A DNA stretch of 64,000 nucleotides from Shewanella violacea DSS12 (lineage in GTDB: Bacteria; Pseudomonadota; Gammaproteobacteria; Enterobacterales; Shewanellaceae). The stretch lies in assembly GCF_000091325.1 (NCBI RefSeq), contig NC_014012.1:186001-250000 (forward strand). The letters run 5' to 3'. Each line of letters opens with the position of its first letter. Position 1 is the first letter of the stretch. The notes under the pieces were generated by a model that was given only the letters and a program-made list of their open reading frames with translations, searched no databases and was not told where the DNA came from. Both the position numbers and the translations under genes were made by a program. Below, piece after piece: positions 1 through 64,000 of the stretch.

Positions 1-631
1 ACTTAACAAGCGTGATGAACCCAAACTTAAAGGCATCAGTGTCGACTTTGTCTCTGGTGCCGTAGCCCATAGGCGTAAGTTTGGTGGCGGACGAGGGCAG
101 TCCATCGCCAAAGCGGTAGGGCTAAAACAAGCTGTTAACCCTAGTGTCGTCGATGGCACTGCTGGCCTAGGTCGTGATGCATTCGTTCTGGCTAGCCTTG
201 GCTGCACCGTGACTATGGTAGAGCGTCATCCCGTGGTCGCAGCGCTTCTCGAAGATGGATTAAGGCGTGCCTATGAAGATGCCGATATCGGTGACTGGAT
301 GCGTGAGCGCATGATTTTAGTCCATGGCTCTAGCCTGGAATCTGTTATTGAACTAGGTAAAGAGATCGATGTGGTTTATCTGGATCCTATGTATCCTCAT
401 AGAGAAAAATCGGCTCTGGTTAAGAAGGAGATGCGGGTGTTTCAATCTTTGGTGGGTGCCGATATGGACGCCGATGGTTTACTTGCCCCTGCCATAGCAT
501 TAGCCACGAAACGTGTGGTAGTGAAGCGTCCAGACTATGCGGAAGACTTAGACGGTGTAAAACCATCTATGGTCATAGCAACCAAGAAAAACCGCTTCGA
601 TGTTTACGTAAAAGCGCCGATGAAGGGATAA
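1..631 (+). CDS. rsmJ: 16S rRNA (guanine-N2)-methyltransferase RsmJ, 5'-truncated by window edge
   Basis: The reading frame is open from base 2, so the gene begins outside the window and only about 209 C-terminal residues are visible. The protein shows the RsmJ signature: an upstream [18 protein letters not shown] stretch followed by the SAM-binding [13 protein letters not shown] motif, and a [17 protein letters not shown] segment that matches the catalytic DPPY-like region of this family. RsmJ methylates a guanine near the 3' end of 16S rRNA (G1516 in E. coli) in the assembled small subunit. An internal ATG at 209 is not the real start, because the SAM motif lies upstream of it. The last 30 codons with the stop and 20 bases beyond are duplicated twice downstream (see the repeat). 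Identification is secure from the motifs. Confidence 0.93.
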
Positions 632-860
632 GCGTCCTCAGTTAAATACACGGAAGACTTAGACTGTGTTAGCCATCTATGGTCATAGCAACCAAGAAAA
701 ACCGCTTCGATGTTTACGTAAAAGCCCCGATGAAGGGATAAGCGTCCTCAGTTAAATACACAGAAGACTTAGACGGTGTTAAACCATCTATGGTCATAGC
801 AAGCAAGAAAAACCGCTTATATGTCTAAGTAAAAGTAAAAGCCCCGATGAAGGGCTAAAT
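541..860 (+). repeat. Three tandem copies of the rsmJ 3' end (about 110 bp unit)
   Basis: Copy 1 (541-651) is the authentic end of rsmJ including its stop codon and about 20 downstream bases. Copy 2 (652-761) and copy 3 (762 to about 860) repeat it with few changes: both contain ATGGTCATAGCAA, an AAGAAAAACCGCTT block and CCCGATGAAGGG. Copy 2 has lost one base near 671, which breaks the frame; copy 3 has acquired an early TAA. The copies therefore look like non-coding duplicates. They fill most of the 297-base gap before the peroxiredoxin gene. Confidence 0.93.
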
Positions 861-928
861 GGACAGGGTTTATTTTTGTCAGAATAGTATTAGCATTAAG
901 CATAACCATTAATGAAAAGGAACATAAG

Positions 929-1405
929 ATGATCGAGCAAGGACAAGCACTTCCTACGGGCCTCATGTTAGGCGAGTTAACCGGTGAAGGCATGGTGACC
1001 CATAATGTGGCAGAACTATTTGCTGGCAAGAAGGTGGTGTTATTTGCCGTTCCCGGTGCATTCACTCCTACGTGTTCAGAATCTCATCTACCTGGATATG
1101 TGGTATTGGCCGATCAGTTTCAGGCTAAGGGTATTGATATCATAGCCTGCGTTTCTGTTAACGATGCTTTCGTTATGAAGGCCTGGGGCCAAGCCCAGAA
1201 CGCATCTGAGCTGATGATGCTGGCCGATGGTGATGCTAGCTTCACTAAGGCACTAGGTCTAGAGATGGACACAGCTGGTTTTGGTGGCGTGCGTTCACAA
1301 CGTTATGCCATGGTCATCGACAATGGTGTAGTGACACAGCTGAATGTCGAAGCACCTAAGAGCTTCGAAGTGAGTAAGGCCGAAGCTGTGTTGGCGGCAT
1401 TATAG
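929..1405 (+). CDS. Peroxiredoxin, Prx5 (AhpC/TSA, redoxin) family
   Basis: A 158-residue cytoplasmic thiol peroxidase that reduces hydrogen peroxide and organic hydroperoxides. The active site motif PGAFTPTCSESHLPGY places the peroxidatic cysteine at residue 49, with the conserved Pro/Thr of PxxxTxxC before it. A second cysteine occurs at residue 74 in IIACVSVNDAFVMKAW, a block typical of the Prx5 group; whether it resolves the disulfide cannot be told here. Length is normal for a stand-alone Prx5, with no C-terminal glutaredoxin domain as found in some gammaproteobacterial hybrids. The start is supported by AAAGGA eight bases upstream of ATG. It appears monocistronic, with a strong hairpin terminator just after the stop. 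No OxyR site was recognised upstream. Confidence 0.92.
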   Translation: MIEQGQALPTGLMLGELTGEGMVTHNVAELFAGKKVVLFAVPGAFTPTCSESHLPGYVVLADQFQAKGIDIIACVSVNDAFVMKAWGQAQNASELMMLADGDASFTKALGLEMDTAGFGGVRSQRYAMVIDNGVVTQLNVEAPKSFEVSKAEAVLAAL

Positions 1406-1432
1406 ATTTTTAATCGGCACATATATTCTTAA

Positions 1433-1459
1433 CAAAAAGGAGCCTATGGCTCCTTTTTT
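1433..1459. terminator. Bidirectional intrinsic terminator between peroxiredoxin and chemoreceptor genes
   Basis: The perfect stem AAAAAGGAGCC/GGCTCCTTTTT with a TAT loop is followed by a T run on the plus strand, and preceded by an A run giving T's on the minus strand. It sits between two convergent genes and can serve both. Confidence 0.88.
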
Positions 1460-1497
1460 AGTTAGGGTGGCGATTAGTAGGCTCGGCTCTGAATCAA

Positions 1498-3477
1498 TCA
1501 GGCTACCTGAGCCAAGCTGGTGTCGTTTTTTGAGATACCTAAGCTGGTTTGGATATCCTGAACGCTTTGTTGCACCTCACAACCAATCACTTCACTCTGC
1601 TTCGAGGCCGATAGAGCCTGATCTTTGAGTAATTTCATGGCGTGTACAAATTCATCCAGATAATTAACCTGCTGCTGTGCATTGATGGCGCCTTGTTTTG
1701 CCGTCTCAGCCATCTCACTGGCTTGATCTTGCACCGATAGGGCAACAGAGGATAAGCCTTGAGCTCGCTCTCTCTGTCTTTGTGTAGCCTGTTCTATGCC
1801 TGTCATGCTGACTTCGAGTTCGCCATTGGCCTGGTTTAGTTGGTTCAGAATCGCCATGATCTCTTTCAATGAATCTTGGGTCCTGTGAGAAAGGCTCCTG
1901 ACTTCACCGGCAACCACTGCAAAGCCTCGGCCTTGCTCTCCGGCTCTTGCGGCTTCGATGGCGGCATTGAGTGCGAGCAAGTTAGTTTGCTCGGCGATAT
2001 TACCTATCACGTCGATGATCTTTGACACATCTTCTACCGAAGTTGTCAGGCTAGACAAGGATTGATGGGATTTAACCACAGCTTGCTGAGTCTCTTCGGT
2101 GGCCAGTAACATAGCTTGGGCCTCAGCTTGGCTGGTTTTCATCTGTAACTTGGTTTGTTCGGCGCTATTCTCGACCAGAGCCGATGTGGAGCTCACCTCA
2201 TGGGCCAGGTTGCGTATCTCGTCGGTCTGGGATTGTGCCTGGCTGACCACGTTCTGGGTCTCATCTGCACTATGGGTTATCTGAGAGATGCGCTGGACTA
2301 ACTTGGATAGTGAGCAGGAGACGAGTGTCATTTGCCGACGCTGAAAGTCATCTTCATCCTCGAACCTTTGCAGGAGTTGATTGAAATGGCCTGCTATCTG
2401 GCCCGTCTCACATCGTCTATTTATCTCGAGTCGTTCACGGTTATTGGACTCACTGAGAGTTTGAAAGGCATGGTTAAGGCGCTTCAGGGGGGATACTACT
2501 CGGCTTTGTTGCAATAAGAGGTAGATGACAGCGAACAGGGCCAGTAGGGAAACTACGGCATAAAGAGCAATTTGTAGCTCCTGCTTTAGCCGCTGATCTT
2601 GTTCCGCTTTAATGGTGATAAGGGTGAGTATGGCCTGTTCAACCTCGACGATAGAACTTCTGAGTCTCTCCTGGACCTCTTGATTATCCTGCAGCAGGTT
2701 ATAGGTGCTATTGACCTCTCTATTGTATCTGTTACTTAGGCTAAGTAGCTCAGATCTAAAGTTTTCACCAATTTCGATCACTTGCTCATCCCCCCCGCCT
2801 AAGGCGAACTCATCGATCTCCTGGATGTCGTAGATACCGATCAAGGCCAGCGACTCTAGCTTGTCATGCCAAAGCTTAAGTTCAGTGATTGTGCTTTGCA
2901 GAATGTCTTCTAGCCTTAGGTCCTTGCCGATAAGGTAGCCTTGAGTCAGTTGTGAGAGCCGATAAACCAAGGGCGGGAGTTGACGAGTGAGCCTCAGGTA
3001 TTCATTGGAGAGAGATATCTCCGAGAGGGAGGCATTGTCATCCTGACCCTGGGCGGCATAGTCGGCCAGGCGTCGATTATTATCCAGCATTTCAGTTTCT
3101 GCGTGGGCAAGAAGTAGCCTGGGATTACCGGCAAGTTTACCCGCTGCGCGATAGTCAGTGTCTAAGTCCTGAATAAAAAGCGTCAATAAAAAACTGAGTG
3201 ATTCGACATCGGGATCATTATTGTTAGATAAACTGGCCACAATATGCTGTAACTGAGTCTTGGCAAGCTCCAATTGACTGGTATCTCCGCTATGTAAGTA
3301 GCCGTCCAGTTCTCGTCGTATATCCACTAGAAAGGTCTGCTGTAACTGCTGAAGCTGGTTAGATTGGCTTTCTATTCCCTGATGCTGATTATTACTCCAG
3401 ACCACCACAGTGGCTAGCAGAGCGGCAAGCAGCAGTAGGGTGGCTGAGGCTGAAAGTGACAAGGTTGAAATTTTCAT
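1498..3477 (-). CDS. Methyl-accepting chemotaxis protein with periplasmic helical sensor
   Basis: A transmembrane chemoreceptor of about 659 residues. Order of parts: an N-terminal membrane segment (about 6-28, [17 protein letters not shown]), a long mostly helical periplasmic region to about 300, a second membrane segment ([18 protein letters not shown]), a weak HAMP-like linker ([14 protein letters not shown]), then the coiled-coil signalling domain. Its hairpin tip reads [20 protein letters not shown] followed by [17 protein letters not shown], which contacts CheA and CheW. There is no C-terminal CheR-binding pentapeptide. The ligand is unknown; the sensor resembles no domain I can name. 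The frame also opens at a GTG nine bases upstream; ATG at 3477 was preferred, but neither has a clear Shine-Dalgarno. It is separated from envZ by 119 bases and probably has its own promoter. Confidence 0.9.
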
Positions 3478-3596
3478 CGGTATCACGGCAAGTAAGAATA
3501 TTTTCTGCCAGACTAGGGGATATGTGTTACAGGTTTGTGTTGTTAATGTGACGCTTGCTCGGCTGGTTATTGTTAATAGAGCCAGCTTTGGGCAGA

Positions 3597-4907
3597 TTAT
3601 TCTAGTGGTAACCAGACCTGAGCATGTAAACCGCCAGCCACTCTGTTAGTCAGTACGACTTCACCTTGATGACGATCGACAATACGCTTGATGATGGCCA
3701 ATCCCAGACCCGATCCAACACTGCCTCTGGCCGTATCACCCTGAGTGAAAGGTTGAAATAACTTAGGGATCTCTGATTCCGGAATGCCTGGACCATCGTC
3801 TTCGACGCTAAAGCCGACACGTCGTCCGTCGAAGTGAGAACTTAATCTGACCCAGCCGTTGCCATAACGGAAGGCATTTTCCACCAAGTTACTCAAGACT
3901 CGTTTAATGGCAATACTCTGGAGTGGGATCTCAGGACACTCATTGAGTACCACAGCTATTTTTCCTTCCCGATTAGATTCAGCCTGGACGACATCTTGGA
4001 TGAGGTGATTGATCTGCTCCTGCTCACGAATGCTTTCCTGATCTTGCCTGATATAGGCGATGAACTGATTAATGATGGCATCCATATCTTCTATGTCGTG
4101 AACGATACCATCCTTTAGATATTGATCTTCGGCAACCATCATCTCTGAGGCCAGACGAATGCGGGTCAGAGGGGTACGTAGATCGTGGGAGATACCGGCC
4201 ATTAAGAGTGCCCGATCTTGCTCTAACTGTTTCATGCTGTGGGACATCTGGTTGAAGGCGTTAGTTACTTCGACAATTTCGGTGGAACCACTCAGAGGCA
4301 GAGGCTCAGGATAATCCCCCATAGACACAGATATTGCCGCTTTTTGCAGTCGCTTGAGGGGCCTGTTCTGCTGTCGGGCAAACCACCAACCACCGGCGAC
4401 ACTCAAGGCACCGATCACCATAAGGTAGAGGGTCAGTGGTGATAGATCATACTTGTTGAATCCAGTGAGGGGGATCTTGATCCAGACAGACGGGGCCTGA
4501 GGCGGGCGGATCCAGATCTCAAAAAATTCGCCTTGAGCGATCCTTACCTCTGCCTTACCGCCCAGATGTTCCGACATCTGCGACGAGAGCAGTGCGTAAT
4601 AAGTCGCTTGTTCTAGGCCAGCTTCACGAGCTTGTTTCTGATTATAGATCTGCATTCCATCGTCGGGAACTTTGGCATTGAGGGCGTCGACCATAGTCAG
4701 GTATTCACGGCCCACATCTACGCCATCTACAAACAATAGTTTCACCTGACGCGCTATCAACTGGTTGATCTGCTGATAGGTGGGCTGGATGAAATAGGCC
4801 GCGACCGACAGGTAGGAAACCAGTTGGTTGATCAGCAAAAGGCTGCCAATCAGTACTACTGTTTGGCTAAATGCACTACGGGGTAAAAGTCTTATCAGCC
4901 ACTTCAT
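3597..4907 (-). CDS. envZ: Osmosensor histidine kinase EnvZ
   Basis: A 436-residue inner-membrane sensor kinase that phosphorylates and dephosphorylates OmpR. Two membrane segments (about 14-38 and 156-176) flank a periplasmic loop; a HAMP linker leads to the dimerisation box [20 protein letters not shown] with phospho-acceptor His241, very close to His243 of E. coli EnvZ. The ATPase domain carries the N box ([12 protein letters not shown]), the G1 box ([12 protein letters not shown]) and the G2 box (GSGLGLAI). It lies 63 bases downstream of ompR on the same strand, the order found in E. coli, so the two are presumably cotranscribed. No strong ribosome binding site is visible at the ATG, although AAGGGG lies 13 bases upstream. 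Length is normal. Confidence 0.95.
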
Positions 4908-4970
4908 GTAACTGGTTTACCCCTTAGGTAAGCAATAAGTGAGATTCGTGACATTAGATATAATGCTAGT

Positions 4971-5696
4971 TTAACGGCGCGAGGTGCCATCGGGCACGAA
5001 GACATAACCGAGTCCCCATACCGTCTGTATATATCTGGGATTGGCAGGATCTTTTTCAATTAAACGCCTTAAGCGGGATACCTGCACATCGATAGAACGT
5101 TCGAGAGCCGAATAATCACGTCCTCGTGCCAGATTCATCAGCTTATCGCGAGATAGAGGCTCGCGTGGGTGACTCACAAGCACCTTAAGTACTGCAAATT
5201 CGCCACTGGTGAGGGAGATAGCTTCTTCATCATGATACATCTCACGTGTTGCTAGGTTGAGTGTAAACTCACCGAAGGTGACCTCTTCTTCCTGCTGAGT
5301 CGGTGCTCCTGGAACATCCTGACTCTGTCTACGCATCACAGCCTTGATTCTGGCGAGTAATTCACGGGGATTAAACGGCTTAGGCAGATAGTCATCGGCA
5401 CCGAGTTCCAGGCCTATTATGCGGTCGACTTCATCGCCCTTAGCCGTCAACATTATGATAGGTATAGTATTGCCTTGCTGGCGGAGTCTGCGACAGATAG
5501 ATAGACCATCTTCGCCGGGCAGCATTAAATCCAGCACGAGTAGATGAAAATTCTCACGTTCGAGTAACCTATCCATCTGCTCTGAATTGGCGGCGCTGCG
5601 AACCTGGTAACCTTGCTCCATAAGATAACGCTCGAGTAAGGCTCTTAGCCTCATATCGTCATCGACAACGAGAATTTTAGAGGTTTCCTGTCCCAT
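4971..5696 (-). CDS. ompR: Two-component response regulator OmpR
   Basis: A 241-residue DNA-binding response regulator and partner of EnvZ, controlling porins and other envelope genes. The receiver begins KILVVDDDMRLRALLERYL, nearly identical to E. coli OmpR, with the phosphorylated aspartate at residue 56 (LLVLDLMLPGEDG) and the switch lysine in LPKPFNPRELLARI. The C-terminal winged helix contains LTSGEFAVLKVL and VQVSRLRRLIEKD. The frame extends 15 codons further upstream, but ATG at 5696 is preceded by AAGGA at eight bases and matches the E. coli N-terminus, so that start was chosen. It is the first gene of ompR-envZ; its promoter must lie in the 509-base gap shared with the divergent gene at 6206. 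Confidence 0.96.
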   Translation of the reverse strand: MGQETSKILVVDDDMRLRALLERYLMEQGYQVRSAANSEQMDRLLERENFHLLVLDLMLPGEDGLSICRRLRQQGNTIPIIMLTAKGDEVDRIIGLELGADDYLPKPFNPRELLARIKAVMRRQSQDVPGAPTQQEEEVTFGEFTLNLATREMYHDEEAISLTSGEFAVLKVLVSHPREPLSRDKLMNLARGRDYSALERSIDVQVSRLRRLIEKDPANPRYIQTVWGLGYVFVPDGTSRR

Positions 5697-6205
5697 GCTT
5701 ATTATCCTTTTTCTTGGAATCCGATGCTGGTCGGTAGCCAACTGGCTGATATTGAATATAATTAAACCTAGATCTAGTCGCTAATATAGCCGTTTTACAA
5801 TCCCTCTTACCAGCGACTCTTTACTCGGATACATGTGCTAGTTTATTTATTATGGTAAAAAATAGCGTAATCCATTGAAAGTAAATGCCTATTACTTTTT
5901 TTCAGTATAGCTGCAAAATTGTAACAATTGGAGTAACAAAATTAGCTGTTGGCTTTTCATTCGATTTATTGCGTCTCAAACCTTCAAGCCTTTAAACCAG
6001 TCCGAATGTCTGCTCTAACTTTCTAATATTTTTGATCTTAGTTATTTCTCTCCTGCTCCGAGGCGCTTGCGCCGATTATGGACTAGATTATTAATATAAT
6101 ATTGGCCTGACGAACTGTATCTCACATGTGACGACTACAGTGGTCGCAGGCTTCTTGATAGGTGCATTGCACCCCATGGATTTTGACCCTAAAAGGAATA
6201 TCGAG
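5697..6205. other. Intergenic region between divergent ompR and the oxidase-VOC gene
   Basis: This is 509 bases of AT-rich sequence without a credible gene. It should hold both divergent promoters. A TATAAT-like hexamer lies at 6095-6100 on the plus strand, and a short dyad GGCGCTTGCGCC at 6062-6073, but no convincing -35 element accompanies either. Nothing else was recognised. Confidence 0.5.
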
Positions 6206-7537
6206 ATGAATATCGAATCATTGAATTTTGCTGACGAGGATGAGTTCTGGGCACAGGCAGATGAACTACAGGACGAATGCCTGTTACATGCACAGGCCCT
6301 GTTTGCTGCTCTGGAAACTGCGTCGCCACAACGGCTTATTTCCATTTTGACTCAATACCGTTTCTTCACCCTATATTATGTCGCCGATCTGGCAATACTT
6401 ATCGCCCGCCTGAAAGATGGCAAGCTTAGGAGCCTGTTGGCAGATATTTTATCCGACGAGTTGGGCTATGGGGATCCGCTAAAGGCTCACACTCGACTCT
6501 ATGATGATTTCTTACTTAGCCTAGGGGCTGATAACACCGACTTTGACAGTTTAGCCTTGAGCGATAACCTCACATTGCTCGAAAATGCCCGTAGAAAACT
6601 GATGGACCCAGCGCAGACTAGTGTCTACGGAATTGGCTTTCGGGGCATGGGGGGAGAATGTACCTGCCAGATATATCTGACCAAACTCTATGAATGTATG
6701 ATGAGAAACCCTTATATAAAGCAGCAAGCTTCGGTTATCGACTGGAGGTTCTGGGAATTGCATATCGGAGAACATGATATTGAGCATAGGGTGCGCACCC
6801 GACAATTGATCCATGAGGAACTCGTCTCGCAAGATACGAGCTGTTTGGCAGACCTTGGCCTGGGCTATTACGAGAGCATGAGCGCTTGGCGCACCTTCTG
6901 GGAGAATATCTTCAATCAGAATCCAGATGATTCCACCCTGAGTCGAGCTAGTGCTGCTGTAGAAGATCTTAGGCTGATGCCTTCGGTCTTATCTGGCGCT
7001 CAGGAGGTGGGGGATAGGCAAGGGAAGAAGGCTGAGACTCTAGCCCAATTTCATCTGGCGATTCCTGTGCACCAGCTGCCAGCGGCTAAGCAATTCTATT
7101 GTGATGTATTGGGCGCCAAGGAGGGGCGGGCCACCGAGCATCATCTAGATGTGAACTTCTATGGTCATCACTTAGTGCTGCATGCCACGCCTGAGGATGC
7201 ATCGCATCTATTTGACTCCTTCGAGGCCGACTTTCATGGGGAGTCTGTACAGATCCCTCATTTCGGTATCAATCTCGATAAGTTGACCTGGTCTCAATTG
7301 GCAAAGCGGATCACGCTTATGGGGTACGAATTTCTCGATGCTCCTCATATACGGCTCCAAGGACTTCCCGGTGAACATGCCAGCATGTTTATCTTAGACC
7401 CTTCTGGTAATGCCTTAGAGTTTAAGGCTTTTCTCAATCATGATGAGGTCTTCTCCAAAGTATTCGATCCACAAACTAAGGAGCTGTTCACTCTGGATGA
7501 GCTGATGGTAAGTGTTAGCAGTGAGGGATTAACCTGA
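6206..7537 (+). CDS. Haem-oxygenase-like (HDO) metal oxidase fused to a VOC/glyoxalase domain
   Basis: A 443-residue cytoplasmic two-domain protein. Residues about 10-235 resemble the iron-containing haem-oxygenase-like family (Haem_oxygenas_2; relatives include CADD, BesC and UndA): an acidic residue in SDELGYGDPLKAH (Glu85, His95), GGE at 149-151, and a cluster WELHIGEHDIEH (His186, Glu189, His190, Asp191, His194) that could bind a mono- or di-iron centre. Residues about 280-410 form a VOC domain (FHLAIPVHQLPAAKQFYCDVLGA through DPSGNALEFKAFL), itself a metal-dependent fold of glyoxalases and extradiol dioxygenases. The reaction is unknown; I infer oxidative chemistry on a small substrate. 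The start at 6206 has AAAAGGA at eight bases; a GTG 26 codons upstream lacks one. It is divergent from ompR, with no partner in an operon. Confidence 0.72.
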   Translation: MNIESLNFADEDEFWAQADELQDECLLHAQALFAALETASPQRLISILTQYRFFTLYYVADLAILIARLKDGKLRSLLADILSDELGYGDPLKAHTRLYDDFLLSLGADNTDFDSLALSDNLTLLENARRKLMDPAQTSVYGIGFRGMGGECTCQIYLTKLYECMMRNPYIKQQASVIDWRFWELHIGEHDIEHRVRTRQLIHEELVSQDTSCLADLGLGYYESMSAWRTFWENIFNQNPDDSTLSRASAAVEDLRLMPSVLSGAQEVGDRQGKKAETLAQFHLAIPVHQLPAAKQFYCDVLGAKEGRATEHHLDVNFYGHHLVLHATPEDASHLFDSFEADFHGESVQIPHFGINLDKLTWSQLAKRITLMGYEFLDAPHIRLQGLPGEHASMFILDPSGNALEFKAFLNHDEVFSKVFDPQTKELFTLDELMVSVSSEGLT

Positions 7538-7695
7538 GGTCATAAGCTGCTAGCGTAAAATACATGGGTGATATTGAACGATAGTGAGCCAGCATATTTT
7601 GCTCCGATACTGAGTAGTTTTTTGCTATCGAATAAGTGATAATTGGGAGCTTCAACTCACATTATATTGTTCGATAGATTTAAAAGAGATCGAAA

Positions 7696-8181
7696 ATGAA
7701 AGCGTTATTAATCACCCGTAAAGGCTGGCAGGCTCTGGACAAGGAACTTAAATATCTTTGGAAAGAGTATCGCCCTGAGATCACTAAGAAGGTGCAGGAA
7801 GCTGCGGCACAGGGAGATAGATCCGAGAATGCGGACTACACCTATAATAAGCGTCTGCTACGGCAGATAGACGGCCGGGTTCGTTATCTGGTGAAGCGGG
7901 TCGAAGAGCTAAAAATCGTCGATTATTCTCCCCAGCAGGAGGGTAAGGTGTTCTTCGGTGCCTGGGTTGAGCTTGAAAATGAGGCCGGTGAGGTGGTTCA
8001 GTATCGCATCGTAGGTAAGGATGAGCTGGATACTAAGCTAGGTTATATCACCATAGATTCACCCATGTCCCGTGCGCTTATCGGCAAGCAGGTCGATGAT
8101 GAAATTGTGGTACAAACCCCTTCGGGTGCCAAGGAATGGTACGTGAACAAGATTCAATATAAGGCATTTACGGATGAATGA
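7696..8181 (+). CDS. greB: Transcription elongation factor GreB
   Basis: A 161-residue cleavage factor that enters the RNA polymerase secondary channel and stimulates cleavage of backtracked transcripts. The N-terminal coiled coil contains LDKELKYLWKEYRPEITKKV and the tip with the conserved acidic pair in GDRSENADYTYNKRLLRQIDGRV. The C-terminal FKBP-like domain ends SPMSRALIGKQVDDEIVVQTPSG. The basic, W-rich helix separates GreB from GreA. The location across from ompR and before tex is the same as in E. coli (ompR, greB, yhgF), supporting orthology. The stop overlaps the start of the following methyltransferase by eight bases, so the two are likely translated together. Confidence 0.95.
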   Translation: MKALLITRKGWQALDKELKYLWKEYRPEITKKVQEAAAQGDRSENADYTYNKRLLRQIDGRVRYLVKRVEELKIVDYSPQQEGKVFFGAWVELENEAGEVVQYRIVGKDELDTKLGYITIDSPMSRALIGKQVDDEIVVQTPSGAKEWYVNKIQYKAFTDE

Positions 8182-9079
8182 GCCTATGGCGGCTAAAAAG
8201 TTGGCCCATAGGCGTGATCCCATTTCCGATCCTTTAATCTTAGACTGGCAGAATATCGAATTGCCTCGCACCTGGGCCGATGAGATTAATTTTAAGACCC
8301 GTACCAATGTGGGCAGGTTATTCCGTAGTCTGTTTAAGAAGGGCAATGGTCGGGCGGAGCTTCCTGATAGTTTCCCCCCAGGAATATTGGGTAAAGAGGA
8401 CCTGCCTAAATATCTACAGCAGGAGTTTCACGGCATACCTAACGGTAACTATTCCAATAATATTACCAAGGGTTATATCAGCGCCTTCGATGTCACTATG
8501 CTCGGTAAGATGAAGCCGGTACGAAGAGAAATAGCCTCCTGGTTTAATAGCTGTAAACGTGTGCTAGATCTTGGCTGCGCCGGTGGTCACATGGCTGCGG
8601 CCCTCAAGGATGAAGGAATTGCAGATGTTTGGGGATTAGACCCTTCGCCTTACCTGTTAAAACATGGGGCCAAAGCCAATCCAAAAGTGAATTTTATTCA
8701 AGGTCTGGCGGAAGATCTTAAGTTTTCCGATAGACGTTTCGATGGTATTACCGCGAGTTTTTTGTTTCATGAGATGCCACCTCAGTATATCGATTTGGCA
8801 CTGGGTGAGTGTCACCGCGTGTTAGATGAGGGAGGCTTGTTAGCCATCAGTGAGCCCTCATCGATTCAGTTTAAGGCTAGCTGGTGGACAATGCTGAAGC
8901 AGTACGGCTTTAGCGGCATTTACTTCAAATGGCTAGCCCGTCATGTATACGAGCCTTTTGTGCCTGCCTGGCATAAGCAAGATATCGAACAAAGGTTGCA
9001 AGGACATGGGTTTGAGGTGTTGATCAATCGCAGAGGAATGCCGGAACATACAGTGCTCGCGAGAAAGTGTACTCTGTGA
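8174..9079 (+). CDS. Class I SAM-dependent methyltransferase
   Basis: A 301-residue protein with a methyltransferase-11-type core in the middle. Motif I is VLDLGCAGGHMAAAL, followed by the acidic end of beta-2 in VWGLDPSPYLLKHG, then FIQGLAEDLKFSDRRFDGITASFLFHEM and LGECHRVLDEGGLLAISEPS, the usual motifs II to IV. About 95 residues precede the core and are not recognised. The substrate is unknown; the ordering resembles small-molecule methyltransferases of the UbiE/BioC type rather than rRNA enzymes. The start overlaps greB by eight bases, so it is probably cotranscribed with it. A second ATG four codons later is also possible; neither start has a strong ribosome site. Confidence 0.82.
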   Translation: MNEPMAAKKLAHRRDPISDPLILDWQNIELPRTWADEINFKTRTNVGRLFRSLFKKGNGRAELPDSFPPGILGKEDLPKYLQQEFHGIPNGNYSNNITKGYISAFDVTMLGKMKPVRREIASWFNSCKRVLDLGCAGGHMAAALKDEGIADVWGLDPSPYLLKHGAKANPKVNFIQGLAEDLKFSDRRFDGITASFLFHEMPPQYIDLALGECHRVLDEGGLLAISEPSSIQFKASWWTMLKQYGFSGIYFKWLARHVYEPFVPAWHKQDIEQRLQGHGFEVLINRRGMPEHTVLARKCTL

Positions 9080-9306
9080 TCTAAACTTGGCGAGATGCTC
9101 GAGAATTTATCTATTGTGAGTCCTTCATCATGGCTTTTACTCCTAAGGGGAAATTACCTAATCTATAAGCTGTAGTCTGGTTTCAATAAGCTAGATTTCC
9201 TGTCATAAGATCGATCATCCCTGTCGCTTTCACATGCAAGCACACCTTAGCCTGTGGTATCTTGATGGTCATCAGATTCTTTCTATCCAGGCACGACCAT
9301 ACTTTT

Positions 9307-11649
9307 ATGCAAATGACGCACAATATTGCCCAGATCATTGCTCAGGAACTTAATGTCCGTGAGCAACAAGTCAGCTCGACAATCTCCCTACTCGATGATG
9401 GTGCTACTGTGCCTTTCGTCGCTCGTTATCGTAAAGAGGCGACCGGTGGCTTAGATGACACTCAGCTGCGTACATTACACACTAGGTTGAGTTATCTGCG
9501 TGACTTAAATGACAGACGCGATGTGATCATCTCCAGTATCAATACTCAAGGTAAGCTGACCCCTGAGCTGAACCGCGCATTATTTGAGGCCGACAGCAAG
9601 ACACGTCTGGAAGATCTTTATTTGCCCTATAAGCCGAAACGTCGTACTAAGGGGAAAATAGCCATAGAAGCTGGTATTAAGCCATTAGCCGATCACTTGC
9701 TTAATAACCGTAATGCCGATATCGAACAAGAAGCCGCCAAATATATTAAGGCGCAGGCTGGTTTTACTGATAGTAAACTCGTGCTGGACGGGGCTCGTTT
9801 CATCTTGATGGAGCGTTTCGCCGAAGATGCAGCCCTGTTGCAGAAAGTGAGACAACATTTAAGCCAAAACTCTGTTCTCGAGAGTCGCATGATTAAGGGA
9901 AAAGAGAAGGAAGGGGCTAAGTTCCGCGACTATTTCGAGCACACGGAAAAACTAAGCAAGATACCTTCTCATCGTGCCTTGGCCATGTTGCGTGGACGCA
10001 ATGAAGGCATATTGAGCCTAAGCATGAACGCAGATCCGAGTAACGAGTCTAAGCAAGGCAGTTATTGTGAGGTGATTATTGCCGATCACTTCAAACTCAA
10101 CCTGAGTACAGGTGATGTGGATTCATGGTTGAAAACCGTAGTCACAGCTACTTGGCGAATCAAGATTGCGCTACAGATGGAAACTGAGTTTATCGCTAAG
10201 ATGCGTGAGCATGCAGAGTCCGAGGCAATTAATGTATTTGCCCGCAACCTTGGGGATCTCCTCATGGCAGCGCCAGCGGGAGCCAAGACAACTTTAGGCC
10301 TAGATCCAGGATTGAGATCAGGTGTTAAGGTGGCCATAGTTAACAATACTGGCAAACTCGTCGCACACTCGACCATTTTCCCCCATGCGCCACAGAAGCA
10401 ATGGGATAAGTCGGTACGTACCTTAGCCAATCTTGCCAAGATGCATAAGGTGGAGCTGATTGCCGTGGGTAACGGCACCGCGTCGAGAGAGACTGATAAG
10501 CTGGCTGCTGAATTGATTGCCAGTGTTAAAGCTGAGCTGCCAAGACTGACTAAAATCATGGTTAGTGAGGCTGGGGCATCTGTCTATTCGGCTTCTGAGC
10601 TCGCGGCCAATGAATTTCCCGATCTCGATGTGTCTATTCGTGGTGCCGTCTCTATCGCACGTCGACTGCAGGACCCTCTCGCCGAGTTAGTCAAGATTGA
10701 ACCTAAGTCTATCGGTGTAGGCCAGTATCAGCATGATGTGAGTCAGAGTCAGCTTTCCTTGTCACTGGAAGGTGTGGTGGAAGATTGTGTGAATGGTGTC
10801 GGGGTAGATCTGAATATGGCATCTGCGCCGCTATTGGCTCAGGTGGCTGGCCTCAATAAGACATTAGCCCGCAATATTGTCACCTATCGAGATGAGAATG
10901 GTCAGTTTACTCAGCGTAAACAGTTATTAAAAGTAGCCAGACTCGGGCCTAAGGCCTATGAGCAAGCCGCTGGCTTCCTGCGAATTTTCGATGGTGATAA
11001 TCCTCTGGATGCATCTTCGGTTCACCCCGAAGCATATTCGCTGGTGGAGACAATAGCTAAGGCCAAGGGTCAGGCGGTCGAGGCGCTAGTGGGTAACACT
11101 GAATTACTGCGCACCTTGTCGGCGGAAGAGTTTATTACGGATAAGTTTGGTCTGCCTACAGTGACAGATATCTTAGCCGAACTCGACAAGCCAGGGCGAG
11201 ATCCCCGTGGTGAGTTCAAGACGGCCACATTTAAGGAAGGCGTGGAGCAAGTTAAAGATCTTAAGCCGGATATGATCCTTGAAGGTGTGGTGACCAATGT
11301 GACTAACTTCGGTGCCTTTGTGGATGTTGGTGTTCACCAGGATGGCCTAGTACATATCTCATCGCTAACCGATAAATTTATCAGTGATCCCCATACCATA
11401 GTCAAGGCCGGGGATGTGGTGAAAGTGAAGGTGATGGAGATCGATGTAGAGCGTAAGCGTATCGCGCTTACCATGCGTTTAGATGAAAAGGCCGGTGATA
11501 AGCCAGCGCCGAGAGCGGTTCAAAGGTCTAATTCAGGTGGCAGTAAGCCAAACCAGCAAGCTAAGTCACACAACAAGTCCCAGCCTAAGCAAGCTAATGC
11601 AGCCATGGGTAATGCCTTTGCCGACGCATTTGCCAAGTTGAAAAAATAA
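9307..11649 (+). CDS. tex: Tex family S1 RNA-binding transcription accessory protein (YhgF-like)
   Basis: A large, nearly ubiquitous nucleic-acid-binding protein of about 780 residues. The N-terminus matches E. coli YhgF ([20 protein letters not shown], then [20 protein letters not shown]). Next come a YqgF/RNase-H-like domain ([17 protein letters not shown]), helix-hairpin-helix motifs ([21 protein letters not shown]) and a C-terminal S1 domain ([20 protein letters not shown] ending IALTMRL), then a Ser/Gln/Lys-rich tail. The family is linked to transcription and RNA metabolism, but its exact role is unsettled. The frame opens earlier at a TTG (9262); ATG 9307 was chosen because it aligns with YhgF, though no clean Shine-Dalgarno is seen. 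Placement after greB matches E. coli. A strong terminator follows. Confidence 0.93.
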
Positions 11650-11690
11650 TATGTAAGCGAGTGCTTATGTACTAAATAAGATTAGATTAG

Positions 11691-11724
11691 TGTCGAAAGA
11701 GTTTTCTCTTTCGACATTTTTTTT
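11691..11724 (+). terminator. Intrinsic terminator of the greB-tex region
   Basis: The perfect 11-bp stem TGTCGAAAGAG/CTCTTTCGACA with a TTTT loop is followed by eight T's. It lies 42 bases after the tex stop. Confidence 0.93.
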
Positions 11725-11969
11725 GCATCGCTTACGCTAATCTAGCCTTAAATTGCTAGGTTTGCTTTCTTTGTGTATCCGATGTGTTTCGTAATTATTA
11801 ATTGTCGGTGAACTTTTGTTAATAAACCCTGTCATAATATTTGGATATCACTCCCAAGAGGGTGAAAACCATCATGGACACTCTTATTTAGGGTAAATAG
11901 CGCAGGGACCACTCCATAGATCTGAATGCAGAGTTATGGATTTAACACTAGTTAACTTTTGGTGCTCTA
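11725..11969. other. Leader region before the sulfatase gene
   Basis: Together with the terminator this makes a 320-base gap after tex. It presumably holds the promoter of the next gene. An ATTTGGATATCACTCCCAAG stretch and a six-codon ATG-to-TAG reading frame at about 11874 are visible, but no known regulatory element was recognised. Confidence 0.4.
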
Positions 11970-14027
11970 ATGGCCTCTCGCTTCTCTTTTTTGGGTCCCT
12001 TTAGATCCATTTTATGTTTCTGCTTCATTGCATTAATTCTAGTCACCTTAAGCCGCATCGGTCTGGGACTCTGGCAAATTGAACGTGTTTCGGCTGTCGA
12101 TGGCTGGTCCCATCTCTTGCTTCAGGGCCTTAGGGTAGATCTAGCTACCTTATGTTGGTTGTGGGGAGTAGCCGCCCTAGGTACAGCAATTTTTTCCGGT
12201 GATCACGCCATTGGCCGTGGTTGGAAGCTGATATTACGTATCTGGCTGACTCTTGGGCTTTGGCTGATTTTATTCTTGGAAGTTTCATCTCCCTCGTTTA
12301 TCCAGGAATACGGCATTCGTCCAAATCGTCTCTATATCGAATACCTTATCTATCCTAAAGAAGTATTGTCTATGCTTTGGGGCGGGCGTAAATTAGAGAT
12401 GATCTTAGGTTTCCTTATTAGCGGGGCAAGTCTTGTTGGCGGTTGGAAACTCAGTGGTTACCTGCTGCGAGATCTCATCTATTCTCGCTGGTACTGGCGT
12501 CCGGTTATCGCTTTAACTGTGATAGTGATTACTCTGTTAGGTGCCCGCTCGAGTTTAGGCCACAGACCGCTTAATCCAGCGCTAGTCGCCTTTGCCGATG
12601 ATCCTCTGGTCAATTCTCTAGTGGTTAACTCGGCATATTCCCTCTTCTTCGCCATCAATCAAATGGGCAATGAAGCTAATGCCGCTAAAATTTATGGCCG
12701 CATGGATGAGCAGACCATAATCGACACAATAAGGCGAGAAAGTGGCCGAGATCCCAGTGGCTTCCCATTAGCATCAGCACCTAGCGTTTCCTTTAACCCT
12801 GCCAGTTATCAGGGAAAGCCTAAGAACTTGGTGATCATCTTGCAAGAGAGTCTGGGCGCTCGCTTCGTGGGAAATTTAGGTGGTCTTCCCTTGACGCCAA
12901 ATATTGATGCACTGTCTAAGGAAGGCTGGTCATTTGAGAATCTCTACGCCACCGGGACACGTTCTGTGCGTGGTATCGAAGCCATCACTACTGGGTTTAC
13001 GCCTACGCCTGCACGCTCTGTGGTTAAGTTGGGTAAGAGCCAAGAGGGCTTCTTCTCTATCGCCGAGCTCTTGAAAAGTCATGGTTATGAGACTCAGTTT
13101 ATCTATGGTGGAGAGAGTCATTTCGATAATATGAAGAGTTTCTTCCTGGGAAATGGTTTCAGTAATATTGTCGATGGAGATGATTATGACAATCCCTCTT
13201 TTGTGGCTTCCTGGGGGGTATCTGACGAAGATCTTCTGCGCCGGGCAGATCAGGAATTTAAGCAATTCCATAAAGAAGGCAAGCCATTTTTTAGTTTAGT
13301 ATTTAGCTCGAGCAACCACGAACCCTTCGAGTTTCCTGATGATAAGGTTGAGCTCTATGAGCAACCTAAACAGACTGTAAATAATGCCGTCAAATATGCG
13401 GATTACGCTGTCGGTGAGTTTTTCAAATTAGCTAAGCAGTCAGATTACTGGAAAGATACTTTATTTTTGGTGGTGGCCGATCACGATAGTCGTGTAGGCG
13501 GTGCCAGCTTAGTGCCTATTTCTCGCTTTAGAATCCCAGGGATTATTCTGGGTGATGGAGTCGAGCCCAAGAAAGACCTAAGAGTGGTGAGTCAGATTGA
13601 TATGGCACCGACTCTATTGTCTATGATTGGCATATCTGACAGCTACCCCATGTTAGGGCAGGATTTGACTCGAGTGAGTGATGATTGGCCTGGCCGCGCT
13701 TTGATGCAGTACGACAAGAACATGGCCTATATGCGCGGTGATGACGTGGTGGTGCTACAGCCGGAGCGCGAAGCCACTGGCTTCAAGTATGACTTCGATA
13801 CTGAGACGCTCAGTGTCAAACCTCAATCCGATGAGATGAAGCAAGCGGCTCTGTCCTGGGCATTATGGGGCAGTATGGCTTATCAGCAAGGCCTGTATAG
13901 AAGTGCTTCCCAAGAAGAGAGGCTTGCGTTTAAACCGGCTGAGGATGCTGCTAAGCTGCTGCTGGCCTTAGAGAATGAGGAAGATAATAGGGCTACTAGC
14001 CAAGCGAGTGAAATGTTATTGCGTTAA
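11970..14027 (+). CDS. LTA synthase family sulfatase / phosphoglycerol transferase-like membrane protein
   Basis: A 685-residue inner-membrane protein. About five hydrophobic segments occupy the first 200 residues (for example SILCFCFIALILVTLSRIGL and LRIWLTLGLWLILFLEVSS), followed by a periplasmic alkaline-phosphatase-type catalytic domain. Metal and nucleophile motifs are visible: NLVIILQESLGARF, the ATGTRSVRGIEA segment around residue 328-335 with the predicted catalytic threonine, SSSNHEPFE, and VVADHDSRVGG. In Gram-positive bacteria this family makes lipoteichoic acid; in Gram-negatives members transfer phosphoglycerol or phosphoethanolamine to glycans or lipids, which is the more likely role here. 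The acceptor cannot be deduced. The gene ends four bases inside the convergent unknown gene. The ribosome site is poor. Confidence 0.88.
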   Translation: MASRFSFLGPFRSILCFCFIALILVTLSRIGLGLWQIERVSAVDGWSHLLLQGLRVDLATLCWLWGVAALGTAIFSGDHAIGRGWKLILRIWLTLGLWLILFLEVSSPSFIQEYGIRPNRLYIEYLIYPKEVLSMLWGGRKLEMILGFLISGASLVGGWKLSGYLLRDLIYSRWYWRPVIALTVIVITLLGARSSLGHRPLNPALVAFADDPLVNSLVVNSAYSLFFAINQMGNEANAAKIYGRMDEQTIIDTIRRESGRDPSGFPLASAPSVSFNPASYQGKPKNLVIILQESLGARFVGNLGGLPLTPNIDALSKEGWSFENLYATGTRSVRGIEAITTGFTPTPARSVVKLGKSQEGFFSIAELLKSHGYETQFIYGGESHFDNMKSFFLGNGFSNIVDGDDYDNPSFVASWGVSDEDLLRRADQEFKQFHKEGKPFFSLVFSSSNHEPFEFPDDKVELYEQPKQTVNNAVKYADYAVGEFFKLAKQSDYWKDTLFLVVADHDSRVGGASLVPISRFRIPGIILGDGVEPKKDLRVVSQIDMAPTLLSMIGISDSYPMLGQDLTRVSDDWPGRALMQYDKNMAYMRGDDVVVLQPEREATGFKYDFDTETLSVKPQSDEMKQAALSWALWGSMAYQQGLYRSASQEERLAFKPAEDAAKLLLALENEEDNRATSQASEMLLR

Positions 14028-14533
14028 ACAAACGCTGAGATGCCAGGCTCTGTTTTTGGAAGAGCCTGCTCTTGATAGAAGCTGGTTATATGCAGGGAAA
14101 CCGCCTGATAAAACTCTTTGCTCTGACCTACTAGCTCACCCTTTTGGGGCTGGGTTTGTTTGTGGTTACTTACAGAGTCCGCTTGTTGGGCTATACGAAT
14201 ATCACGTCTATTGAGCGCGGGTCTGCCTCTGAGAGGGTCTCTGGCTATGCTGCTAGCTTGGGCCTGCTTCTCTGTGTCTTGCTGTTGTTTCTCTTCTTGT
14301 TGCTGTCCACCGCCTTGGTGCTTTCCCAGCATTCGTTCATTAAGCCTAGCTTGAATCTCTGGTTGCTCGGCTGTGCGCTCGTGTTGCGCAGTGAATGGGC
14401 GCTCTTCGTGGCTCTTGACTAGTTCAGGGGTGGGAACGATAGGTGGTCTTTGCTGGCTATCCACGCGCGCGGCATCAGTAGCGGCGTTTGTCGTCGCTAT
14501 TGGTACCTGAGGATAGTTTGTGACCACTAACAT
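14024..14533 (-). CDS. Hypothetical Gln-rich protein
   Basis: A 169-residue protein that I do not recognise. It has no signal peptide or membrane segment. The middle (about 60-100) is low-complexity and very rich in Gln, Glu and Lys (HQGGGQQQEEKQQQDTEKQA), flanked by Pro- and Thr-rich N-terminal sequence. The C-terminal 40 residues (KEFYQAVSLHITSFYQEQAL) look like a short amphipathic helix and may be the conserved part. AAGGA lies seven bases upstream of ATG, which makes it a likely real gene, and it ends tail-to-tail with the sulfatase gene with a four-base overlap. It lies upstream of bioH on the same strand, 80 bases away, so cotranscription is possible. Function is unknown. Confidence 0.6.
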   Translation of the reverse strand: MLVVTNYPQVPIATTNAATDAARVDSQQRPPIVPTPELVKSHEERPFTAQHERTAEQPEIQARLNERMLGKHQGGGQQQEEKQQQDTEKQAQASSIARDPLRGRPALNRRDIRIAQQADSVSNHKQTQPQKGELVGQSKEFYQAVSLHITSFYQEQALPKTEPGISAFV

Positions 14534-14612
14534 AGCGAGTTCCTTAATTATGCATGGTTAAATAATAACCATAAACTAGTTAAAGATAAAGCTGTGTTAG
14601 TTGCTTGATAGC

Positions 14613-15398
14613 TTAATTAGTTATTTCTTCTATCCAGGTCACAAAACCTGCTAAAAATTCATCTGTGTGAGAGACAAAGGGCGCGTGAGAAGCTTTCGGC
14701 AGTATGATATCTCGGTAAAGCGTTTCATTTAGTGGCATAAGGGGAGGCACGCGTCTGGGGACTAGTCCATCTAACCGACCCCATATCCTCAGCCAGGGCA
14801 GGTTTATCAGGTCTAGCTTAGGTCTGAGATCGACACATTCCAGCATATTTAAGCCTTGAAGTAGGGCCTTGGAGTCTGGAAGTGGCCTCGCTAGCACCAA
14901 TTTTTTTAGTTGCTTAATATCTTCTTTCGCCGTTGCGCTGCCCATCGCCTGAATGGTCAGGAAACGTTCCACCGTCTTACCGAGATCTTTATGTAAGGAT
15001 TCGCCAAACTGAGACAGTACATGAGGTGGGATCCCCGGCCATTTTTGCTCTTCCCGGGCCATAAAACAGGGGGATGAAGCTATGGTCACCAGTCCTGTTA
15101 CTCTGTTCGGATAGTTTAACGCAGCTAATGTAGCCAGCAGTCCTCCCAGAGACCAACCTACCCAGATTGCCTTTTCGGGGAGCCTAGATATCAGCACCTC
15201 TAGCCAATCATTAATATCGCCTTCTATGGCTGAACTATGACCAAAGCCGGGCAGATCAACATAGTGCACCCTATACTCAGACAGAGACAGGTGAAGTGGC
15301 GTAAAGACTGCGCTGTTCATTCCCCAGCCGTGTAGCATGACTATTTCCGGAGCTGATACCGGGCCTATAGACTCTATATGCAGTTGTGCTTGACTCAC
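14613..15398 (-). CDS. bioH: Pimeloyl-[acyl-carrier protein] methyl ester esterase BioH
   Basis: A 261-residue alpha/beta hydrolase. In biotin synthesis BioH removes the methyl group that BioC adds, releasing pimeloyl-ACP for BioF. The oxyanion region HGWGMNSAVF, the nucleophile elbow VGWSLGGLLA (Ser near residue 83), the acid in IWGRLDGLVP and the histidine in ASHAPFVSH form a complete catalytic set. The start is GTG at 15398, supported by AGAGG at six bases. It is divergent from the comF/gntX gene with only 27 bases between, the same partnership as in E. coli (bioH, gntX, nfuA). No bioC lies in the window. Confidence 0.93.
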   Translation of the reverse strand: MSQAQLHIESIGPVSAPEIVMLHGWGMNSAVFTPLHLSLSEYRVHYVDLPGFGHSSAIEGDINDWLEVLISRLPEKAIWVGWSLGGLLATLAALNYPNRVTGLVTIASSPCFMAREEQKWPGIPPHVLSQFGESLHKDLGKTVERFLTIQAMGSATAKEDIKQLKKLVLARPLPDSKALLQGLNMLECVDLRPKLDLINLPWLRIWGRLDGLVPRRVPPLMPLNETLYRDIILPKASHAPFVSHTDEFLAGFVTWIEEITN

Positions 15399-15425
15399 TT
15401 ATTACCTCTATAGTCGGGGGAGTAG

Positions 15426-16202
15426 ATGAAAATAGCTAAGCTCACTGGACTAAAACATGATGGAGTGAAGGCCCTACACAGAGGGTTCGCATATGTGAAG
15501 CTGTGGCTGGGGGCAAGTTTACCCAATCGTTGTCTGATGTGCCATCAAAGCGTGAGTCTTCCTAGTACCGGGATCTGTGTTACATGCCTAGATTCTGGTC
15601 TTTACCAACAGCCGGTGTGCTTAGGTTGTGGACGCGGTTTACAGATCCAATCTCGATATTGTGGTACATGCCAATCAACTGAGCCTCTGCTGGTTATCTC
15701 ACCTTGTAGCTATCACCAAGGATTAGGTCGATGGGTAGGGTCAATCAAGTATCGAGCCCAGTTTGCAGGCCTGCCAGCCTTATCGGCTGCATTAGTAGCG
15801 CGTATTCATAAATTGGAAGCGGCTGGGTTTATCCATCGACCTCAGGTATTGGTGCCTGTGCCGCTACATGAGACGAGGCTGAAGGCTCGTGGTTTCAATC
15901 AGGCCTGGATAATTGCCGATACCCTTAGTAAACGGCTCAATATTCCCATCGAGACACATAGTCTAGTTAGAAGCTTAGACACTCAATCTCAGGCAGGTTT
16001 AACCGGTAAGCAGAGGCGTAAAAATCTTAAAAATGCCTTTAATCTTGATGATTATTTTCCCTATCAGCGTATCGCCCTGATCGATGATGTGGTGACGACG
16101 GGTACTACGGCAAAAGAGATAGCTTCCCTGTTCGAGAGGCGACATATTCATGTGCAGGTATGGTGCCTGGCGAGAGCAGAAGCACCAGGACTTCTAGATT
16201 AG
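15426..16202 (+). CDS. ComF/GntX family phosphoribosyltransferase-like protein
   Basis: A 258-residue protein of the ComF family. The N-terminal third carries paired cysteines that probably bind zinc (CLMCHQ, CVTC, CLGCGRG, YCGTC). The rest is a type I phosphoribosyltransferase fold, with LVPVPLHETRLKARGFNQA and the PRPP-loop IALIDDVVTTGTTAKEI. ComF proteins are needed for DNA uptake in naturally competent bacteria; E. coli GntX (YhgH) is needed for growth on external DNA. Its enzyme activity, if any, is not known. Position between bioH and nfuA matches the E. coli gntX locus, though a peptidase gene now separates it from nfuA. GGGGAG lies unusually close to the ATG. Confidence 0.88.
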   Translation: MKIAKLTGLKHDGVKALHRGFAYVKLWLGASLPNRCLMCHQSVSLPSTGICVTCLDSGLYQQPVCLGCGRGLQIQSRYCGTCQSTEPLLVISPCSYHQGLGRWVGSIKYRAQFAGLPALSAALVARIHKLEAAGFIHRPQVLVPVPLHETRLKARGFNQAWIIADTLSKRLNIPIETHSLVRSLDTQSQAGLTGKQRRKNLKNAFNLDDYFPYQRIALIDDVVTTGTTAKEIASLFERRHIHVQVWCLARAEAPGLLD

Positions 16203-16298
16203 GTTGGAATTAACCTAAGTAAATTTGGATAGTTACTATTTGTCAGTTTGCTGTCGTTCAAGAGCTCAGTTTAATTTATTGCCTGCAGCATGCGGATA

Positions 16299-16386
16299 TC
16301 CTATCAATCCAATGGCACGCTACTAGCGCATCCCTGTGAGCTCGGCGGTGGCGTCCCTGCCACCAACGTCCATTGTCGTGATAGGA
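16299..16386. repeat. Long imperfect inverted repeat with an inner palindrome
   Basis: The arms at 16299-16315 and 16370-16386 match at 14 of 17 positions when one is reverse-complemented (TCCTATCA...CAATGG). Inside lies a perfect hairpin GGTGGC-GTCCCT-GCCACC at 16347-16364. There is no T run, so it is not a standard terminator. It resembles a small dispersed intergenic element; only one copy exists in the window. Confidence 0.6.
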
Positions 16387-16433
16387 CTGGAGGTAAAACA
16401 ATTAGAAATAGAACAGGTGACTAGTTCCTGTTA

Positions 16434-18980
16434 TTAATTCAATGCGGGGACGAAATAGAGGGCGTTGGCGTAAATTTTCTCCGAGCCTAGCCAGATATTA
16501 CGGAACATCAGATTATCTGCGAGGCCAACTATGGCGCCTTGGTCTCGTGTTTCCAGGACTATGGCTGGGTTATTAGAGAAACTTGCCTGATATTCTTTGG
16601 CCAGATAACCGCTGAGCAGAGGTTCATCGGCGTATTTAGCCGCCACGGTGAAGGGAGTAGAGCTGGTGGTTAATCCAATAGCCATATTCTTTAATATGGG
16701 CAGTCTATTACCTCTAATACCGAAGCTTATGGGATTACTAGGATCGAGTTTAAGCTCCACTATGGCGCCGCCTATGGATTGACGGGCGGCGAGCTTTTCC
16801 TTATCGCCATAGCTTAAACCTCTGGTGTCGAATAAGCGTAAATAGAAACGCGTATCCTTGATATCACTCTTAAGCAGGTTATTTTTATTCAACCAAGTTA
16901 ACGCGCCTTTCTGAGCGATAACTGTGCCACCATCCGAGGTGAATTTACCTAATTGTCTAGCAAATTGTTCATCTAAAGAGGAGTAATTTCCACTGGCCAT
17001 GATCACATGTGTGTATCTATTTAACCTTATTTTAGAGATGTGGCCCACATCGACTAAGGTCACAGGTACGGAAAGCTTACTGTCTAAGTAATACCAGAGC
17101 TGTCCTACTTCGGAGGCATCTGTGCCTCGACCTGTGATTAACAGAGGTTTTATGGGTTTTATAATCTTGAAACTAGGGCTGCCCAAGTCTATTCCTGATG
17201 TGGAGGCGCTGGTGGTAACCGAGTACAAGTTAAGTGGATATTGCTTGGCCAATTTAACCAGCTTATCTTTGATTTCACTTGCTGTGTGTCCAGCTTGTTT
17301 TAGTGGTATTTGCAAGGTGCCCGCAGGAAATTTCTTAGTCTCACCAGCGACTTTAATCGTAAAGGGTTTCAGAGCAAATTTTACTAGCAGATTATCTTGT
17401 AGCAAGGCCTGTAGCATGGGAGCAGCCAAGTCTTGTTGCCAATTGACGAGTACCGCTACGGCCTGTTCACTCATCTTAAAATTGAACTTAGCTGGCGCTT
17501 GTGGGGAGAGCACATCGATATCTAGTTTACTGTTACGTACCATCTGCAGATGATAGGCATGCTCTAGGTTCCAGCTGGATACATCGTAAAATGTAGGGTC
17601 TTCAAATTCCGTGCTGTTATCAAACATGGCCAGAAGTAGGCTTTTTTGGGGTTGATTGATAGGAATAAACAGGCTGGTGTCAGGATTGAAATCTATACCG
17701 CCCTGATTAACTGTATTAGTCAGATAGTAAAATTTAATCTTATGTTGGCTTAGCAATTTGGTGAGATCTTCTATACGCGCTCGGTTAGCTGGTGCGCCCA
17801 GAAGGAAGCCTGTTTGGCGTCCCCGTTGCAGGACTTTATCTCGTCCCTGATAGAAGTCGCTCTGGTATTCAATCAGTTCATCTTTTAATGCCAGACAGCC
17901 TTTTAGACTCGATATTGAAGTCGCTAGCTGATTCTCGATGGCTTGGCTGAGTCTCAATTCACCGTTTTTGGTGATTTGTACCTGTCCCCTTGAACTAGCT
18001 TGTTCGAATAAGATGCCAACTGAGCCATTGATATCCGGGTAGGTTGAACCCTTACCATAGTAAAAGTCGTCAAAGCCCTCACGACTGAAATAGCTCTGTT
18101 TCAAGCCATCTAAGGCTTTCCTATGGAAGTGAGCCAGTTTTTCTGTCAGCAACTGATTAGGCTTGGAGGTCGCAGGATTGGTGCGTGATGGAACCCCAGG
18201 CTGGAAGAAGTAACTCTTATCCCGGCCCATCTCATGAAAGTCTCCCACATAGTGGGGCTGCCATCTATGAAATAAGGCCACTCTGCCTCGGGTTTCCGGG
18301 TGTCTGAGGAACAAGAGATCACGATTGAGATCGGCGAAATAGTGATTGGTTCTGCCATTGGGCCAATTTTGCCTGTGTTCTTTATGGTTGCTATCACTGA
18401 CATCGGTTTGACCGCGGTAGTTATTGGTCCAGGTTGAAAACCTGTCCATGCCATCTGGGTTCTGACTCGGAGTGATCAATACCACAGCTTCATCGAGCAA
18501 TTGTTTGACCCATGGTTCCTTGCTAGATGCTAGAAAGTAGCTGAGGGACAAGGCGGCATGGGCACCACTGGCCTCATCTCCATGAATAGAATATGCCAGC
18601 CAGATAACTAAGGGACCCGCCTGATTAGCCCCGGATTTAACGGTTTGACGCTGTGCTAATATATCGTTCAATTTGGTCTGATTTTCACTCGAAGTGATAA
18701 CGGCTGTTAGCTGTTGTCTGGCTTCATGGCTCTGTCCTGTATCTTCTATGGATACCTTGGCACTATCCCTGGCAAGTTGTTTTAGATAATAGTTGACCTG
18801 ATCATGACGCAGGTGCCATTGACCTAATGGGTAGCCTAAAAAGGCATCCGGAGAGGTGATCACAGGATCTAAATTCGAATTTGAGACAGAGATCACTCTT
18901 TGTGAGTCTGCTGCTATGACAGGAGATGTAAGGCTCAGAGAGCAAAATAAGGTCAGCAGGAAAAGGCCAGTTTTCAACAT
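16434..18980 (-). CDS. Secreted M14 family zinc carboxypeptidase
   Basis: An 848-residue exported metallopeptidase. An N-terminal signal peptide (LFLLTLFCSLSLTSPVIAADS) leads to a catalytic domain starting about residue 50. The zinc site is visible as SIHGDEASGAHA (HxxE near residue 132), followed by NPDGMDRF and HYVGDFHEMGRD, where the third ligand His is expected. The remaining 450 residues include a Rossmann-like segment (KPLLITGRGTDASEVGQLWY) often seen at the end of these long bacterial M14 proteins. It probably trims peptides in the periplasm or outside the cell. Length is typical of the long marine M14 group. It stands alone between comF and nfuA on the opposite strand, interrupting a gene pair that is adjacent in E. 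coli. Confidence 0.88.
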   Translation of the reverse strand: MLKTGLFLLTLFCSLSLTSPVIAADSQRVISVSNSNLDPVITSPDAFLGYPLGQWHLRHDQVNYYLKQLARDSAKVSIEDTGQSHEARQQLTAVITSSENQTKLNDILAQRQTVKSGANQAGPLVIWLAYSIHGDEASGAHAALSLSYFLASSKEPWVKQLLDEAVVLITPSQNPDGMDRFSTWTNNYRGQTDVSDSNHKEHRQNWPNGRTNHYFADLNRDLLFLRHPETRGRVALFHRWQPHYVGDFHEMGRDKSYFFQPGVPSRTNPATSKPNQLLTEKLAHFHRKALDGLKQSYFSREGFDDFYYGKGSTYPDINGSVGILFEQASSRGQVQITKNGELRLSQAIENQLATSISSLKGCLALKDELIEYQSDFYQGRDKVLQRGRQTGFLLGAPANRARIEDLTKLLSQHKIKFYYLTNTVNQGGIDFNPDTSLFIPINQPQKSLLLAMFDNSTEFEDPTFYDVSSWNLEHAYHLQMVRNSKLDIDVLSPQAPAKFNFKMSEQAVAVLVNWQQDLAAPMLQALLQDNLLVKFALKPFTIKVAGETKKFPAGTLQIPLKQAGHTASEIKDKLVKLAKQYPLNLYSVTTSASTSGIDLGSPSFKIIKPIKPLLITGRGTDASEVGQLWYYLDSKLSVPVTLVDVGHISKIRLNRYTHVIMASGNYSSLDEQFARQLGKFTSDGGTVIAQKGALTWLNKNNLLKSDIKDTRFYLRLFDTRGLSYGDKEKLAARQSIGGAIVELKLDPSNPISFGIRGNRLPILKNMAIGLTTSSTPFTVAAKYADEPLLSGYLAKEYQASFSNNPAIVLETRDQGAIVGLADNLMFRNIWLGSEKIYANALYFVPALN

Positions 18981-19185
18981 ATATAGTGAACTTTATACTT
19001 GTAATATAAGGTTAAATTATCAGTTTGCGTAGATTATAGCCACAGTTAAAGTTAGGTTTCAGTAGAGAAAAAGTCTAATTTAAAAGGACATCTAACCGAA
19101 AAATATCCCCATAAGATCCTTATAAAGGTCAAAGCAATTTACAAAGGGACTACAAAGCTGCCTAGAGTCAGAGTATCATACCTCT

Positions 19186-19210
19186 ATATCTTACTAAAAC
19201 AGTCAAGTTT
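19186..19210 (+). promoter_or_regulatory. Probable IscR type 1 binding site upstream of nfuA
   Basis: Compared with the 25-base E. coli type 1 IscR consensus as I remember it (ATASYYGACTRWWWYAGTCRRSTAT), this site agrees at 22 positions, including the core ACTAAAACAGTCAAG. It ends 21 bases before the nfuA start. In E. coli, nfuA is one of the genes repressed by holo-IscR through a type 1 site, so position and sequence agree. A TATCAT hexamer at 19174-19179 could be the -10. Confidence 0.75.
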
Positions 19211-19231
19211 TACCAGACGGAGCATGTCTTA

Positions 19232-19810
19232 ATGATCACCATTTCCGATGCAGCTCAGGCTCATTTTGTTACCTTGTTAGCAGATCAGCCTGAAGGAACT
19301 CATATTCGTGTATTTGTAATCAGTCCTGGTACTGCTACTGCTGAATGTGGCGTCTCATATTGCCCACCAGATGCTGTCGAAAGCGATGATACTGAACTAG
19401 AGTTTACTGGCTTTAATGCCATGGTCGATGCCAAGAGTGTGCCTTTCCTCGAAGATGCCACAATCGATTTCGTTACCGACCAATTAGGTTCACAACTTAC
19501 CCTCAAGGCGCCTAATGCCAAGATGCGTAAAGTTAACAGCGATGCCTCACTCAACGAGCGTATCGAGTATGTGATTCAGTCCGAGATCAACCCGCAACTC
19601 GCAAGCCATGGCGGTAACATTATGCTTATGGAAGTGTCTGAAGAAGGCGTGGCCATACTGCAGTTCGGTGGTGGTTGTAACGGTTGTTCTATGGTCGATG
19701 TAACCCTGAAAAATGGTATCGAGAAGCAGCTACTCGATATGTTCCCAGGTGAACTTACCGGTGTTAGAGACATTACCGAGCATCAGGCTGGTGAGCATTC
19801 GTATCAGTAA
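19232..19810 (+). CDS. nfuA: Fe-S cluster carrier / biogenesis protein NfuA
   Basis: A 192-residue scaffold and carrier that binds a [4Fe-4S] cluster across a dimer and passes it to apo-enzymes under stress. The N-terminal half is a degenerate A-type domain ([20 protein letters not shown]) lacking the usual cluster cysteines. The C-terminal Nfu domain contains [20 protein letters not shown] with the cluster CxxC at residues 149 and 152, the same numbers as in E. coli. GGAGC lies upstream of the ATG. A probable IscR operator and a terminator bracket the gene, so it is a single-gene unit likely induced when Fe-S clusters are short. Confidence 0.96.
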
Positions 19811-19862
19811 AGAAAGTTTCTAGATTCGAGGAATTAGTCCTTTTTTCTAGATTATAAAGAGT

Positions 19863-19899
19863 AAAAAAGCGAGTTAGCTATTAGGCTACTCGCTTTTTT
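19863..19899. terminator. Bidirectional intrinsic terminator between nfuA and dinF
   Basis: AAAAAAGCGAGTTAGC pairs with GCTACTCGCTTTTTT with one bulged base around a TATTAG loop. There are T's on the plus strand and A's on the other flank. It lies between convergent genes. Confidence 0.9.
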
Positions 19900-19907
19900 A
19901 ATGTCTG

Positions 19908-19935
19908 CTAGAACCTAGAACCTAGAACCTAGAAG
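19908..19935. repeat. CTAGAAC heptamer tandem repeat at the dinF 3' end
   Basis: Three full copies of CTAGAAC and a fourth partial copy run head to tail. The last copy includes the dinF stop codon (TAG on the minus strand). Related CTAG-rich palindromes occur at 22359 and 32256. Confidence 0.85.
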
Positions 19936-21266
19936 TCTGCATCTTTCAGCTTATAACGATAATGCAGTGTCAGGGTTATGCTCCTGGCTAGCATAAAGCA
20001 GCTCATTGCGGCCCATAGTGCATGGTTGCCACTGTCTTGCAGGAAAAACCATACTGGAAAAAACACGCCAAATGTCGAGATAATCATGCTATTTCGCATT
20101 ACCTTACCCTTGGCAGCCCCTATGTACACGCCATCGAAGAGATAAGAGCCAAAGGATAGGATTGGCAGTAAAACAATCCAAAATAGATATTCATCGGCCA
20201 CCGAACGCACCTCTTCAATGTTGGTTAGCATCTTGATGATACTTTCTCCGCCGAAGGCAAACACTAAGGTGAACAAGAGAGCCGAAATGGCCGACCAGAA
20301 CCAGGCCAGAGTGACGGCTTCTCGCATCAATGTCTTATTTCGCTGGCCATAGGCCTTACCGACTTCGGCCTCGGCGTAATAGGCTATGCCATCAAGGGCA
20401 TAGCTGATGAGCAGTAAGAGGTTGAGTAATATTACGTTGGCTGCGACTGTATTGTCACCCAGACCGGCGCCATGAAACGTCATAAAAGCGAAGGCTATTT
20501 GCAAGCAGAGGCTACGAACGAATATGTCGGCATTGAGGCTGAGGAGTTTATGGTAGCTACTTAGGCTGAGGCTCTTGTAAAGCTTAAGGAAATCGAAGCC
20601 ACCGGTTTTTTGAACTTGTTTGTAGACCATGGTTAAGGCCACCATAAATCCGGACATATCGGCAAATACAGAGGCTAGAGCCGCCCCTTGAACGCCCCAT
20701 CCTAGCCCTAGGACAAATAGCAGATCCAGGCCAATATTGGCTAGGTTAGCGACGATTAATTGCCACATGGCGGCCTTAGGTTGCTGCCTGCCAAGTAGCC
20801 AGCCTAATAGCACCAGATTGAGCAGGGCGAAGGGAGTAGACCAGATCCTTATTTCAAAATATTCCCGGGTATATCTCTGCACTTCTAGACTTGCATCTGT
20901 GAGCATCAGGGCAGTATTGAGTATGGGAAGTTGCAGAAGTACCGCGCTTAACCCTAAAATAAGCGCTAAACTGCTGGCTTGTAGCAGTAATTTATATTGG
21001 GCTTGTGTGTCTCCTGCACCATAAGACTGGGCGACGAGTCCTGTGGTTGCCATACGAAGAAAGCCCAGCATCCAAAGAATTAGGGTGATAATTGTTGACC
21101 CGACGGCGACCCCCCCTAAGTAATAAGCATTGCTTAGATGGCCCACGACAGCTGTGTCCACCAGACCCAGCAGGGGTACTGTGATATTGGACAATATCAT
21201 GGGTAGGGCGAGTGCCAGTAGCTGTCTGTTTTTCTGTTTGTTACGAATAAGTTCGACAGGGGTCAT
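19929..21266 (-). CDS. dinF: MATE family efflux transporter, DinF-type
   Basis: A 445-residue inner-membrane protein with about 12 hydrophobic segments and the MATE fold, exporting organic cations or other small molecules by Na+ or H+ antiport. The N-terminus (LALALPMILSNITVPLLGLV, then DTAVVGHL) is almost the E. coli DinF sequence, which also supports the start. Other typical stretches are GLVAQSYGAGD and ALDGIAYYAEAEVGKAYG. In E. coli dinF lies behind lexA and is SOS-induced; here it is far from lexA and no SOS box was seen nearby, so that control is probably lost. Its start is only 22 bases from the divergent deacetylase gene, so its promoter must overlap that gene. Confidence 0.9.
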   Translation of the reverse strand: MTPVELIRNKQKNRQLLALALPMILSNITVPLLGLVDTAVVGHLSNAYYLGGVAVGSTIITLILWMLGFLRMATTGLVAQSYGAGDTQAQYKLLLQASSLALILGLSAVLLQLPILNTALMLTDASLEVQRYTREYFEIRIWSTPFALLNLVLLGWLLGRQQPKAAMWQLIVANLANIGLDLLFVLGLGWGVQGAALASVFADMSGFMVALTMVYKQVQKTGGFDFLKLYKSLSLSSYHKLLSLNADIFVRSLCLQIAFAFMTFHGAGLGDNTVAANVILLNLLLLISYALDGIAYYAEAEVGKAYGQRNKTLMREAVTLAWFWSAISALLFTLVFAFGGESIIKMLTNIEEVRSVADEYLFWIVLLPILSFGSYLFDGVYIGAAKGKVMRNSMIISTFGVFFPVWFFLQDSGNHALWAAMSCFMLARSITLTLHYRYKLKDADF

Positions 21267-21288
21267 ATCATCTCAGAGGTTTTATATT

Positions 21289-22350
21289 ATGTTTAAGAAT
21301 GCCCTGATAACACTTTTGGTGTTATTCAGTTTATCGCTTCAGGCCTTCACGGCCCAGGCTGCGGTGATCTTGCTGTATCATCATGTGTCGGATGGCACCC
21401 CGGCCATCACCAGCGTGACACCGGCTCAGTTCAAGGAGCAGATGCAGTATCTGGCCGATAATGATTTTATTGTGGTACCACTGTCTCAGGTTGTGGACGC
21501 TATTAGAAATCTGAGACCGATAGCGGAAAAGACCGTGGTGATCACTTTCGATGATGGCTACAAGAGTGTTGCCGAGACGGCGTCCCCCATCTTAAAGGAA
21601 TACGGTTTTCCCTACACGCTATTTGTCTCGATTGAGCCTATTAAGGCTAAATACAGAGGCATGATGAGTTGGGAGGAGTTGATCAAACTGTCGAAAGAGG
21701 GCGCCGAAATAGCCAATCATAGTTGGGGGCACGAGCACCTTATTCGTAAATTGGCAGGAGAAACGGAACCGCAATGGATATTGCGCACCGAGAAGAATAT
21801 TCTCGATTCCGAAGCCGAAATACGCAAGGCCACAGGACAAGATCATAAGATGTTTGCTTATCCCTATGGCGAATATAATCAGGCTCTCGAAGATATTATA
21901 AGTCGCAATGGTTTTGTCGGCTTAGGTCAGCAGTCGGGTGCTGCCGGGAGGTATTCGTCCCTGACTGCCTTGCCGCGTTTTCCCGTTGCTGGCGTCTATG
22001 CGGATCTCGCCAGCCTTAAAGTGAAGATGCACAGCCTGAATATGCCGGTTTTATCGTTAACGCCTAAAGATTCTGAGCTTAAAGATGGCAATTGGCGACC
22101 CGAGCTCACTCTTACTCTGGATATCAGCGATATCTATCCCCACCAAATGATGTGTTTCATTCAGGGGCAAGGGGCTAAGAAGCCTCTCTGGTTGAGTGAA
22201 AATGAGTTTTCCATTCGTGCCGAGTTTGATCTGCCACCAGGAAGATCCAGATATAATTGCACCGTGCCGAGTAAAACAAAGAGCGGTTATTACTGGTTCT
22301 CTCAAGCTTGGGTGCGTCCCAATGATGATGGTTCATGGAGTAAGGAATAG
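21289..22350 (+). CDS. Secreted polysaccharide deacetylase family protein
   Basis: A 353-residue exported carbohydrate esterase 4 (NodB-like) protein. The signal peptide is LITLLVLFSLSLQAFTAQAA. Motif 1 is TFDDGYKS, with the catalytic base and first metal Asp; the zinc histidines are in EIANHSWGHEHL; AYPYGEYNQ is motif 3. Together these indicate a metal-dependent deacetylase acting on acetylated amino sugars in the periplasm or outside the cell. About 100 C-terminal residues are probably beta-rich, with PHQMMCFIQGQGAKKPLWL. The start was placed at ATG 21289, before the signal peptide, with AGAGG nine bases upstream; the frame opens further upstream inside dinF. The substrate is unknown. Confidence 0.88.
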   Translation: MFKNALITLLVLFSLSLQAFTAQAAVILLYHHVSDGTPAITSVTPAQFKEQMQYLADNDFIVVPLSQVVDAIRNLRPIAEKTVVITFDDGYKSVAETASPILKEYGFPYTLFVSIEPIKAKYRGMMSWEELIKLSKEGAEIANHSWGHEHLIRKLAGETEPQWILRTEKNILDSEAEIRKATGQDHKMFAYPYGEYNQALEDIISRNGFVGLGQQSGAAGRYSSLTALPRFPVAGVYADLASLKVKMHSLNMPVLSLTPKDSELKDGNWRPELTLTLDISDIYPHQMMCFIQGQGAKKPLWLSENEFSIRAEFDLPPGRSRYNCTVPSKTKSGYYWFSQAWVRPNDDGSWSKE

Positions 22351-22358
22351 AGGGCTTA

Positions 22359-22384
22359 GTTCCTAGGTTCTAGAGCCTAGGAAC
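22359..22384. repeat. CTAG-rich perfect hairpin downstream of the deacetylase gene
   Basis: The arms GTTCCTAGG and CCTAGGAAC enclose TTCTAGAG. It has no T run on either side, so it may be a weak terminator or a repeat element. It shares the CTAGG/CTAGA motif with 19908-19935. Confidence 0.65.
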
Positions 22385-22391
22385 TCATGTG

Positions 22392-23432
22392 TTAACTTGC
22401 CTTACTATTTTCTGTCTTCAGCAGGAATAGCAGTTTTTGCGGGATCCTATCCAGATGCATCTGCTCGTGGTGGGCGTTCAGTTCTACCGCGGCTCCAGGC
22501 ATGCCCCATACTACCGAGCTGGCCTCATCTTGGGCGATAGTGTAGGCGCCCCTGTTTTTCAGATTCAGTAGGCCTTTGACACCATCTTTACCCATGCCGG
22601 TAAGAATTATGCCTATGGTGGATTTGGCCGCTGATTCGGCGACACTGTTAAATAGCACATCCACCGAAGGCTTATGGCGGTTCACGGGATCGCTGTCTAC
22701 CAGTTTGGTGAAGAGTAAGCCGCCTCTACGTTCTATTATCATGTGCTTGTTGCCGGGAGCCAGGTAGGCGGTTCCTTGTCTGAGTCGTTCTCCTCCCCGA
22801 GCCTCTATCACTTTCATCACGCAATTGTTGTCTAGACGCCTAGCAAATGAGGCGCTAAATGCCGCTGGAATATGCTGAGCTATCACCACAGGTGGTGTGT
22901 TCGAGGGCATTTGCCTTAGCACACTCTGGATCGCTTCGGTGCCGCCGGTTGAGGCCCCTATGGCTATGAGTCTATTAGTGAACATCTCCCCATTGAGTGG
23001 TTTCGTTATCGAAGCGGATAGGGATCTGGGACGAGCCTTGCTCTTGTAGGCGAGATGAACCTTGTCTATGAGTTCCTGCTTATATTCCATAAGTTGGTGG
23101 GTGAGATCGGCCTTAGGTTTAGAGATAAAATCCACAGCCCCGATCGAGAGGGCCTCTAAGGTAATCGCAGCCCCCTTGGCTGTCAGGGTCGACACCATAA
23201 CCACAGGCATAGGCCTGAGTTTCATGATATTTCTGAGGAAGGCAATGCCGTCCATCTTAGGCATCTCTATATCTAAGGTGAGTACATCTGGATTTAACTT
23301 CTTGATTAGATCGCGCGCTTCATAGGGATCTTCTGCGGTGGCGACGACCTTGATATCGTCGGCACTGTTTAGCAGATGGCTAAGCAATTGCCTTACTAAT
23401 GGTGAGTCGTCTATCACTAACACGCTAATCAT
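22392..23432 (-). CDS. cheB: Chemotaxis response regulator protein-glutamate methylesterase CheB
   Basis: A 346-residue enzyme that removes methyl groups from (and deamidates) chemoreceptors when phosphorylated by CheA. The receiver domain starts MISVLVIDDSPLVRQLL, with the phosphorylated Asp54 in LTLDIEMPKMDG. The methylesterase domain has the catalytic Ser in IAIGASTGGTEAI, His in VIAQHIPAAFS and Asp in ILTGMGKDGVKGL. The start at 23432 has AAGGA seven bases upstream; the nine extra codons above it are unlikely to be translated. It is the last gene of the seven-gene chemosensory operon, 72 bases after cheR. Confidence 0.95.
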   Translation of the reverse strand: MISVLVIDDSPLVRQLLSHLLNSADDIKVVATAEDPYEARDLIKKLNPDVLTLDIEMPKMDGIAFLRNIMKLRPMPVVMVSTLTAKGAAITLEALSIGAVDFISKPKADLTHQLMEYKQELIDKVHLAYKSKARPRSLSASITKPLNGEMFTNRLIAIGASTGGTEAIQSVLRQMPSNTPPVVIAQHIPAAFSASFARRLDNNCVMKVIEARGGERLRQGTAYLAPGNKHMIIERRGGLLFTKLVDSDPVNRHKPSVDVLFNSVAESAAKSTIGIILTGMGKDGVKGLLNLKNRGAYTIAQDEASSVVWGMPGAAVELNAHHEQMHLDRIPQKLLFLLKTENSKAS

Positions 23433-23504
23433 AGTTTCATCCTTGTGGTCTATCTGCATCCTGGCTTCGACTAATGGCTAAAGCCATAAACTTGCTTGTT
23501 GTTT

Positions 23505-24371
23505 CTAGCCGATAACTGCTTTTTTTCTCTCACCAATAACCTTGGCGTGACCGCCTCGCAGTGGCTGATATATGGTTTGACCTATAAGCTCGAATTCATC
23601 AGATAAATTTGTCAGAGTTTCTGAGTGCCCGATGAAGAGTAGCCCGTCCGGGGCGAGCAGTTTTCTAAATTTAGCTATGATCTTGGCCTTAGTTTCATTA
23701 TCGAAATAGATGAGCACATTACGGCAAAAAATCACATCGAATGGACCTGTCATAGGCCACTTCTGTAATAAATTTAGCTGCTTGAAGTGGATCTTATTCT
23801 GAATGCTCTGTTTTATCTGGATACCATTTGGTGTGATTTTTATATACTTTTTACGATATCGATCCGCCAGCCCTGTGATGCTGTCCTCGGCATAACAGCC
23901 TTTAGCTGCCTTGCTAAGCACATTAGTATCGAGATCTGTGGCCAGTATTTTTAGATCCCACTCGGACCCGGAAAAATGTTCTGCCAGTGTCATGGCGATA
24001 CTGTAAGGCTCTTCGCCGGTTGAGCAGGCTGAAGACCAGATCCGTAAACGTTTATTACGTCGTCTTCTCCATAGCGGTGTTATCTCTTTATCTAGGTAGT
24101 CGAAATGGTGTTCCTCCCTAAAGAAAGCGGTTAGGTTGGTGGTCAAGGCGTTGACGAAATTCATTAACTCGCCGGGTTCACTCTGTATATGGTCACAATA
24201 TTGGTTAAAGTTATCTAAGCCTAAATGACGCAGGCGTCTACTGAGTCTGGAGTAGACCATATGTTTCTTCCTTTCAGGAAGAACTATCCCCGTCTCTTCA
24301 TAGGCAAGGCTCTGAATGAATTCGAAGTTTTTCTTTGTCATAGAAAATTCTTTTTTGTCTACGAGCTCCAA
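23505..24371 (-). CDS. cheR: Chemotaxis protein methyltransferase CheR
   Basis: A 288-residue SAM-dependent enzyme that methylates glutamates of chemoreceptors. The N-terminal helical part contains RKKHMVYSRLSRRLRHLGL and NALTTNLTAFFREEHHFDYL. The Rossmann core has IWSSACSTGEEPYSIAM (SAM loop), ILATDLDTNVLSKA and FDVIFCRNVLIYFD. Translation probably begins at the TTG at 24371: a near-ideal AAGGAGAT lies nine bases before it, while the ATG ten codons later has only a weak site. It lies directly after the receptor gene, whose C-terminal EWNEF is the kind of pentapeptide CheR binds. Confidence 0.95.
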   Translation of the reverse strand: MELVDKKEFSMTKKNFEFIQSLAYEETGIVLPERKKHMVYSRLSRRLRHLGLDNFNQYCDHIQSEPGELMNFVNALTTNLTAFFREEHHFDYLDKEITPLWRRRRNKRLRIWSSACSTGEEPYSIAMTLAEHFSGSEWDLKILATDLDTNVLSKAAKGCYAEDSITGLADRYRKKYIKITPNGIQIKQSIQNKIHFKQLNLLQKWPMTGPFDVIFCRNVLIYFDNETKAKIIAKFRKLLAPDGLLFIGHSETLTNLSDEFELIGQTIYQPLRGGHAKVIGERKKAVIG

Positions 24372-24492
24372 TGTTTATATCTCCTTGTTAATGCTACTTG
24401 CTATAAACCTCTGCAGTTACAGAACCTAGACAGACCTTGCATGAAAATAAGGCCTGTCTATGGATTAACTCCTATGCAATGCAACTAAGTCA

Positions 24493-27400
24493 TTAAAACT
24501 CGTTCCACTCCTCTTTGCTTATGCTGAGGTTGCCGTGGGTGTCTCCCGAGACTAAGGCCAGTGGCGCGGATGCCATCCCAGAGCTGGTATTGCCACTGGT
24601 TTGGAAGAAGCCAAGCTGAGTCTTCATATTCCTAGCTTGGTCTGCCATGGCTTCACCTGCTGCCGATACTTGCTCTACCAGCGCAGCGTTCTGTTGGGTC
24701 ATCTCATCCATCTGGGAGATAGCCTTGTTGACTTCTTGGATGCCGGAAGACTGCTGATCTGAGGCGATACTTATCTGGCTTATCATGTCGGCGACTTTCG
24801 TTACCGCTTGTACGATATCTTCCAGGGTTTCACCTGACTGGTTCACTAGCTGAGTGCCATCGGTCACCTTGCCCACACTATCGCGAATAAGCTCCTTGAT
24901 CTCCTTGGCGGCGCCGGCACTTCGTTGAGCAAGATTACGCACCTCGCCAGCAACTACCGCAAAACCGCGTCCCTGCTCGCCCGCTCTTGCTGCCTCTACG
25001 GCGGCGTTAAGTGCGAGTAGGTTGGTCTGGAAGGCTATCTCGTCGATAACCCCGATAATATCGGAGATCCGCTTGCTCGAATCGTTGATGGCTTCCATGG
25101 CTGAGACGGCCTGCTCGACCACCTTACCGCCATGTTCGGCCTTGGAGTTGGCTTCCTGGGCCAATTCATTTGCCAGGGTGGCATTTTGAGCACTCTGGGT
25201 TACCGTCGCTGTCATCTGCTCCATGCTAGAGGCCGTTTCTTCCAGAGATGCGGCTTGCTCCTCGGTTCGTTGACTCAAGTCTGCGTTACCCTGAGCTATC
25301 TCTTCGGCGCCGGAGGTGACTGTGTTGGCCGATTCACTGATGCCGCCTAAGACTTCGGTGAGTCTGGATACCGTAGCATTGGCATCTGTCTGCAGCTTAC
25401 CGAACTGCCCCTCGTACTCGCCATTGATCTGACGGGTCAAATCTCCCTTGGCTAAGCCGTCGAACATGTTGACCACATCCGAGATAACGTTATCTGCGAT
25501 ACCCACTAAGCGGTTTAGGCCGTTAGAGAGGTTGAGGAAGAAGCCATCCTTACCTTCGGTGGAGACTCTATGACTCAAGTCTCCTGCCGCGGCTGACGAG
25601 ATGATGGTGTCGATCTCATGCTCGATGGCAACTTCTGCGGTGCGATCTGTCCATTCGACGACTGTGCCTATGCGATCACCCTTGTCATCCTTGATAGGAT
25701 TAGCCACCACCTTGAAGGTACGCCCACCAATTAATAGCTGGCTCGAGTAAGTGGATGTTAGTCCACCTAGCAGGCCACGCTGATGGGCCGGATTCTTATG
25801 GAAGTCATCGATATTGACGCCAATAAGATTATTAGCATCGAAGTTAGGTAGATCCTTGATGATGTCGGACTGTGCGTTTCTGAACATGTTACCCACGGCA
25901 TTGTTCATATAGATGATGTTAAGATCGGCATCTGCCACCATGGTATTGGCGGAGACATTGTCCAGTGCCTGCTTGATGCGGGCATTTTCTGCCGCTAGCT
26001 GCTGCTCTTCGGCTTCTCTGGCTAACTTATCGGTCAAATCTTGCCACTCGACGACTGTGCCGGTGCGTTCGCCATTATCGAATACTGGGGTGGCGATGAG
26101 ACCGAAGGTGAGGCCAGATACCTCGATGTTGGTCTCGAAGGTTTCCGTGAGCCTATCTAACATGCCACGCTGATGAGCCGGGTTCTTATGGAATATATCG
26201 ATATTACTTCCCATCAAGGTGCGCATATCGAAGCGACTCAGGCTCTGTTTCAGGGTTCTCTCATTCTCGCCAAGCATCTCGTTGAGTGATTCATTGAAAT
26301 AGATGATGTTGTAGTCTGCATCGGCCATCATGACGTTGGCCTTACACACATCCAGTGCCTGCTTGATACGGCCTGTCTCGGCGGCTTGCTGCTTCTCCTC
26401 TTTCTCTCTGGCTAACTTAGCGGTGACATCTTGCCACTCAACCACAGTTCCTGTGCGCTGACTATTATCGAATACCGGGGTGGCTATAAGCTCGAAGGTG
26501 AGTCCGGAGACTTGTATGCTGGTTGAATAGGTTTCCGTAAGCTTGTCTAACATGCCTCTTTGGTGAGCCGGGTTCTTATGGAAAATATCGATATTGCTGC
26601 CCATCAGGGTCCTCATATCAAACTTTTTCAGGCTCTGTTTTAGGGTCTTCTCATTCTCGCTGAGCATCTCGTTGAGAGAGTCATTGAAGTAGATGATCTT
26701 GTAGTCTGCATCGGCCATCATGACGTTAGCTTTACAGACATCCAATGCTTGCTTGATACGGTTGGTATCGGCTGCCAGTTCCTGCTCCTCTTTTTCTTTG
26801 ACAAGCTTAGCCGTGACATCTTGCCATTCGACTACAGTACCAGTTCGCTGACCCTTATCGAAAACCGGGGTGGCGATAAGTTCGAAGGTGAGTCCCGAGA
26901 TTTGTATGCTGGTCTCGTAGGTGCTGGTTAGCTTGTCTAGCATGCCGCGCTGATGAGCCGGGTTCTTATGGAAGATATCGATATTGGCACCCAATAGTGT
27001 CTTCATATCGAAGCTTCTAAGCTCCTGCTGTAGCGTCTTCTCGTTCTCGGTGAGCATCTCGGTGAGTGAGTCATTGAAATAGATGATCTCGTAGTCCGCA
27101 TCGGCCATCATGACGTTAGCCTTACATACGTCCAGTGCTTGCTTGATACGGCTAGTATCGGCGGCCTGCTTAGCTTCCTCTTTCTCTTTTGCTAGCTTAG
27201 CCGTGATATCTTGCCACTCTACAACGGTACCTGTACGTACACCGTTATCGAATACCGGGGTGGCGATAAGGTCGAAAGTGAGTCCCGAGACTTCTATGCT
27301 GGTGGCGTAAGTACTGGTGAGCTTGTCTAGCATGCCACGCTGGTGAGCCGGGTTCTTGTGGAAAATATCTATATTAGTGCCCATTAGGGTCTTCATATCG

Positions 27401-28254
27401 AATTTAGCCAGACTCTGTTGCAGGGTGCGCTCGTTCTCGCTGAGCATCTCATTGAGTGATTCATTGAGGTAGATGATGTTGTAATCGGCATCGGCCATCA
27501 TGACATTGGCCTTACATACGTCCAGAGCTTGCTTGATACGACCAGTATCGGCGGCTTGCTGCTTCTCTTCGGCTTCACGGGCAAGTTTAGCCGTAATGTC
27601 CTGCCATTCGACGACGGTTCCGGTACGAACACCATTATTGAAAATAGGATTGGCGATTAGATTAAAGTGGAGGCCTGCAACTTGGATGGTGGTTTCATAG
27701 GTGGTGGTTAACCCGTCTATCATGCGTCTCTGGTGCGCCGGGTTCTTATGAAATATATCGATATTCTGTCCGACCAGCTTTTTCACATCGAAGCCAGTGA
27801 GTTCGGTCTGTAGCGTTTTCTCATTCTTGGTCATCATGACGTTGACCGCGTCATTGAGGTAGGTGATATTGTGATCCGCATCGGCCATCATGACGTTGGC
27901 GTTACAGATATCCAATGCCTTCAGGGCCGTCTCGTCGCGCTGACGCTTCTGATATAACTCATCTATTCGGCTAGTAAGCAGTTCCCAGCCTGGCAAAAAT
28001 AAGTCTGAAAATTTAGGCGCTTCATTGCTGATTAAGGCATTACTGACTTCGGTTAATGCTTGTTCAAACATCTTATGCCAGCGGTTGAACTTGATGACGC
28101 CAGCGGCTATAAGTATTATCGCAAGAATTTGGGTTGCTGCAACCCAGCTTCCTGCCTGTCCTGCAAATGATAACCCTAATGCAACTATGCTGACCACCAA
28201 TCCGGCTACTGGTAAGCTGTTCACATTTGATAGGTTGGAGTTTTGTGCTTCCAT
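24493..28254 (-). CDS. Methyl-accepting chemotaxis protein with six tandem PAS domains
   Basis: A 1253-residue receptor. Two close membrane segments (about 12-30 and 36-53) leave almost no periplasmic loop, so sensing is cytoplasmic. Six PAS repeats of 130 residues follow, from about 104 to 885; each keeps ANVMMADAD, a [11 protein letters not shown] block (His near 170, 300, 430, 560, 690 and 820) and GTVVEW. These blocks resemble Aer2-type haem PAS domains, where a His and a Trp at these places handle haem and oxygen (my inference). Then come HAMP segments and the signalling hairpin [20 protein letters not shown]. The C-terminus is EWNEF, like the NWETF tether for CheR/CheB. DNA repeats are 390 bp. 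It is fifth in the chemosensory operon, between cheW and cheR. Confidence 0.93.
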
Positions 28255-28277
28255 TCGTTTATCCTCGTTATACCAGT

Positions 28278-28853
28278 TTACGCATTAACCACTTGCTGCT
28301 GGGGAGCATCAAGCGTATTGATTAAGTTAGAGAGTTGCTCAGCTTCGGGTAAGACTTCGCTACCGAGTAACATGTTGATATCGAGCAAGATCACCATTTT
28401 ATCGCTGGCATTAGTTAAGCCTTTGATGAAAGAGAGATCTGTGCCTTCACCGAAATTTGGGGCGTCACGTACATCGTCATTATTGACGCTGAATACATCG
28501 GATACTGCATCGACGACTATACCTATGACCTTATGTTCGTTAGCTATGGCTACCTTGACCACGATAACTACAGTTGTAGCACCATAATCTAAGACTTCGA
28601 TGCCGAAGCGTTGGCGGAGATCTATGATGGGCACTATGGTCCCCCGAAGGTTAATTACTCCCTTAACATGGCTAGGTGCATTGGGGATCACTGTGGTGGA
28701 CTCCCAGCCTCGGATCTCCTGTACCGATAATATTTCGACTCCGTACTCTTCGTTGGCCATGATGAAGGTTAGGTACTGTTGACTGTCTTCATCGTTATCT
28801 TGCTTCATCCCATGATCGTGCTGGGGTGGTTCATTTTGAATTTGCTCTGTCAT
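28278..28853 (-). CDS. cheW: Chemotaxis coupling protein CheW
   Basis: A 191-residue adaptor linking receptors to CheA. A short acidic, Gln/His-rich leader (about 35 residues) precedes the CheW fold: [21 protein letters not shown], then [23 protein letters not shown] with the conserved receptor-binding region, and [15 protein letters not shown] at 28853 has GGAG nine bases upstream; an ATG five codons earlier would have its ribosome site too close. The gene lies 24 bases before the receptor start, while a 57-bp tandem repeat fills the space up to cheA. Confidence 0.94.
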
Positions 28854-28894
28854 CTCGTCAGGCTCCATCTTCCTTAATCTGTTATTTTCAGCGC

Positions 28895-29035
28895 TATCCA
28901 GCGTGTTAATTCTTAGTCTGTTTGATCTATTTGTTGTTTTATCTCGGCAAATATCCAGCGTGTTAATTCTTAGTCTGTTTGATCTATTTGTTGTTTTATC
29001 TTGGCCATTATCTAGGGTGTTGCTTCTGAGTCTGG
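28895..29035. repeat. 57-bp tandem repeat between cheA and cheW
   Basis: Copy 1 (28895-28951) and copy 2 (28952-29008) are nearly identical, sharing TATCCAGCGTGTTAATTCTT and GATCTATTTGTTGTTTTATC. A third, decayed half copy (29009-29035) runs up to the cheA stop codon. None encodes a plausible peptide. The repeat widens the cheA-cheW gap in an operon whose other gaps are short. Confidence 0.93.
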
Positions 29036-31144
29036 TTAGGCTGCGTGTTCTTTAATATTGGTAATGCCAGCCATGCTCACTAATCCGGTAACATCTATGA
29101 TGAGTGCAACCGTGCCATCACCCAAGATAGTGGCACCAGATACGCCAGGAACCCGGTTGTAGTTGTCCTCCAGGCTCTTGATTACCACCTGTTGTTGTGA
29201 CAAGAGTTCATCCACCAATAAACCTATTTTCTCGTTATTGGAGTCGACAACCATGACCAGGCCGTCTTTGATCTCTTTGGCATCTGAAGTATGACGAAAC
29301 TCTTGGTACACCTTGATCACAGGTAGGTATTCGTTTCTTAGCTGTATCAGTTCGTGTCCGTCGCTGAGGCGATTGATCTTGTTTGGCTCGACCTGTAATG
29401 ATTCATGAATGGAAACCAGAGGCACGACATAGATATGCTTGCCCACTCTGACTAGTTGTCCATCGAGTATGGCGAGTGTTAGAGGTAACCTAATGGTAAA
29501 ACGGCTGCCCTTATCTTGGATGGATTTAAGCTCTATGGTGCCGTTAAGATCATTGATGTTTCGTCTGACCACATCCATGCCCACGCCGCGTCCCGAGAGG
29601 TCTGAGACCGCATCAGCGGTGGAGAATCCGGGCTTGAAGATCAACTTATGAATAGCCTCTGTGCTGAGTTCTTCCTCCTGACCGACCAGTCCCTTTTCCC
29701 TGGCTTTACGAAGAATTCTATCGGTATCCAGACCGGCTCCGTCGTCTATTATTTCTATGATGATGCTGCCGCCCTGATGAAAGGCGTTGAGAGTGATGGT
29801 GCCGACTTCTGATTTACCTTTGGCGAGGCGTTCTGCTGGTGTTTCTAAGCCATGATCCAATGAGTTACGCACCAGATGTACCATGGGGTCGACGATCTTC
29901 TCCATCACAGTCTTGTCTAGTTCGGTATCTTCCCCTTTCAATACTAGATTCACTTTCTTGCCTAGTTGCTGACCTATATCGCGAACTAGTCTAGGGAATC
30001 GATTGAAGGCGAAGCTGATGGGGAGCATACGGATCTGCATGACACTCTCTTGCAGATCCCGGGTGTGGGTGGCGAGTTGTTCCAGTCCTTGTTTGAGGGC
30101 TATGAGTGATTCTTCATCTATCTCATCCTGTTGGCCTATTTGTCCAAGCATGGCTTGGGTAATAACCAGTTCTCCCACCATGTTTATCAGCAGATCTATC
30201 TTGTCGATGCTGACACGAATCGAGCTGGTCTCGGGGGTTTTAGCCTGTGAGACCGCCTTAGGTTTAGATCCTTGGCTAGATGCCTTGGTTTCGTCGACTC
30301 GATTGCTTTCTACATTAGCCTGAACGGCTTCGCTCGCAGATTCTTGAGAGAGATCTTGACCGCTTGGCGCTATAGTCGAGACTTCATTATCTAGTTCGGT
30401 ATTCTCATTCATGATTGGGGTAGAGGAGTAACTTATGCTGCACTCATCTTCGACCCATTCAAATACCTCATGGAGCCGTTCTAAGGGCTGGTCTGTAATC
30501 AGCTCAAGTTGCCAATTGAGGTAACAGGCTTCTGGATCTATATCAGTAAACTCAGGTGATGAGTGTTCGGCCAAATTGACGCTTAGATCTCCCAACTGAC
30601 TGAGTTCGTTGAACATGAGGTAAGGATCGTTACCACATCGGAGAATATCGACACCGGCTTGGAAATCTATAATCCAACGATGTAGGCCTAGGCTTTCTTC
30701 TTCTGTTGATGTGTCGCTACTAGAGTCAGGCTCTTTTGGGGCTGAGTCCTGAGTGCCTTTGTCGATCTCGATATTAAACTGCTCCTCGAGTTGAGCGAGC
30801 TGGGGATCGTCGAAATCTATTTTGCGCATCAAGGCATCGAACATGTTTCGTAGCAGGTCGACGGATAGCAGCAGCATTTCTTGATGTTCGCTGGTCATCT
30901 GTCTACGACCGTCGCGGATCTCATCAAGCAAGGTTTCTAGCAGATGAGTGTAATTAGCGACTTGACTGAAACCGAAAGTGGCACTGCCTCCCTTAATGGA
31001 GTGAGCCGCACGGAAAATGGTGTTAATAGCTTCATCGTCGGGGCTAGTGACGTCTAGGTTTAGCAGCTCTGACTCCATGGCGTCTAAGCCTTCTAGACTC
31101 TCCTCGAAGAATACTTGACTGAATTGACTGAGATCGATTTCCAT
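29036..31144 (-). CDS. cheA: Chemotaxis histidine kinase CheA
   Basis: A 702-residue cytoplasmic kinase that phosphorylates CheY and CheB. The P1 Hpt domain holds the phospho-acceptor His48 in FRAAHSIKGGSATFGF. A P2-like region and an acidic, Ser-rich linker (about 130-300) follow; then the P3 dimerisation helices (SIRVSIDKIDLLINMVGELV), the P4 ATPase domain (LVRNSLDHGLE, IEIIDDGAGLD, GRGVGMDVV) and the P5 CheW-like domain (LAILDGQLVRVG to the end). All catalytic motifs are intact. It lies 40 bases after cheY and is the third gene of the operon. Confidence 0.96.
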   Translation of the reverse strand: MEIDLSQFSQVFFEESLEGLDAMESELLNLDVTSPDDEAINTIFRAAHSIKGGSATFGFSQVANYTHLLETLLDEIRDGRRQMTSEHQEMLLLSVDLLRNMFDALMRKIDFDDPQLAQLEEQFNIEIDKGTQDSAPKEPDSSSDTSTEEESLGLHRWIIDFQAGVDILRCGNDPYLMFNELSQLGDLSVNLAEHSSPEFTDIDPEACYLNWQLELITDQPLERLHEVFEWVEDECSISYSSTPIMNENTELDNEVSTIAPSGQDLSQESASEAVQANVESNRVDETKASSQGSKPKAVSQAKTPETSSIRVSIDKIDLLINMVGELVITQAMLGQIGQQDEIDEESLIALKQGLEQLATHTRDLQESVMQIRMLPISFAFNRFPRLVRDIGQQLGKKVNLVLKGEDTELDKTVMEKIVDPMVHLVRNSLDHGLETPAERLAKGKSEVGTITLNAFHQGGSIIIEIIDDGAGLDTDRILRKAREKGLVGQEEELSTEAIHKLIFKPGFSTADAVSDLSGRGVGMDVVRRNINDLNGTIELKSIQDKGSRFTIRLPLTLAILDGQLVRVGKHIYVVPLVSIHESLQVEPNKINRLSDGHELIQLRNEYLPVIKVYQEFRHTSDAKEIKDGLVMVVDSNNEKIGLLVDELLSQQQVVIKSLEDNYNRVPGVSGATILGDGTVALIIDVTGLVSMAGITNIKEHAA

Positions 31145-31184
31145 ATTAAATATCCGTTAGGTCCATCTGATGATTTGTATGCTG

Positions 31185-31547
31185 TTAACCAAGCACCTTA
31201 CGCACGGTTGCAAGTAACTGATCCGGGTTGAAGGGCTTAACTATCCAGCCGGTAGCACCTGCGGAGCGACCCTCTTGCTTCTTTTCTGTACCCGACTCAG
31301 TTGTCAGCATCAATAGGGGGGTAAATTTATAGTTTGGTAAGGTGCGTAGATTACGAATTAGGGTGAGGCCATCCATGATGGGCATATTCACATCTGAGAT
31401 AACTAGATCGTATTCGCCTTGTTGGGCTACTTTTAGGGCTTCGTCTCCATTACAGGCCTCTGTTACGTCGAATCCAGCCGTTTTTAGGGTGAAACAGACC
31501 ATCTGACGCATGGAAGCCGAATCATCGACCGCGAGTATTTTTTTCAT
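31185..31547 (-). CDS. cheY: Chemotaxis response regulator CheY
   Basis: A 120-residue single-domain receiver. The acidic pocket is AVDDSASMRQMV, the phosphorylation site Asp52 lies in LVISDVNMPIMDGL, the Thr is in PLLMLTTESG and the switch lysine in GWIVKPFNPDQLL. The GATGW sequence before the lysine is typical of CheY-like regulators of accessory chemosensory systems rather than the flagellar CheY. Its start overlaps the stop of the STAS gene by four bases (ATGA), so the two are coupled. Whether it acts on the flagellar motor cannot be told from sequence. Confidence 0.94.
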   Translation of the reverse strand: MKKILAVDDSASMRQMVCFTLKTAGFDVTEACNGDEALKVAQQGEYDLVISDVNMPIMDGLTLIRNLRTLPNYKFTPLLMLTTESGTEKKQEGRSAGATGWIVKPFNPDQLLATVRKVLG

Positions 31548-31858
31548 AGGATTTTTTCCTCATCCTGTTCGGCTGGTAACTCCTGGATGGCTATCTCGGG
31601 AATACTAATTCCTAGATTTTCTAAATTGGCTTTAAGTTCTGGCCGACAGTTAAGCCAGTCGACTTTTAGAGAGCGGGATGCGCATGTTCGGGAAAATAGA
31701 TAGAGGAGCTGGGCTCCGGCAGTGTCGACCCTAGATAATTGGCTAGCATCGATATGCAGCTCCTCGTCATGGGTGAGAAGTGCTGAAAGTTGTGTAAATA
31801 TGGGCTGAATATTTCGAATGGTTAATTCTGAATCCAATCTAATCCTTTGTTCCGACAT
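31544..31858 (-). CDS. STAS-domain protein heading the chemosensory operon
   Basis: A 104-residue single STAS domain, similar in size to anti-sigma-factor antagonists and MlaB. The core is LHIDASQLSRVDTAGAQLLY; the usual phosphorylatable Ser of the DSAG motif is a Thr here (residue 46). Such small STAS proteins often open chemosensory operons of this type; their role is not established, though a phospho-switch is a common guess. It is the first gene, overlapping cheY by four bases, so the operon promoter must lie in the 395 bases upstream. Confidence 0.85.
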   Translation of the reverse strand: MSEQRIRLDSELTIRNIQPIFTQLSALLTHDEELHIDASQLSRVDTAGAQLLYLFSRTCASRSLKVDWLNCRPELKANLENLGISIPEIAIQELPAEQDEEKIL

Positions 31859-32253
31859 TTTATTTTCCTTTGGATAGCTTTCCTCATCCTTGCAAGATCA
31901 AAAGATAGTCGGCAAGTATGAGTATTTCCTCTTTTTGTTGATGTTTTTTTGAATATTTAACCGAGAAATAAGTTCGCGGCTAACAGGAAAGGAATATGTC
32001 ATGTTGGCTAGATAGTCGTCGCCAAGCAATCTGTCAAGTTATACTCCTATCACATTGTATTAACGCGCTTTATTCTTGTTCGTTGAGTGTGTTTTTACTT
32101 GGGGGATCGAAATTTTTACCTAGGTTTTGCGAATATTTTTAGTTACAAAATGGCTAAGTTAACTCTGGGATTAGGTGCTGGATTACTAGATAAGTCGTGT
32201 CATTAGATATTGATTATTGGGGAGAATATTTCTGAGTAACTAACTCTTAGCTT
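31859..32253. other. Intergenic region before the chemosensory operon
   Basis: This is 395 AT-rich bases between the SCO gene end and the STAS gene. It should contain the operon promoter on the minus strand. I could not identify a sigma-28 or sigma-54 element. A CTAG-centred palindrome, AGCTCCTAGGAGCT at 32256-32269, lies at the SCO stop codon. No gene is seen. Confidence 0.45.
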
Positions 32254-32946
32254 CTAGCTCCTAGGAGCTGGCTTATAATTGGCGATTATGGTTTGAATAT
32301 CAGTAATCAAGTGCTTGTTTAAGATCTGTGGCAGCTTCCCAGGAGCCGAGGACTTAGGCTTTATTATGGCTACTTTACTACCATCGGGTGATATCAGTGC
32401 CATAGATGCACTGTGGTCTACTTGATAGTCTTCTCCATCGCCGACCATGGCATAGACGAATCCTAGATCTCGAGTGAGTGGGAAGAGTTGCCCATGGCCT
32501 CCTGTGATGGCGATAAATTCAGGGTTGAAGAAGTTCATATAGCTGAATAGCTTAGCTCGAGTGTCTCTCTGAGGGTCCACGGAGAGGAAAACCACTTGTA
32601 GATCGGCATTTTCTAGCAATTTGGGGTAAGCGGCGGTGAGTTTACCCATGGTAGTTGGGCAGACATCCGGGCAAGAGGTATAGCCTATAAAGAATAGGCT
32701 CCATTTATTGTTTAGCTGGCTATTGGTAAAGGCATTGCCATCTTGATCCGTGAGAGAGAAAGGGGCCAAAGGTTTTGCTATTGGAAACACGAAGCTAGTG
32801 GCAAGATCCAATTCAGTGTCCTGCATTGAAGTGATTATTGCATTGGTCTGCTTGCTCTTTTGCTGCTGAACTGAGATCACACCTCCGAGGCCGAGTAGGA
32901 CTAAACCTAGCAGGGCGACGGCGATTATCCTAAACGTCTTTGCCAT
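32254..32946 (-). CDS. SCO1/SenC family copper chaperone for cytochrome oxidase
   Basis: A 230-residue membrane-anchored thioredoxin-fold protein that helps deliver copper to the CuA site of oxidase subunit II. A single membrane anchor lies at about 6-24 (IIAVALLGLVLLGLGGVISV). The copper ligands are the CxxxC in FIGYTSCPDVCPTTMGKL and the histidine in DYQVDHSASMALI. ATG at 32946 has GGAGA seven bases upstream and was preferred over an in-frame TTG and ATG just before it. It is the last gene of the surf1-ctaA-ctaB assembly cluster, 67 bases after ctaB. Confidence 0.93.
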   Translation of the reverse strand: MAKTFRIIAVALLGLVLLGLGGVISVQQQKSKQTNAIITSMQDTELDLATSFVFPIAKPLAPFSLTDQDGNAFTNSQLNNKWSLFFIGYTSCPDVCPTTMGKLTAAYPKLLENADLQVVFLSVDPQRDTRAKLFSYMNFFNPEFIAITGGHGQLFPLTRDLGFVYAMVGDGEDYQVDHSASMALISPDGSKVAIIKPKSSAPGKLPQILNKHLITDIQTIIANYKPAPRS

Positions 32947-33013
32947 ATCTGATATCTCCATTTTCAAGGTGTGATCTGCATAAAATCAAGGGATTTATTT
33001 AATAATCCCAGAC

Positions 33014-33928
33014 CTATACCCAGAGATAGTGATCCACCAAGAGCACAATAAATAAGATCATCAGATGATAGATGGAGAAGCGAAAAACCTGCATTGCCAG
33101 TCCAGGCTTGTCATCATATTTAAGCTCCCATGCCTTATAGATGAAGCCGCAGCTTAATATTGTCGAACCCACCAGATAGATGGGACCGCACATTCCCACG
33201 ATAACGGGCAGTAAGCAGGCGATAGCAAGCAGCAAGGTATAGAGCAAGATACAGGTCTTAGTGAACTCGACGCCATGGGTCACTGGCAGCATAGGGATAT
33301 CGACCTTGGCGTATTCCGCTCTCCTGTGAATGGCCAGAGCCCAGAAGTGTGGTGGGGTCCAGGTGAAGATGATGATCACTAATAGCAGCGCATGGCCGTG
33401 AAACTCTCCGGTTATGGCTGTCCAGCCAAGGAGTGGTGGCATGGCTCCCGCGAGTCCTCCGACTACGATATTTTGTGGCGTGGCACGCTTGAGGTATGTG
33501 GTATAGATGATGGCATATCCCACGAGACTGGCAAAGGTGAGCCAGGCGGTGAGCTCATTGACTAAGGTGTAGAGCAAGGCGAAGCCTAAAAGAGCTAGGC
33601 TAAAGGAGAAGATGAGAGCCTTAGTGATAGAGATGCGCCCCTTGGGCAGGGGGCGATTATAGGTACGGGCCATCAGGCCGTCTATGCGTCGATCGATTAG
33701 GTGGTTAAAAGCTGCTGCAGCACCGGCCATCATACCTATACCTAGCATGCCAATAATTAAGGGCTGTAGAGGCACAGAGCCTGGCACCGCCAGACACATA
33801 CCGACTAAAACCGTGAGTAACATGAGTGCGACCACCTTAGGCTTGGTCATCTCATAATATGCGCGCCACTGAAGCGATTCGTTATGGGTCTTAGGTTCAG
33901 TTGCTGAAATTGAAAGTGGTTTTGCCAT
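33014..33928 (-). CDS. cyoE: Protoheme IX farnesyltransferase (haem O synthase)
   Basis: A 304-residue polytopic UbiA-family prenyltransferase that adds farnesyl to haem B to make haem O, the precursor of haem A. The Asp-rich prenyl-PP motif is [20 protein letters not shown]; the second conserved part is [20 protein letters not shown]. About eight to nine hydrophobic segments are present. GAGGG lies upstream of the ATG. It sits between ctaA and the SCO gene, so it serves the aa3-type oxidase of this locus and would be called ctaB in that setting. Confidence 0.95.
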
Positions 33929-33996
33929 GGCTTTTCCCTCGCTGAGGCTTTACGCCCTTAAAATTATTATGCTTGTCGTGTCTTATGGCTTGTTAT

Positions 33997-34980
33997 TTAG
34001 GCTTTTCGCCACAGGGCGTAGTTGATAAACACTAATGTCAGTAGCAAGATGGCTGCTCCGCCATTGTGAGAAACGGCTATGCCCAAGGGCAAGTGCAAGA
34101 CTACATTGCTGATCCCCAGTGCTACTTGCAGTACGACTAAACCGGTCAAGACCAGTGATGCTCGCTTCAACAGTGCCGACTGAGACTGAGTAAAAAGCTT
34201 ATAGGCCAGCCAGAGCAAGATACCTGTGGTCAATATCGCGCCAAATCTATGGGCAACATGTATGGTCATACGTGAATAATAGTCGAGTACGCCAAATTCA
34301 TAGGTCTCGTGGGTGCCTTGAAACGGATTAAAGGCCTGAGCCGGCTGTAAATTCTGATACCAGTTGCCTTCGCAGATAGGCAGTGAAGTACAGGCTAGGG
34401 CCGCATAGTTTGATGAGGTCCAGCCGCCGAGTATGATCTGTAAAATTAAGACCCCCATGCCTGTTAAGGCTAATGGTGCCAGTCTTCTAGCGACAAAGTC
34501 TCCTCCAGGGATCCTCAGTGGCTTAGTCCTGAGATAGAGTAGGAGTAACAGGGAAATTAAGGCGAAGCCGCCGATGAGATGAGACATGACCACAATCGGC
34601 ATGAGCTTCATGGTGACTGTCCACATCCCTAATGCGGCTTGAAATAGGATCAAGATGGCGATGAATGTCGGTAGCTTCTTGGGGGCATCTAGCTTTTTTA
34701 AACAAAGAATGAAGATAATCAGCACCAGTAATCCCAGGGCTCCGGCGATATATCTGTGGATCATCTCTAACCAAGCTTTCTTGGGCTCAACTTCCTGTCC
34801 AGGGAAGGCGTCCTGTGCCTGCATCAGTTCACTGTGTTGGCTGGGGACCTTCATCATGCCATAGCAACCGGGCCAATCGGGACAACCTAGGCCTGCATCG
34901 GATAATCGGGTATATGCCCCCATTAAAATGACGCAGAGAGTGAAGACAAGGGTGACTCTGAGTAGGTTTTGAATCCCCAT
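33997..34980 (-). CDS. ctaA: Haem A synthase CtaA (COX15)
   Basis: A 327-residue inner-membrane enzyme that oxidises the C8 methyl of haem O to give haem A. It has about eight membrane segments. The N-terminus reads GAYTRLSDAGLGCPDWPGCYG, with the paired Cys loop typical of the family; conserved haem-ligand histidines are in EMIHRYIAGALG, VVMSHLIGGFALI, HVAHRFGAIL and AVSHNGGAAI. The start codon overlaps the stop of the preceding CxxxC gene by one base (TGATG), so translation is coupled. Its presence shows the oxidase uses haem A. Confidence 0.94.
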   Translation of the reverse strand: MGIQNLLRVTLVFTLCVILMGAYTRLSDAGLGCPDWPGCYGMMKVPSQHSELMQAQDAFPGQEVEPKKAWLEMIHRYIAGALGLLVLIIFILCLKKLDAPKKLPTFIAILILFQAALGMWTVTMKLMPIVVMSHLIGGFALISLLLLLYLRTKPLRIPGGDFVARRLAPLALTGMGVLILQIILGGWTSSNYAALACTSLPICEGNWYQNLQPAQAFNPFQGTHETYEFGVLDYYSRMTIHVAHRFGAILTTGILLWLAYKLFTQSQSALLKRASLVLTGLVVLQVALGISNVVLHLPLGIAVSHNGGAAILLLTLVFINYALWRKA

Positions 34981-35525
34981 CAGCCAAGTCTCGACAGTTT
35001 CAGCATCTTTCTTAAGTCTGCGACCAGTGATTTCCCCTGCATGATCTGCTTGTCTATGCCGTTAACCGCAGGATATTCCATGACCAGACTGCCTAGTGGA
35101 TCTACGACTATCATCTGCTGGCGATCCAGCATTTTAATCATGGCGTCATTGGCCTTAGCCGTCTCGAAGCTATATGAAGCAAGAGCATGGGTATCGCTAT
35201 CTTGGCTCAGTAAAATTAAGGTGTGAACTCTGTCTTGATCCCGGCCAAGGGCGATATGGCTCTGTTGCAGAATATAGAGATGATCTTGGCATTGCTGGTC
35301 ACACTTGTTTGGCAGTAGGTAGAGGAGTTGCCACTCTCTAGGCTTAGGATTGTCCATCTTAAGGCTCAGGTAGCTAGTGCCGACAGGGAGTAGTTTTCCC
35401 TTGTTGGTGGCGCCGCCTTGATAGAGATCTAAGCTGAGCACGATTTTAGCCGCAGCCACAGGCAGGACGAAGACTAAGAAAAGTAAGATTAAAGGTTTAG
35501 CGCCGCTCTTTTTGGGGGAGTTCAT
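34980..35525 (-). CDS. Membrane-anchored CxxxC protein of the cytochrome oxidase assembly cluster
   Basis: A 181-residue protein with one N-terminal membrane anchor (about 10-28, LILLFLVFVLPVAAAKIVLS) and a soluble part facing the periplasm. The segment LLYLLPNKCDQQCQDHLYIL has a CxxxC in the place where SCO proteins bind copper, and the rest is compatible with a thioredoxin-like fold. I recall similar proteins beside ctaA in Shewanella and Vibrio being labelled only as cytochrome-oxidase-associated. A copper- or disulfide-handling role in CuA assembly is my inference. TAGGAGAG before ATG 35525 fixes the start; upstream in-frame codons are unlikely to be used. It overlaps ctaA by one base. 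Confidence 0.78.
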   Translation of the reverse strand: MNSPKKSGAKPLILLFLVFVLPVAAAKIVLSLDLYQGGATNKGKLLPVGTSYLSLKMDNPKPREWQLLYLLPNKCDQQCQDHLYILQQSHIALGRDQDRVHTLILLSQDSDTHALASYSFETAKANDAMIKMLDRQQMIVVDPLGSLVMEYPAVNGIDKQIMQGKSLVADLRKMLKLSRLG

Positions 35526-35674
35526 ACTCTCTCCTAAGAAAGCCCATATGAACGCCTGTGTAGGCGAATAAAATTCATATGAGTCATGCTCATCCTGTTT
35601 CCCGAGACGGCTAGGAAACGCATATTTGTTTGTCACTTCTTATGGATAGAAGTTTTTACTGCTTAATCTCTAAC

Positions 35675-36511
35675 CTACTTGGTCTTGTTTACATTGGCAA
35701 CTGTCATTGCATCAATATTGGTCCGATGAGGATTATTATTCTTTATCGATTCATCTTGTTGTTTTGTTAGAGTTTTAGATCTCCGACTATAGATGAAATA
35801 TAAAATAAGCAGGGCAAAAGCCAGGGCCATGGAAAACCACTGTAGGGCATAGCCTCTGTGTTTCTGAGATGACAGGGGTATTGGGCTCCAGGGGTGGGGT
35901 AAGTCAATTCCATCGAGGCGATCAGGCTGCAATACCCCAGGAGCTAAAGGCTTGCCCAATAGCTGGCTAATCGCGTCAAGATTAAGGTTTTGGATACGTT
36001 TGGGCCAGCCGGCTTCAGGCATTAATGCCGAGCTCATAGGATTAGCCTGTCTCTGATACAAGCGACCATTCAGGCTGACTTTTGTTGTAATAACATCGAC
36101 ATCAGGCAGTATTCTTCGATCTAACCCCGCAGCAACGAAGCCAAGCTCGACTAATATCCAAGGGCCTTCGGCAGCTATCTGCATGGGCTGCAACGCCAGA
36201 TATCCCACCCTTCCGTTAAAGACCTGGTTATCCAGCAGGAATATTTTACTCATAGCGGGAGATGCCCGTACCGAGAGACGGTAACCTGTGACCTGCTTAG
36301 CAGCGGGGAATGTAAGCAGTTGTGCATATGTGAGCGGTGCAGATGATTGGCGATGGGTCAACTCTGCTTGCCACTGCTCCTTCATCTCTGCACGATCGAG
36401 TTGCCAAAACCCAAGCTTCACTAAGATGAGAAACATAATGACGGAGGCCGTAGCTGATGCTGCTCTGGTGGCCCATAGATATGTGTTTCTGCGCCGAGAG
36501 AGCTTAGCCAT
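35675..36511 (-). CDS. SURF1 family cytochrome oxidase assembly protein
   Basis: A 278-residue inner-membrane protein with membrane segments near the N-terminus (about 17-33, ASATASVIMFLILVKLGFW) and near residue 230 (FSMALAFALLILYFIY), with a periplasmic domain between. Family signatures are LGFWQLDRAEMKEQ, VFNGRVGYLALQPM and LVELGFVAAGLDRR. SURF1 proteins help insert haem A into subunit I. The C-terminus has about 45 polar residues after the last membrane segment. The start ATG has AGGTGAG upstream and overlaps the stop of a duplicated mini-ORF by one base. It is the first gene of the surf1-CxxxC-ctaA-cyoE-SCO unit. Confidence 0.9.
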   Translation of the reverse strand: MAKLSRRRNTYLWATRAASATASVIMFLILVKLGFWQLDRAEMKEQWQAELTHRQSSAPLTYAQLLTFPAAKQVTGYRLSVRASPAMSKIFLLDNQVFNGRVGYLALQPMQIAAEGPWILVELGFVAAGLDRRILPDVDVITTKVSLNGRLYQRQANPMSSALMPEAGWPKRIQNLNLDAISQLLGKPLAPGVLQPDRLDGIDLPHPWSPIPLSSQKHRGYALQWFSMALAFALLILYFIYSRRSKTLTKQQDESIKNNNPHRTNIDAMTVANVNKTK

Positions 36512-36657
36512 TATTTTCTCACCTGTGTTTTCTGACGATATCTAAGATGCAAAAAACCTGACTCGGCTAAGATGATAAACATAGCTAGTGAGCAGATAGC
36601 TGATGCTGCTCTGGTGGCCCATAGATATGTGTTTCTGCGCCGAGAGAGGCTAGTCAT
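36511..36657 (-). CDS. 48-codon mini-ORF derived from the SURF1 start, coupled to SURF1
   Basis: This open frame is a duplicate of the SURF1 beginning: its first residues MTSLSRRRNTYLWATRAASA match MAKLSRRRNTYLWATRAASA of SURF1, then it diverges, keeping a hydrophobic stretch (ICSLAMFIIL). It has its own AAGTGAG site, and its TAA stop overlaps the SURF1 ATG by one base (TAATG). It may make a small membrane peptide, or act only as a leader whose translation delivers ribosomes to SURF1. It could also be a decaying pseudogene; I cannot tell which. Confidence 0.5.
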   Translation of the reverse strand: MTSLSRRRNTYLWATRAASAICSLAMFIILAESGFLHLRYRQKTQVRK

Positions 36658-36730
36658 TATTTTCTCACTTGTGTTTTCTGATGATATCTAAGATGCAAAA
36701 AACCTGACTCGGCTAAGATAAGACACCTAG

Positions 36731-36790
36731 CTAGCGAGCACATAGCTTGGCCCATAAATATGTGTTTCTGCGTCGAGAGAGGCTAGTCAT
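36731..36790 (-). pseudogene. Truncated third copy of the SURF1 N-terminus
   Basis: Beginning at ATG 36790 with an AGGAGAG site, it encodes MTSLSRRRNTYLWAKLCAR and then stops at TAG. The first 14 residues are the SURF1-like ones; a deletion has shifted the frame. Further upstream, to about 36900 in reverse, a fourth copy of the membrane-segment part can be traced (LELFIHLVKLGF compared with IMFLILVKLGF). Confidence 0.6.
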
Positions 36791-36921
36791 TATTTTCTCT
36801 CCTGTGTTTTCTGATGACACCTAAGTTGCAAAAACCTAACTTGACCAAATGGATAAACAGCTCCAGAGTAGCAATAGCCAACAAGGCCCTAGAGCCACAT
36901 GACTCAATGTGAGGATAACCG

Positions 36922-37140
36922 ATGAATCTATTAATTATCTTTAAAATCGTCTTAGTACTGCTACTGCTGTTCATTATGTTTAATCTGGCCCGAGCCCTGT
37001 TTATCTTGGTGAAAGGTGAGAGTGAGACGCCTGCGAGTCATTTCCTGGGACGCCGGGTCATCTTTTCTGTGCTGGTGGTCTTGTTCATCTTGGTGGCATT
37101 GGGCTCAGGGGTGATCACCCCAAACCCAAGACCTTACTAA
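36922..37140 (+). CDS. DUF2909 family twin-transmembrane small protein
   Basis: A 72-residue membrane protein with two hydrophobic segments (residues about 3-24 and 46-66) joined by a polar loop with GESETPASHFLGRRV. Proteins of this family lie opposite to cytochrome oxidase genes in many gammaproteobacteria, as here between coxC and SURF1, but their function is not known; a role in oxidase assembly or stability is plausible. GAGGAT precedes the ATG by five bases. It is transcribed against its neighbours, so it splits the minus-strand cluster into a structural unit and an assembly unit. Confidence 0.82.
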   Translation: MNLLIIFKIVLVLLLLFIMFNLARALFILVKGESETPASHFLGRRVIFSVLVVLFILVALGSGVITPNPRPY

Positions 37141-37194
37141 CTAGGTGATCTCGACAATAAAATCGGACGCAATGCCAATATTCTATGACCTAGA

Positions 37195-38070
37195 TCAGAG
37201 GACGTAGACGAAGATAAATAAACACAACCAAACTACGTCGACAAAGTGCCAGTACCAACTTCCCGCCTGGAAGGCAAAATGCTTATCTGGGGTAAAGTGT
37301 CCCTTCAAGACTCGCATAAACAACACGATCAGGAATACTGTTCCTAGGGTAACGTGCATACCGTGGAAGCCAGTTAAGAGGAAGAAAGTATTACCGTAAA
37401 CACCAGAAGCCAAGGTTAATCCCATCTCCTGATAGGCGTGAATATACTCTTCGACTTGTAAGGTCAGGAAACTCATGCCCAGTAAGATGGTGATACCCAG
37501 CCAAACCGTGATTGCCGAGCGTTTACCTTTCTCCAGGCTCACGTGAGCCATATGCAGAGTCACAGATGATGTGAGGAGGATTATAGTGTTATACAGGGGC
37601 AAGCCAGTCCAAGGCATGGCCTCAGTTTTTGTGCCATCGGGTGTGGTTAATAATGGCCAGATGGCTTCAAACCCAGGCCAGAGAACTTCATTGGTCATGG
37701 CATTATTAGAATCGCCACCTAGCCAAGGCACGGCAATCATTCTGGCGTAAAGCAAGGCACCAAAAAATGCACCGAAGAACATCACCTCCGAGAAGATAAA
37801 CCAGCTCATTCCTTGGCGAAAAGATCTGTCCATCTGCTTTGAATAGAGGCCGCTCATCGATTCGGCTATAACGGTTCTAAACCAGCCAAAGATCATAAAT
37901 ATAATGACGGCTACACCTGTGAGTAAGATTATTCCGCCACTGCCGCCACCGGTTTTGAGTTGTTGTACATAACTACCGGCGCCAAATGCGATAAGGAATA
38001 ATCCTACCGCCCCTATGATGGGCCACGCACTCTGTGCGGGAACGTAATAGTGTTCGTGCTTAGTTGTCAT
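37195..38070 (-). CDS. ctaE: Cytochrome c oxidase subunit III
   Basis: A 291-residue polytopic protein with seven hydrophobic segments, the third core subunit of the haem-copper oxidase. Family blocks are FRQGMSWFIFSEVMFFGAFF, VTLHMAHVSLEKG, VYGNTFFLLTGFHGMHVTLG and the C-terminal SWYWHFVDVVWLCLFIFVYV. AGGAGCAGCAAG precedes the ATG. The start overlaps the Cox11 gene by four bases, so the two are coupled. Confidence 0.96.
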   Translation of the reverse strand: MTTKHEHYYVPAQSAWPIIGAVGLFLIAFGAGSYVQQLKTGGGSGGIILLTGVAVIIFMIFGWFRTVIAESMSGLYSKQMDRSFRQGMSWFIFSEVMFFGAFFGALLYARMIAVPWLGGDSNNAMTNEVLWPGFEAIWPLLTTPDGTKTEAMPWTGLPLYNTIILLTSSVTLHMAHVSLEKGKRSAITVWLGITILLGMSFLTLQVEEYIHAYQEMGLTLASGVYGNTFFLLTGFHGMHVTLGTVFLIVLFMRVLKGHFTPDKHFAFQAGSWYWHFVDVVWLCLFIFVYVL

Positions 38071-38636
38071 CTTGCTGCTCCTTGCTCAACAGAGCCGACA
38101 TAACCACGGTCGGTGATGTTGTAGAGGGTGTAAGAGAGAGTTAATGTTTTTATGGAATCGGGAAGATCCGGATCCACGAAGAAAATAAGTGGCAGCTCGG
38201 CGCTTTCTTTGGCCATTAGTCTCTGCTGGTTGAAGCAGAAACACTCGGTTTTATTGAAGTAAGCGGCTCCCTGTCCAGGTGAGACCGAAGGGATGGCCTG
38301 GCCAATGGTATCCTTTAGAGACAGGTTTTTCGCAGTGAAATTAGTGCGAATTAGCTCTCCGGGGTGCACCTGCATACGTTTGACTTCAGGCTTAAATTCC
38401 CAGGGCATATCACTTTGGATCTGCGCCATAAATTCTATGGTAATGGTTCGATTCTTATCGATTGTGATTGGCTTGTAAGTGCTGGCGCTGTTCTGGGTTT
38501 TGCCATTGATGCCCAACTGCTCACAAAGCACATCGTATAAGGGCACCAAGGCGAAGCCGAAGCCGAACATGCCCACGGCACCAGCAATCAGCATGCCGAT
38601 GAGTTTTCGATTAGACTTGCCCTGGTTATTGCTCAT
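38067..38636 (-). CDS. ctaG: Cytochrome c oxidase assembly protein CtaG/Cox11
   Basis: A 189-residue copper chaperone that inserts CuB into subunit I. One N-terminal membrane anchor (about 13-33, IAGAVGMFGFGFALVPLYDV) leads to an immunoglobulin-like periplasmic domain. The copper-binding CxC lies in YFNKTECFCFNQQRL and the family motif ELPLIFFVDPDLP follows. The gene starts two bases after the subunit I stop and overlaps subunit III by four bases. Confidence 0.95.
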   Translation of the reverse strand: MSNNQGKSNRKLIGMLIAGAVGMFGFGFALVPLYDVLCEQLGINGKTQNSASTYKPITIDKNRTITIEFMAQIQSDMPWEFKPEVKRMQVHPGELIRTNFTAKNLSLKDTIGQAIPSVSPGQGAAYFNKTECFCFNQQRLMAKESAELPLIFFVDPDLPDSIKTLTLSYTLYNITDRGYVGSVEQGAAR

Positions 38637-38638
38637 AT

Positions 38639-40267
38639 CTACTTTATCTCGGGTGGTGTAGTAAATGAGTGATAGGGAGCCGGACTAGGCAGTGTCCATT
38701 CCAAACCTTCGGCGCCTTCCCAAGGTTTCGCCGCCGCTTTTTCGCCACCGCGTATACACTTGATGACCAGCGCTAGGAAGATAAACTGAGACAGTCCGAA
38801 GGCGAAACCGCCTATGGAGACTATCTGGTTAACATCGGCAAATTGCACCGCATAATCTGGTATACGCCTTGGCATACCTGCTAAGCCTAAGAAATGCATA
38901 GGGAAGAAGAGTACATTGACCGATATTACCGAACACCAGAAATGTATCTTGCCTAACCTCTCGTCATACATGTTGCCGGTCCATTTAGGCAGCCAGTAAT
39001 AGGCGGCAGCCATGATGGAGAAGATGGCGCCTGTCACCAGCACGTAGTGGAAATGTGCCACCACGAAATACGTATCATGGTATTGGAAGTCTGCCGGGGT
39101 GATGGCAAGCATCAGGCCCGAGAAGCCACCTATGGTGAAGAGTATGATGAAGGCGATAGCAAACAGCATGGGGGTCTCGAAGGTGAGGGAGCCTCGCCAC
39201 ATGGTTGCCACCCAGTTGAACACTTTCACCCCGGTGGGCACCGCGATCAACATGGTGCAATACATGAAGAATAGCTCGGCGAATACCGGCATACCTGTGG
39301 TGAACATGTGGTGTGCCCATACAAGAAACGACAGGATTGCTATGCTCGAGGTGGCGTAAACCATAGAGGAATAACCAAATAGTCTCTTACGGCTGAACGT
39401 TGGCACTATGGCCGAGATGATACCGAAAGAGGGTAAGATCATGATGTAAACTTCGGGATGACCGAAGAACCAGAAGATATGCTGGAACATCACAGGGTCG
39501 CCGCCACCCGCGGCATCGAAGAAGCTGGTGCCGAAGTATTTATCTGTTAGCACCATGGTCACAGTGCCAGCCAGTACCGGCATCACGGCAATTAACAGGA
39601 AAGCGGTGATCAACCAGGTCCAGACAAAAAGTGGCAACTTCATCCATGTCATACCCGGAGCGCGCATGTTCACTATGGTGACGATCACGTTGATCGCTCC
39701 CATGATGGAGCTAATCCCCATGATATGGATAGAGAAGACAAATAGCGCCGTGCTGTCGGGGCTGTAAGTGGTCGACAGTGGTGCGTAGAAGGTCCAGCCA
39801 AAGTTAGGTCCACCACCTTCCATAAACAGCGAGCTCAGCAGGATGGCGAAGGCAAAGGGTAAGATCCAAAAACTCCAGTTGTTCATTCTGGGTAGCGCCA
39901 TGTCCGGCGCGCCTATCATCATAGGTATCAGCCAGTTTGCCAGGCCAGTGAAGGCTGGCATAACGGCGCCAAACACCATGATCAGTCCGTGGACTGTGGT
40001 CATCTGATTAAAAAAGTTTGGTTCTACCAGCTGTAATCCTGGTTGAAATAGCTCGGCGCGTATCACCATAGCCATGGCCCCACCGGTGAGGAACATGATA
40101 AAACTGAACCAGAGGTAGAGTGTGCCTATGTCTTTGTGGTTGGTAGTGAACAGCCAACGTTTAATCCCCGAGGGGTGCTGTTGATGATGCTCATCTTGGT
40201 GATCCTTGGTCTCTTCGACCTGACCAACTTCCATATTGGGTTCCGCATCGCGGGTTAAAGTATTCAT
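38639..40267 (-). CDS. ctaD: Cytochrome c oxidase subunit I
   Basis: The 542-residue catalytic subunit with about 12 membrane segments, binding haem a, haem a3 and CuB. Visible signatures: FNQMTTVHGLIMVFGAVMP with a low-spin haem ligand histidine; FWFFGHPEVYIMILPSFGII with the His-Glu-Val-Tyr of the CuB ligand and cross-linked tyrosine; VWAHHMFTTGM with two CuB ligands; and YHDTYFVVAHFHYVLVTGA with the other haem ligands. The E of HPEVYI is the type A K/D-pathway glutamate region. AGGGAGG precedes the ATG. It follows subunit II by nine bases. Confidence 0.97.
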   Translation of the reverse strand: MNTLTRDAEPNMEVGQVEETKDHQDEHHQQHPSGIKRWLFTTNHKDIGTLYLWFSFIMFLTGGAMAMVIRAELFQPGLQLVEPNFFNQMTTVHGLIMVFGAVMPAFTGLANWLIPMMIGAPDMALPRMNNWSFWILPFAFAILLSSLFMEGGGPNFGWTFYAPLSTTYSPDSTALFVFSIHIMGISSIMGAINVIVTIVNMRAPGMTWMKLPLFVWTWLITAFLLIAVMPVLAGTVTMVLTDKYFGTSFFDAAGGGDPVMFQHIFWFFGHPEVYIMILPSFGIISAIVPTFSRKRLFGYSSMVYATSSIAILSFLVWAHHMFTTGMPVFAELFFMYCTMLIAVPTGVKVFNWVATMWRGSLTFETPMLFAIAFIILFTIGGFSGLMLAITPADFQYHDTYFVVAHFHYVLVTGAIFSIMAAAYYWLPKWTGNMYDERLGKIHFWCSVISVNVLFFPMHFLGLAGMPRRIPDYAVQFADVNQIVSIGGFAFGLSQFIFLALVIKCIRGGEKAAAKPWEGAEGLEWTLPSPAPYHSFTTPPEIK

Positions 40268-40276
40268 ATTGCCTCC

Positions 40277-41398
40277 CTATTGGCCATGCTGACTGACATC
40301 AGCTGCCTGAACCGTATCGCCTGTGTTGTTGTCCCATGCGTTACGTTCATAAGTAATCACTGCGGCAATCTCTTGCGCGGTTAATTGCTTCCCAAAAGCC
40401 TGCATAGCAGTGCCCGCCTTACCATTGATAACGATCTCCAGATGATCCATTAATGGTCCAGTGGTGATTGGGCTGCCTTTCATTGGAGGGAATACGCCGG
40501 GTAAACCCATGCCGTTAGGCTGGTGACATGCGGCACATCGAGACATGTACACCTGTTCACCTTGGGCCATTAGCTCATCCATGGAGAGGGATTGACTCAA
40601 GGAGGCTTCAGCCTCTGCAGCGGCGGCGCTGGCTTGATTTTTTTGTTCGGCGACCCAGATGTCGAAGTCGGCTTGGCTCAGAGCCTCGACCACGATTGGC
40701 ATGAAGCCGTGATCTTTGCCGCAGAGTTCGGCACATTGGCCACGATAGGTACCTGGGATATCGATACGAGTCCATGCTTCATTGATGAAACCTGGATTCG
40801 CGTCTTTCTTGACGGCGAATGCGGGGATCCACCAGGAATGGATCACATCTTCTGATGTCATCAGGAAGCGAACTTTCTTATTGATGGGGAGGACCAAGGG
40901 CTTATCGACCTCGAGGAGATAGTTTTCTCCCTTCTCCTCGGTGCCTTCTATCTGTTCTCGCGGGGTCGAGAGTAAGCTATAGAATTCTATATCTTGATCG
41001 AAATAGCTGTAATGCCATTTCCATTGAGAGCCAGTGATCTTGATGGTGATGTCAGCATCACTAGAGTCTTCCATGGCAACTAAGGTCTTAGTCGCCGGAA
41101 TAGCCATAGCTATGAGTATGATGAAAGGTGTAATGGTCCAGGCTATCTCGACCTTAGTACTTTCGTGGAAATTGGCTGCTACGGCACCCTTAGACTTTCT
41201 GTGATTGATCATGGAATAGATCATCACTCCGAAAACCACGACACCGATGGCGCAACAGATATACAGAATGATCATGTGCAGGTTGTATACCTGTCCACTG
41301 ATATCCGTAACGCCCTTTGTCATATTAAAGGGCATTCCTGATGCCAAAACGTATGGCGTAAACAGCAACGCCAGAAAACTATACAACACTCGCTTCAC
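40277..41398 (-). CDS. ctaC: Cytochrome c oxidase subunit II with C-terminal cytochrome c domain
   Basis: A 373-residue electron-entry subunit. A signal peptide (YSFLALLFTPYVLASG) and two membrane helices precede the periplasmic cupredoxin domain with the CuA site: a His in SEDVIHSWW and CAELCGKDHGFMPI (C-x3-C-x3-H-x2-M). A fused cytochrome c domain at the C-terminus has the haem motif CAACH and a Met in GVFPPMKGSP, making this a caa3-like oxidase. The start is a GTG at 41398 with GGAG seven bases upstream. It is the first gene of the structural operon; the promoter should lie in the gap upstream. Confidence 0.96.
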   Translation of the reverse strand: MKRVLYSFLALLFTPYVLASGMPFNMTKGVTDISGQVYNLHMIILYICCAIGVVVFGVMIYSMINHRKSKGAVAANFHESTKVEIAWTITPFIILIAMAIPATKTLVAMEDSSDADITIKITGSQWKWHYSYFDQDIEFYSLLSTPREQIEGTEEKGENYLLEVDKPLVLPINKKVRFLMTSEDVIHSWWIPAFAVKKDANPGFINEAWTRIDIPGTYRGQCAELCGKDHGFMPIVVEALSQADFDIWVAEQKNQASAAAAEAEASLSQSLSMDELMAQGEQVYMSRCAACHQPNGMGLPGVFPPMKGSPITTGPLMDHLEIVINGKAGTAMQAFGKQLTAQEIAAVITYERNAWDNNTGDTVQAADVSQHGQ

Positions 41399-41773
41399 TA
41401 GACTTCTCCTCTGTCAAAAATTAAGACAAAGAAGAGTCACACAGTAAGTCTCTGCTCTATGCAAACTCTTCAGTTCCCAAAAAAGCAACGATGACTTCAA
41501 AGTGCAGTGGCGGTTCACTTGTTATTTTAGTTTGGCAGTTACTTATCTACCAGAGTTAACCACACTCGCACCTACGGCTGAATATATCAGTACCGATTTC
41601 AGCGAGGTAAATTTCTGGCCTTGTACATATGGCAGGGTTTTACTACGCCGACTACTAAATCGTTTGGATATAACAAATTATCGTTGTTATATCCCTAACT
41701 TACTTGGTGTTGAAATATTGATCAAGATCACTTTTAGCTAAATTATGAAATATTTTGAATAAAAATCAGACAT
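41399..41773. other. Upstream region of the cytochrome oxidase operon
   Basis: This is 375 bases between the oxidase genes and the sulA terminator. It should contain the oxidase promoter (minus strand). A 79-codon open frame on the plus strand lacks a ribosome site and resembles nothing known, so I do not call a gene. No Fnr, Arc or other operator was identified with confidence. Confidence 0.45.
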
Positions 41774-41797
41774 AAAAAAGTCCCTTGCGGGACTTAA
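41774..41797 (-). terminator. Intrinsic terminator of the lexA-sulA operon
   Basis: Read on the minus strand, AAGTCCC pairs with GGGACTT around a GCAA loop and is followed by six T's. It lies 33 bases past the sulA stop. Confidence 0.9.
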
Positions 41798-41829
41798 ATA
41801 ATAGGTTTTAGGCTAAATCAATTTCTAGA

Positions 41830-42342
41830 TTAGTGTAGAGATCCAAATAAACTGGCCTGACTGAAGTGAGTATCTCTTTGAGTGTGGGCCTTACTGTGTA
41901 AGTGATTATTCGCATCCTCGATGACAATGCCTAAAGCGCGTGCGCTTTTTTCTACCAGTTTTAGTCGGCGATTGTCACGTGAATCTAAGGCCTGAGTCCA
42001 GCAGATAACGGCACTGGATGTACCACTTATAAGCGCTTTTTCCATGGCCCATAAGGTTTCGATTTCGTCTTTAGCATGAACCAGCAGGACTCGGTCCATC
42101 CTGACTCCAGCTTCGGCTAACATCTGCTTGTAACCTATATTGGGAGGACTAATCAATACGATCCATTGCCCCTGATGGCTCAAGGTTGCAAGCTGATTAC
42201 TCACTTGTTTTAGTTCCACCCGGCCCTGAGTGTAGCTGGTTACCGTGGTGATACTTCCACACTCTTGTTCGATGGACGCTTGGTTAAGTGGATTAGTCCA
42301 TAAACCTGGGTGTCTAGGGCTATTTCCGATCATATTTTTCAT
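41830..42342 (-). CDS. sulA: SOS-induced cell division inhibitor SulA
   Basis: A 170-residue protein resembling SulA, which binds FtsZ and blocks septation during DNA damage. The central region (WIVLISPPNIGYKQMLAEAG, then VLLVHAKDEIETLWAMEKAL) and SSAVICWTQALDSRDNRRLK match the RecA-like fold of SulA/ImuA relatives. The C-terminus is His-rich. AAGGAG is seven bases upstream of ATG 42342, which was chosen over an in-frame TTG two codons earlier. It lies 35 bases after lexA on the same strand; a lexA-sulA operon occurs in pseudomonads and Shewanella, so it is controlled by the lexA SOS boxes. Confidence 0.85.
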   Translation of the reverse strand: MKNMIGNSPRHPGLWTNPLNQASIEQECGSITTVTSYTQGRVELKQVSNQLATLSHQGQWIVLISPPNIGYKQMLAEAGVRMDRVLLVHAKDEIETLWAMEKALISGTSSAVICWTQALDSRDNRRLKLVEKSARALGIVIEDANNHLHSKAHTQRDTHFSQASLFGSLH

Positions 42343-42377
42343 TACCAAGCTCCTTCGCCAATGAGTGACTTATCTAT

Positions 42378-42995
42378 TTATTGCCAGCTGCCGTTGCGGA
42401 TAACACCGACTGCCAGACCTTCGATACTCAGGCTCTGACTGGTGAGATCGACCACTATTGGTGCATAGTCTTCATTTTCTGCATGGAGATAGACCATACT
42501 GCCCTTTTTCTCGAAGCGTTTTACTGTGACATCCTCTTCCACTCGAGCGACTACGATCTGGCCATTCTTTGCTTGTGAAATCTTATGAACCGCAAGCAGA
42601 TCACCTTCGAGAATGCCAATATTTTTCATACTGTCACCGCGCACCCTAAGTAGAAAGTCGGCACTGGGGCGAAACATAGCCGGATCAACTTTATAATGTT
42701 GTTCTATATGTTCCTGAGCAAGGATAGGTTCACCAGCTGCAACCTGGCCTATCAATGGTAAGCCTAAATCTTCGGGTTCCGCTGCTTGAGTGAGTCGGAT
42801 GCCGCGGGATGTACCGGGAATTATTTCGATGCAACCTTTCTTGGCGAGGGCCTTCAGATGTTCTTCGGCCGCATTGGCACTCTTGAAGCCTAAGCGCTTG
42901 GCTATTTCAGCTCGAGTCGGAGGCATGCCGGTATCGATAATATTACGCTTAATGAGTTCTAGGATCTCGGCTTGTCTTGGTGTCAAAGGTCTCAT
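42378..42995 (-). CDS. lexA: SOS repressor LexA
   Basis: A 205-residue repressor of the DNA damage response. The N-terminal winged helix-turn-helix reads [20 protein letters not shown] with [20 protein letters not shown]. The self-cleavage site is the Ala-Gly in [10 protein letters not shown]; the catalytic Ser is in [12 protein letters not shown] and the Lys in [15 protein letters not shown]. RecA filaments trigger its autocleavage. Two SOS boxes lie just upstream, so it represses itself and the downstream sulA. Confidence 0.97.
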
Positions 42996-43003
42996 GATTA
43001 ATC

Positions 43004-43038
43004 CTGTCTTTCTATACAGTAACTGTCATTATATACAG
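43004..43038. promoter_or_regulatory. Two SOS boxes (LexA operators) upstream of lexA
   Basis: Box 1 (43004-43019) is CTGTCTTTCTATACAG and box 2 (43023-43038) is CTGTCATTATATACAG. Both fit the CTGT-N8-ACAG LexA consensus exactly, three bases apart. They lie 9 and 28 bases upstream of the lexA start on the minus strand, as in E. coli, which also has two boxes at lexA. Confidence 0.95.
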
Positions 43039-43266
43039 TATCTTGGTCAGTGCAAGGATTAACCAAGTTTATTATCTGGGATTGCTATTTGTCATACCCT
43101 GTCTTTGCCTCTGAAAGGTAAGGGTATTAGTAAATCTGGCTGATATTTTGAGTCATTCACCAGTATAACTGGCTTCATTATGGCTTTTGCCAACTAGATT
43201 AGGGGGTTCTCTCTTTTATCTGGTATTCTATGCCGTTATTAAGAAGACTCATATTATATAAGAACA

Positions 43267-45690
43267 ATGTCGAAAAAAGACTCTCTTTGGTATAAATCCT
43301 TACGCTGGATTCAGAAACAACTGGTGCAGACTGTAGTTGTGCCCCATGACCCCTTCGCCGATCTCAATTTAGATCCAGATAAACCTGTGGTTTATGTGAT
43401 GAAGACTGAATCTCTCAGCGACATCGCAGCCCTGAGTGAAATCACAGGTAAATATAGACTTCCAAGTCCCTATGATGAACTTGTGGTCGATGGTGATCGT
43501 ACGCCGAGAGTCGTATGCCTTGAAGGTGCCAAGCCGCTATTCGGTGAAAGAGAGAGCAATGAGTTTTTCTTAAATAGCTTTATGGATCTGTTGAAGGTGC
43601 ATAAAGAGAAGCCTGAACTGGATATACAGCTAGTGCCGGTCAGTCTTTACTGGGGACGTACTCCAGGTAAAGAAGACGATACCATGAAGGCCGCAGTGCT
43701 CGAGCGACAAAATCCAACCTGGCTGCGAAAATGTTTTATGATCCTCTTCCTGGGAAGGCATAATTTCGTTCAATTTTCTAATGCCGTCTCAATTCGTCAC
43801 ATGGCCGATGAGCATGGCACCGACAAGCGAATAGCTCACAAGCTTGCTCGTGTTGCCCGAGTTCACTTTAGCCGTCAACGTAAGGTCATGACTGGCCCTG
43901 TTTTGCCTAAACGTCAGGTGTTATTCCAAGATCTGTTAAATTCTGAGTCCCTTAAGAAGGCGATTAAGGAGGAAGCAGCCAGTAAGAAGATCTCCGAGGC
44001 CGAGGCCAAAGCTAAGGCGATGGAGTATCTCGATGAAGTTGCAGCGGATTACTCCGAGAGCTTAGTACGAATAGCCGAGCGCTTCCTGACCTGGCTTTGG
44101 AATAAGCTTTACAAGGGCATCAATATCAAGGGCGCCGAGCAGATCAGGCAGCTGCATCATGATGGTCATGAGATCATCTACGTGCCTTGTCACCGTAGTC
44201 ATATGGACTACCTGTTACTCTCGTATATTCTCTATTACGAGGGCATGGTTCCACCGCACATAGCTGCGGGTATCAATCTCAATTTCTGGCCTGCAGGGCC
44301 TATGTTCCGCCGTGGCGGAGCCTTCTTCATACGTCGTAGTTTCAGAGGTAACAAGCTCTACACTGTGGTTTTCCGTGAATATTTAGATCAGCTATTCACC
44401 AAAGGTTACTCGGTAGAATACTTTACCGAAGGTGGACGTTCTCGCACCGGACGTCTGCTCGCACCTAAGACTGGCATGATCGCCATGACGCTTAATAGTG
44501 TGCTGCGTGGCATGGAAAGACCAGTAACCTTAGTACCTGTGTACTTAGGTTATGATCATGTGATGGAGGTCGCCACTTACCATAAAGAACTCAGCGGCAA
44601 GAAGAAAAAGAAAGAATCTGTTTGGCAGCTATTTGGTGCACTGCGTAAGCTAGGTGATTTTGGCCAAGGTTATGTGAACTTTGGTCAACCCATTACCCTG
44701 AACAACTATCTGGACGAGGAAGTACCCGGTTGGAAGGAGGAGATGGCTAAAGATCCAGAGCAACGTCCTAAGTGGCTATCTCCTGTGGTGAATACCTTAG
44801 CTAATCGAGTGATGACAAGCATTAATGATGCGGCAGCTGTGAGTTCTGTGACTCTGACCAGCTTAGTTTTACTGGCTTCTGAGCAACATGCCTTAGAGCG
44901 TTCACAGCTTGTGAAGCAGTTAGATCTCTATCTTAAATTACTCAAAGATCTGCCCTATACCGAGTTCACATCTGTACCGGAAGGCGATGGTGAGTTATTG
45001 GTGCAACAAGGTTTAGATCTTAAGAAGCTACAGCTAGATAGCGACCCGCTAGGGGATATTATCTCGATAGAGGACAGCATAGCAGTGGCTATGACCTATT
45101 ATCGCAATAATATCATCCACCTGCTGATTGTTCCGTCTCTAATAGCAAGCTGTTTGACTCAACATGAGCATGTCACCAGAGATGAGATTATCGCTACGGT
45201 AAAAGATTTTTATCCCTTGCTTAAAGCCGAGTTGTTTATGGGGATCGAAGACATAGACACTCGAGTCTCCCAGATTTTGGATCTGTTTATCGCACAAGGA
45301 CTCGTGACCGAGTCCGAATACCTCACGCCTGTAGATAGCCAGATCAACCAGCTCTTACTGCTCGCAGGTACTGTGAGTGAAACTATGCAACGCTATGCCA
45401 TCATATTTAACTTGCTGGCTGCCCGTCCCCTAATGGAGCGCTTCGAGCTCGAGGGCGAAAGTCATAGATTGGCACAAAGACTGGGTGCGCTCCATGGCAT
45501 CACTGCACCGGAATTTTATGATAAGAAGCTTTACGGTGCCCTTAGCGTCAAGCTAAAAGCGCTAGGTTACATATTAGATAGTGACAAGAGAGGAGATGTT
45601 GAACGGATTAGGCAGAGAGCCAATGGCTTGCTGCGTTCATCCGTGAGACAGACCATAGAAGATAGTGTCGCTGCGGAGCATAAAGCATAA
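43267..45690 (+). CDS. plsB: Glycerol-3-phosphate O-acyltransferase PlsB
   Basis: An 807-residue inner-membrane-associated enzyme that makes 1-acyl-glycerol-3-phosphate, the first step of phospholipid synthesis. Acyltransferase motif I is [16 protein letters not shown] (HX4D, His near 308); motif II is [16 protein letters not shown]; motif III is [14 protein letters not shown]; motif IV is [13 protein letters not shown]. The length equals that of E. coli PlsB. It is divergent from lexA, as plsB is near lexA in E. coli. The ribosome site is weak. Its stop overlaps the next gene's ATG by one base (TAATG), which suggests coupled translation. Confidence 0.96.
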
Positions 45691-46946
45691 TGGCTAACCA
45701 TATGAATGCAGCTAAGAGTGGGACTGAGCGTCGTTCCCTTATTGGCGGAGCCATGATCATTGCCGGAACCGCGGTAGGTGCTGGCATGTTTTCTCTGCCA
45801 GTGGTCGGTGCTGGAATGTGGTTTAGCTATTCGATAGCCATGTTGATCTGCGTATGGTTCTGTATGTTGGTTTCGGGTCTGTTATTACTGGAGACTAATC
45901 TACATTTTGAGCCAGGAGCGAGTTTCGATACTCTGACTCGCGAGACCTTAGGTAATTTTTGGCGGATTGTGAATGGTCTGTCCATCGCCTTCGTGCTTTA
46001 TATCTTAGCCTACGCTTATATCAGTGGTGGCGGATCCATAGTTAATCATAGTCTTGAGGCGGCCGGAATTAAGCTGCCACAGAGCGCGGCTGGCCTAGTA
46101 TTCGCCTTAGGTCTGGCATTTGTGGTATTTATCAGCACCAAAGCGGTAGATAGGATCACCACTATCATGCTGGGTGGCATGATCATCACCTTCTTCCTCG
46201 CCGTAGGTAATTTGCTGATCGATATCGATACCGTGAAGTTATTTAACCCAGATGGTGAGAAGACATATCTGCCTTATCTACTGGCGGCGCTACCGTTCGG
46301 TTTAGTGAGCTTCGGTTATCACGGTAATGTGCCTAGTCTGGTTAAATATTATGGCAAAGATCCGGCTACTATTATCAAGGCCATCGTCTTAGGTACCCTG
46401 ATAGCGTTCGTCATCTATGTCTGCTGGTTAGTCGCGACCATGGGCAATATCTCAAGAAGTGAGTTTGTCGACATCATAGCCCAGGGCGGTAATATGGGGG
46501 TCTTGGTCGGAGCCTTATCTGGGGTGATTGCCAGCGATTGGCTAACCAGTATGCTGACCCTGTTTGCAAACTTAGCGGTAGCCTCATCCTTCCTTGGTGT
46601 GACTCTGGGTCTGTTCGATTACTTGGCGGATCTGTTTGGTTTCGACGAGTCTCGCTCGGGGCGTCTAAAGACAGCTACTGTCACATTTGTTCCGCCCACC
46701 GTATTAGGTTTGCTCTTCCCCGATGGCTTCCTGATTGCTATCGGCTTCGCTGCACTTGCGGCAACAATATGGGCGGCAATCGTACCTGCCTTGATGGCCC
46801 ATCGCGTGAGAAAGATGTATCCGGAATATGAAGGCTTCAGAGTGCCAGGTGGCACGCCCGTGATCGTCATAGTGATCTTATTTGGCATCATCACAGGAGC
46901 CTGCCATCTGCTGGCAATGGCAGATCTGTTACCTGTGTTTGGCTAA
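45690..46946 (+). CDS. Aromatic amino acid permease, HAAAP family (TyrP/Mtr/TnaB-like)
   Basis: A 418-residue inner-membrane symporter with 11 predicted segments. The start of the first segment, [20 protein letters not shown], is the hallmark unwound helix of this family, and [19 protein letters not shown] is the second signature. The family imports Trp or Tyr with protons; the exact substrate is not clear. It is coupled to plsB by a one-base stop/start overlap, although no metabolic link between the two is obvious. A terminator follows at 47025. Confidence 0.9.
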
Positions 46947-46947
46947 A

Positions 46948-47006
46948 CTAATACCATTGCGAGTCAGTATCTGAACTGAGCAGATACTTATATGGGACGG
47001 TATTAG
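46948..47006. repeat. Nested inverted repeat after the permease gene
   Basis: The outer arms CTAATACC (46948-46955) and GGTATTAG (46999-47006) enclose an inner perfect hairpin AGTATCTG-AACTGAG-CAGATACT (46966-46988). There is no T run, and a separate terminator lies 18 bases further on. It looks like a small structured intergenic element. Confidence 0.75.
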
Positions 47007-47024
47007 CTACAAATCATCAAATAA

Positions 47025-47054
47025 CAGAGCCCTATATGGGCTCTGTTTGTTTTT
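47025..47054 (+). terminator. Intrinsic terminator of the plsB-permease unit
   Basis: The perfect 8-bp stem CAGAGCCC/GGGCTCTG with a TATAT loop is followed by TTTGTTTTT. Confidence 0.92.
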
Positions 47055-47089
47055 AGTGACTATTAAAATAATCAAAAGAAGATCCTCTA

Positions 47090-47746
47090 TTGAAGATAAC
47101 TCAAGCTGAGCGTGATGCCGTCTATAAAACCATTTTTAATCGTCGTGATGTCAGGGCCGAGTTTGAGGCCACTCCTATCCCGGATGATGTACTCAAGCGC
47201 ATCCTTACCGCGGCTCATCATGCGCCTAGCGTAGGTTTCATGCAGCCTTGGGATTTTGTGATCGTCAGAAGCGATGAGACTAAGCAGAAATTGAAGCAAG
47301 GGTTTATTCAGGCTAATAGAGAGGCTGAGGCGCTGTTCGAGGGGGAGCGTAAAGAGCAGTATCGTTCTCTCAAGCTTGAGGGGATTCAGGAGGCACCGAT
47401 CGGCATCTGCGTCACCTGCGATAGAACAAGAACCGGTCCCCTGGTCTTGGGCCGTACCGCTAATTTAGATATGGACCTCTATAGCTCAGTGTGTGCCGTA
47501 CAGAACTTATGGCTTGCCGCTCGCGCCGAGAACATAGGTGTTGGTTGGGTGAGCATCATACACGATCATGTATTACACCAGACTTTAGGTATCCCGGAAC
47601 ATATAGTACCCATTGCCTACCTCTGTCTGGGGTATGTGAGTCATTTCCATGACCAACCTGAGCTGGAGAAGCGTGGCTGGCTTAAGCGTCAGAGCCTGAA
47701 CTCGCTTATTCATGAAGAACAATGGCAGGACAAATCACATAAATAG
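47090..47746 (+). CDS. bluB: 5,6-dimethylbenzimidazole synthase BluB
   Basis: A 218-residue flavoprotein of the nitroreductase fold that cleaves reduced FMN with oxygen to make the lower ligand of vitamin B12. Family motifs are FNRRDVRAEF near the N-terminus, ILTAAHHAPSVGFMQPWDFV and GIPEHIVPIAYLCLGYVSHF. No ATG is available upstream of the conserved part, so a TTG start at 47090 is proposed, with only a weak purine-rich site before it. The gene stands alone; no other cobalamin gene or cobalamin riboswitch was recognised nearby, so it may serve salvage of incomplete corrinoids. Confidence 0.88.
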   Translation: MKITQAERDAVYKTIFNRRDVRAEFEATPIPDDVLKRILTAAHHAPSVGFMQPWDFVIVRSDETKQKLKQGFIQANREAEALFEGERKEQYRSLKLEGIQEAPIGICVTCDRTRTGPLVLGRTANLDMDLYSSVCAVQNLWLAARAENIGVGWVSIIHDHVLHQTLGIPEHIVPIAYLCLGYVSHFHDQPELEKRGWLKRQSLNSLIHEEQWQDKSHK

Positions 47747-47753
47747 AGAGCTA

Positions 47754-48758
47754 TTACGGCTTTATTCTGGCTAAATATTCTTGGGGCGTGCAGTTTCTGA
47801 ATCGTTTAAATGCCTTACTAAAACTCTGTTTATTGGCATAGCCGAGTAACAGAGTAATCTCCTCGATAGAACGACCATCCAGCATATATTTGATCCCTTG
47901 ATTACTTAGAATATAACCACGAATGCTGGTGAAATTAAAACCATGGAGCAGCAATCTACGTTGCAGTTGTTGCCTAGAAATATTAAACAAGGCTGCGACC
48001 TTGTCTACCGTGGGTAGACCATAGAACCTGGCGTAGTTGACCATCTCAAATAGCACCTTGGGAGTATCATGGGGTTGTGGCATATCCAGATACTGCTCGA
48101 ATACAGTTCGCGGCATGGAAATCGTACTACTTTCCTCTAGTGGCACGCTAGACTGCTGTACCAAGGCGTCAGTATCTATCCAGATCTCTGTTTGAGGAGC
48201 ATTCCAGATAACGGGACAATTAAACAAAGATTCAGCGTCCTGTTTACCTACCTTGGGGCCACTGATGTGGACCTGTAGCGGCCGATACTCATCCCCCAGA
48301 AAGTGCTTCAATGTATTGAACAACATGATGACTACTCGCAACGAGTCATGGGTCTTGTGTTGATTGAACGCATAGGGATTTCGGTAACACCACTTAATGA
48401 TCTTCCCCGACTGAATTATGTAATAACTGGCTCCGGACTGAAAACTGGCAATGCCATAGTTGATGCGCCGCACACTCATTGCTAAGTCTGTGGTTGCCAG
48501 AAAGCTGATGCCGGGAACATTCAAACGAGAAAAATCCAGGTGTTGGGCCAATTTCAACATATAAGCTGGATCTTGAGTGACTTGTTCTAGCCGCTCTAAC
48601 CAGATACAAATTTGGCCGAAAGGAATAAGTGCCATGGGCTCATCCATCAAGGCCTGAGGTATATTGAGTTCTTCTGTCGTGATGCCATACACTCGCTCCA
48701 CCCCAGTGAAAACGGCGCCCATGTAGCAAGCTCGGATGAATGAGGTATTGAATTTCAT
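47754..48758 (-). CDS. AraC family transcriptional regulator
   Basis: A 334-residue regulator. The N-terminal 200 residues resemble the arabinose-binding-like domain of the OruR/ArgR group (LNIPQALMDEPMALIPFGQI, FLATTDLAMSVRRI); the C-terminal domain has two helix-turn-helix motifs, VDKVAALFNISRQQLQRRLL and IEEITLLLGYANKQSFSKAF, followed by RFRNCTPQEYLARI. The ATG at 48758 was preferred over a TTG four codons upstream. It converges with bluB with only seven bases between stop codons. The divergent neighbour is the DUF3302/HlyD pair 217 bases away, a possible target, but this is a guess from position. Confidence 0.87.
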   Translation of the reverse strand: MKFNTSFIRACYMGAVFTGVERVYGITTEELNIPQALMDEPMALIPFGQICIWLERLEQVTQDPAYMLKLAQHLDFSRLNVPGISFLATTDLAMSVRRINYGIASFQSGASYYIIQSGKIIKWCYRNPYAFNQHKTHDSLRVVIMLFNTLKHFLGDEYRPLQVHISGPKVGKQDAESLFNCPVIWNAPQTEIWIDTDALVQQSSVPLEESSTISMPRTVFEQYLDMPQPHDTPKVLFEMVNYARFYGLPTVDKVAALFNISRQQLQRRLLLHGFNFTSIRGYILSNQGIKYMLDGRSIEEITLLLGYANKQSFSKAFKRFRNCTPQEYLARIKP

Positions 48759-48975
48759 GGTGTCGCTCAAAAGGTTAACTAGGTCTGATTAAATCACTTT
48801 TGGTCATATTTTGATACAAGAAGGCTCTACGTCTTGTTCCTTATTTCATAACAGGCAGACTGGATAGCAGATTTTACACTCCAAGGTAAGTTCTGACTCA
48901 AGTGCAGAATAATGACTCTCCTCTTGGAATCATTTTCTCCTTAATCCGCTTTGTTTGCATAGGATCACTTTATTT

Positions 48976-49317
48976 ATGAGTTTAATTAGTATGCCGTTTG
49001 TGGACTCGGGCCTGGATACTACGCTGCATATCGTGGCGGCTATAGTGATGATCACGACTCTTGCAGCTATGGCTATTGGCTTTTGGAAAATCCATGAGCT
49101 GCCAATCAACAAGGCGCACAAGGAAGAACATCATCAGATTGGCTTGATCACAGCGCTGACCTGGATAGGTTTCCTATGGCATTGGGTATGGGTGTTGGCT
49201 GTGTTTGTGGCATTTGTCGATGGCGAGAAGGCTCTGCGAAGGCTCAGAGACATTTGGCATGAGGATAAAGAGCCTGAGCAGACTAAGACTCAGGGCAAGG
49301 AGGCTAACAATGCTTGA
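48976..49317 (+). CDS. DUF3302 family inner-membrane protein (YiaW-like)
   Basis: A 113-residue protein with two membrane segments (about 15-36 and 56-76, the second being LTWIGFLWHWVWVLAVFVAF) and a charged C-terminal tail. The pairing with a downstream HlyD-like gene is the one known for E. coli yiaW-yiaV; function is not established. ATG 48976 has AGGA ten bases upstream; an in-frame TTG lies seven codons earlier. Its end overlaps the HlyD-like gene by eight bases. Confidence 0.8.
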   Translation: MSLISMPFVDSGLDTTLHIVAAIVMITTLAAMAIGFWKIHELPINKAHKEEHHQIGLITALTWIGFLWHWVWVLAVFVAFVDGEKALRRLRDIWHEDKEPEQTKTQGKEANNA

Positions 49318-50533
49318 AGGTTTAGCGGTTTGGGCCTTGTTCATCTATCTGCTTAGAATGGTGGGCATGCCTTGGAATCAATACAGTAAAAGCTTCGCCT
49401 ATCTTGGAGGCGGTGGCTGGTTGTTATTCGTATGGGTGGGTTTGATTAACTACACGCCTATGGATATTTCAGGAGGCTCAATAGTCCAGTCGCCCCATAT
49501 TCAGCTCAGACCTGCATCGAGTCAGGTTAAGGGACAGGTTAAGCATATCTATGTAGTGCCCAATCAGACCGTCGAAGCGGGGCAGCTAATCTATGAACTC
49601 GATGATAAGCCCTATCAAATAGCCTTCAATAAATCTGTGGTGGCTCAGGAGTCGGCTGAGCTTGAGCTAGCCCTGGCTAAAGAGGATGTGCATCTGGCTA
49701 ACAAGGCTCATCTGGCGGCGTTGACCGATATTGATATCAGTGAAAACCAGCAGCAGGCGGGGAGCAAAGATCTTAAGTGGAAACAGAAAACTCTGGCGCG
49801 CTTTATGGAGCAAAATAGACTGGTGCCCGATACTATCACCAAGAGTCAACTCGATGAGCAGAACAATGGTGTGGATATCGCTCAAGCTAAGGTTAATGCC
49901 TATGGCTCTGAGGTCGATAAGGCTAATCTGGCGGCTAATAGCACTGAGCTGGATATTGGTAAGGCAAGGCTGACCATTCAGAGTCGAGACTCAGATCTGA
50001 AAGCACAAATTGAGAATGTCGCTCAGGCTCAGTGGGAGCTGGATAGCACTAAGATTTATGCCCCGGCTAATGGTTATGTGACTAACTTTATTATGCGAGA
50101 GGGGCAATTTGTTGGCCAGGTTCCGCGTATGCAGATGTATACCGAAGAGAAATATGTGCTGATGAGGGTCAATCATCAGGCCATACGTAATGTAAAAGTC
50201 GGTCAGAGGGCGGAGTTTACATCCGCAGTTTATCCCGGAAAGGTGTTCAATGCCGAGGTTGAGGGGATCATAGAGGCGACGGGTGAGTCTCAAGGCAGCC
50301 TTATTGCTCGGGATGACAATGTACGTCAGCTGACGGGAGTTAATGTGAATAATAAACACCACTTCGTGCGTCTCAAACTCTATGAAACCGGCGATTATGA
50401 TATTCCCGTGGGTGCGGTTGGACTGGCCTGGATATCGGGTGAAAAGCCTGTGGCTTTCCTTGGTTTCTTAGATGTGATTAGGGGGATCGTGATCCGCATG
50501 AAGTCGCAAATTTACTACTTTTACTCTATGTAA
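49310..50533 (+). CDS. HlyD family membrane fusion protein (YiaV-like)
   Basis: A 407-residue periplasmic adaptor anchored by N-terminal hydrophobic segments (about 1-17 and 30-46). It has the split lipoyl domain (VKHIYVVPNQTVEAGQLIYE and KIYAPANGYVTNFIMREGQF), a helical hairpin between them (about 110-240) and a beta-barrel end. Such adaptors pair with an inner-membrane pump; here the only partner is the small DUF3302 protein, as in E. coli yiaVW, so the transported compound is unknown. The start at 49310 is fixed by AAGGAGG seven bases upstream; the frame extends earlier inside the DUF3302 gene. Confidence 0.87.
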   Translation: MLEGLAVWALFIYLLRMVGMPWNQYSKSFAYLGGGGWLLFVWVGLINYTPMDISGGSIVQSPHIQLRPASSQVKGQVKHIYVVPNQTVEAGQLIYELDDKPYQIAFNKSVVAQESAELELALAKEDVHLANKAHLAALTDIDISENQQQAGSKDLKWKQKTLARFMEQNRLVPDTITKSQLDEQNNGVDIAQAKVNAYGSEVDKANLAANSTELDIGKARLTIQSRDSDLKAQIENVAQAQWELDSTKIYAPANGYVTNFIMREGQFVGQVPRMQMYTEEKYVLMRVNHQAIRNVKVGQRAEFTSAVYPGKVFNAEVEGIIEATGESQGSLIARDDNVRQLTGVNVNNKHHFVRLKLYETGDYDIPVGAVGLAWISGEKPVAFLGFLDVIRGIVIRMKSQIYYFYSM

Positions 50534-50548
50534 TCTAGTTGAAAAAGG

Positions 50549-50591
50549 AGACTCCTGATTGTTAAACCATGATGGAGTCTTTACTATTTTA
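50549..50591 (+). terminator. Possible weak terminator after the HlyD-like gene
   Basis: AGACTCC (50549-50555) pairs with GGAGTCT (50574-50580) across an 18-base loop and is followed by TTTACTATTTT. The large loop and interrupted T run make it uncertain. Confidence 0.4.
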
Positions 50592-50596
50592 TGGAG

Positions 50597-51802
50597 TCAG
50601 ATGCAGATCTGGTTACGACCTCTCTTCTTGGCCCGATAGAGGGCCTGGTCGGCTCTTTTCAGGGCTTGATCGAAGCTTTCACCGCTGTGGCGCTCGGCAA
50701 CCCCTATGGATATGGTGACACTGACCGTCTTCTTGCCAGCATTCTTTGACTTACTTCGTCTCGCCTTAGCCTGAGAGTTACTCTTCTTAGTGCGTTTATC
50801 TTCTCTTAAGACTATGGAGTAATCTTCTATCGACTCCCTCACATCCTCTAAATCATCAAGAATAGTTTGTGCATTTTTGCGGGGGAAGACGATAGTGAAC
50901 TCCTCACCACCATACCTAAATACCTTACCGCCTCCGGATACCTGAGCCATCTTTGCCGCTACTAGTTTAAGCACTTGATCGCCGACGTCATGACCATAAG
51001 TATCGTTGAACTTCTTGAAGTGATCGATATCCAGCATGGCGACGCTGTATTTTCTTCCCAGTGAGAGCACCAGATTGTAGAGGGCACGCCGGGAAGCCAG
51101 TCCAGTTAGCTCGTCTCGATAGGCGAGAAAATAGGAGTCAATCAAGATGGTAAATAGGTAGATCACGGCCAGAGATGATAGGAGGACGGCGAGGGGGAAT
51201 GCATCGGGCTGGAAATAGTAAAATACCCATATCCCTAAGGTCGTTAATATGGCGGTATTGACTAAGTTTGCTCGCCACATTGCACGGAAAAAAACTAAGA
51301 TTAAGCAGCAAATAATGGGAGCGAGTGTAAGCGTCTGAGATGTCACATTTACCGGAGATTTTTCGATGATTTCGGCTTGAAATCGCTCAATAACTTCGAG
51401 CCAGATAAATCCCAGCCCTAAACCGATCATGATACCTAAGGCTCTCAGTATCCCATGGGATGAGACTAGCCCCCTGTCTTTAATGAAGGCAAACCAAGAT
51501 ATGACGATGGCACCGCCGATAAAGAGTTCATCTGTGTGGTTATTTACCATGGTAAACACTTGAGCCGAGCTCTGTTTACTCATATAAAATGCCACTAGCA
51601 GTAGAGCCAAGCAGGCCAGGCGACTGCGATTAAATTGCAATGCCATTGCCGCCGCTATGGACAACAACCAATAAGGCAATTGTGCAATTATTGCGTACCA
51701 GATCTGCCAACTGGCCTCAGTCACTTGAATCAAAATGAGCGCAATAAAAGTAATAAGCAGTGGCAGGATGAAATAACGACACCCATGTAAAAAAGATGAC
51801 AA
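50597..51802 (-). CDS. Membrane-bound diguanylate cyclase (GGDEF)
   Basis: A 401-residue inner-membrane enzyme that makes cyclic di-GMP from two GTP. About seven membrane segments occupy the first 230 residues with no known sensor domain. The catalytic domain begins YRDELTGLASRRALYNLVLS and has the active-site GGEEF in KVFRYGGEEFTIVFPR. A basic insert of about 30 residues (EDKRTKKSNSQAKARRSKSK) interrupts the domain before VSVTISIGVAERHSGE and is unusual. No RxxD inhibitory site is seen five residues before GGEEF. Translation appears to start at a TTG (51802) with AGAGG six bases upstream. It is a single gene. Confidence 0.9.
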   Translation of the reverse strand: MSSFLHGCRYFILPLLITFIALILIQVTEASWQIWYAIIAQLPYWLLSIAAAMALQFNRSRLACLALLLVAFYMSKQSSAQVFTMVNNHTDELFIGGAIVISWFAFIKDRGLVSSHGILRALGIMIGLGLGFIWLEVIERFQAEIIEKSPVNVTSQTLTLAPIICCLILVFFRAMWRANLVNTAILTTLGIWVFYYFQPDAFPLAVLLSSLAVIYLFTILIDSYFLAYRDELTGLASRRALYNLVLSLGRKYSVAMLDIDHFKKFNDTYGHDVGDQVLKLVAAKMAQVSGGGKVFRYGGEEFTIVFPRKNAQTILDDLEDVRESIEDYSIVLREDKRTKKSNSQAKARRSKSKNAGKKTVSVTISIGVAERHSGESFDQALKRADQALYRAKKRGRNQICI

Positions 51803-51962
51803 AACAAACCTCTATATTGATCTTATGTCTGGGATAACAGCAAACACTAATGGCCGAATATTCAAGCGCAGAAGATTTAACTTAGCGGTATCAATCGACA
51901 TTTTTCGTCTCTTGGTAAAGCAGTATATGGAGTTTGTTTAGTTTTTAACACTTGTTTAACTA

Positions 51963-52376
51963 TTAGGCTTTAATCTCTGGTTTCATGGTATCGGCTATTA
52001 TATGTATGACAGATACCCAAGCCTGTCTGACTTCTTCGGTAAAAGCATCGCCTAAGCCGACTTTTAATGTGTGGATCAGCGCATTCCCCACTGGCGTGAA
52101 ATGGCTTTTCTTGGTGCCATAGGCATTATGTCGCTGGGCAAGTTGCTGCAAAGCTGGGACTAATGTCTCGAGATCCTCTAAACCATCTACCGCCGCCTTT
52201 AGCATGGTTATCAGCTTGCGCCCTTGTACTTTCATGTCATTACGAAACAGGGGTTTCAATGAGGGATCGATACCGAATAGGGCATCATAGAATATTTCGG
52301 CGGCCTTCTCAGCTATGGGTTCTACCAGACTAAAGGAGTGTTGAACTAGTTGGATCTGCTTCTGTGTCAATGCCAT
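51963..52376 (-). CDS. Single-domain globin (bacterial haemoglobin type)
   Basis: A 137-residue globin of the flavohaemoglobin/Vitreoscilla class without the reductase domain. The N-terminus LTQKQIQLVQHSFSLVEPIA is the A helix; the distal pocket has the conserved Phe in PLFRNDMKVQGRKLITML, and LAQRHNAYGTKKSHFTPVG contains the proximal haem-ligand histidine (RHNAYG). Such proteins bind oxygen and nitric oxide. AAGGA lies seven bases before the ATG. It is divergent from the double-VOC gene; no NsrR or Fnr site was identified in the 195-base gap. Confidence 0.92.
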   Translation of the reverse strand: MALTQKQIQLVQHSFSLVEPIAEKAAEIFYDALFGIDPSLKPLFRNDMKVQGRKLITMLKAAVDGLEDLETLVPALQQLAQRHNAYGTKKSHFTPVGNALIHTLKVGLGDAFTEEVRQAWVSVIHIIADTMKPEIKA

Positions 52377-52571
52377 GGGGTCATCCTTAATTCGGCTTAG
52401 TTCATCCTGATCTTGAAACGTTTTAATTTTATATAAGGGATATGCGCTAAATCATATTGGGCTAAATATGTACTCTGTTTAAAAAATATCTATTCCATTC
52501 AGCATAGACAGAAAATAGAAAACAAGCTTAACTAAATGCGTCTTTCTCTTTATTTACCAAGGACGTTGTCT

Positions 52572-53387
52572 ATGAGAATCAATCAATATATTCAGGGCCA
52601 GCCTTGCTGGGTCGAGTTAGCGAGTCATGATGCATTGGCTGGAAAGCAGTTTTATGCAGACCTTTTTGACTGGGAAATTCAAGATATGCCGATACCGGGT
52701 GGCATATATACCATGTTCGGTTTAACGCCTGATCAAGATGCAGCTAGTGAGGGGGGAGATGTTATCGGCGCGGCTTATCAGATGCCAAAAGAGATGACTG
52801 AGCGAGGGGTCCCGACGACTTGGTTAGTTTATTTTGCCGTCGATAGTGTCGATGAAACCGTAGAGAAGGTGAAAGCTGAAGGTGGCAGCTTATCTATGGG
52901 TCCATGTGATATAGGTACCGCTGGCAGGATGGCCATGTTTATTGATCCCGAAGGTGCGAGATTCGCCGTGTGGCAGGCAGGGGATCATATAGGTGCTCGA
53001 CGCCAGGGAGAACACGGCACCCTATGTTGGGTCGAGCTTGCCAGCAGAGATCCAGAATCCGCCAAGACGTTTTATCCCAAGGTTCTGCAGTGGACGAGTC
53101 AGGCGGGGGATATGCCTGAGTTCGAATACACAGAATGGCTAGTGGGTGATAAGCCTATGGGAGGCATGTTACAGATGAACCAAGAATGGGGAGATATTCC
53201 TCCCCACTGGACGCTCTATTTCACCGTGGATAACTGTGATGAAACGGTAGCCAAAGCTAGGAAATTGGGGGGGAAGGAATGTGTGCCTCCCACCGATATT
53301 GCCAATGTAGGGCGATTCGCCGTGATCAATGACCCACAGGGCGGCTTCTTCTCAGTTATCACCCTAAATTCAGAGCCAAACACCTAG
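52572..53387 (+). CDS. VOC family protein with two tandem glyoxalase-like domains
   Basis: A 271-residue protein made of two homologous halves. The first starts PCWVELASHDALAGKQFYAD and the second LCWVELASRDPESAKTFYPK; each ends in a similar strand (AMFIDPEGARFAVWQAG and AVINDPQGGFFSVITL). This is the layout of bacterial VOC proteins annotated as 27 kDa antigen or hydroxylase-like; the reaction is unknown, and metal ligands are not obvious. ATG 52572 with AAGGA eight bases upstream was preferred over one 12 codons earlier. It overlaps the convergent ribonuclease gene by four bases. Confidence 0.85.
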   Translation: MRINQYIQGQPCWVELASHDALAGKQFYADLFDWEIQDMPIPGGIYTMFGLTPDQDAASEGGDVIGAAYQMPKEMTERGVPTTWLVYFAVDSVDETVEKVKAEGGSLSMGPCDIGTAGRMAMFIDPEGARFAVWQAGDHIGARRQGEHGTLCWVELASRDPESAKTFYPKVLQWTSQAGDMPEFEYTEWLVGDKPMGGMLQMNQEWGDIPPHWTLYFTVDNCDETVAKARKLGGKECVPPTDIANVGRFAVINDPQGGFFSVITLNSEPNT

Positions 53388-54397
53388 TTACCGGCAGAAT
53401 TAAGTAAAAATTGCTGCCCACATGAGCCTTTACGGGCATTAGTGGTTTTTGGTAACAGGGTTTTAATACTGTCACTGGAGAGGGATCCAGGAAGTTTTAT
53501 CTGGATTTCCCGCAAGGAGCCTTGGGTGCATTGAAGGCTCAATTTTCGATAGGCCTGATTACCAAAACTCTTATTAAACGCTGTATTTAGCTCAGATCTG
53601 CTGACGACTTTTCCAATTCGATCTGCGATAAAATGTTTCACAAAATCTGATTGGTTGACTTGCTCGGTAAAGGCGATGGCTTTACCGAAGTACACCTCTG
53701 GGTCCTGCTCGGTACAAGTTCCATGTTTCCACCATTCATGACGTTGAAGACAGCTGGCATATTTGGCGCTTGGCATCACTCTATTCAGACGAGATCTGAG
53801 ATCATGGGAAAGTGAGACTTGGGGATACTGGCAGAAGTGAGCGGGCTTATGTTTGACCTTACCGCAGTAGCCATAGTCACGACCGCAGCTATTTTTATTG
53901 GGCCAGAGTCCATGCAGAGTGAAGTGTGATGAGTCATATCGAGCCGATCTGTCTCCTTGGCACTCAGGTTTACCTTGGCCTTTTAGTTTGCAAAAAGCCG
54001 GTTGCCAGCTCAGTGCTAAAAGATGGGAGTCTTGAGATTGTGCCAGCTGGCAAGTATTGACCTGTTTAGATGTAGTGGCTTTAGGAGGTGATATCTGAAC
54101 CTGAGTCGAGTCTAAGCTTATGTCGCCACATTTAGCTGAGACCCAGCGCATGGGAGAGTATTTAGCTTGGGTTTTTACCCTTACCCAGTCAGGTTGTTGC
54201 CGGCTGCCCAATCTTTCAAAAATAGCGTAGCGAGTCCCGGCTTGGGTGTGAAGTGAATCGGGATTTGTTTTTTTAGACTTAGATTGATAGAGCTCACAGG
54301 ACTTATCGGCTAAGAAGCTGCCTGTTGCTGGAGTGGCATAGGCGTTGCTGCTGAAGATTAGTATTAAACTAATTAGAATTGAAAAACGAGCATGCAT
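53384..54397 (-). CDS. Secreted ribonuclease T2 family protein with N-terminal SH3-like region
   Basis: A 337-residue exported RNase. A signal peptide (ISLILIFSSNAYATPATG) is followed by an unusual 90-residue segment that looks like a small SH3-type domain (CELYQSKSKKTNPDSL to WVRVKTQAKYSPMRWVSAKC). The T2 domain then starts at about 115. Both catalytic signatures are present: CAS I FTLHGLWPNKNSCG and CAS II HEWWKHGTCTEQ, with several cysteines for disulfides. It would degrade RNA in the periplasm (compare E. coli RNase I) or outside the cell. The start has only a weak ribosome site. It ends four bases inside the VOC gene. Confidence 0.9.
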   Translation of the reverse strand: MHARFSILISLILIFSSNAYATPATGSFLADKSCELYQSKSKKTNPDSLHTQAGTRYAIFERLGSRQQPDWVRVKTQAKYSPMRWVSAKCGDISLDSTQVQISPPKATTSKQVNTCQLAQSQDSHLLALSWQPAFCKLKGQGKPECQGDRSARYDSSHFTLHGLWPNKNSCGRDYGYCGKVKHKPAHFCQYPQVSLSHDLRSRLNRVMPSAKYASCLQRHEWWKHGTCTEQDPEVYFGKAIAFTEQVNQSDFVKHFIADRIGKVVSRSELNTAFNKSFGNQAYRKLSLQCTQGSLREIQIKLPGSLSSDSIKTLLPKTTNARKGSCGQQFLLNSAGN

Positions 54398-54650
54398 CTA
54401 AATAATCATCCATTGATTTTAAAGCGTTAGTTTAGCCTCAAATGGATTCTAGCGTTGTGACTTAAATCGTTTTCCTATTTTCAATTATTCAGTTAATTAG
54501 TTTTAGATTCGAGCAGGCGTGATAAAACTGCTTCTACACCAGATTTTCACTCTAGTTTTGAGCTTGGGTGTGCCTACATGCGCCGATGGGATTCCCTGCT
54601 AAACTTTAATGAGTTAAACCAGTCTGTACTCAACAGATGGATCTCTTGTT

Positions 54651-56681
54651 ATGAAGCAACTTTCTATCCGGCAAAAAATAATATTGGGGTTTAGCACCAT
54701 AGGCATACTCCTGATTGCCGCGAGTGGTTTTTTTTATCAGTCCTTGAGCCATATCAGCCGCGCCAATCTCGACATTGAAACTATCGCGGTTCCGGTGCAG
54801 AAGCAAAGCAATGCTTTACAGCTGAAACTACTACAGATGGTAAAGCTAGTAGCCGTGGCCAATACTCAAAAAATCAGGGAAGAGCTCCTGAACAGTCAAG
54901 AAGAATTCAATCAGCTCAGACTTAGCTTTACTCAACAATCTAATACACTAAAAAGCAAGATCTCGGATCAAGCACAGATGCAGAGTGCGCTGGGAGATTC
55001 AAATGATCTGTTTAATCACTTTATCGAAGCGAGTGATGCAATGATTGGTGCAAAGCTTGAAAATTTAGTAGCGAGTGAGGAGTTTAAGCAAAATTTTGAT
55101 AAGTTTGCCGATGCTCGCTTCAGTGCAGCTAATGCCATGTTAGACCTAGAGCTGATCACGGTGGCAGCGGAGCAACAAAGGTTGTTAGAGGAGGTGATTG
55201 GCACAGGTACACGCATAGATGACATGCTGTTTACTATGGGTAATACCATGGCAGGCTTAATGCGTGTCGATGAACTCGACTCCCTCCTTGCTCACCAAGA
55301 GGACATGGCATTTCTGCTCAGTAATATTAGGAGCAACTTCGATTACCTCAAGAGACAGGCCGAGCCTTTGGATAGTCAATCTCTGCTCGATGAAGCTAGG
55401 GCTAATCTGAAAATTGTTTTTTATTATCTCGAGCAGCCTGGTGACTTGTATCGGTTACAGCGAGAGGTGATAGTTCAAGAGCAAGCGGCGCAAGCCGCTT
55501 ACGGCCAAGTGCAGCAATATTTCTCTGGGAGTTTGAGTGAACTCGAGCACTTAGTGATACTGGCTGATGAGAGATTTATGGCGTTACAGCAAACGGCTAA
55601 AGATGAGATAGTCACGGGAGAGACATTAGCCATAGTGCTAGCCGTGGTATTTGTCATCATGGCCTGCCTGGTTTCCATGATGACGACTCGCGCCATGCTA
55701 CGGCCGCTAAATGCGGTTAACAGGGCGTTAGCACGAATAGCTAGCGGTGACCTGAGCCGCAGAGTCACTAAGGTTAATGATGATGAGTTCGGCATACTTA
55801 TCGATAGCATCAATAAGCTTGCGGAAGATCTCACTCAGCTGCTCAATGATATTCGAAAAAATGCACATAGACTCGATGAGTCGGCGACATCCTATAGTGA
55901 GCAGAGTCAAAGGATTGCAGGTGTGGCGAGTGTGCAGATAGAGCGCATAGATGAGGTTAAGAGGAGCGCGGAGCAGATGTCGGCCAGCTCAAATACGGTT
56001 AGGGATGTAGCCGATACCTCGGCAACAAATGTGACCGAAGCCAGCGAGCATAGTCACGAGATAAGGGAGATTGCCGATGCTAATAATGCCAGAGTGGCAC
56101 GTCTGTCTGAACGCTTACTTGGCGCAGTGGAAATAATGGCCAGACTGACGAGTCATAGCAAGAATATCGGTGGCATCTTAGACACCATAGTGTCAATCGC
56201 CGAGCAGACCAATTTACTCGCTCTCAATGCTGCAATTGAATCTGCCAGAGCCGGTGAGCATGGCCGAGGTTTTGCCGTGGTGGCCGATGAAGTGAGAAAT
56301 TTGGCCATGCGTACTCAAGAATCTACCGCAGAAATCCAGATAACGATTAGTGCTTTGCAACAGGAGACAGCCAGTGCCGATGAAGCTATAGGCTCGGCAC
56401 AGTCACAGGCCTTCGAGTGTGAAGAGCTGAGTCAGGAATTAACTCGGGCAATAAAACTGATGGACAGCTCCTTGAGCTCCATAGAGCAAATGAGTAAGAA
56501 TATTGCCCAGGTCGCTCAAGAACAGTTATCCGATAGCGAGAGTATAGTTTCAGGGATGAATGAGGCAGTCAAAGCTGCGGAGAAAAATTCTGATGAGGCC
56601 GCAGATATGTCCCAAGGAAGTACTAAGATGAATGAGCTGGCTCATTCTTTGACGAATTCAGTGGATAGGTTCCAGCTTTAA
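54651..56681 (+). CDS. Methyl-accepting chemotaxis protein with long periplasmic helical domain
   Basis: A 676-residue chemoreceptor. Membrane segments lie at about 11-30 ([20 protein letters not shown]) and about 324-345 ([18 protein letters not shown]), enclosing a 290-residue helical sensor. A clear HAMP ([20 protein letters not shown]) follows, then the signalling domain with tip [20 protein letters not shown] and [20 protein letters not shown]. There is no CheR-binding pentapeptide at the C-terminus (SVDRFQL). The ligand is unknown. It stands alone, with a terminator after it. It resembles the receptor at 1498-3477 in plan but not closely in sequence. Confidence 0.92.
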
Positions 56682-56716
56682 CTTCCAGAAACCCATAAGC
56701 TTCGAAAGGCGTGCAT

Positions 56717-56747
56717 AAAAAAACACCCAGCATTGGCTGGGTGTTTT
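56717..56747. terminator. Bidirectional intrinsic terminator between chemoreceptor and efflux genes
   Basis: AACACCCAGC pairs with GCTGGGTGTT around ATTG, flanked by seven A's on the left and four T's on the right. It serves the convergent genes on both strands; the minus-strand version is stronger. Confidence 0.92.
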
Positions 56748-56760
56748 GCTGGCTAAAGTT

Positions 56761-59700
56761 TTACTTATTTAGCTTACGTGAGTAAACCAAGAGATAGAGG
56801 GCTGGTAGTACAAACAGAGATAACAGAGGTGCTGTGACCATGCCGCCCACCATAGGTGCGGCGATCTTCTGCATCACATCATTGCCGGCTCCTGTGCCCC
56901 ACATGATGGGCAGTAGGCCAAAGAAGATGGTCGCCACTGTCATCGCCTTGGGGCGAATTCGCATCACGGCACCTTCTATTAAGGCCTCTTTCAGATCGCT
57001 AACGGCCTCGTATTTACCTTTCTCTTTTCTATATTTGATGGCGTTGTTTAGGTAGACCAACATCACCACCCCAAACTCTGCTGCTACACCTGCCAGAGCT
57101 ATCATACCCACGGCAACCGCAACAGACATATTGAAGTCCAGAGCATATAGGAGCCAGGTACTGCCTACGAGTGCGAAGGGCAAGCTGAACATGATCATGC
57201 AGGCTTGCACAGTCGAGCCAAATGTCATCATTAACAAGATGAAGATAACGCCCAATGCCATAGGGATCACTTGCTTAAGCTTCTCATCTACACGCTGCAT
57301 ATATTCATATTGGCCGGCAAAATCGTAGCTGTATCTCGGTGGCACCACTAGTTCATTTTCCAGTGCCGACTTAGCCTGACTGATATATTCACCAATAGAG
57401 GTTCCTTCTATATCGACAAACACCCAAGAGATTAAACGGCCATTCTCACTTTTTAGCATAGGTGGACCGTCGGTGATCTCTATATCGGCTAAGTTACGCA
57501 GTGGCAGATAGTGTCCGGTCTTAGTGATCACCGGCAGCTCTCTGAGCTTCTCGATATTATCTCTAAGTTCTCTAGGGTATCTGAGATTGATAGGGTAACG
57601 CTCGGCTCCCTGAACAGACTCGCCAATCTTCATACCGCCAATGGCATAGCGGACCACATCTTGGATATCGGTTAGTGTCATGCCATAGCGAGAGGCTACA
57701 TCTAGCTTAGGCGTTATATCGATATAGCGGCCACCACCTACACGTTCGGCATAGGCCGATTTAGTGTTGGGCAGTTTACTGAGTATGGCTTCTATATCTG
57801 TGCCTATCTTCTGTAGTTCATTCACGTCGGCGCCGGTGATCTTAATGCCTACGGGAGTTTTTATCCCAGTGGAGAGCATGTCGATACGTGTCTTGATGGG
57901 CTGAACCCAAGCATTAGTTAGCCCGGGGATCTTAACCGTTTGCTGCAGCTGGTCGATGACATCTTTTAGCGTGTATCCCTCACGCCACTCATCTCTGGGC
58001 TTAAGCATTATGGTGGTTTCCAGCATGGTCAGAGGCGCTGGATCCGTCGCCGTTTCTGCACGACCTACCTTACCGAATACCCGCTTCACCTCGGGAACTG
58101 TCTTAATCAACCTGTCTGTCTGTTGCAGGATTTCGGCGGCCTTACTGGCACTGATCCCCGGCAAAGCTGTAGGCATATAGAGTAGATCCCCCTCATCGAG
58201 TTCAGGCATAAACTCACTGCCTAACTGGCTCATTGGATACCAGGCGCTCATCAAAGCGATGAATGCGACAACCAGTGTCATCTTTGGAAACTTAAGTACC
58301 AGAGTCAAAGCTGGCTTGTACATAGCGATTAGGCATCTACTGATAGGGTTGCTGGTTTCCTTAGGGATTTTTCCTCGGATAAAGAAACCCATCAAAACCG
58401 GCACAAGCGTGATAGACAGCACTGCAGCCGCTGCCATCGCGAAGGTTTTGGTGTAAGCCAGTGGGCTAAAGAGTCTACCCTCCTGTGCTTCCAAGGCAAA
58501 TACCGGCATGAAACTCAGGGTAATGATCAGTAAGGAGAAGAATAGCGCAGGACCAACTTCGACCGAGGCTTCTGCTACCAGTTTCCAATGTTCATTCATG
58601 TCCGGTCGGCGTTTATTTTCCTGCTCGAAATGCTCCAGATGCTTATGCATGTTTTCGATCATCACGATGGCGCCATCGACTACTGCCCCTATGGCAATAG
58701 CGATACCACCTAAGCTCATGATATTCGCGTTGACGCCCATCTTATTCATCACTATGAATGCAATGAGTATCGCCAAGGGCAAGGTGATCACGGCGACTAA
58801 GGTAGAGCGTGCATGCATTAGGAATAACATGCAGACCAGGCCAACTACAAACATCTCTTCGAGCACCTTGTAGAACAGGTTTTCCACCGAGCTTTCGATC
58901 AATTGAGATCTGTCATAGGTAGGGATGATCTCTACCCCTTCCGGCAGGCCAGATTTAAGTTGTTCGAGCTTCTCTTTAACCGCTTTTATGGTGGCTAAGG
59001 CATTTTCACCATATCGCATGACTATGATGCCGCCGACAACTTCACCTTCACCATCTAGCTCGGCGATACCGCGGCGTGATGCCGGTCCTTTACGTACTGT
59101 GGCTACATCTTTGAGTAACAATGGGGTTCCCGAAGGACTGGTGACCCCGAGCGGGATCTCCCTAAAGTCATCCAATGTTTGGCGATAACCTTTGGCGCGA
59201 ACCATATATTCCGCTTCCGCCATCTCGATAACCGAACCGCCGGCTTCGGAGTTGGACTTAGATATGGCATCTTTTATCGCAGCGATATCTAGCTTATAGA
59301 TGGCCAACTTATCGGGTTCTATGACTATCTGATAGGTAAGCTCCATGCCGCCAACGGTGGCGACTTCAGAAACACCGGCAACGCTTTGTAGCTCAAGTTT
59401 CAGATACCAATCCTGTAAACTTTTTAGCTGAGAAAGGTCTAAATTCCCCGACCTGTCCACCAGAGCATATTCGAAGATCCAACCGACTCCGGATGCATCC
59501 GGTCCCAGCGATGGCTGAACCCCTTGAGGCAGGCGGCTACCTACTTGATTGAGATATTCCAGTACTCGGGAGCGAGCCCAGTAGATGTCTGTGCCATCTT
59601 CGAAGATGACATAGACATATGAGTCGCCGAAGAAGGAGTAACCACGAACGGTCTTGGCCCCGGGAACCGCCAACATGGCCGTAGATAGCGGATAGGTGAC

Positions 59701-59892
59701 TTGCTCCTCGACTAATTTAGGCGCCTGACCCGGGAATGGTGTCTTGATTATAACCTGTACATCCGAGAGATCCGGTAGGGCATCTAAGGGCGTATTTCTT
59801 AGTTCCTGAACACCCCAGACTGTGATCATTATGGTGACTATAAGCACCATTAATCTTTGCTTGATAGAGGCTTGGATGATTTTCTTAAGCAT
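56761..59892 (-). CDS. cusA: Heavy-metal efflux RND transporter permease, CusA/CzcA family
   Basis: A 1043-residue proton-driven inner-membrane pump with 12 membrane segments and two large periplasmic loops. Family blocks include NTPLDALPDLSDVQVIIKTP, the helix 4 proton relay region GGIAIAIGAVVDGAIVMIEN with two acidic residues, and AGVAAEFGVVMLVYL. Met residues near the periplasmic cleft would carry Cu(I) or Ag(I). The monovalent-metal type fits the neighbouring Met/His/Cys-rich proteins. The start at 59892 has GTGAGG upstream, but this site lies in a duplicated block, and two mini-ORFs with the same start context precede it. No outer-membrane CusC-like gene follows; the operon ends at the terminator. 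Confidence 0.9.
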   Translation of the reverse strand: MLKKIIQASIKQRLMVLIVTIMITVWGVQELRNTPLDALPDLSDVQVIIKTPFPGQAPKLVEEQVTYPLSTAMLAVPGAKTVRGYSFFGDSYVYVIFEDGTDIYWARSRVLEYLNQVGSRLPQGVQPSLGPDASGVGWIFEYALVDRSGNLDLSQLKSLQDWYLKLELQSVAGVSEVATVGGMELTYQIVIEPDKLAIYKLDIAAIKDAISKSNSEAGGSVIEMAEAEYMVRAKGYRQTLDDFREIPLGVTSPSGTPLLLKDVATVRKGPASRRGIAELDGEGEVVGGIIVMRYGENALATIKAVKEKLEQLKSGLPEGVEIIPTYDRSQLIESSVENLFYKVLEEMFVVGLVCMLFLMHARSTLVAVITLPLAILIAFIVMNKMGVNANIMSLGGIAIAIGAVVDGAIVMIENMHKHLEHFEQENKRRPDMNEHWKLVAEASVEVGPALFFSLLIITLSFMPVFALEAQEGRLFSPLAYTKTFAMAAAAVLSITLVPVLMGFFIRGKIPKETSNPISRCLIAMYKPALTLVLKFPKMTLVVAFIALMSAWYPMSQLGSEFMPELDEGDLLYMPTALPGISASKAAEILQQTDRLIKTVPEVKRVFGKVGRAETATDPAPLTMLETTIMLKPRDEWREGYTLKDVIDQLQQTVKIPGLTNAWVQPIKTRIDMLSTGIKTPVGIKITGADVNELQKIGTDIEAILSKLPNTKSAYAERVGGGRYIDITPKLDVASRYGMTLTDIQDVVRYAIGGMKIGESVQGAERYPINLRYPRELRDNIEKLRELPVITKTGHYLPLRNLADIEITDGPPMLKSENGRLISWVFVDIEGTSIGEYISQAKSALENELVVPPRYSYDFAGQYEYMQRVDEKLKQVIPMALGVIFILLMMTFGSTVQACMIMFSLPFALVGSTWLLYALDFNMSVAVAVGMIALAGVAAEFGVVMLVYLNNAIKYRKEKGKYEAVSDLKEALIEGAVMRIRPKAMTVATIFFGLLPIMWGTGAGNDVMQKIAAPMVGGMVTAPLLSLFVLPALYLLVYSRKLNK

Positions 59893-59953
59893 GATCAACC
59901 TCACTAAGGATATCTTTGCCAATAGAGGCTTGGTCATTAGTATCTTTAAGCAT
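59885..59953 (-). CDS. 22-codon mini-ORF overlapping the cusA start
   Basis: Encodes MLKDTNDQASIGKDILSEVD plus HA and stops at TAA, eight bases past the cusA ATG. The first residues parallel MLKKIIQASIKQ of CusA, so it arose by duplication. It has GTGAGG at a good distance. It probably functions, if at all, by coupled re-initiation into cusA. Confidence 0.45.
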   Translation of the reverse strand: MLKDTNDQASIGKDILSEVDHA

Positions 59954-60014
59954 GATCAACCTCACTAAGGATATCTTTGCCAATGGAGGCTTGAACATTA
60001 ATATTGTTAAGCAT
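59946..60014 (-). CDS. 22-codon mini-ORF with the strongest ribosome site of the cusA leader
   Basis: Encodes MLNNINVQASIGKDILSEVD plus HA and overlaps the next mini-ORF start by eight bases. Its AGGAGGG site, seven bases before the ATG and overlapping the adaptor gene's stop codon, is the best in the leader and was presumably the original cusA ribosome site. Confidence 0.45.
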   Translation of the reverse strand: MLNNINVQASIGKDILSEVDHA

Positions 60015-60026
60015 ATTTAAACCCTC

Positions 60027-61829
60027 CTAGTGCTGATGACCGCTAGTCAGGCGCATTAAGCTGCCCTTGAGACTGGCCTCTGAATCGAGTAAAAACTGGC
60101 CAGAAGTTATCACGAGTTCGCCTTCGTCCAAGCCATCGAGAATCTCCGCCTTGCCCTGGCTTAGCATGCCCACTGTGACCTTACGTGCGGTAAAACTGTT
60201 ATTTTCAAGTTTCACTATGACGCGGTTCTCTTTACCCGTTTGGATTAGAGCCTCCTGAGGGATCACCAGTACATCTGCATTAGGGCCTCCGAAGATGTCT
60301 ATCTTGGCTAAGGTGTTCGGCCTTAGCTCTAGCTTGTGGTTTTGAACTACAATTCTGACTCGTAAGCTGCGGGTCACAGGATCGAGTTCCGGATAGATAT
60401 AATCTATCTTACCTTCGATGCCCTTGAACCCCATGGCTGGCACGGAAACTACCGCTCTTTGCCCCACTTCTAGCCAGCTCTGTTCATTCTCAAATACATC
60501 GGCGATCACCCAGACCTTGGAGAGGTCGACGATGGACATTATCTCGGTAGCCGGCTGAATATACATGCCATCTCTGACTTTTAGTTCTTTTACTATGCCG
60601 TCACTCTTGGCATAGAAGGGCACTCGATATTGAGTCTTTTTAGATTTTTTTAATGTATTTATCTGGCTCTTGTTAAAGCCTAATAGCTCTAATCTAATGC
60701 CCGCTTTTTTGAGTAAATCTTGGTAACCAGAATTTTTCCCCGTACGTCTCAGGGTGTCTTGGGCGAGCAGGAAGTCATCTTGTGCATTGATCAGATCCGG
60801 TGAGTAGATCTCATACAAGAGTTGGCCTTTAGTGATCTTATCGCCCACAGATTTGATGGTTAGCTTCTCGATCCAGCCAGTAACCCTGGCATGGATATGA
60901 TTGATCTTACTCTCGTCATAATCTATCTGGCCTACGGTCTGCACAAACTTCCACAGAGTATCTTTTTCTACTTTAGCCACCTTTAGGGCTAAGGCTTGCT
61001 GCATGCCGCCGGAGACATGAATCTGGATCTCTTTGCTGCTGCCACTTACCTCTACTTTTTCTAAATTCATGCCGCAGATAGGGCAAGTTCCAGGTACATC
61101 GCTGATGATATGGGCGTGCATAGGACAGACATATTTAATGGTGCCACCGTCATTAAGTGAGGTGGGCTTAGCACTGTTAAACACTGTATCGGCCGGTGTG
61201 CTTGCTGCCTGATTAGCGTGTCCAGAGTGTTGTTCAGCAGAGGAGGTCTTCATATTCATGCCTCCTCTTTCTTCCTCCTCCTCTTCAACCAGGAACATGT
61301 TACAGATAGAGCAACGGCTACCGGGTTTATGACTGGTCACTTCAGGGTGCATAGGGCAGGAATAGTTTTTTTGTTCCGCCATAGCTGTCATAGCCATGGA
61401 ATCAGCATTTTGGTCTTGTTGCTTACTACCTTCATCTAAGGTGAGGAACATGTTACAGATAGAGCAACGGCTACCGGGTTTATGACTGGTCACTTCAGGG
61501 TGCATAGGGCACGAATAGTTTTTTTGTTCCGCCATAGCTGTCATAGCCATGGAATCTGCATTTTGGTCTTGTTGCTTGCTACCTTCATCTAAGGTGAGGA
61601 ACATGTTGCACTTAGGGCAGCGGCTGCCGGGTTCATGACTGGTCACTTCAGGATGCATAGGACACGAATAGGTTACCGTTTCATGACCTTGGTTATGATC
61701 AGTGTGCTCTGTCGCCGGACTCTGGGTCATCAGTGACTGAGAATGTGCTAACTGAGGGGTCACAATCATAAACAGGCTGAGCAGGTAGGCTAGTCTGTTA
61801 CGTTTATTGTTCATTTCAAATTGACTCAT
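60027..61829 (-). CDS. cusB: RND efflux periplasmic adaptor, CusB-like, with four N-terminal heavy-metal-binding domains
   Basis: A 600-residue adaptor, much longer than the usual 400. After a signal peptide (about 12-30) come four copies of the heavy-metal-binding YHS-like domain with the pattern CPMHPEV...CxxCNM: residues about 53-80, 104-131, 155-182, and a more divergent 232-259 with CPMHAHI...CPICGMNL. Copies 1-3 come from a 153-bp tandem repeat, with a linker of ADSMAMTAMAEQK (Met-rich). The adaptor core starts near 270 with the lipoyl halves (VTGWIEKLTIKSVGDKITKG and RVPFYAKSDGIVKELKVRDG) and beta barrels. It would catch copper or silver and hand it to CusA. The start has AAGG five bases upstream. 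It lies before cusA and 22 bases after the repeat protein. Confidence 0.9.
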   Translation of the reverse strand: MSQFEMNNKRNRLAYLLSLFMIVTPQLAHSQSLMTQSPATEHTDHNQGHETVTYSCPMHPEVTSHEPGSRCPKCNMFLTLDEGSKQQDQNADSMAMTAMAEQKNYSCPMHPEVTSHKPGSRCSICNMFLTLDEGSKQQDQNADSMAMTAMAEQKNYSCPMHPEVTSHKPGSRCSICNMFLVEEEEEERGGMNMKTSSAEQHSGHANQAASTPADTVFNSAKPTSLNDGGTIKYVCPMHAHIISDVPGTCPICGMNLEKVEVSGSSKEIQIHVSGGMQQALALKVAKVEKDTLWKFVQTVGQIDYDESKINHIHARVTGWIEKLTIKSVGDKITKGQLLYEIYSPDLINAQDDFLLAQDTLRRTGKNSGYQDLLKKAGIRLELLGFNKSQINTLKKSKKTQYRVPFYAKSDGIVKELKVRDGMYIQPATEIMSIVDLSKVWVIADVFENEQSWLEVGQRAVVSVPAMGFKGIEGKIDYIYPELDPVTRSLRVRIVVQNHKLELRPNTLAKIDIFGGPNADVLVIPQEALIQTGKENRVIVKLENNSFTARKVTVGMLSQGKAEILDGLDEGELVITSGQFLLDSEASLKGSLMRLTSGHQH

Positions 61830-61851
61830 AATGCCTTATCTCCACTCAAAA

Positions 61852-62553
61852 TTAGTGTTTGTGGTGAACCGAAGGTTTAGTGTCAGCCTTGGCTTGCATA
61901 GGTGCTAGGTTCATTCCACATTTAGGGCAAGTATCAGCCTCTTTTCCTGTTATTGACGGATGCATAGGACAAGCATAGTTTGCATCTGCTTCGCCATGTT
62001 TGTGAGTTGAATCTTTATGGTTTGGACAAGTATGGTTAGCTGCTGCTTCACCATATTTATGAGTTGAATCTTTATGGTTTGGGCAAGTATGGTTAGCTGC
62101 TGCTTCACCATGTTTATGAGTTGAATCTTTATGGTTTGAGCAAGCATGATTAGCTACTGCTTCGCCATGTTTGTGAGTTGATTGTTTATGGCTTGGGCAA
62201 GCATGGTTAGCTACTGCTTCGCCATGTTTGTGCGTTGATTGTTTATGGTTTGGGCAAGTATGGTTAGCTTTATCTTCGCCATGCTTATGAGCTGAGGCAT
62301 CATGGTGAGGATAGGAATCGCAGCCTTGTCCATGATGAGAACTTGCTTTTAAGGCGGTTAACTTCATGCCACATTTGGGGCAAGTCTCGCCCTTCTGACC
62401 TGTGACTTCTGCATGCATAGGGCAGGCATGATCGGCCTTCATATTATGGTGCTGACCGTGCTCATGCTGCTGTGCATGCTCATGGGCCAATGCCGTTGGC
62501 ACAACAGAGAATAAGACTAATGCCGATAAAATAAGGCTAATAAGGGTTTTCAT
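61852..62553 (-). CDS. Secreted His/Cys-rich repeat protein with two heavy-metal-binding domains
   Basis: A 233-residue exported protein. After a signal peptide (LISLILSALVLFSVVPTALA), a His-rich stretch leads to a metal-binding domain (CPMHAEVTGQKGETCPKCGM, residues 44-63). Six copies of a 19-residue unit follow, residues about 87-197, with the plan S-T-HKHGEA-x-ANH-x-C-P-x-HK (HKHGE at 89, 108, 127, 146, 165 as HKYGE, and 184). A second metal-binding domain (CPMHPSITGKEADTCPKCGM, 195-214) closes the protein, then a His tail. Each repeat offers several His and one Cys, so a periplasmic copper or zinc sponge is likely, but no such repeat family is known to me. It is the first gene of the efflux operon. 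Confidence 0.8.
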   Translation of the reverse strand: MKTLISLILSALVLFSVVPTALAHEHAQQHEHGQHHNMKADHACPMHAEVTGQKGETCPKCGMKLTALKASSHHGQGCDSYPHHDASAHKHGEDKANHTCPNHKQSTHKHGEAVANHACPSHKQSTHKHGEAVANHACSNHKDSTHKHGEAAANHTCPNHKDSTHKYGEAAANHTCPNHKDSTHKHGEADANYACPMHPSITGKEADTCPKCGMNLAPMQAKADTKPSVHHKH

Positions 62554-62811
62554 TGATAACTTCCATTAAATAGATGCCGTAATGAATTGATCTGCATTTT
62601 TTTGCTTATTGGTAAGCAAAAAGTTGAGCTAAATCGAATACAAGTAACGGCTAATGTAAATGCAATCTCAATAAATACTAGTGTTAAGCGCATAATAGGT
62701 CATAAGTCTGAGTGACAGATTCTATTCAAGAGGCTTAAAGCTACATATATAAATTGGATCGAGATAAATAATGTTCACAACATAACTAAACAGTCCATAT
62801 GACTGGTGAAA

Positions 62812-62832
62812 TTAAGGTATTGGCTACCTTAA
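62812..62832. promoter_or_regulatory. Perfect dyad in the gap between two metal-related genes
   Basis: TTAAGGTA and TACCTTAA flank TTGGC. It lies just past the stop of the Cys-rich gene and 259 bases upstream of the repeat protein. It could be a hairpin terminator for the minus strand (TTTC follows) or an operator of MerR type; I cannot choose. The rest of the 291-base gap shows nothing recognisable. Confidence 0.4.
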
Positions 62833-62844
62833 AATCGGCTTGAG

Positions 62845-63285
62845 TTAAGCTATGGGAGGTCTGATATCTTTAGAGATTGAGATTGAATGGAAATAAGGCA
62901 TTTGAGTGGCCAAAGCTAACTCAGAGGGACTAAATCCTGGCCAAGACTTAGTATCAAAAAGAGTGCCTGTCATCGAGATAACCAGACAATGATTACAATC
63001 ACCCTGGCAGTAACCGTTGCTGTTACAGCAGCTCTGAGCTTCGTCGGGAAGCGCTTGGTTGACTTGCTCTGAGTCGCAGCAATGGGGGATGTTACCTGTC
63101 TGTTCTGAGTGGCAAGCGACTCCATCTTTCATGCTCATCATTTGTGAATGGTGTGAACCAGACATCATGGCTTCATGTGCTTGGGCCTTTCCTACCATCA
63201 TAGATCCATTAGACAGCAGCCCTTGGCTCAGCATAGCGAGCAAGGTAAAGGCTATCAATGTGTGACGGCGAATAAGGCTAAACAT
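62845..63285 (-). CDS. Small exported Cys/His/Met-rich protein, possible metal-related
   Basis: A 146-residue protein with an N-terminal hydrophobic signal (LIAFTLLAMLSQGLLSNGSM). The middle is rich in His, Met and Cys: HEAMMSGSHHSQMMSMKD, then CHS, HCCDSE, SCCNSNGYCQGDCNHC. The plan resembles the small DUF2946/CopL-type proteins found near copper resistance genes, but I cannot assign it firmly. Position before the efflux operon on the same strand, though 291 bases away, supports a role in copper or silver handling. Confidence 0.65.
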   Translation of the reverse strand: MFSLIRRHTLIAFTLLAMLSQGLLSNGSMMVGKAQAHEAMMSGSHHSQMMSMKDGVACHSEQTGNIPHCCDSEQVNQALPDEAQSCCNSNGYCQGDCNHCLVISMTGTLFDTKSWPGFSPSELALATQMPYFHSISISKDIRPPIA

Positions 63286-63498
63286 AAAGTTTCCAATAAT
63301 GAGTTGTGGTTAGTCTAACATGAGCGAGTAATAGTACCTTGATTGAATTCACATTTATCAATTTAAGCTCGACGAGCTAATTATTCAACCAAAGTCGGTG
63401 CTTATGACTGGCGTCATTCACTGTATCTAAATCTACACAAGATTATCTAGCCATTTAAATAAGGTTAGTTATCCAAATGGCATAGATTTCCCCTGAAA

Positions 63499-63930
63499 TT
63501 ACTTCTTTGCCAGTAGCAGCTGAGCCATGACTTGATAGTGAGTCAGCAAGGTGACATTTTTACTCTCTCCTTGGGGACTTTGCAGGCTGATAACTGGCTT
63601 GTTGATAAAGTCATAGGCTTCATCTTCAGTATCTATAATCGGCGTCATGGCTTGATATTGCACCTGGTTGTTCGCGTTTATGATGAGGTAGAGAGGCGCA
63701 GATTTTACCCATGCTCCAGAGTCATCGGCGTTAACTTCGAAGGTGTCGTGATACTTAAGCTCGATGAGATTCTTGCCCTTGGTGAGTTGAATCTCATGGG
63801 TGGCAAATATGGTTTCCCCGTTGATGCCAGTAACCGAGAGTGAATCAGGGAAAGATATGCTAGCGGCCGAAGATGAGAAGCTAGCTAAACTGGCAAAAAT
63901 TAAGGCTGCGACTGTGATAAATGTTTTCAT
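63499..63930 (-). CDS. DUF2057 family periplasmic protein
   Basis: A 143-residue exported protein, similar to YccT-type DUF2057 proteins. The signal peptide is FITVAALIFASLASFSSSAA; family stretches are PDSLSVTGINGETI, HEIQLTKGKNLIELKYHDTF and SAPLYLIINANN. Function is unknown. ATG 63930 with GGAG six bases upstream was preferred over an in-frame TTG four codons earlier. It is followed by a gap of 213 bases with no gene before the Cys-rich gene. About 70 bases remain to the window end upstream, with nothing to identify. Confidence 0.82.
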   Translation of the reverse strand: MKTFITVAALIFASLASFSSSAASISFPDSLSVTGINGETIFATHEIQLTKGKNLIELKYHDTFEVNADDSGAWVKSAPLYLIINANNQVQYQAMTPIIDTEDEAYDFINKPVISLQSPQGESKNVTLLTHYQVMAQLLLAKK

Positions 63931-64000
63931 AATAGACTCCAATTGAAACTATGCCGGACAGGATCTAGGTTTAAATGCGGCTACTATGGAGCTCTTAAGA

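What the first reader, a model, noticed from the sequence alone, without database searches (positions are those of the whole stretch)
24493..28254. Chemoreceptor with six near-identical PAS domains, each keeping the putative haem residues
Seen: six 130-residue repeats, all with FHKNPAHQR and VVEW, and hardly any periplasmic part. Known: Aer2-type PAS domains with similar residues bind haem and sense oxygen (from memory). Inference: a multi-haem receptor whose repeat number may tune sensitivity or reach; it lies close to an oxidase locus.
Basis: partly seen in the sequence, partly recalled or inferred. Interest (0 to 1): 0.75.

Follow-up and report, generated by a model that had tools for sequence, protein, structure and literature searches.

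The report
Putative six-haem oxygen chemoreceptor (Aer2 type)
A marine Shewanella carries a likely oxygen-sensing receptor with six copies of a probable haem-binding module where well-studied relatives have one to three, and because sister species carry two to seven copies at the same gene position, what the extra copies do can be tested directly.

Summary
One 1253-residue ORF carries six 130-residue PAS units, each with FHKNPAHQR and VVEW; units 2-5 are 78-86% identical, unit 1 58-63% to those and unit 6 38-46% to the rest. By sequence and fold the first His is the haem ligand (H234) and the Trp the O2-stabilising residue of P. aeruginosa Aer2. The receptor is Aer2-type, 36H, with a membrane hairpin, a CheR-tether tail and its own cheYAWRB cluster. 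The Aer2 receptors in papers I could see have 1-3 PAS. Here the same locus carries 2-7 PAS in Shewanella, stepping by exactly 130 residues among close relatives, with 12 changes on a CheA tree of 33 loci; listed relatives reach 12. Outer units keep their identity between close species, middle ones shuffle, and the ligand His stays in 354 of 357 middle units. Cytochrome c oxidase genes adjoin the cluster in 24 of 24 membrane-type Shewanella and 6 of 6 Pseudoalteromonas loci examined, but not in 5 soluble-type loci. Best reading: a multi-haem O2 receptor whose HAMP-proximal PAS6 gives the output and PAS1-5 modulate or space it. Haem binding and tuning by copy number are inferred. A strong natural variant of a known family, not a new kind.

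The parts
24493..28254 (-). aer2-like receptor gene, 1253 aa, six PAS
28165..28218 (-). helix 1 (aa 13-30) of the N-terminal membrane hairpin
28096..28152 (-). hydrophobic part (about aa 35-53) of helix 2 of the hairpin
27583..27972 (-). PAS unit 1 (aa 95-224), His169, Trp217; membrane-proximal cap, position-specific between close species
27193..27582 (-). PAS unit 2 (aa 225-354), His299, Trp347; mosaic middle unit
26803..27192 (-). PAS unit 3 (aa 355-484), His429, Trp477; mosaic middle unit
26413..26802 (-). PAS unit 4 (aa 485-614), His559, Trp607; middle unit, mosaic not significant
26023..26412 (-). PAS unit 5 (aa 615-744), His689, Trp737; penultimate, position-specific among the four closest relatives compared
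25633..26022 (-). PAS unit 6 (aa 745-874), His819, Trp868; HAMP-proximal, proposed output unit; best match 58% identical to P. aeruginosa Aer2 PAS
25366..25539 (-). HAMP domain (Pfam HAMP_2, aa 906-963); helices of a second HAMP predicted
24697..25167 (-). MCP signalling domain (aa 1030-1186), 36H length
24496..24510 (-). C-terminal CheR-tether pentapeptide EWNEF
31185..31547 (-). cheY (single receiver domain; named by position and family)
29036..31144 (-). cheA
28278..28868 (-). cheW
23505..24371 (-). cheR
22392..23459 (-). cheB
32254..41398 (-). cytochrome c oxidase genes (CtaC, CtaD, CtaA, a UbiA-family protein taken as CtaB, and SCO by family search; CtaG, CtaE and SURF1 named by reading); conserved neighbour

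Best explanation
It is an Aer2-type haem-PAS oxygen receptor, held at the inner membrane by a short hairpin, that feeds its own CheA/CheW/CheY system with CheR/CheB adaptation. O2 binds b-haem in the PAS units (ligand His, Trp stabilising O2). The HAMP-proximal PAS6 is the output unit: its change passes through the HAMP domains to the kinase-control tip. PAS1-5 are upstream modulators and spacers that set the gain or range of PAS6 and the height of the array. The number of middle units changes by homologous recombination between 390-bp repeats while selection keeps each unit able to fold and hold haem. Shown here: anatomy, ligand and Trp positions, predicted fold, conservation, copy-number series, mosaic units 2 and 3, gene neighbourhood. 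Inferred: haem and O2 binding, the roles of PAS6 and PAS1-5 (by analogy with V. vulnificus Aer2), array height, the recombination mechanism, and the cellular output, which need not be swimming.
Against: No spectra or binding data. The NCBIfam Vibrio Aer2 equivalog model scores 972.9, under its 1200 cut-off. Copy number differs so freely among close relatives that a precise function of the number is doubtful. The protein set was gathered by similarity to this receptor (or to P0010), which favours units that keep the motif. The mosaic signal is significant for units 2 and 3 against L002 and L003, not against L004 or L006, and not for unit 4. The models have pTM 0.43 and 0.51, so the arrangement of domains is uncertain, and no dimer was modelled.
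Confidence: 0.75

Rival explanations
1. The PAS array is mainly a ruler: units 1-5 set the distance between membrane and CheA/CheW layer, and only PAS6 needs haem for signalling.
For: Lengths change in exact 130-residue steps among close relatives. In cryo-ET of other Aer2 arrays, density layers at 24.5 and 30.1 nm above the baseplate correlate with the first and second PAS counted from the baseplate (PMC7184735, passages); by arithmetic six in-line PAS would put PAS1 near 52 nm. A membrane hairpin sits at the far end.
Against: Middle units keep the ligand His in 354 of 357 cases and Trp in 357 of 357; a pure spacer would not need them, unless haem is needed for folding. In P. aeruginosa the upper layer matched a HAMP, not a PAS.
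Confidence: 0.2
2. Copy number drifts neutrally by unequal crossing-over between 390-bp repeats; each unit is kept foldable but the number has no function.
For: 12 changes on a CheA tree of 33 loci (some forks unresolved); the six closest relatives of the window in it carry 7, 5, 5, 5, 3 and 2. Units 2 and 3 are mosaics and outer units are not.
Against: Two is the smallest number in the 43 membrane-type Shewanella receptors; dN/dS 0.08-0.16 shows the units matter, though not their number.
Confidence: 0.3
3. The PAS units bind another cofactor or small molecule, not haem.
For: Haem was not measured for this protein.
Against: His and Trp at the Aer2 positions; the S. oneidensis relative gave a b-haem spectrum (PMC9855816, passages); a published PAS census puts Aer2-type PAS in a cluster with this His as the main haem determinant (PMC10468136, passages).
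Confidence: 0.04

Closest known systems
Aer2 of Vibrio vulnificus (tri-PAS-haem; review PMC13401364, passages seen; original paper not held)
   Same: Tandem haem-PAS units before the signalling part; the last PAS passes the signal on
   Different: Three PAS against six here; hairpin and oxidase neighbourhood were not compared
Aer2 of Vibrio cholerae and Aer2so of Shewanella oneidensis (two PAS; PMC9855816, PMC7184735, passages)
   Same: Haem-PAS with ligand His and Trp, 36H receptor in a che cluster
   Different: Two PAS; S. oneidensis Aer2 was predicted cytosolic. Soluble Shewanella receptors read here (taken to be that type; genomes unnamed) lack the hairpin and the oxidase genes within the 20 kb examined (0 of 5 loci)
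Aer2/McpB of Pseudomonas aeruginosa
   Same: PAS followed by two HAMPs and a 36H signalling domain; the best PAS of the C-terminal model is 58% identical to its PAS
   Different: One PAS and three N-terminal HAMPs in place of PAS1-5 and hairpin
Aer2 of Leptospira interrogans (three PAS; PMC13401364 passages; reference title says membrane-bound)
   Same: Several haem-PAS units and a membrane link
   Different: Distant organism; sequence not compared here
Cyanobacterial histidine kinases with up to 19 PAS (PMC10468136, section 6 read)
   Same: Many PAS in one protein
   Different: Histidine kinases, not chemoreceptors; not described there as arrays of similar haem-PAS

Membership tests
Aer2-type receptor | Haem-ligand His at the H234 position in PAS | tested here: met
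   Gap-free alignment of the motif region of unit 4 with 4hi4/3vol, H234 named as ligand; motif in 6 of 6 units
Aer2-type receptor | Trp on strand I-beta that stabilises O2 (W283, number recalled) | tested here: met
   Model residue 351 ends opposite chain residue 287, so Trp347 falls on 283 (with the gap-free C-terminal alignment); 6 of 6 units
Aer2-type receptor | PAS joined in line to HAMP and an MCP domain | tested here: met
   3vol (PAS-HAMP) aligns over aa 756-968; HAMP_2 and MCPsignal in Pfam
Aer2-type receptor | Two HAMPs between last PAS and MCP domain | tested here: inconclusive
   Pfam finds one; helices of two are predicted
Aer2-type receptor | 36H signalling domain | tested here: met
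   Gapless over 295 residues with E. coli Tsr; most of 19 other MCPs of the genome carry about 14 extra residues on each arm
Aer2-type receptor | C-terminal CheR-tether pentapeptide x-[HFYW]-x2-[HFYW] | tested here: met
   EWNEF; 61 of 61 Shewanella receptors. The bare pattern also fits the last residues of one other MCP of the genome, L169
Aer2-type receptor | Encoded in an F7-class chemosensory cluster | tested here: inconclusive
   cheY-A-W-receptor-R-B cluster; class not assigned with class models; no cheD or mcpA seen among the ORFs of the cluster (by reading)
Aer2-type receptor | Binds b-haem and O2 | not testable with these tools
   Needs purified protein
NCBIfam NF041847 (Vibrio Aer2 equivalog) | Score over the curated cut-off of 1200 bits | tested here: not met
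   972.9 bits; so not filed as that equivalog

The most novel reading that the evidence does not exclude
The middle haem-PAS units are an evolvable dial. At one locus beside the oxidase genes, recombination adds or removes whole O2-binding modules between two constant ends (hairpin-PAS1 and the last PAS with HAMP). The resulting multi-haem, single-receptor array holds its CheA layer more than 50 nm from the membrane, and its O2 sensitivity or cooperativity follows the module number.
Probability: 0.3. Interest if true: 0.65.

Novelty: new variant of a known kind. Interest (0 to 1): 0.45.

Why it matters
What the extra haem-PAS domains of Aer2 receptors are for is only partly known. A series of 2, 3, 4, 5, 6 and 7 modules at the same gene position in one genus, with constant ends and 130-residue steps among close relatives, is a natural titration that allows direct tests of gain, cooperativity and array height. 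The conserved link of this receptor type to cytochrome c oxidase genes in two bacterial genera also gives a lead on what the cluster is for.

Tried and rejected
Rejected: six as a record number. Related proteins have 7, 8, 10 and 12 haem-PAS units. Rejected: very recent copying of one unit, since units 2-5 differ at about one synonymous change per site. Considered and dropped: flavin or other cofactor, given the His/Trp positions. Not filed as the Vibrio Aer2 equivalog.

Led nowhere: the plasmid search matched 8 records over small parts, and the five listed match only the ctaD stretch; Rfam found nothing in 16000-42000; the original V. cholerae and V. vulnificus Aer2 papers are not held, so their content comes from passages of other papers; HM1275 of S. 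vesiculosa is a different, BdlA-like 49 kDa receptor (passages). In one search the review calls V. vulnificus PAS1 'largely indispensable'; from recall the original abstract says 'dispensable'. I could not settle this, and my reading of the distal PAS leans on the latter.

Limits of counts: one search covered 129 genus genomes but, in the rows shown, scored only 5 candidates each, so its 68 misses do not prove absence; one search scored 7989 candidates and listed 120 of 1089; one search listed 120 of 123, 80 of them new; candidates were limited in length, so longer receptors may exist. The tree used 25 of 61 receptors (91 of 186 units) plus two reference domains, and 44 of its 90 inner branches are unresolved. 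The CheA tree has 9 of 28 unresolved; copy number there was counted by a Trp-motif pattern, which gives L056 three units where the profile gives four. In one search units were located with a motif pattern, so its invariant second His is partly circular. One search ran 24 tests; 4 had 18 or fewer of 1000 permutations at or above the observed value, the others 78 or more. In one search two short fragments were dropped before the count.

Literature: the listings of ten searches and the passages I opened showed no Aer2-type receptor with more than three PAS and no che-oxidase neighbourhood; I read no paper whole, and the library lacks most subscription papers, so this is not proof of novelty.

Full report
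Observation. The ORF at 28254..24493 (-) is 1253 residues long. It holds six PAS units at a strict spacing of 130 residues (390 bp in DNA). All six carry FHKNPAHQR and VVEW. Units 2-5 are 78-86% identical in protein; unit 1 is 58-63% identical to them; unit 6 is 38-46% identical to the others. The N-terminus is a membrane hairpin with almost no periplasmic part. A database protein of the same gene (P0001, 1192 aa) starts at residue 62 and so lacks the hairpin, but close orthologues start like the window ORF.

Cluster and class. The gene lies in cheY-cheA-cheW-receptor-cheR-cheB. The HAMP-to-tip part aligns gapless with E. coli Tsr over 295 residues, so it is 36H. Of 21 MCPs in the genome, 19 others were read: none aligned without insertions, most have about 14 extra residues on each arm as in 40H receptors, three (L167, L172, L178) fit less cleanly, and one more (242121-242564) was not read. 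The genome has two CheA matches. So the array built on this cluster probably contains this receptor alone (inference).

Copy number. Among 61 receptors, one from each of the 61 of 129 genus genomes with a match, counts are 1 PAS: 2, 2: 19, 3: 26, 4: 5, 5: 7, 6: 1 (the window), 7: 1. Forty have the hairpin (2-7 PAS), 18 show no hydrophobic segment (1-3), 3 have a longer periplasmic N-terminus (2-4). Lengths in the window's group step by exactly 130: 863, 993, 1123, 1253, 1383. In 200 related proteins from two searches the range is 1-12 (12 in a Kordiimonadales MAG protein of 2031 aa, 10 in P0014). On a CheA tree of 33 loci (31 distinct sequences) copy number needs 12 changes. In 68 of 79 named loci with a qualifying ORF, 82 ORFs have 1-5.

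How the array evolves. Between the window and four close relatives (L002, L003, L004, L006), units 1, 5 and 6 match their positional partners along their length apart from a few ties, while units 2 and 3 switch partner within the unit against L002 and L003. A one-breakpoint permutation test supports mosaic units 2 and 3 against L002 (7 and 18 of 1000) and L003 (7 and 0 of 1000), not against L004 or L006 (78-467 of 1000), and not for units 1, 4, 5 or 6 against any. Against the more distant L009 the penultimate unit is no longer position-specific. In the unit tree the last PAS of the membrane-type receptors form one group, 19 of 19 with one stray middle unit (support 88), and middle units of several species cluster by species. 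Units 2-5 differ by dN 0.10-0.14 and dS 0.80-1.24: old copies under purifying selection.

Are the haem residues selected? In 186 Shewanella units the ligand His is present in 185 (one Tyr, PAS1 of L030) and the Trp in all 186 by pattern (185 plus one alignment gap). In 755 units of 200 proteins His is present in 738 and Trp in 755; they rank sixth and first among 112 columns. His losses concentrate in the first PAS: 13 of 198, against 3 of 357 middle (two Asn and one gap) and 1 of 200 last (Fisher p=1.7e-5 first against the rest). These proteins were gathered by similarity to this receptor or to P0010, so the rates are likely upper bounds for the family.

Oxidase neighbourhood. In 20 of 20 Shewanella loci with membrane-type receptors (the window included) oxidase genes lie upstream of cheY, on the same strand; one has a 9.4 kb insert. 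Four more such loci agree, 4 of 4, while soluble-type Shewanella loci show none within the 20 kb taken, 0 of 5. Of 79 named loci, 9 show at least two oxidase genes: 3 Shewanella (two of them the same genomes as above) and all 6 Pseudoalteromonas; 70 do not. dinF and a polysaccharide deacetylase (named by reading) are often kept too, so long-lived gene order contributes; this is suggestive, not proof, of a functional link. The island lies between lexA and dinF in the window.

Mechanism. Passages of published work say V. cholerae and S. oneidensis Aer2 have two PAS, V. vulnificus three haem-PAS with similar O2 affinities, PAS2 regulating PAS3 and PAS3 signalling onward. The anatomy here fits: a constant last PAS, a constant cap PAS1, a variable middle. 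In Aer2 arrays, density layers at 24.5 and 30.1 nm above the baseplate correlate with the first and second PAS counted from the baseplate (PMC7184735, passages); six in-line units would reach about 52 nm by arithmetic. The output is unknown: in S. oneidensis the Che1 system, to which Aer2 belongs, is not the chemotaxis system (abstract of PMC9855816 in the listing).

Organism. A Shewanella by its relatives. The contig length, 4,962,103 bases, is that of S. violacea DSS12 from recall; no call confirms the name.

Verdict. A well-supported Aer2-type receptor with six probable haem domains, a new variant of a known kind. Its value is the natural copy-number series at a fixed locus and the oxidase linkage, more than the number six.

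Noticed in passing
window 19929-42995: The che cluster and cytochrome c oxidase genes form one island between lexA and dinF; che-oxidase order and often dinF are kept in Pseudoalteromonas.
   Followed up: partly
L005, L008, L014: Three Shewanella orthologues have the hairpin replaced by a longer N-terminus with hydrophobic segments near residues 7 and 180, and their first PAS groups with middle units: a sensor swap at the array's outer end.
   Followed up: partly
L030 (G105), PAS1: Natural loss of the ligand His (FYRNPEHQR) in the first PAS; another unit has FHKNLAHQR.
   Followed up: no
P0010 (2031 aa), P0014 (1820 aa): Relatives with 12 and 10 haem-PAS units; longer ones may exist beyond the length limit of the search.
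   Followed up: partly
L038 (G095): About 9.4 kb lies between the SCO gene and cheY where the 32 other loci have 260-911 bp.
   Followed up: no
G093 and G100: Besides the oxidase-linked receptor these genomes gave further matches, with open frames of 941-974 aa and some shorter.
   Followed up: no
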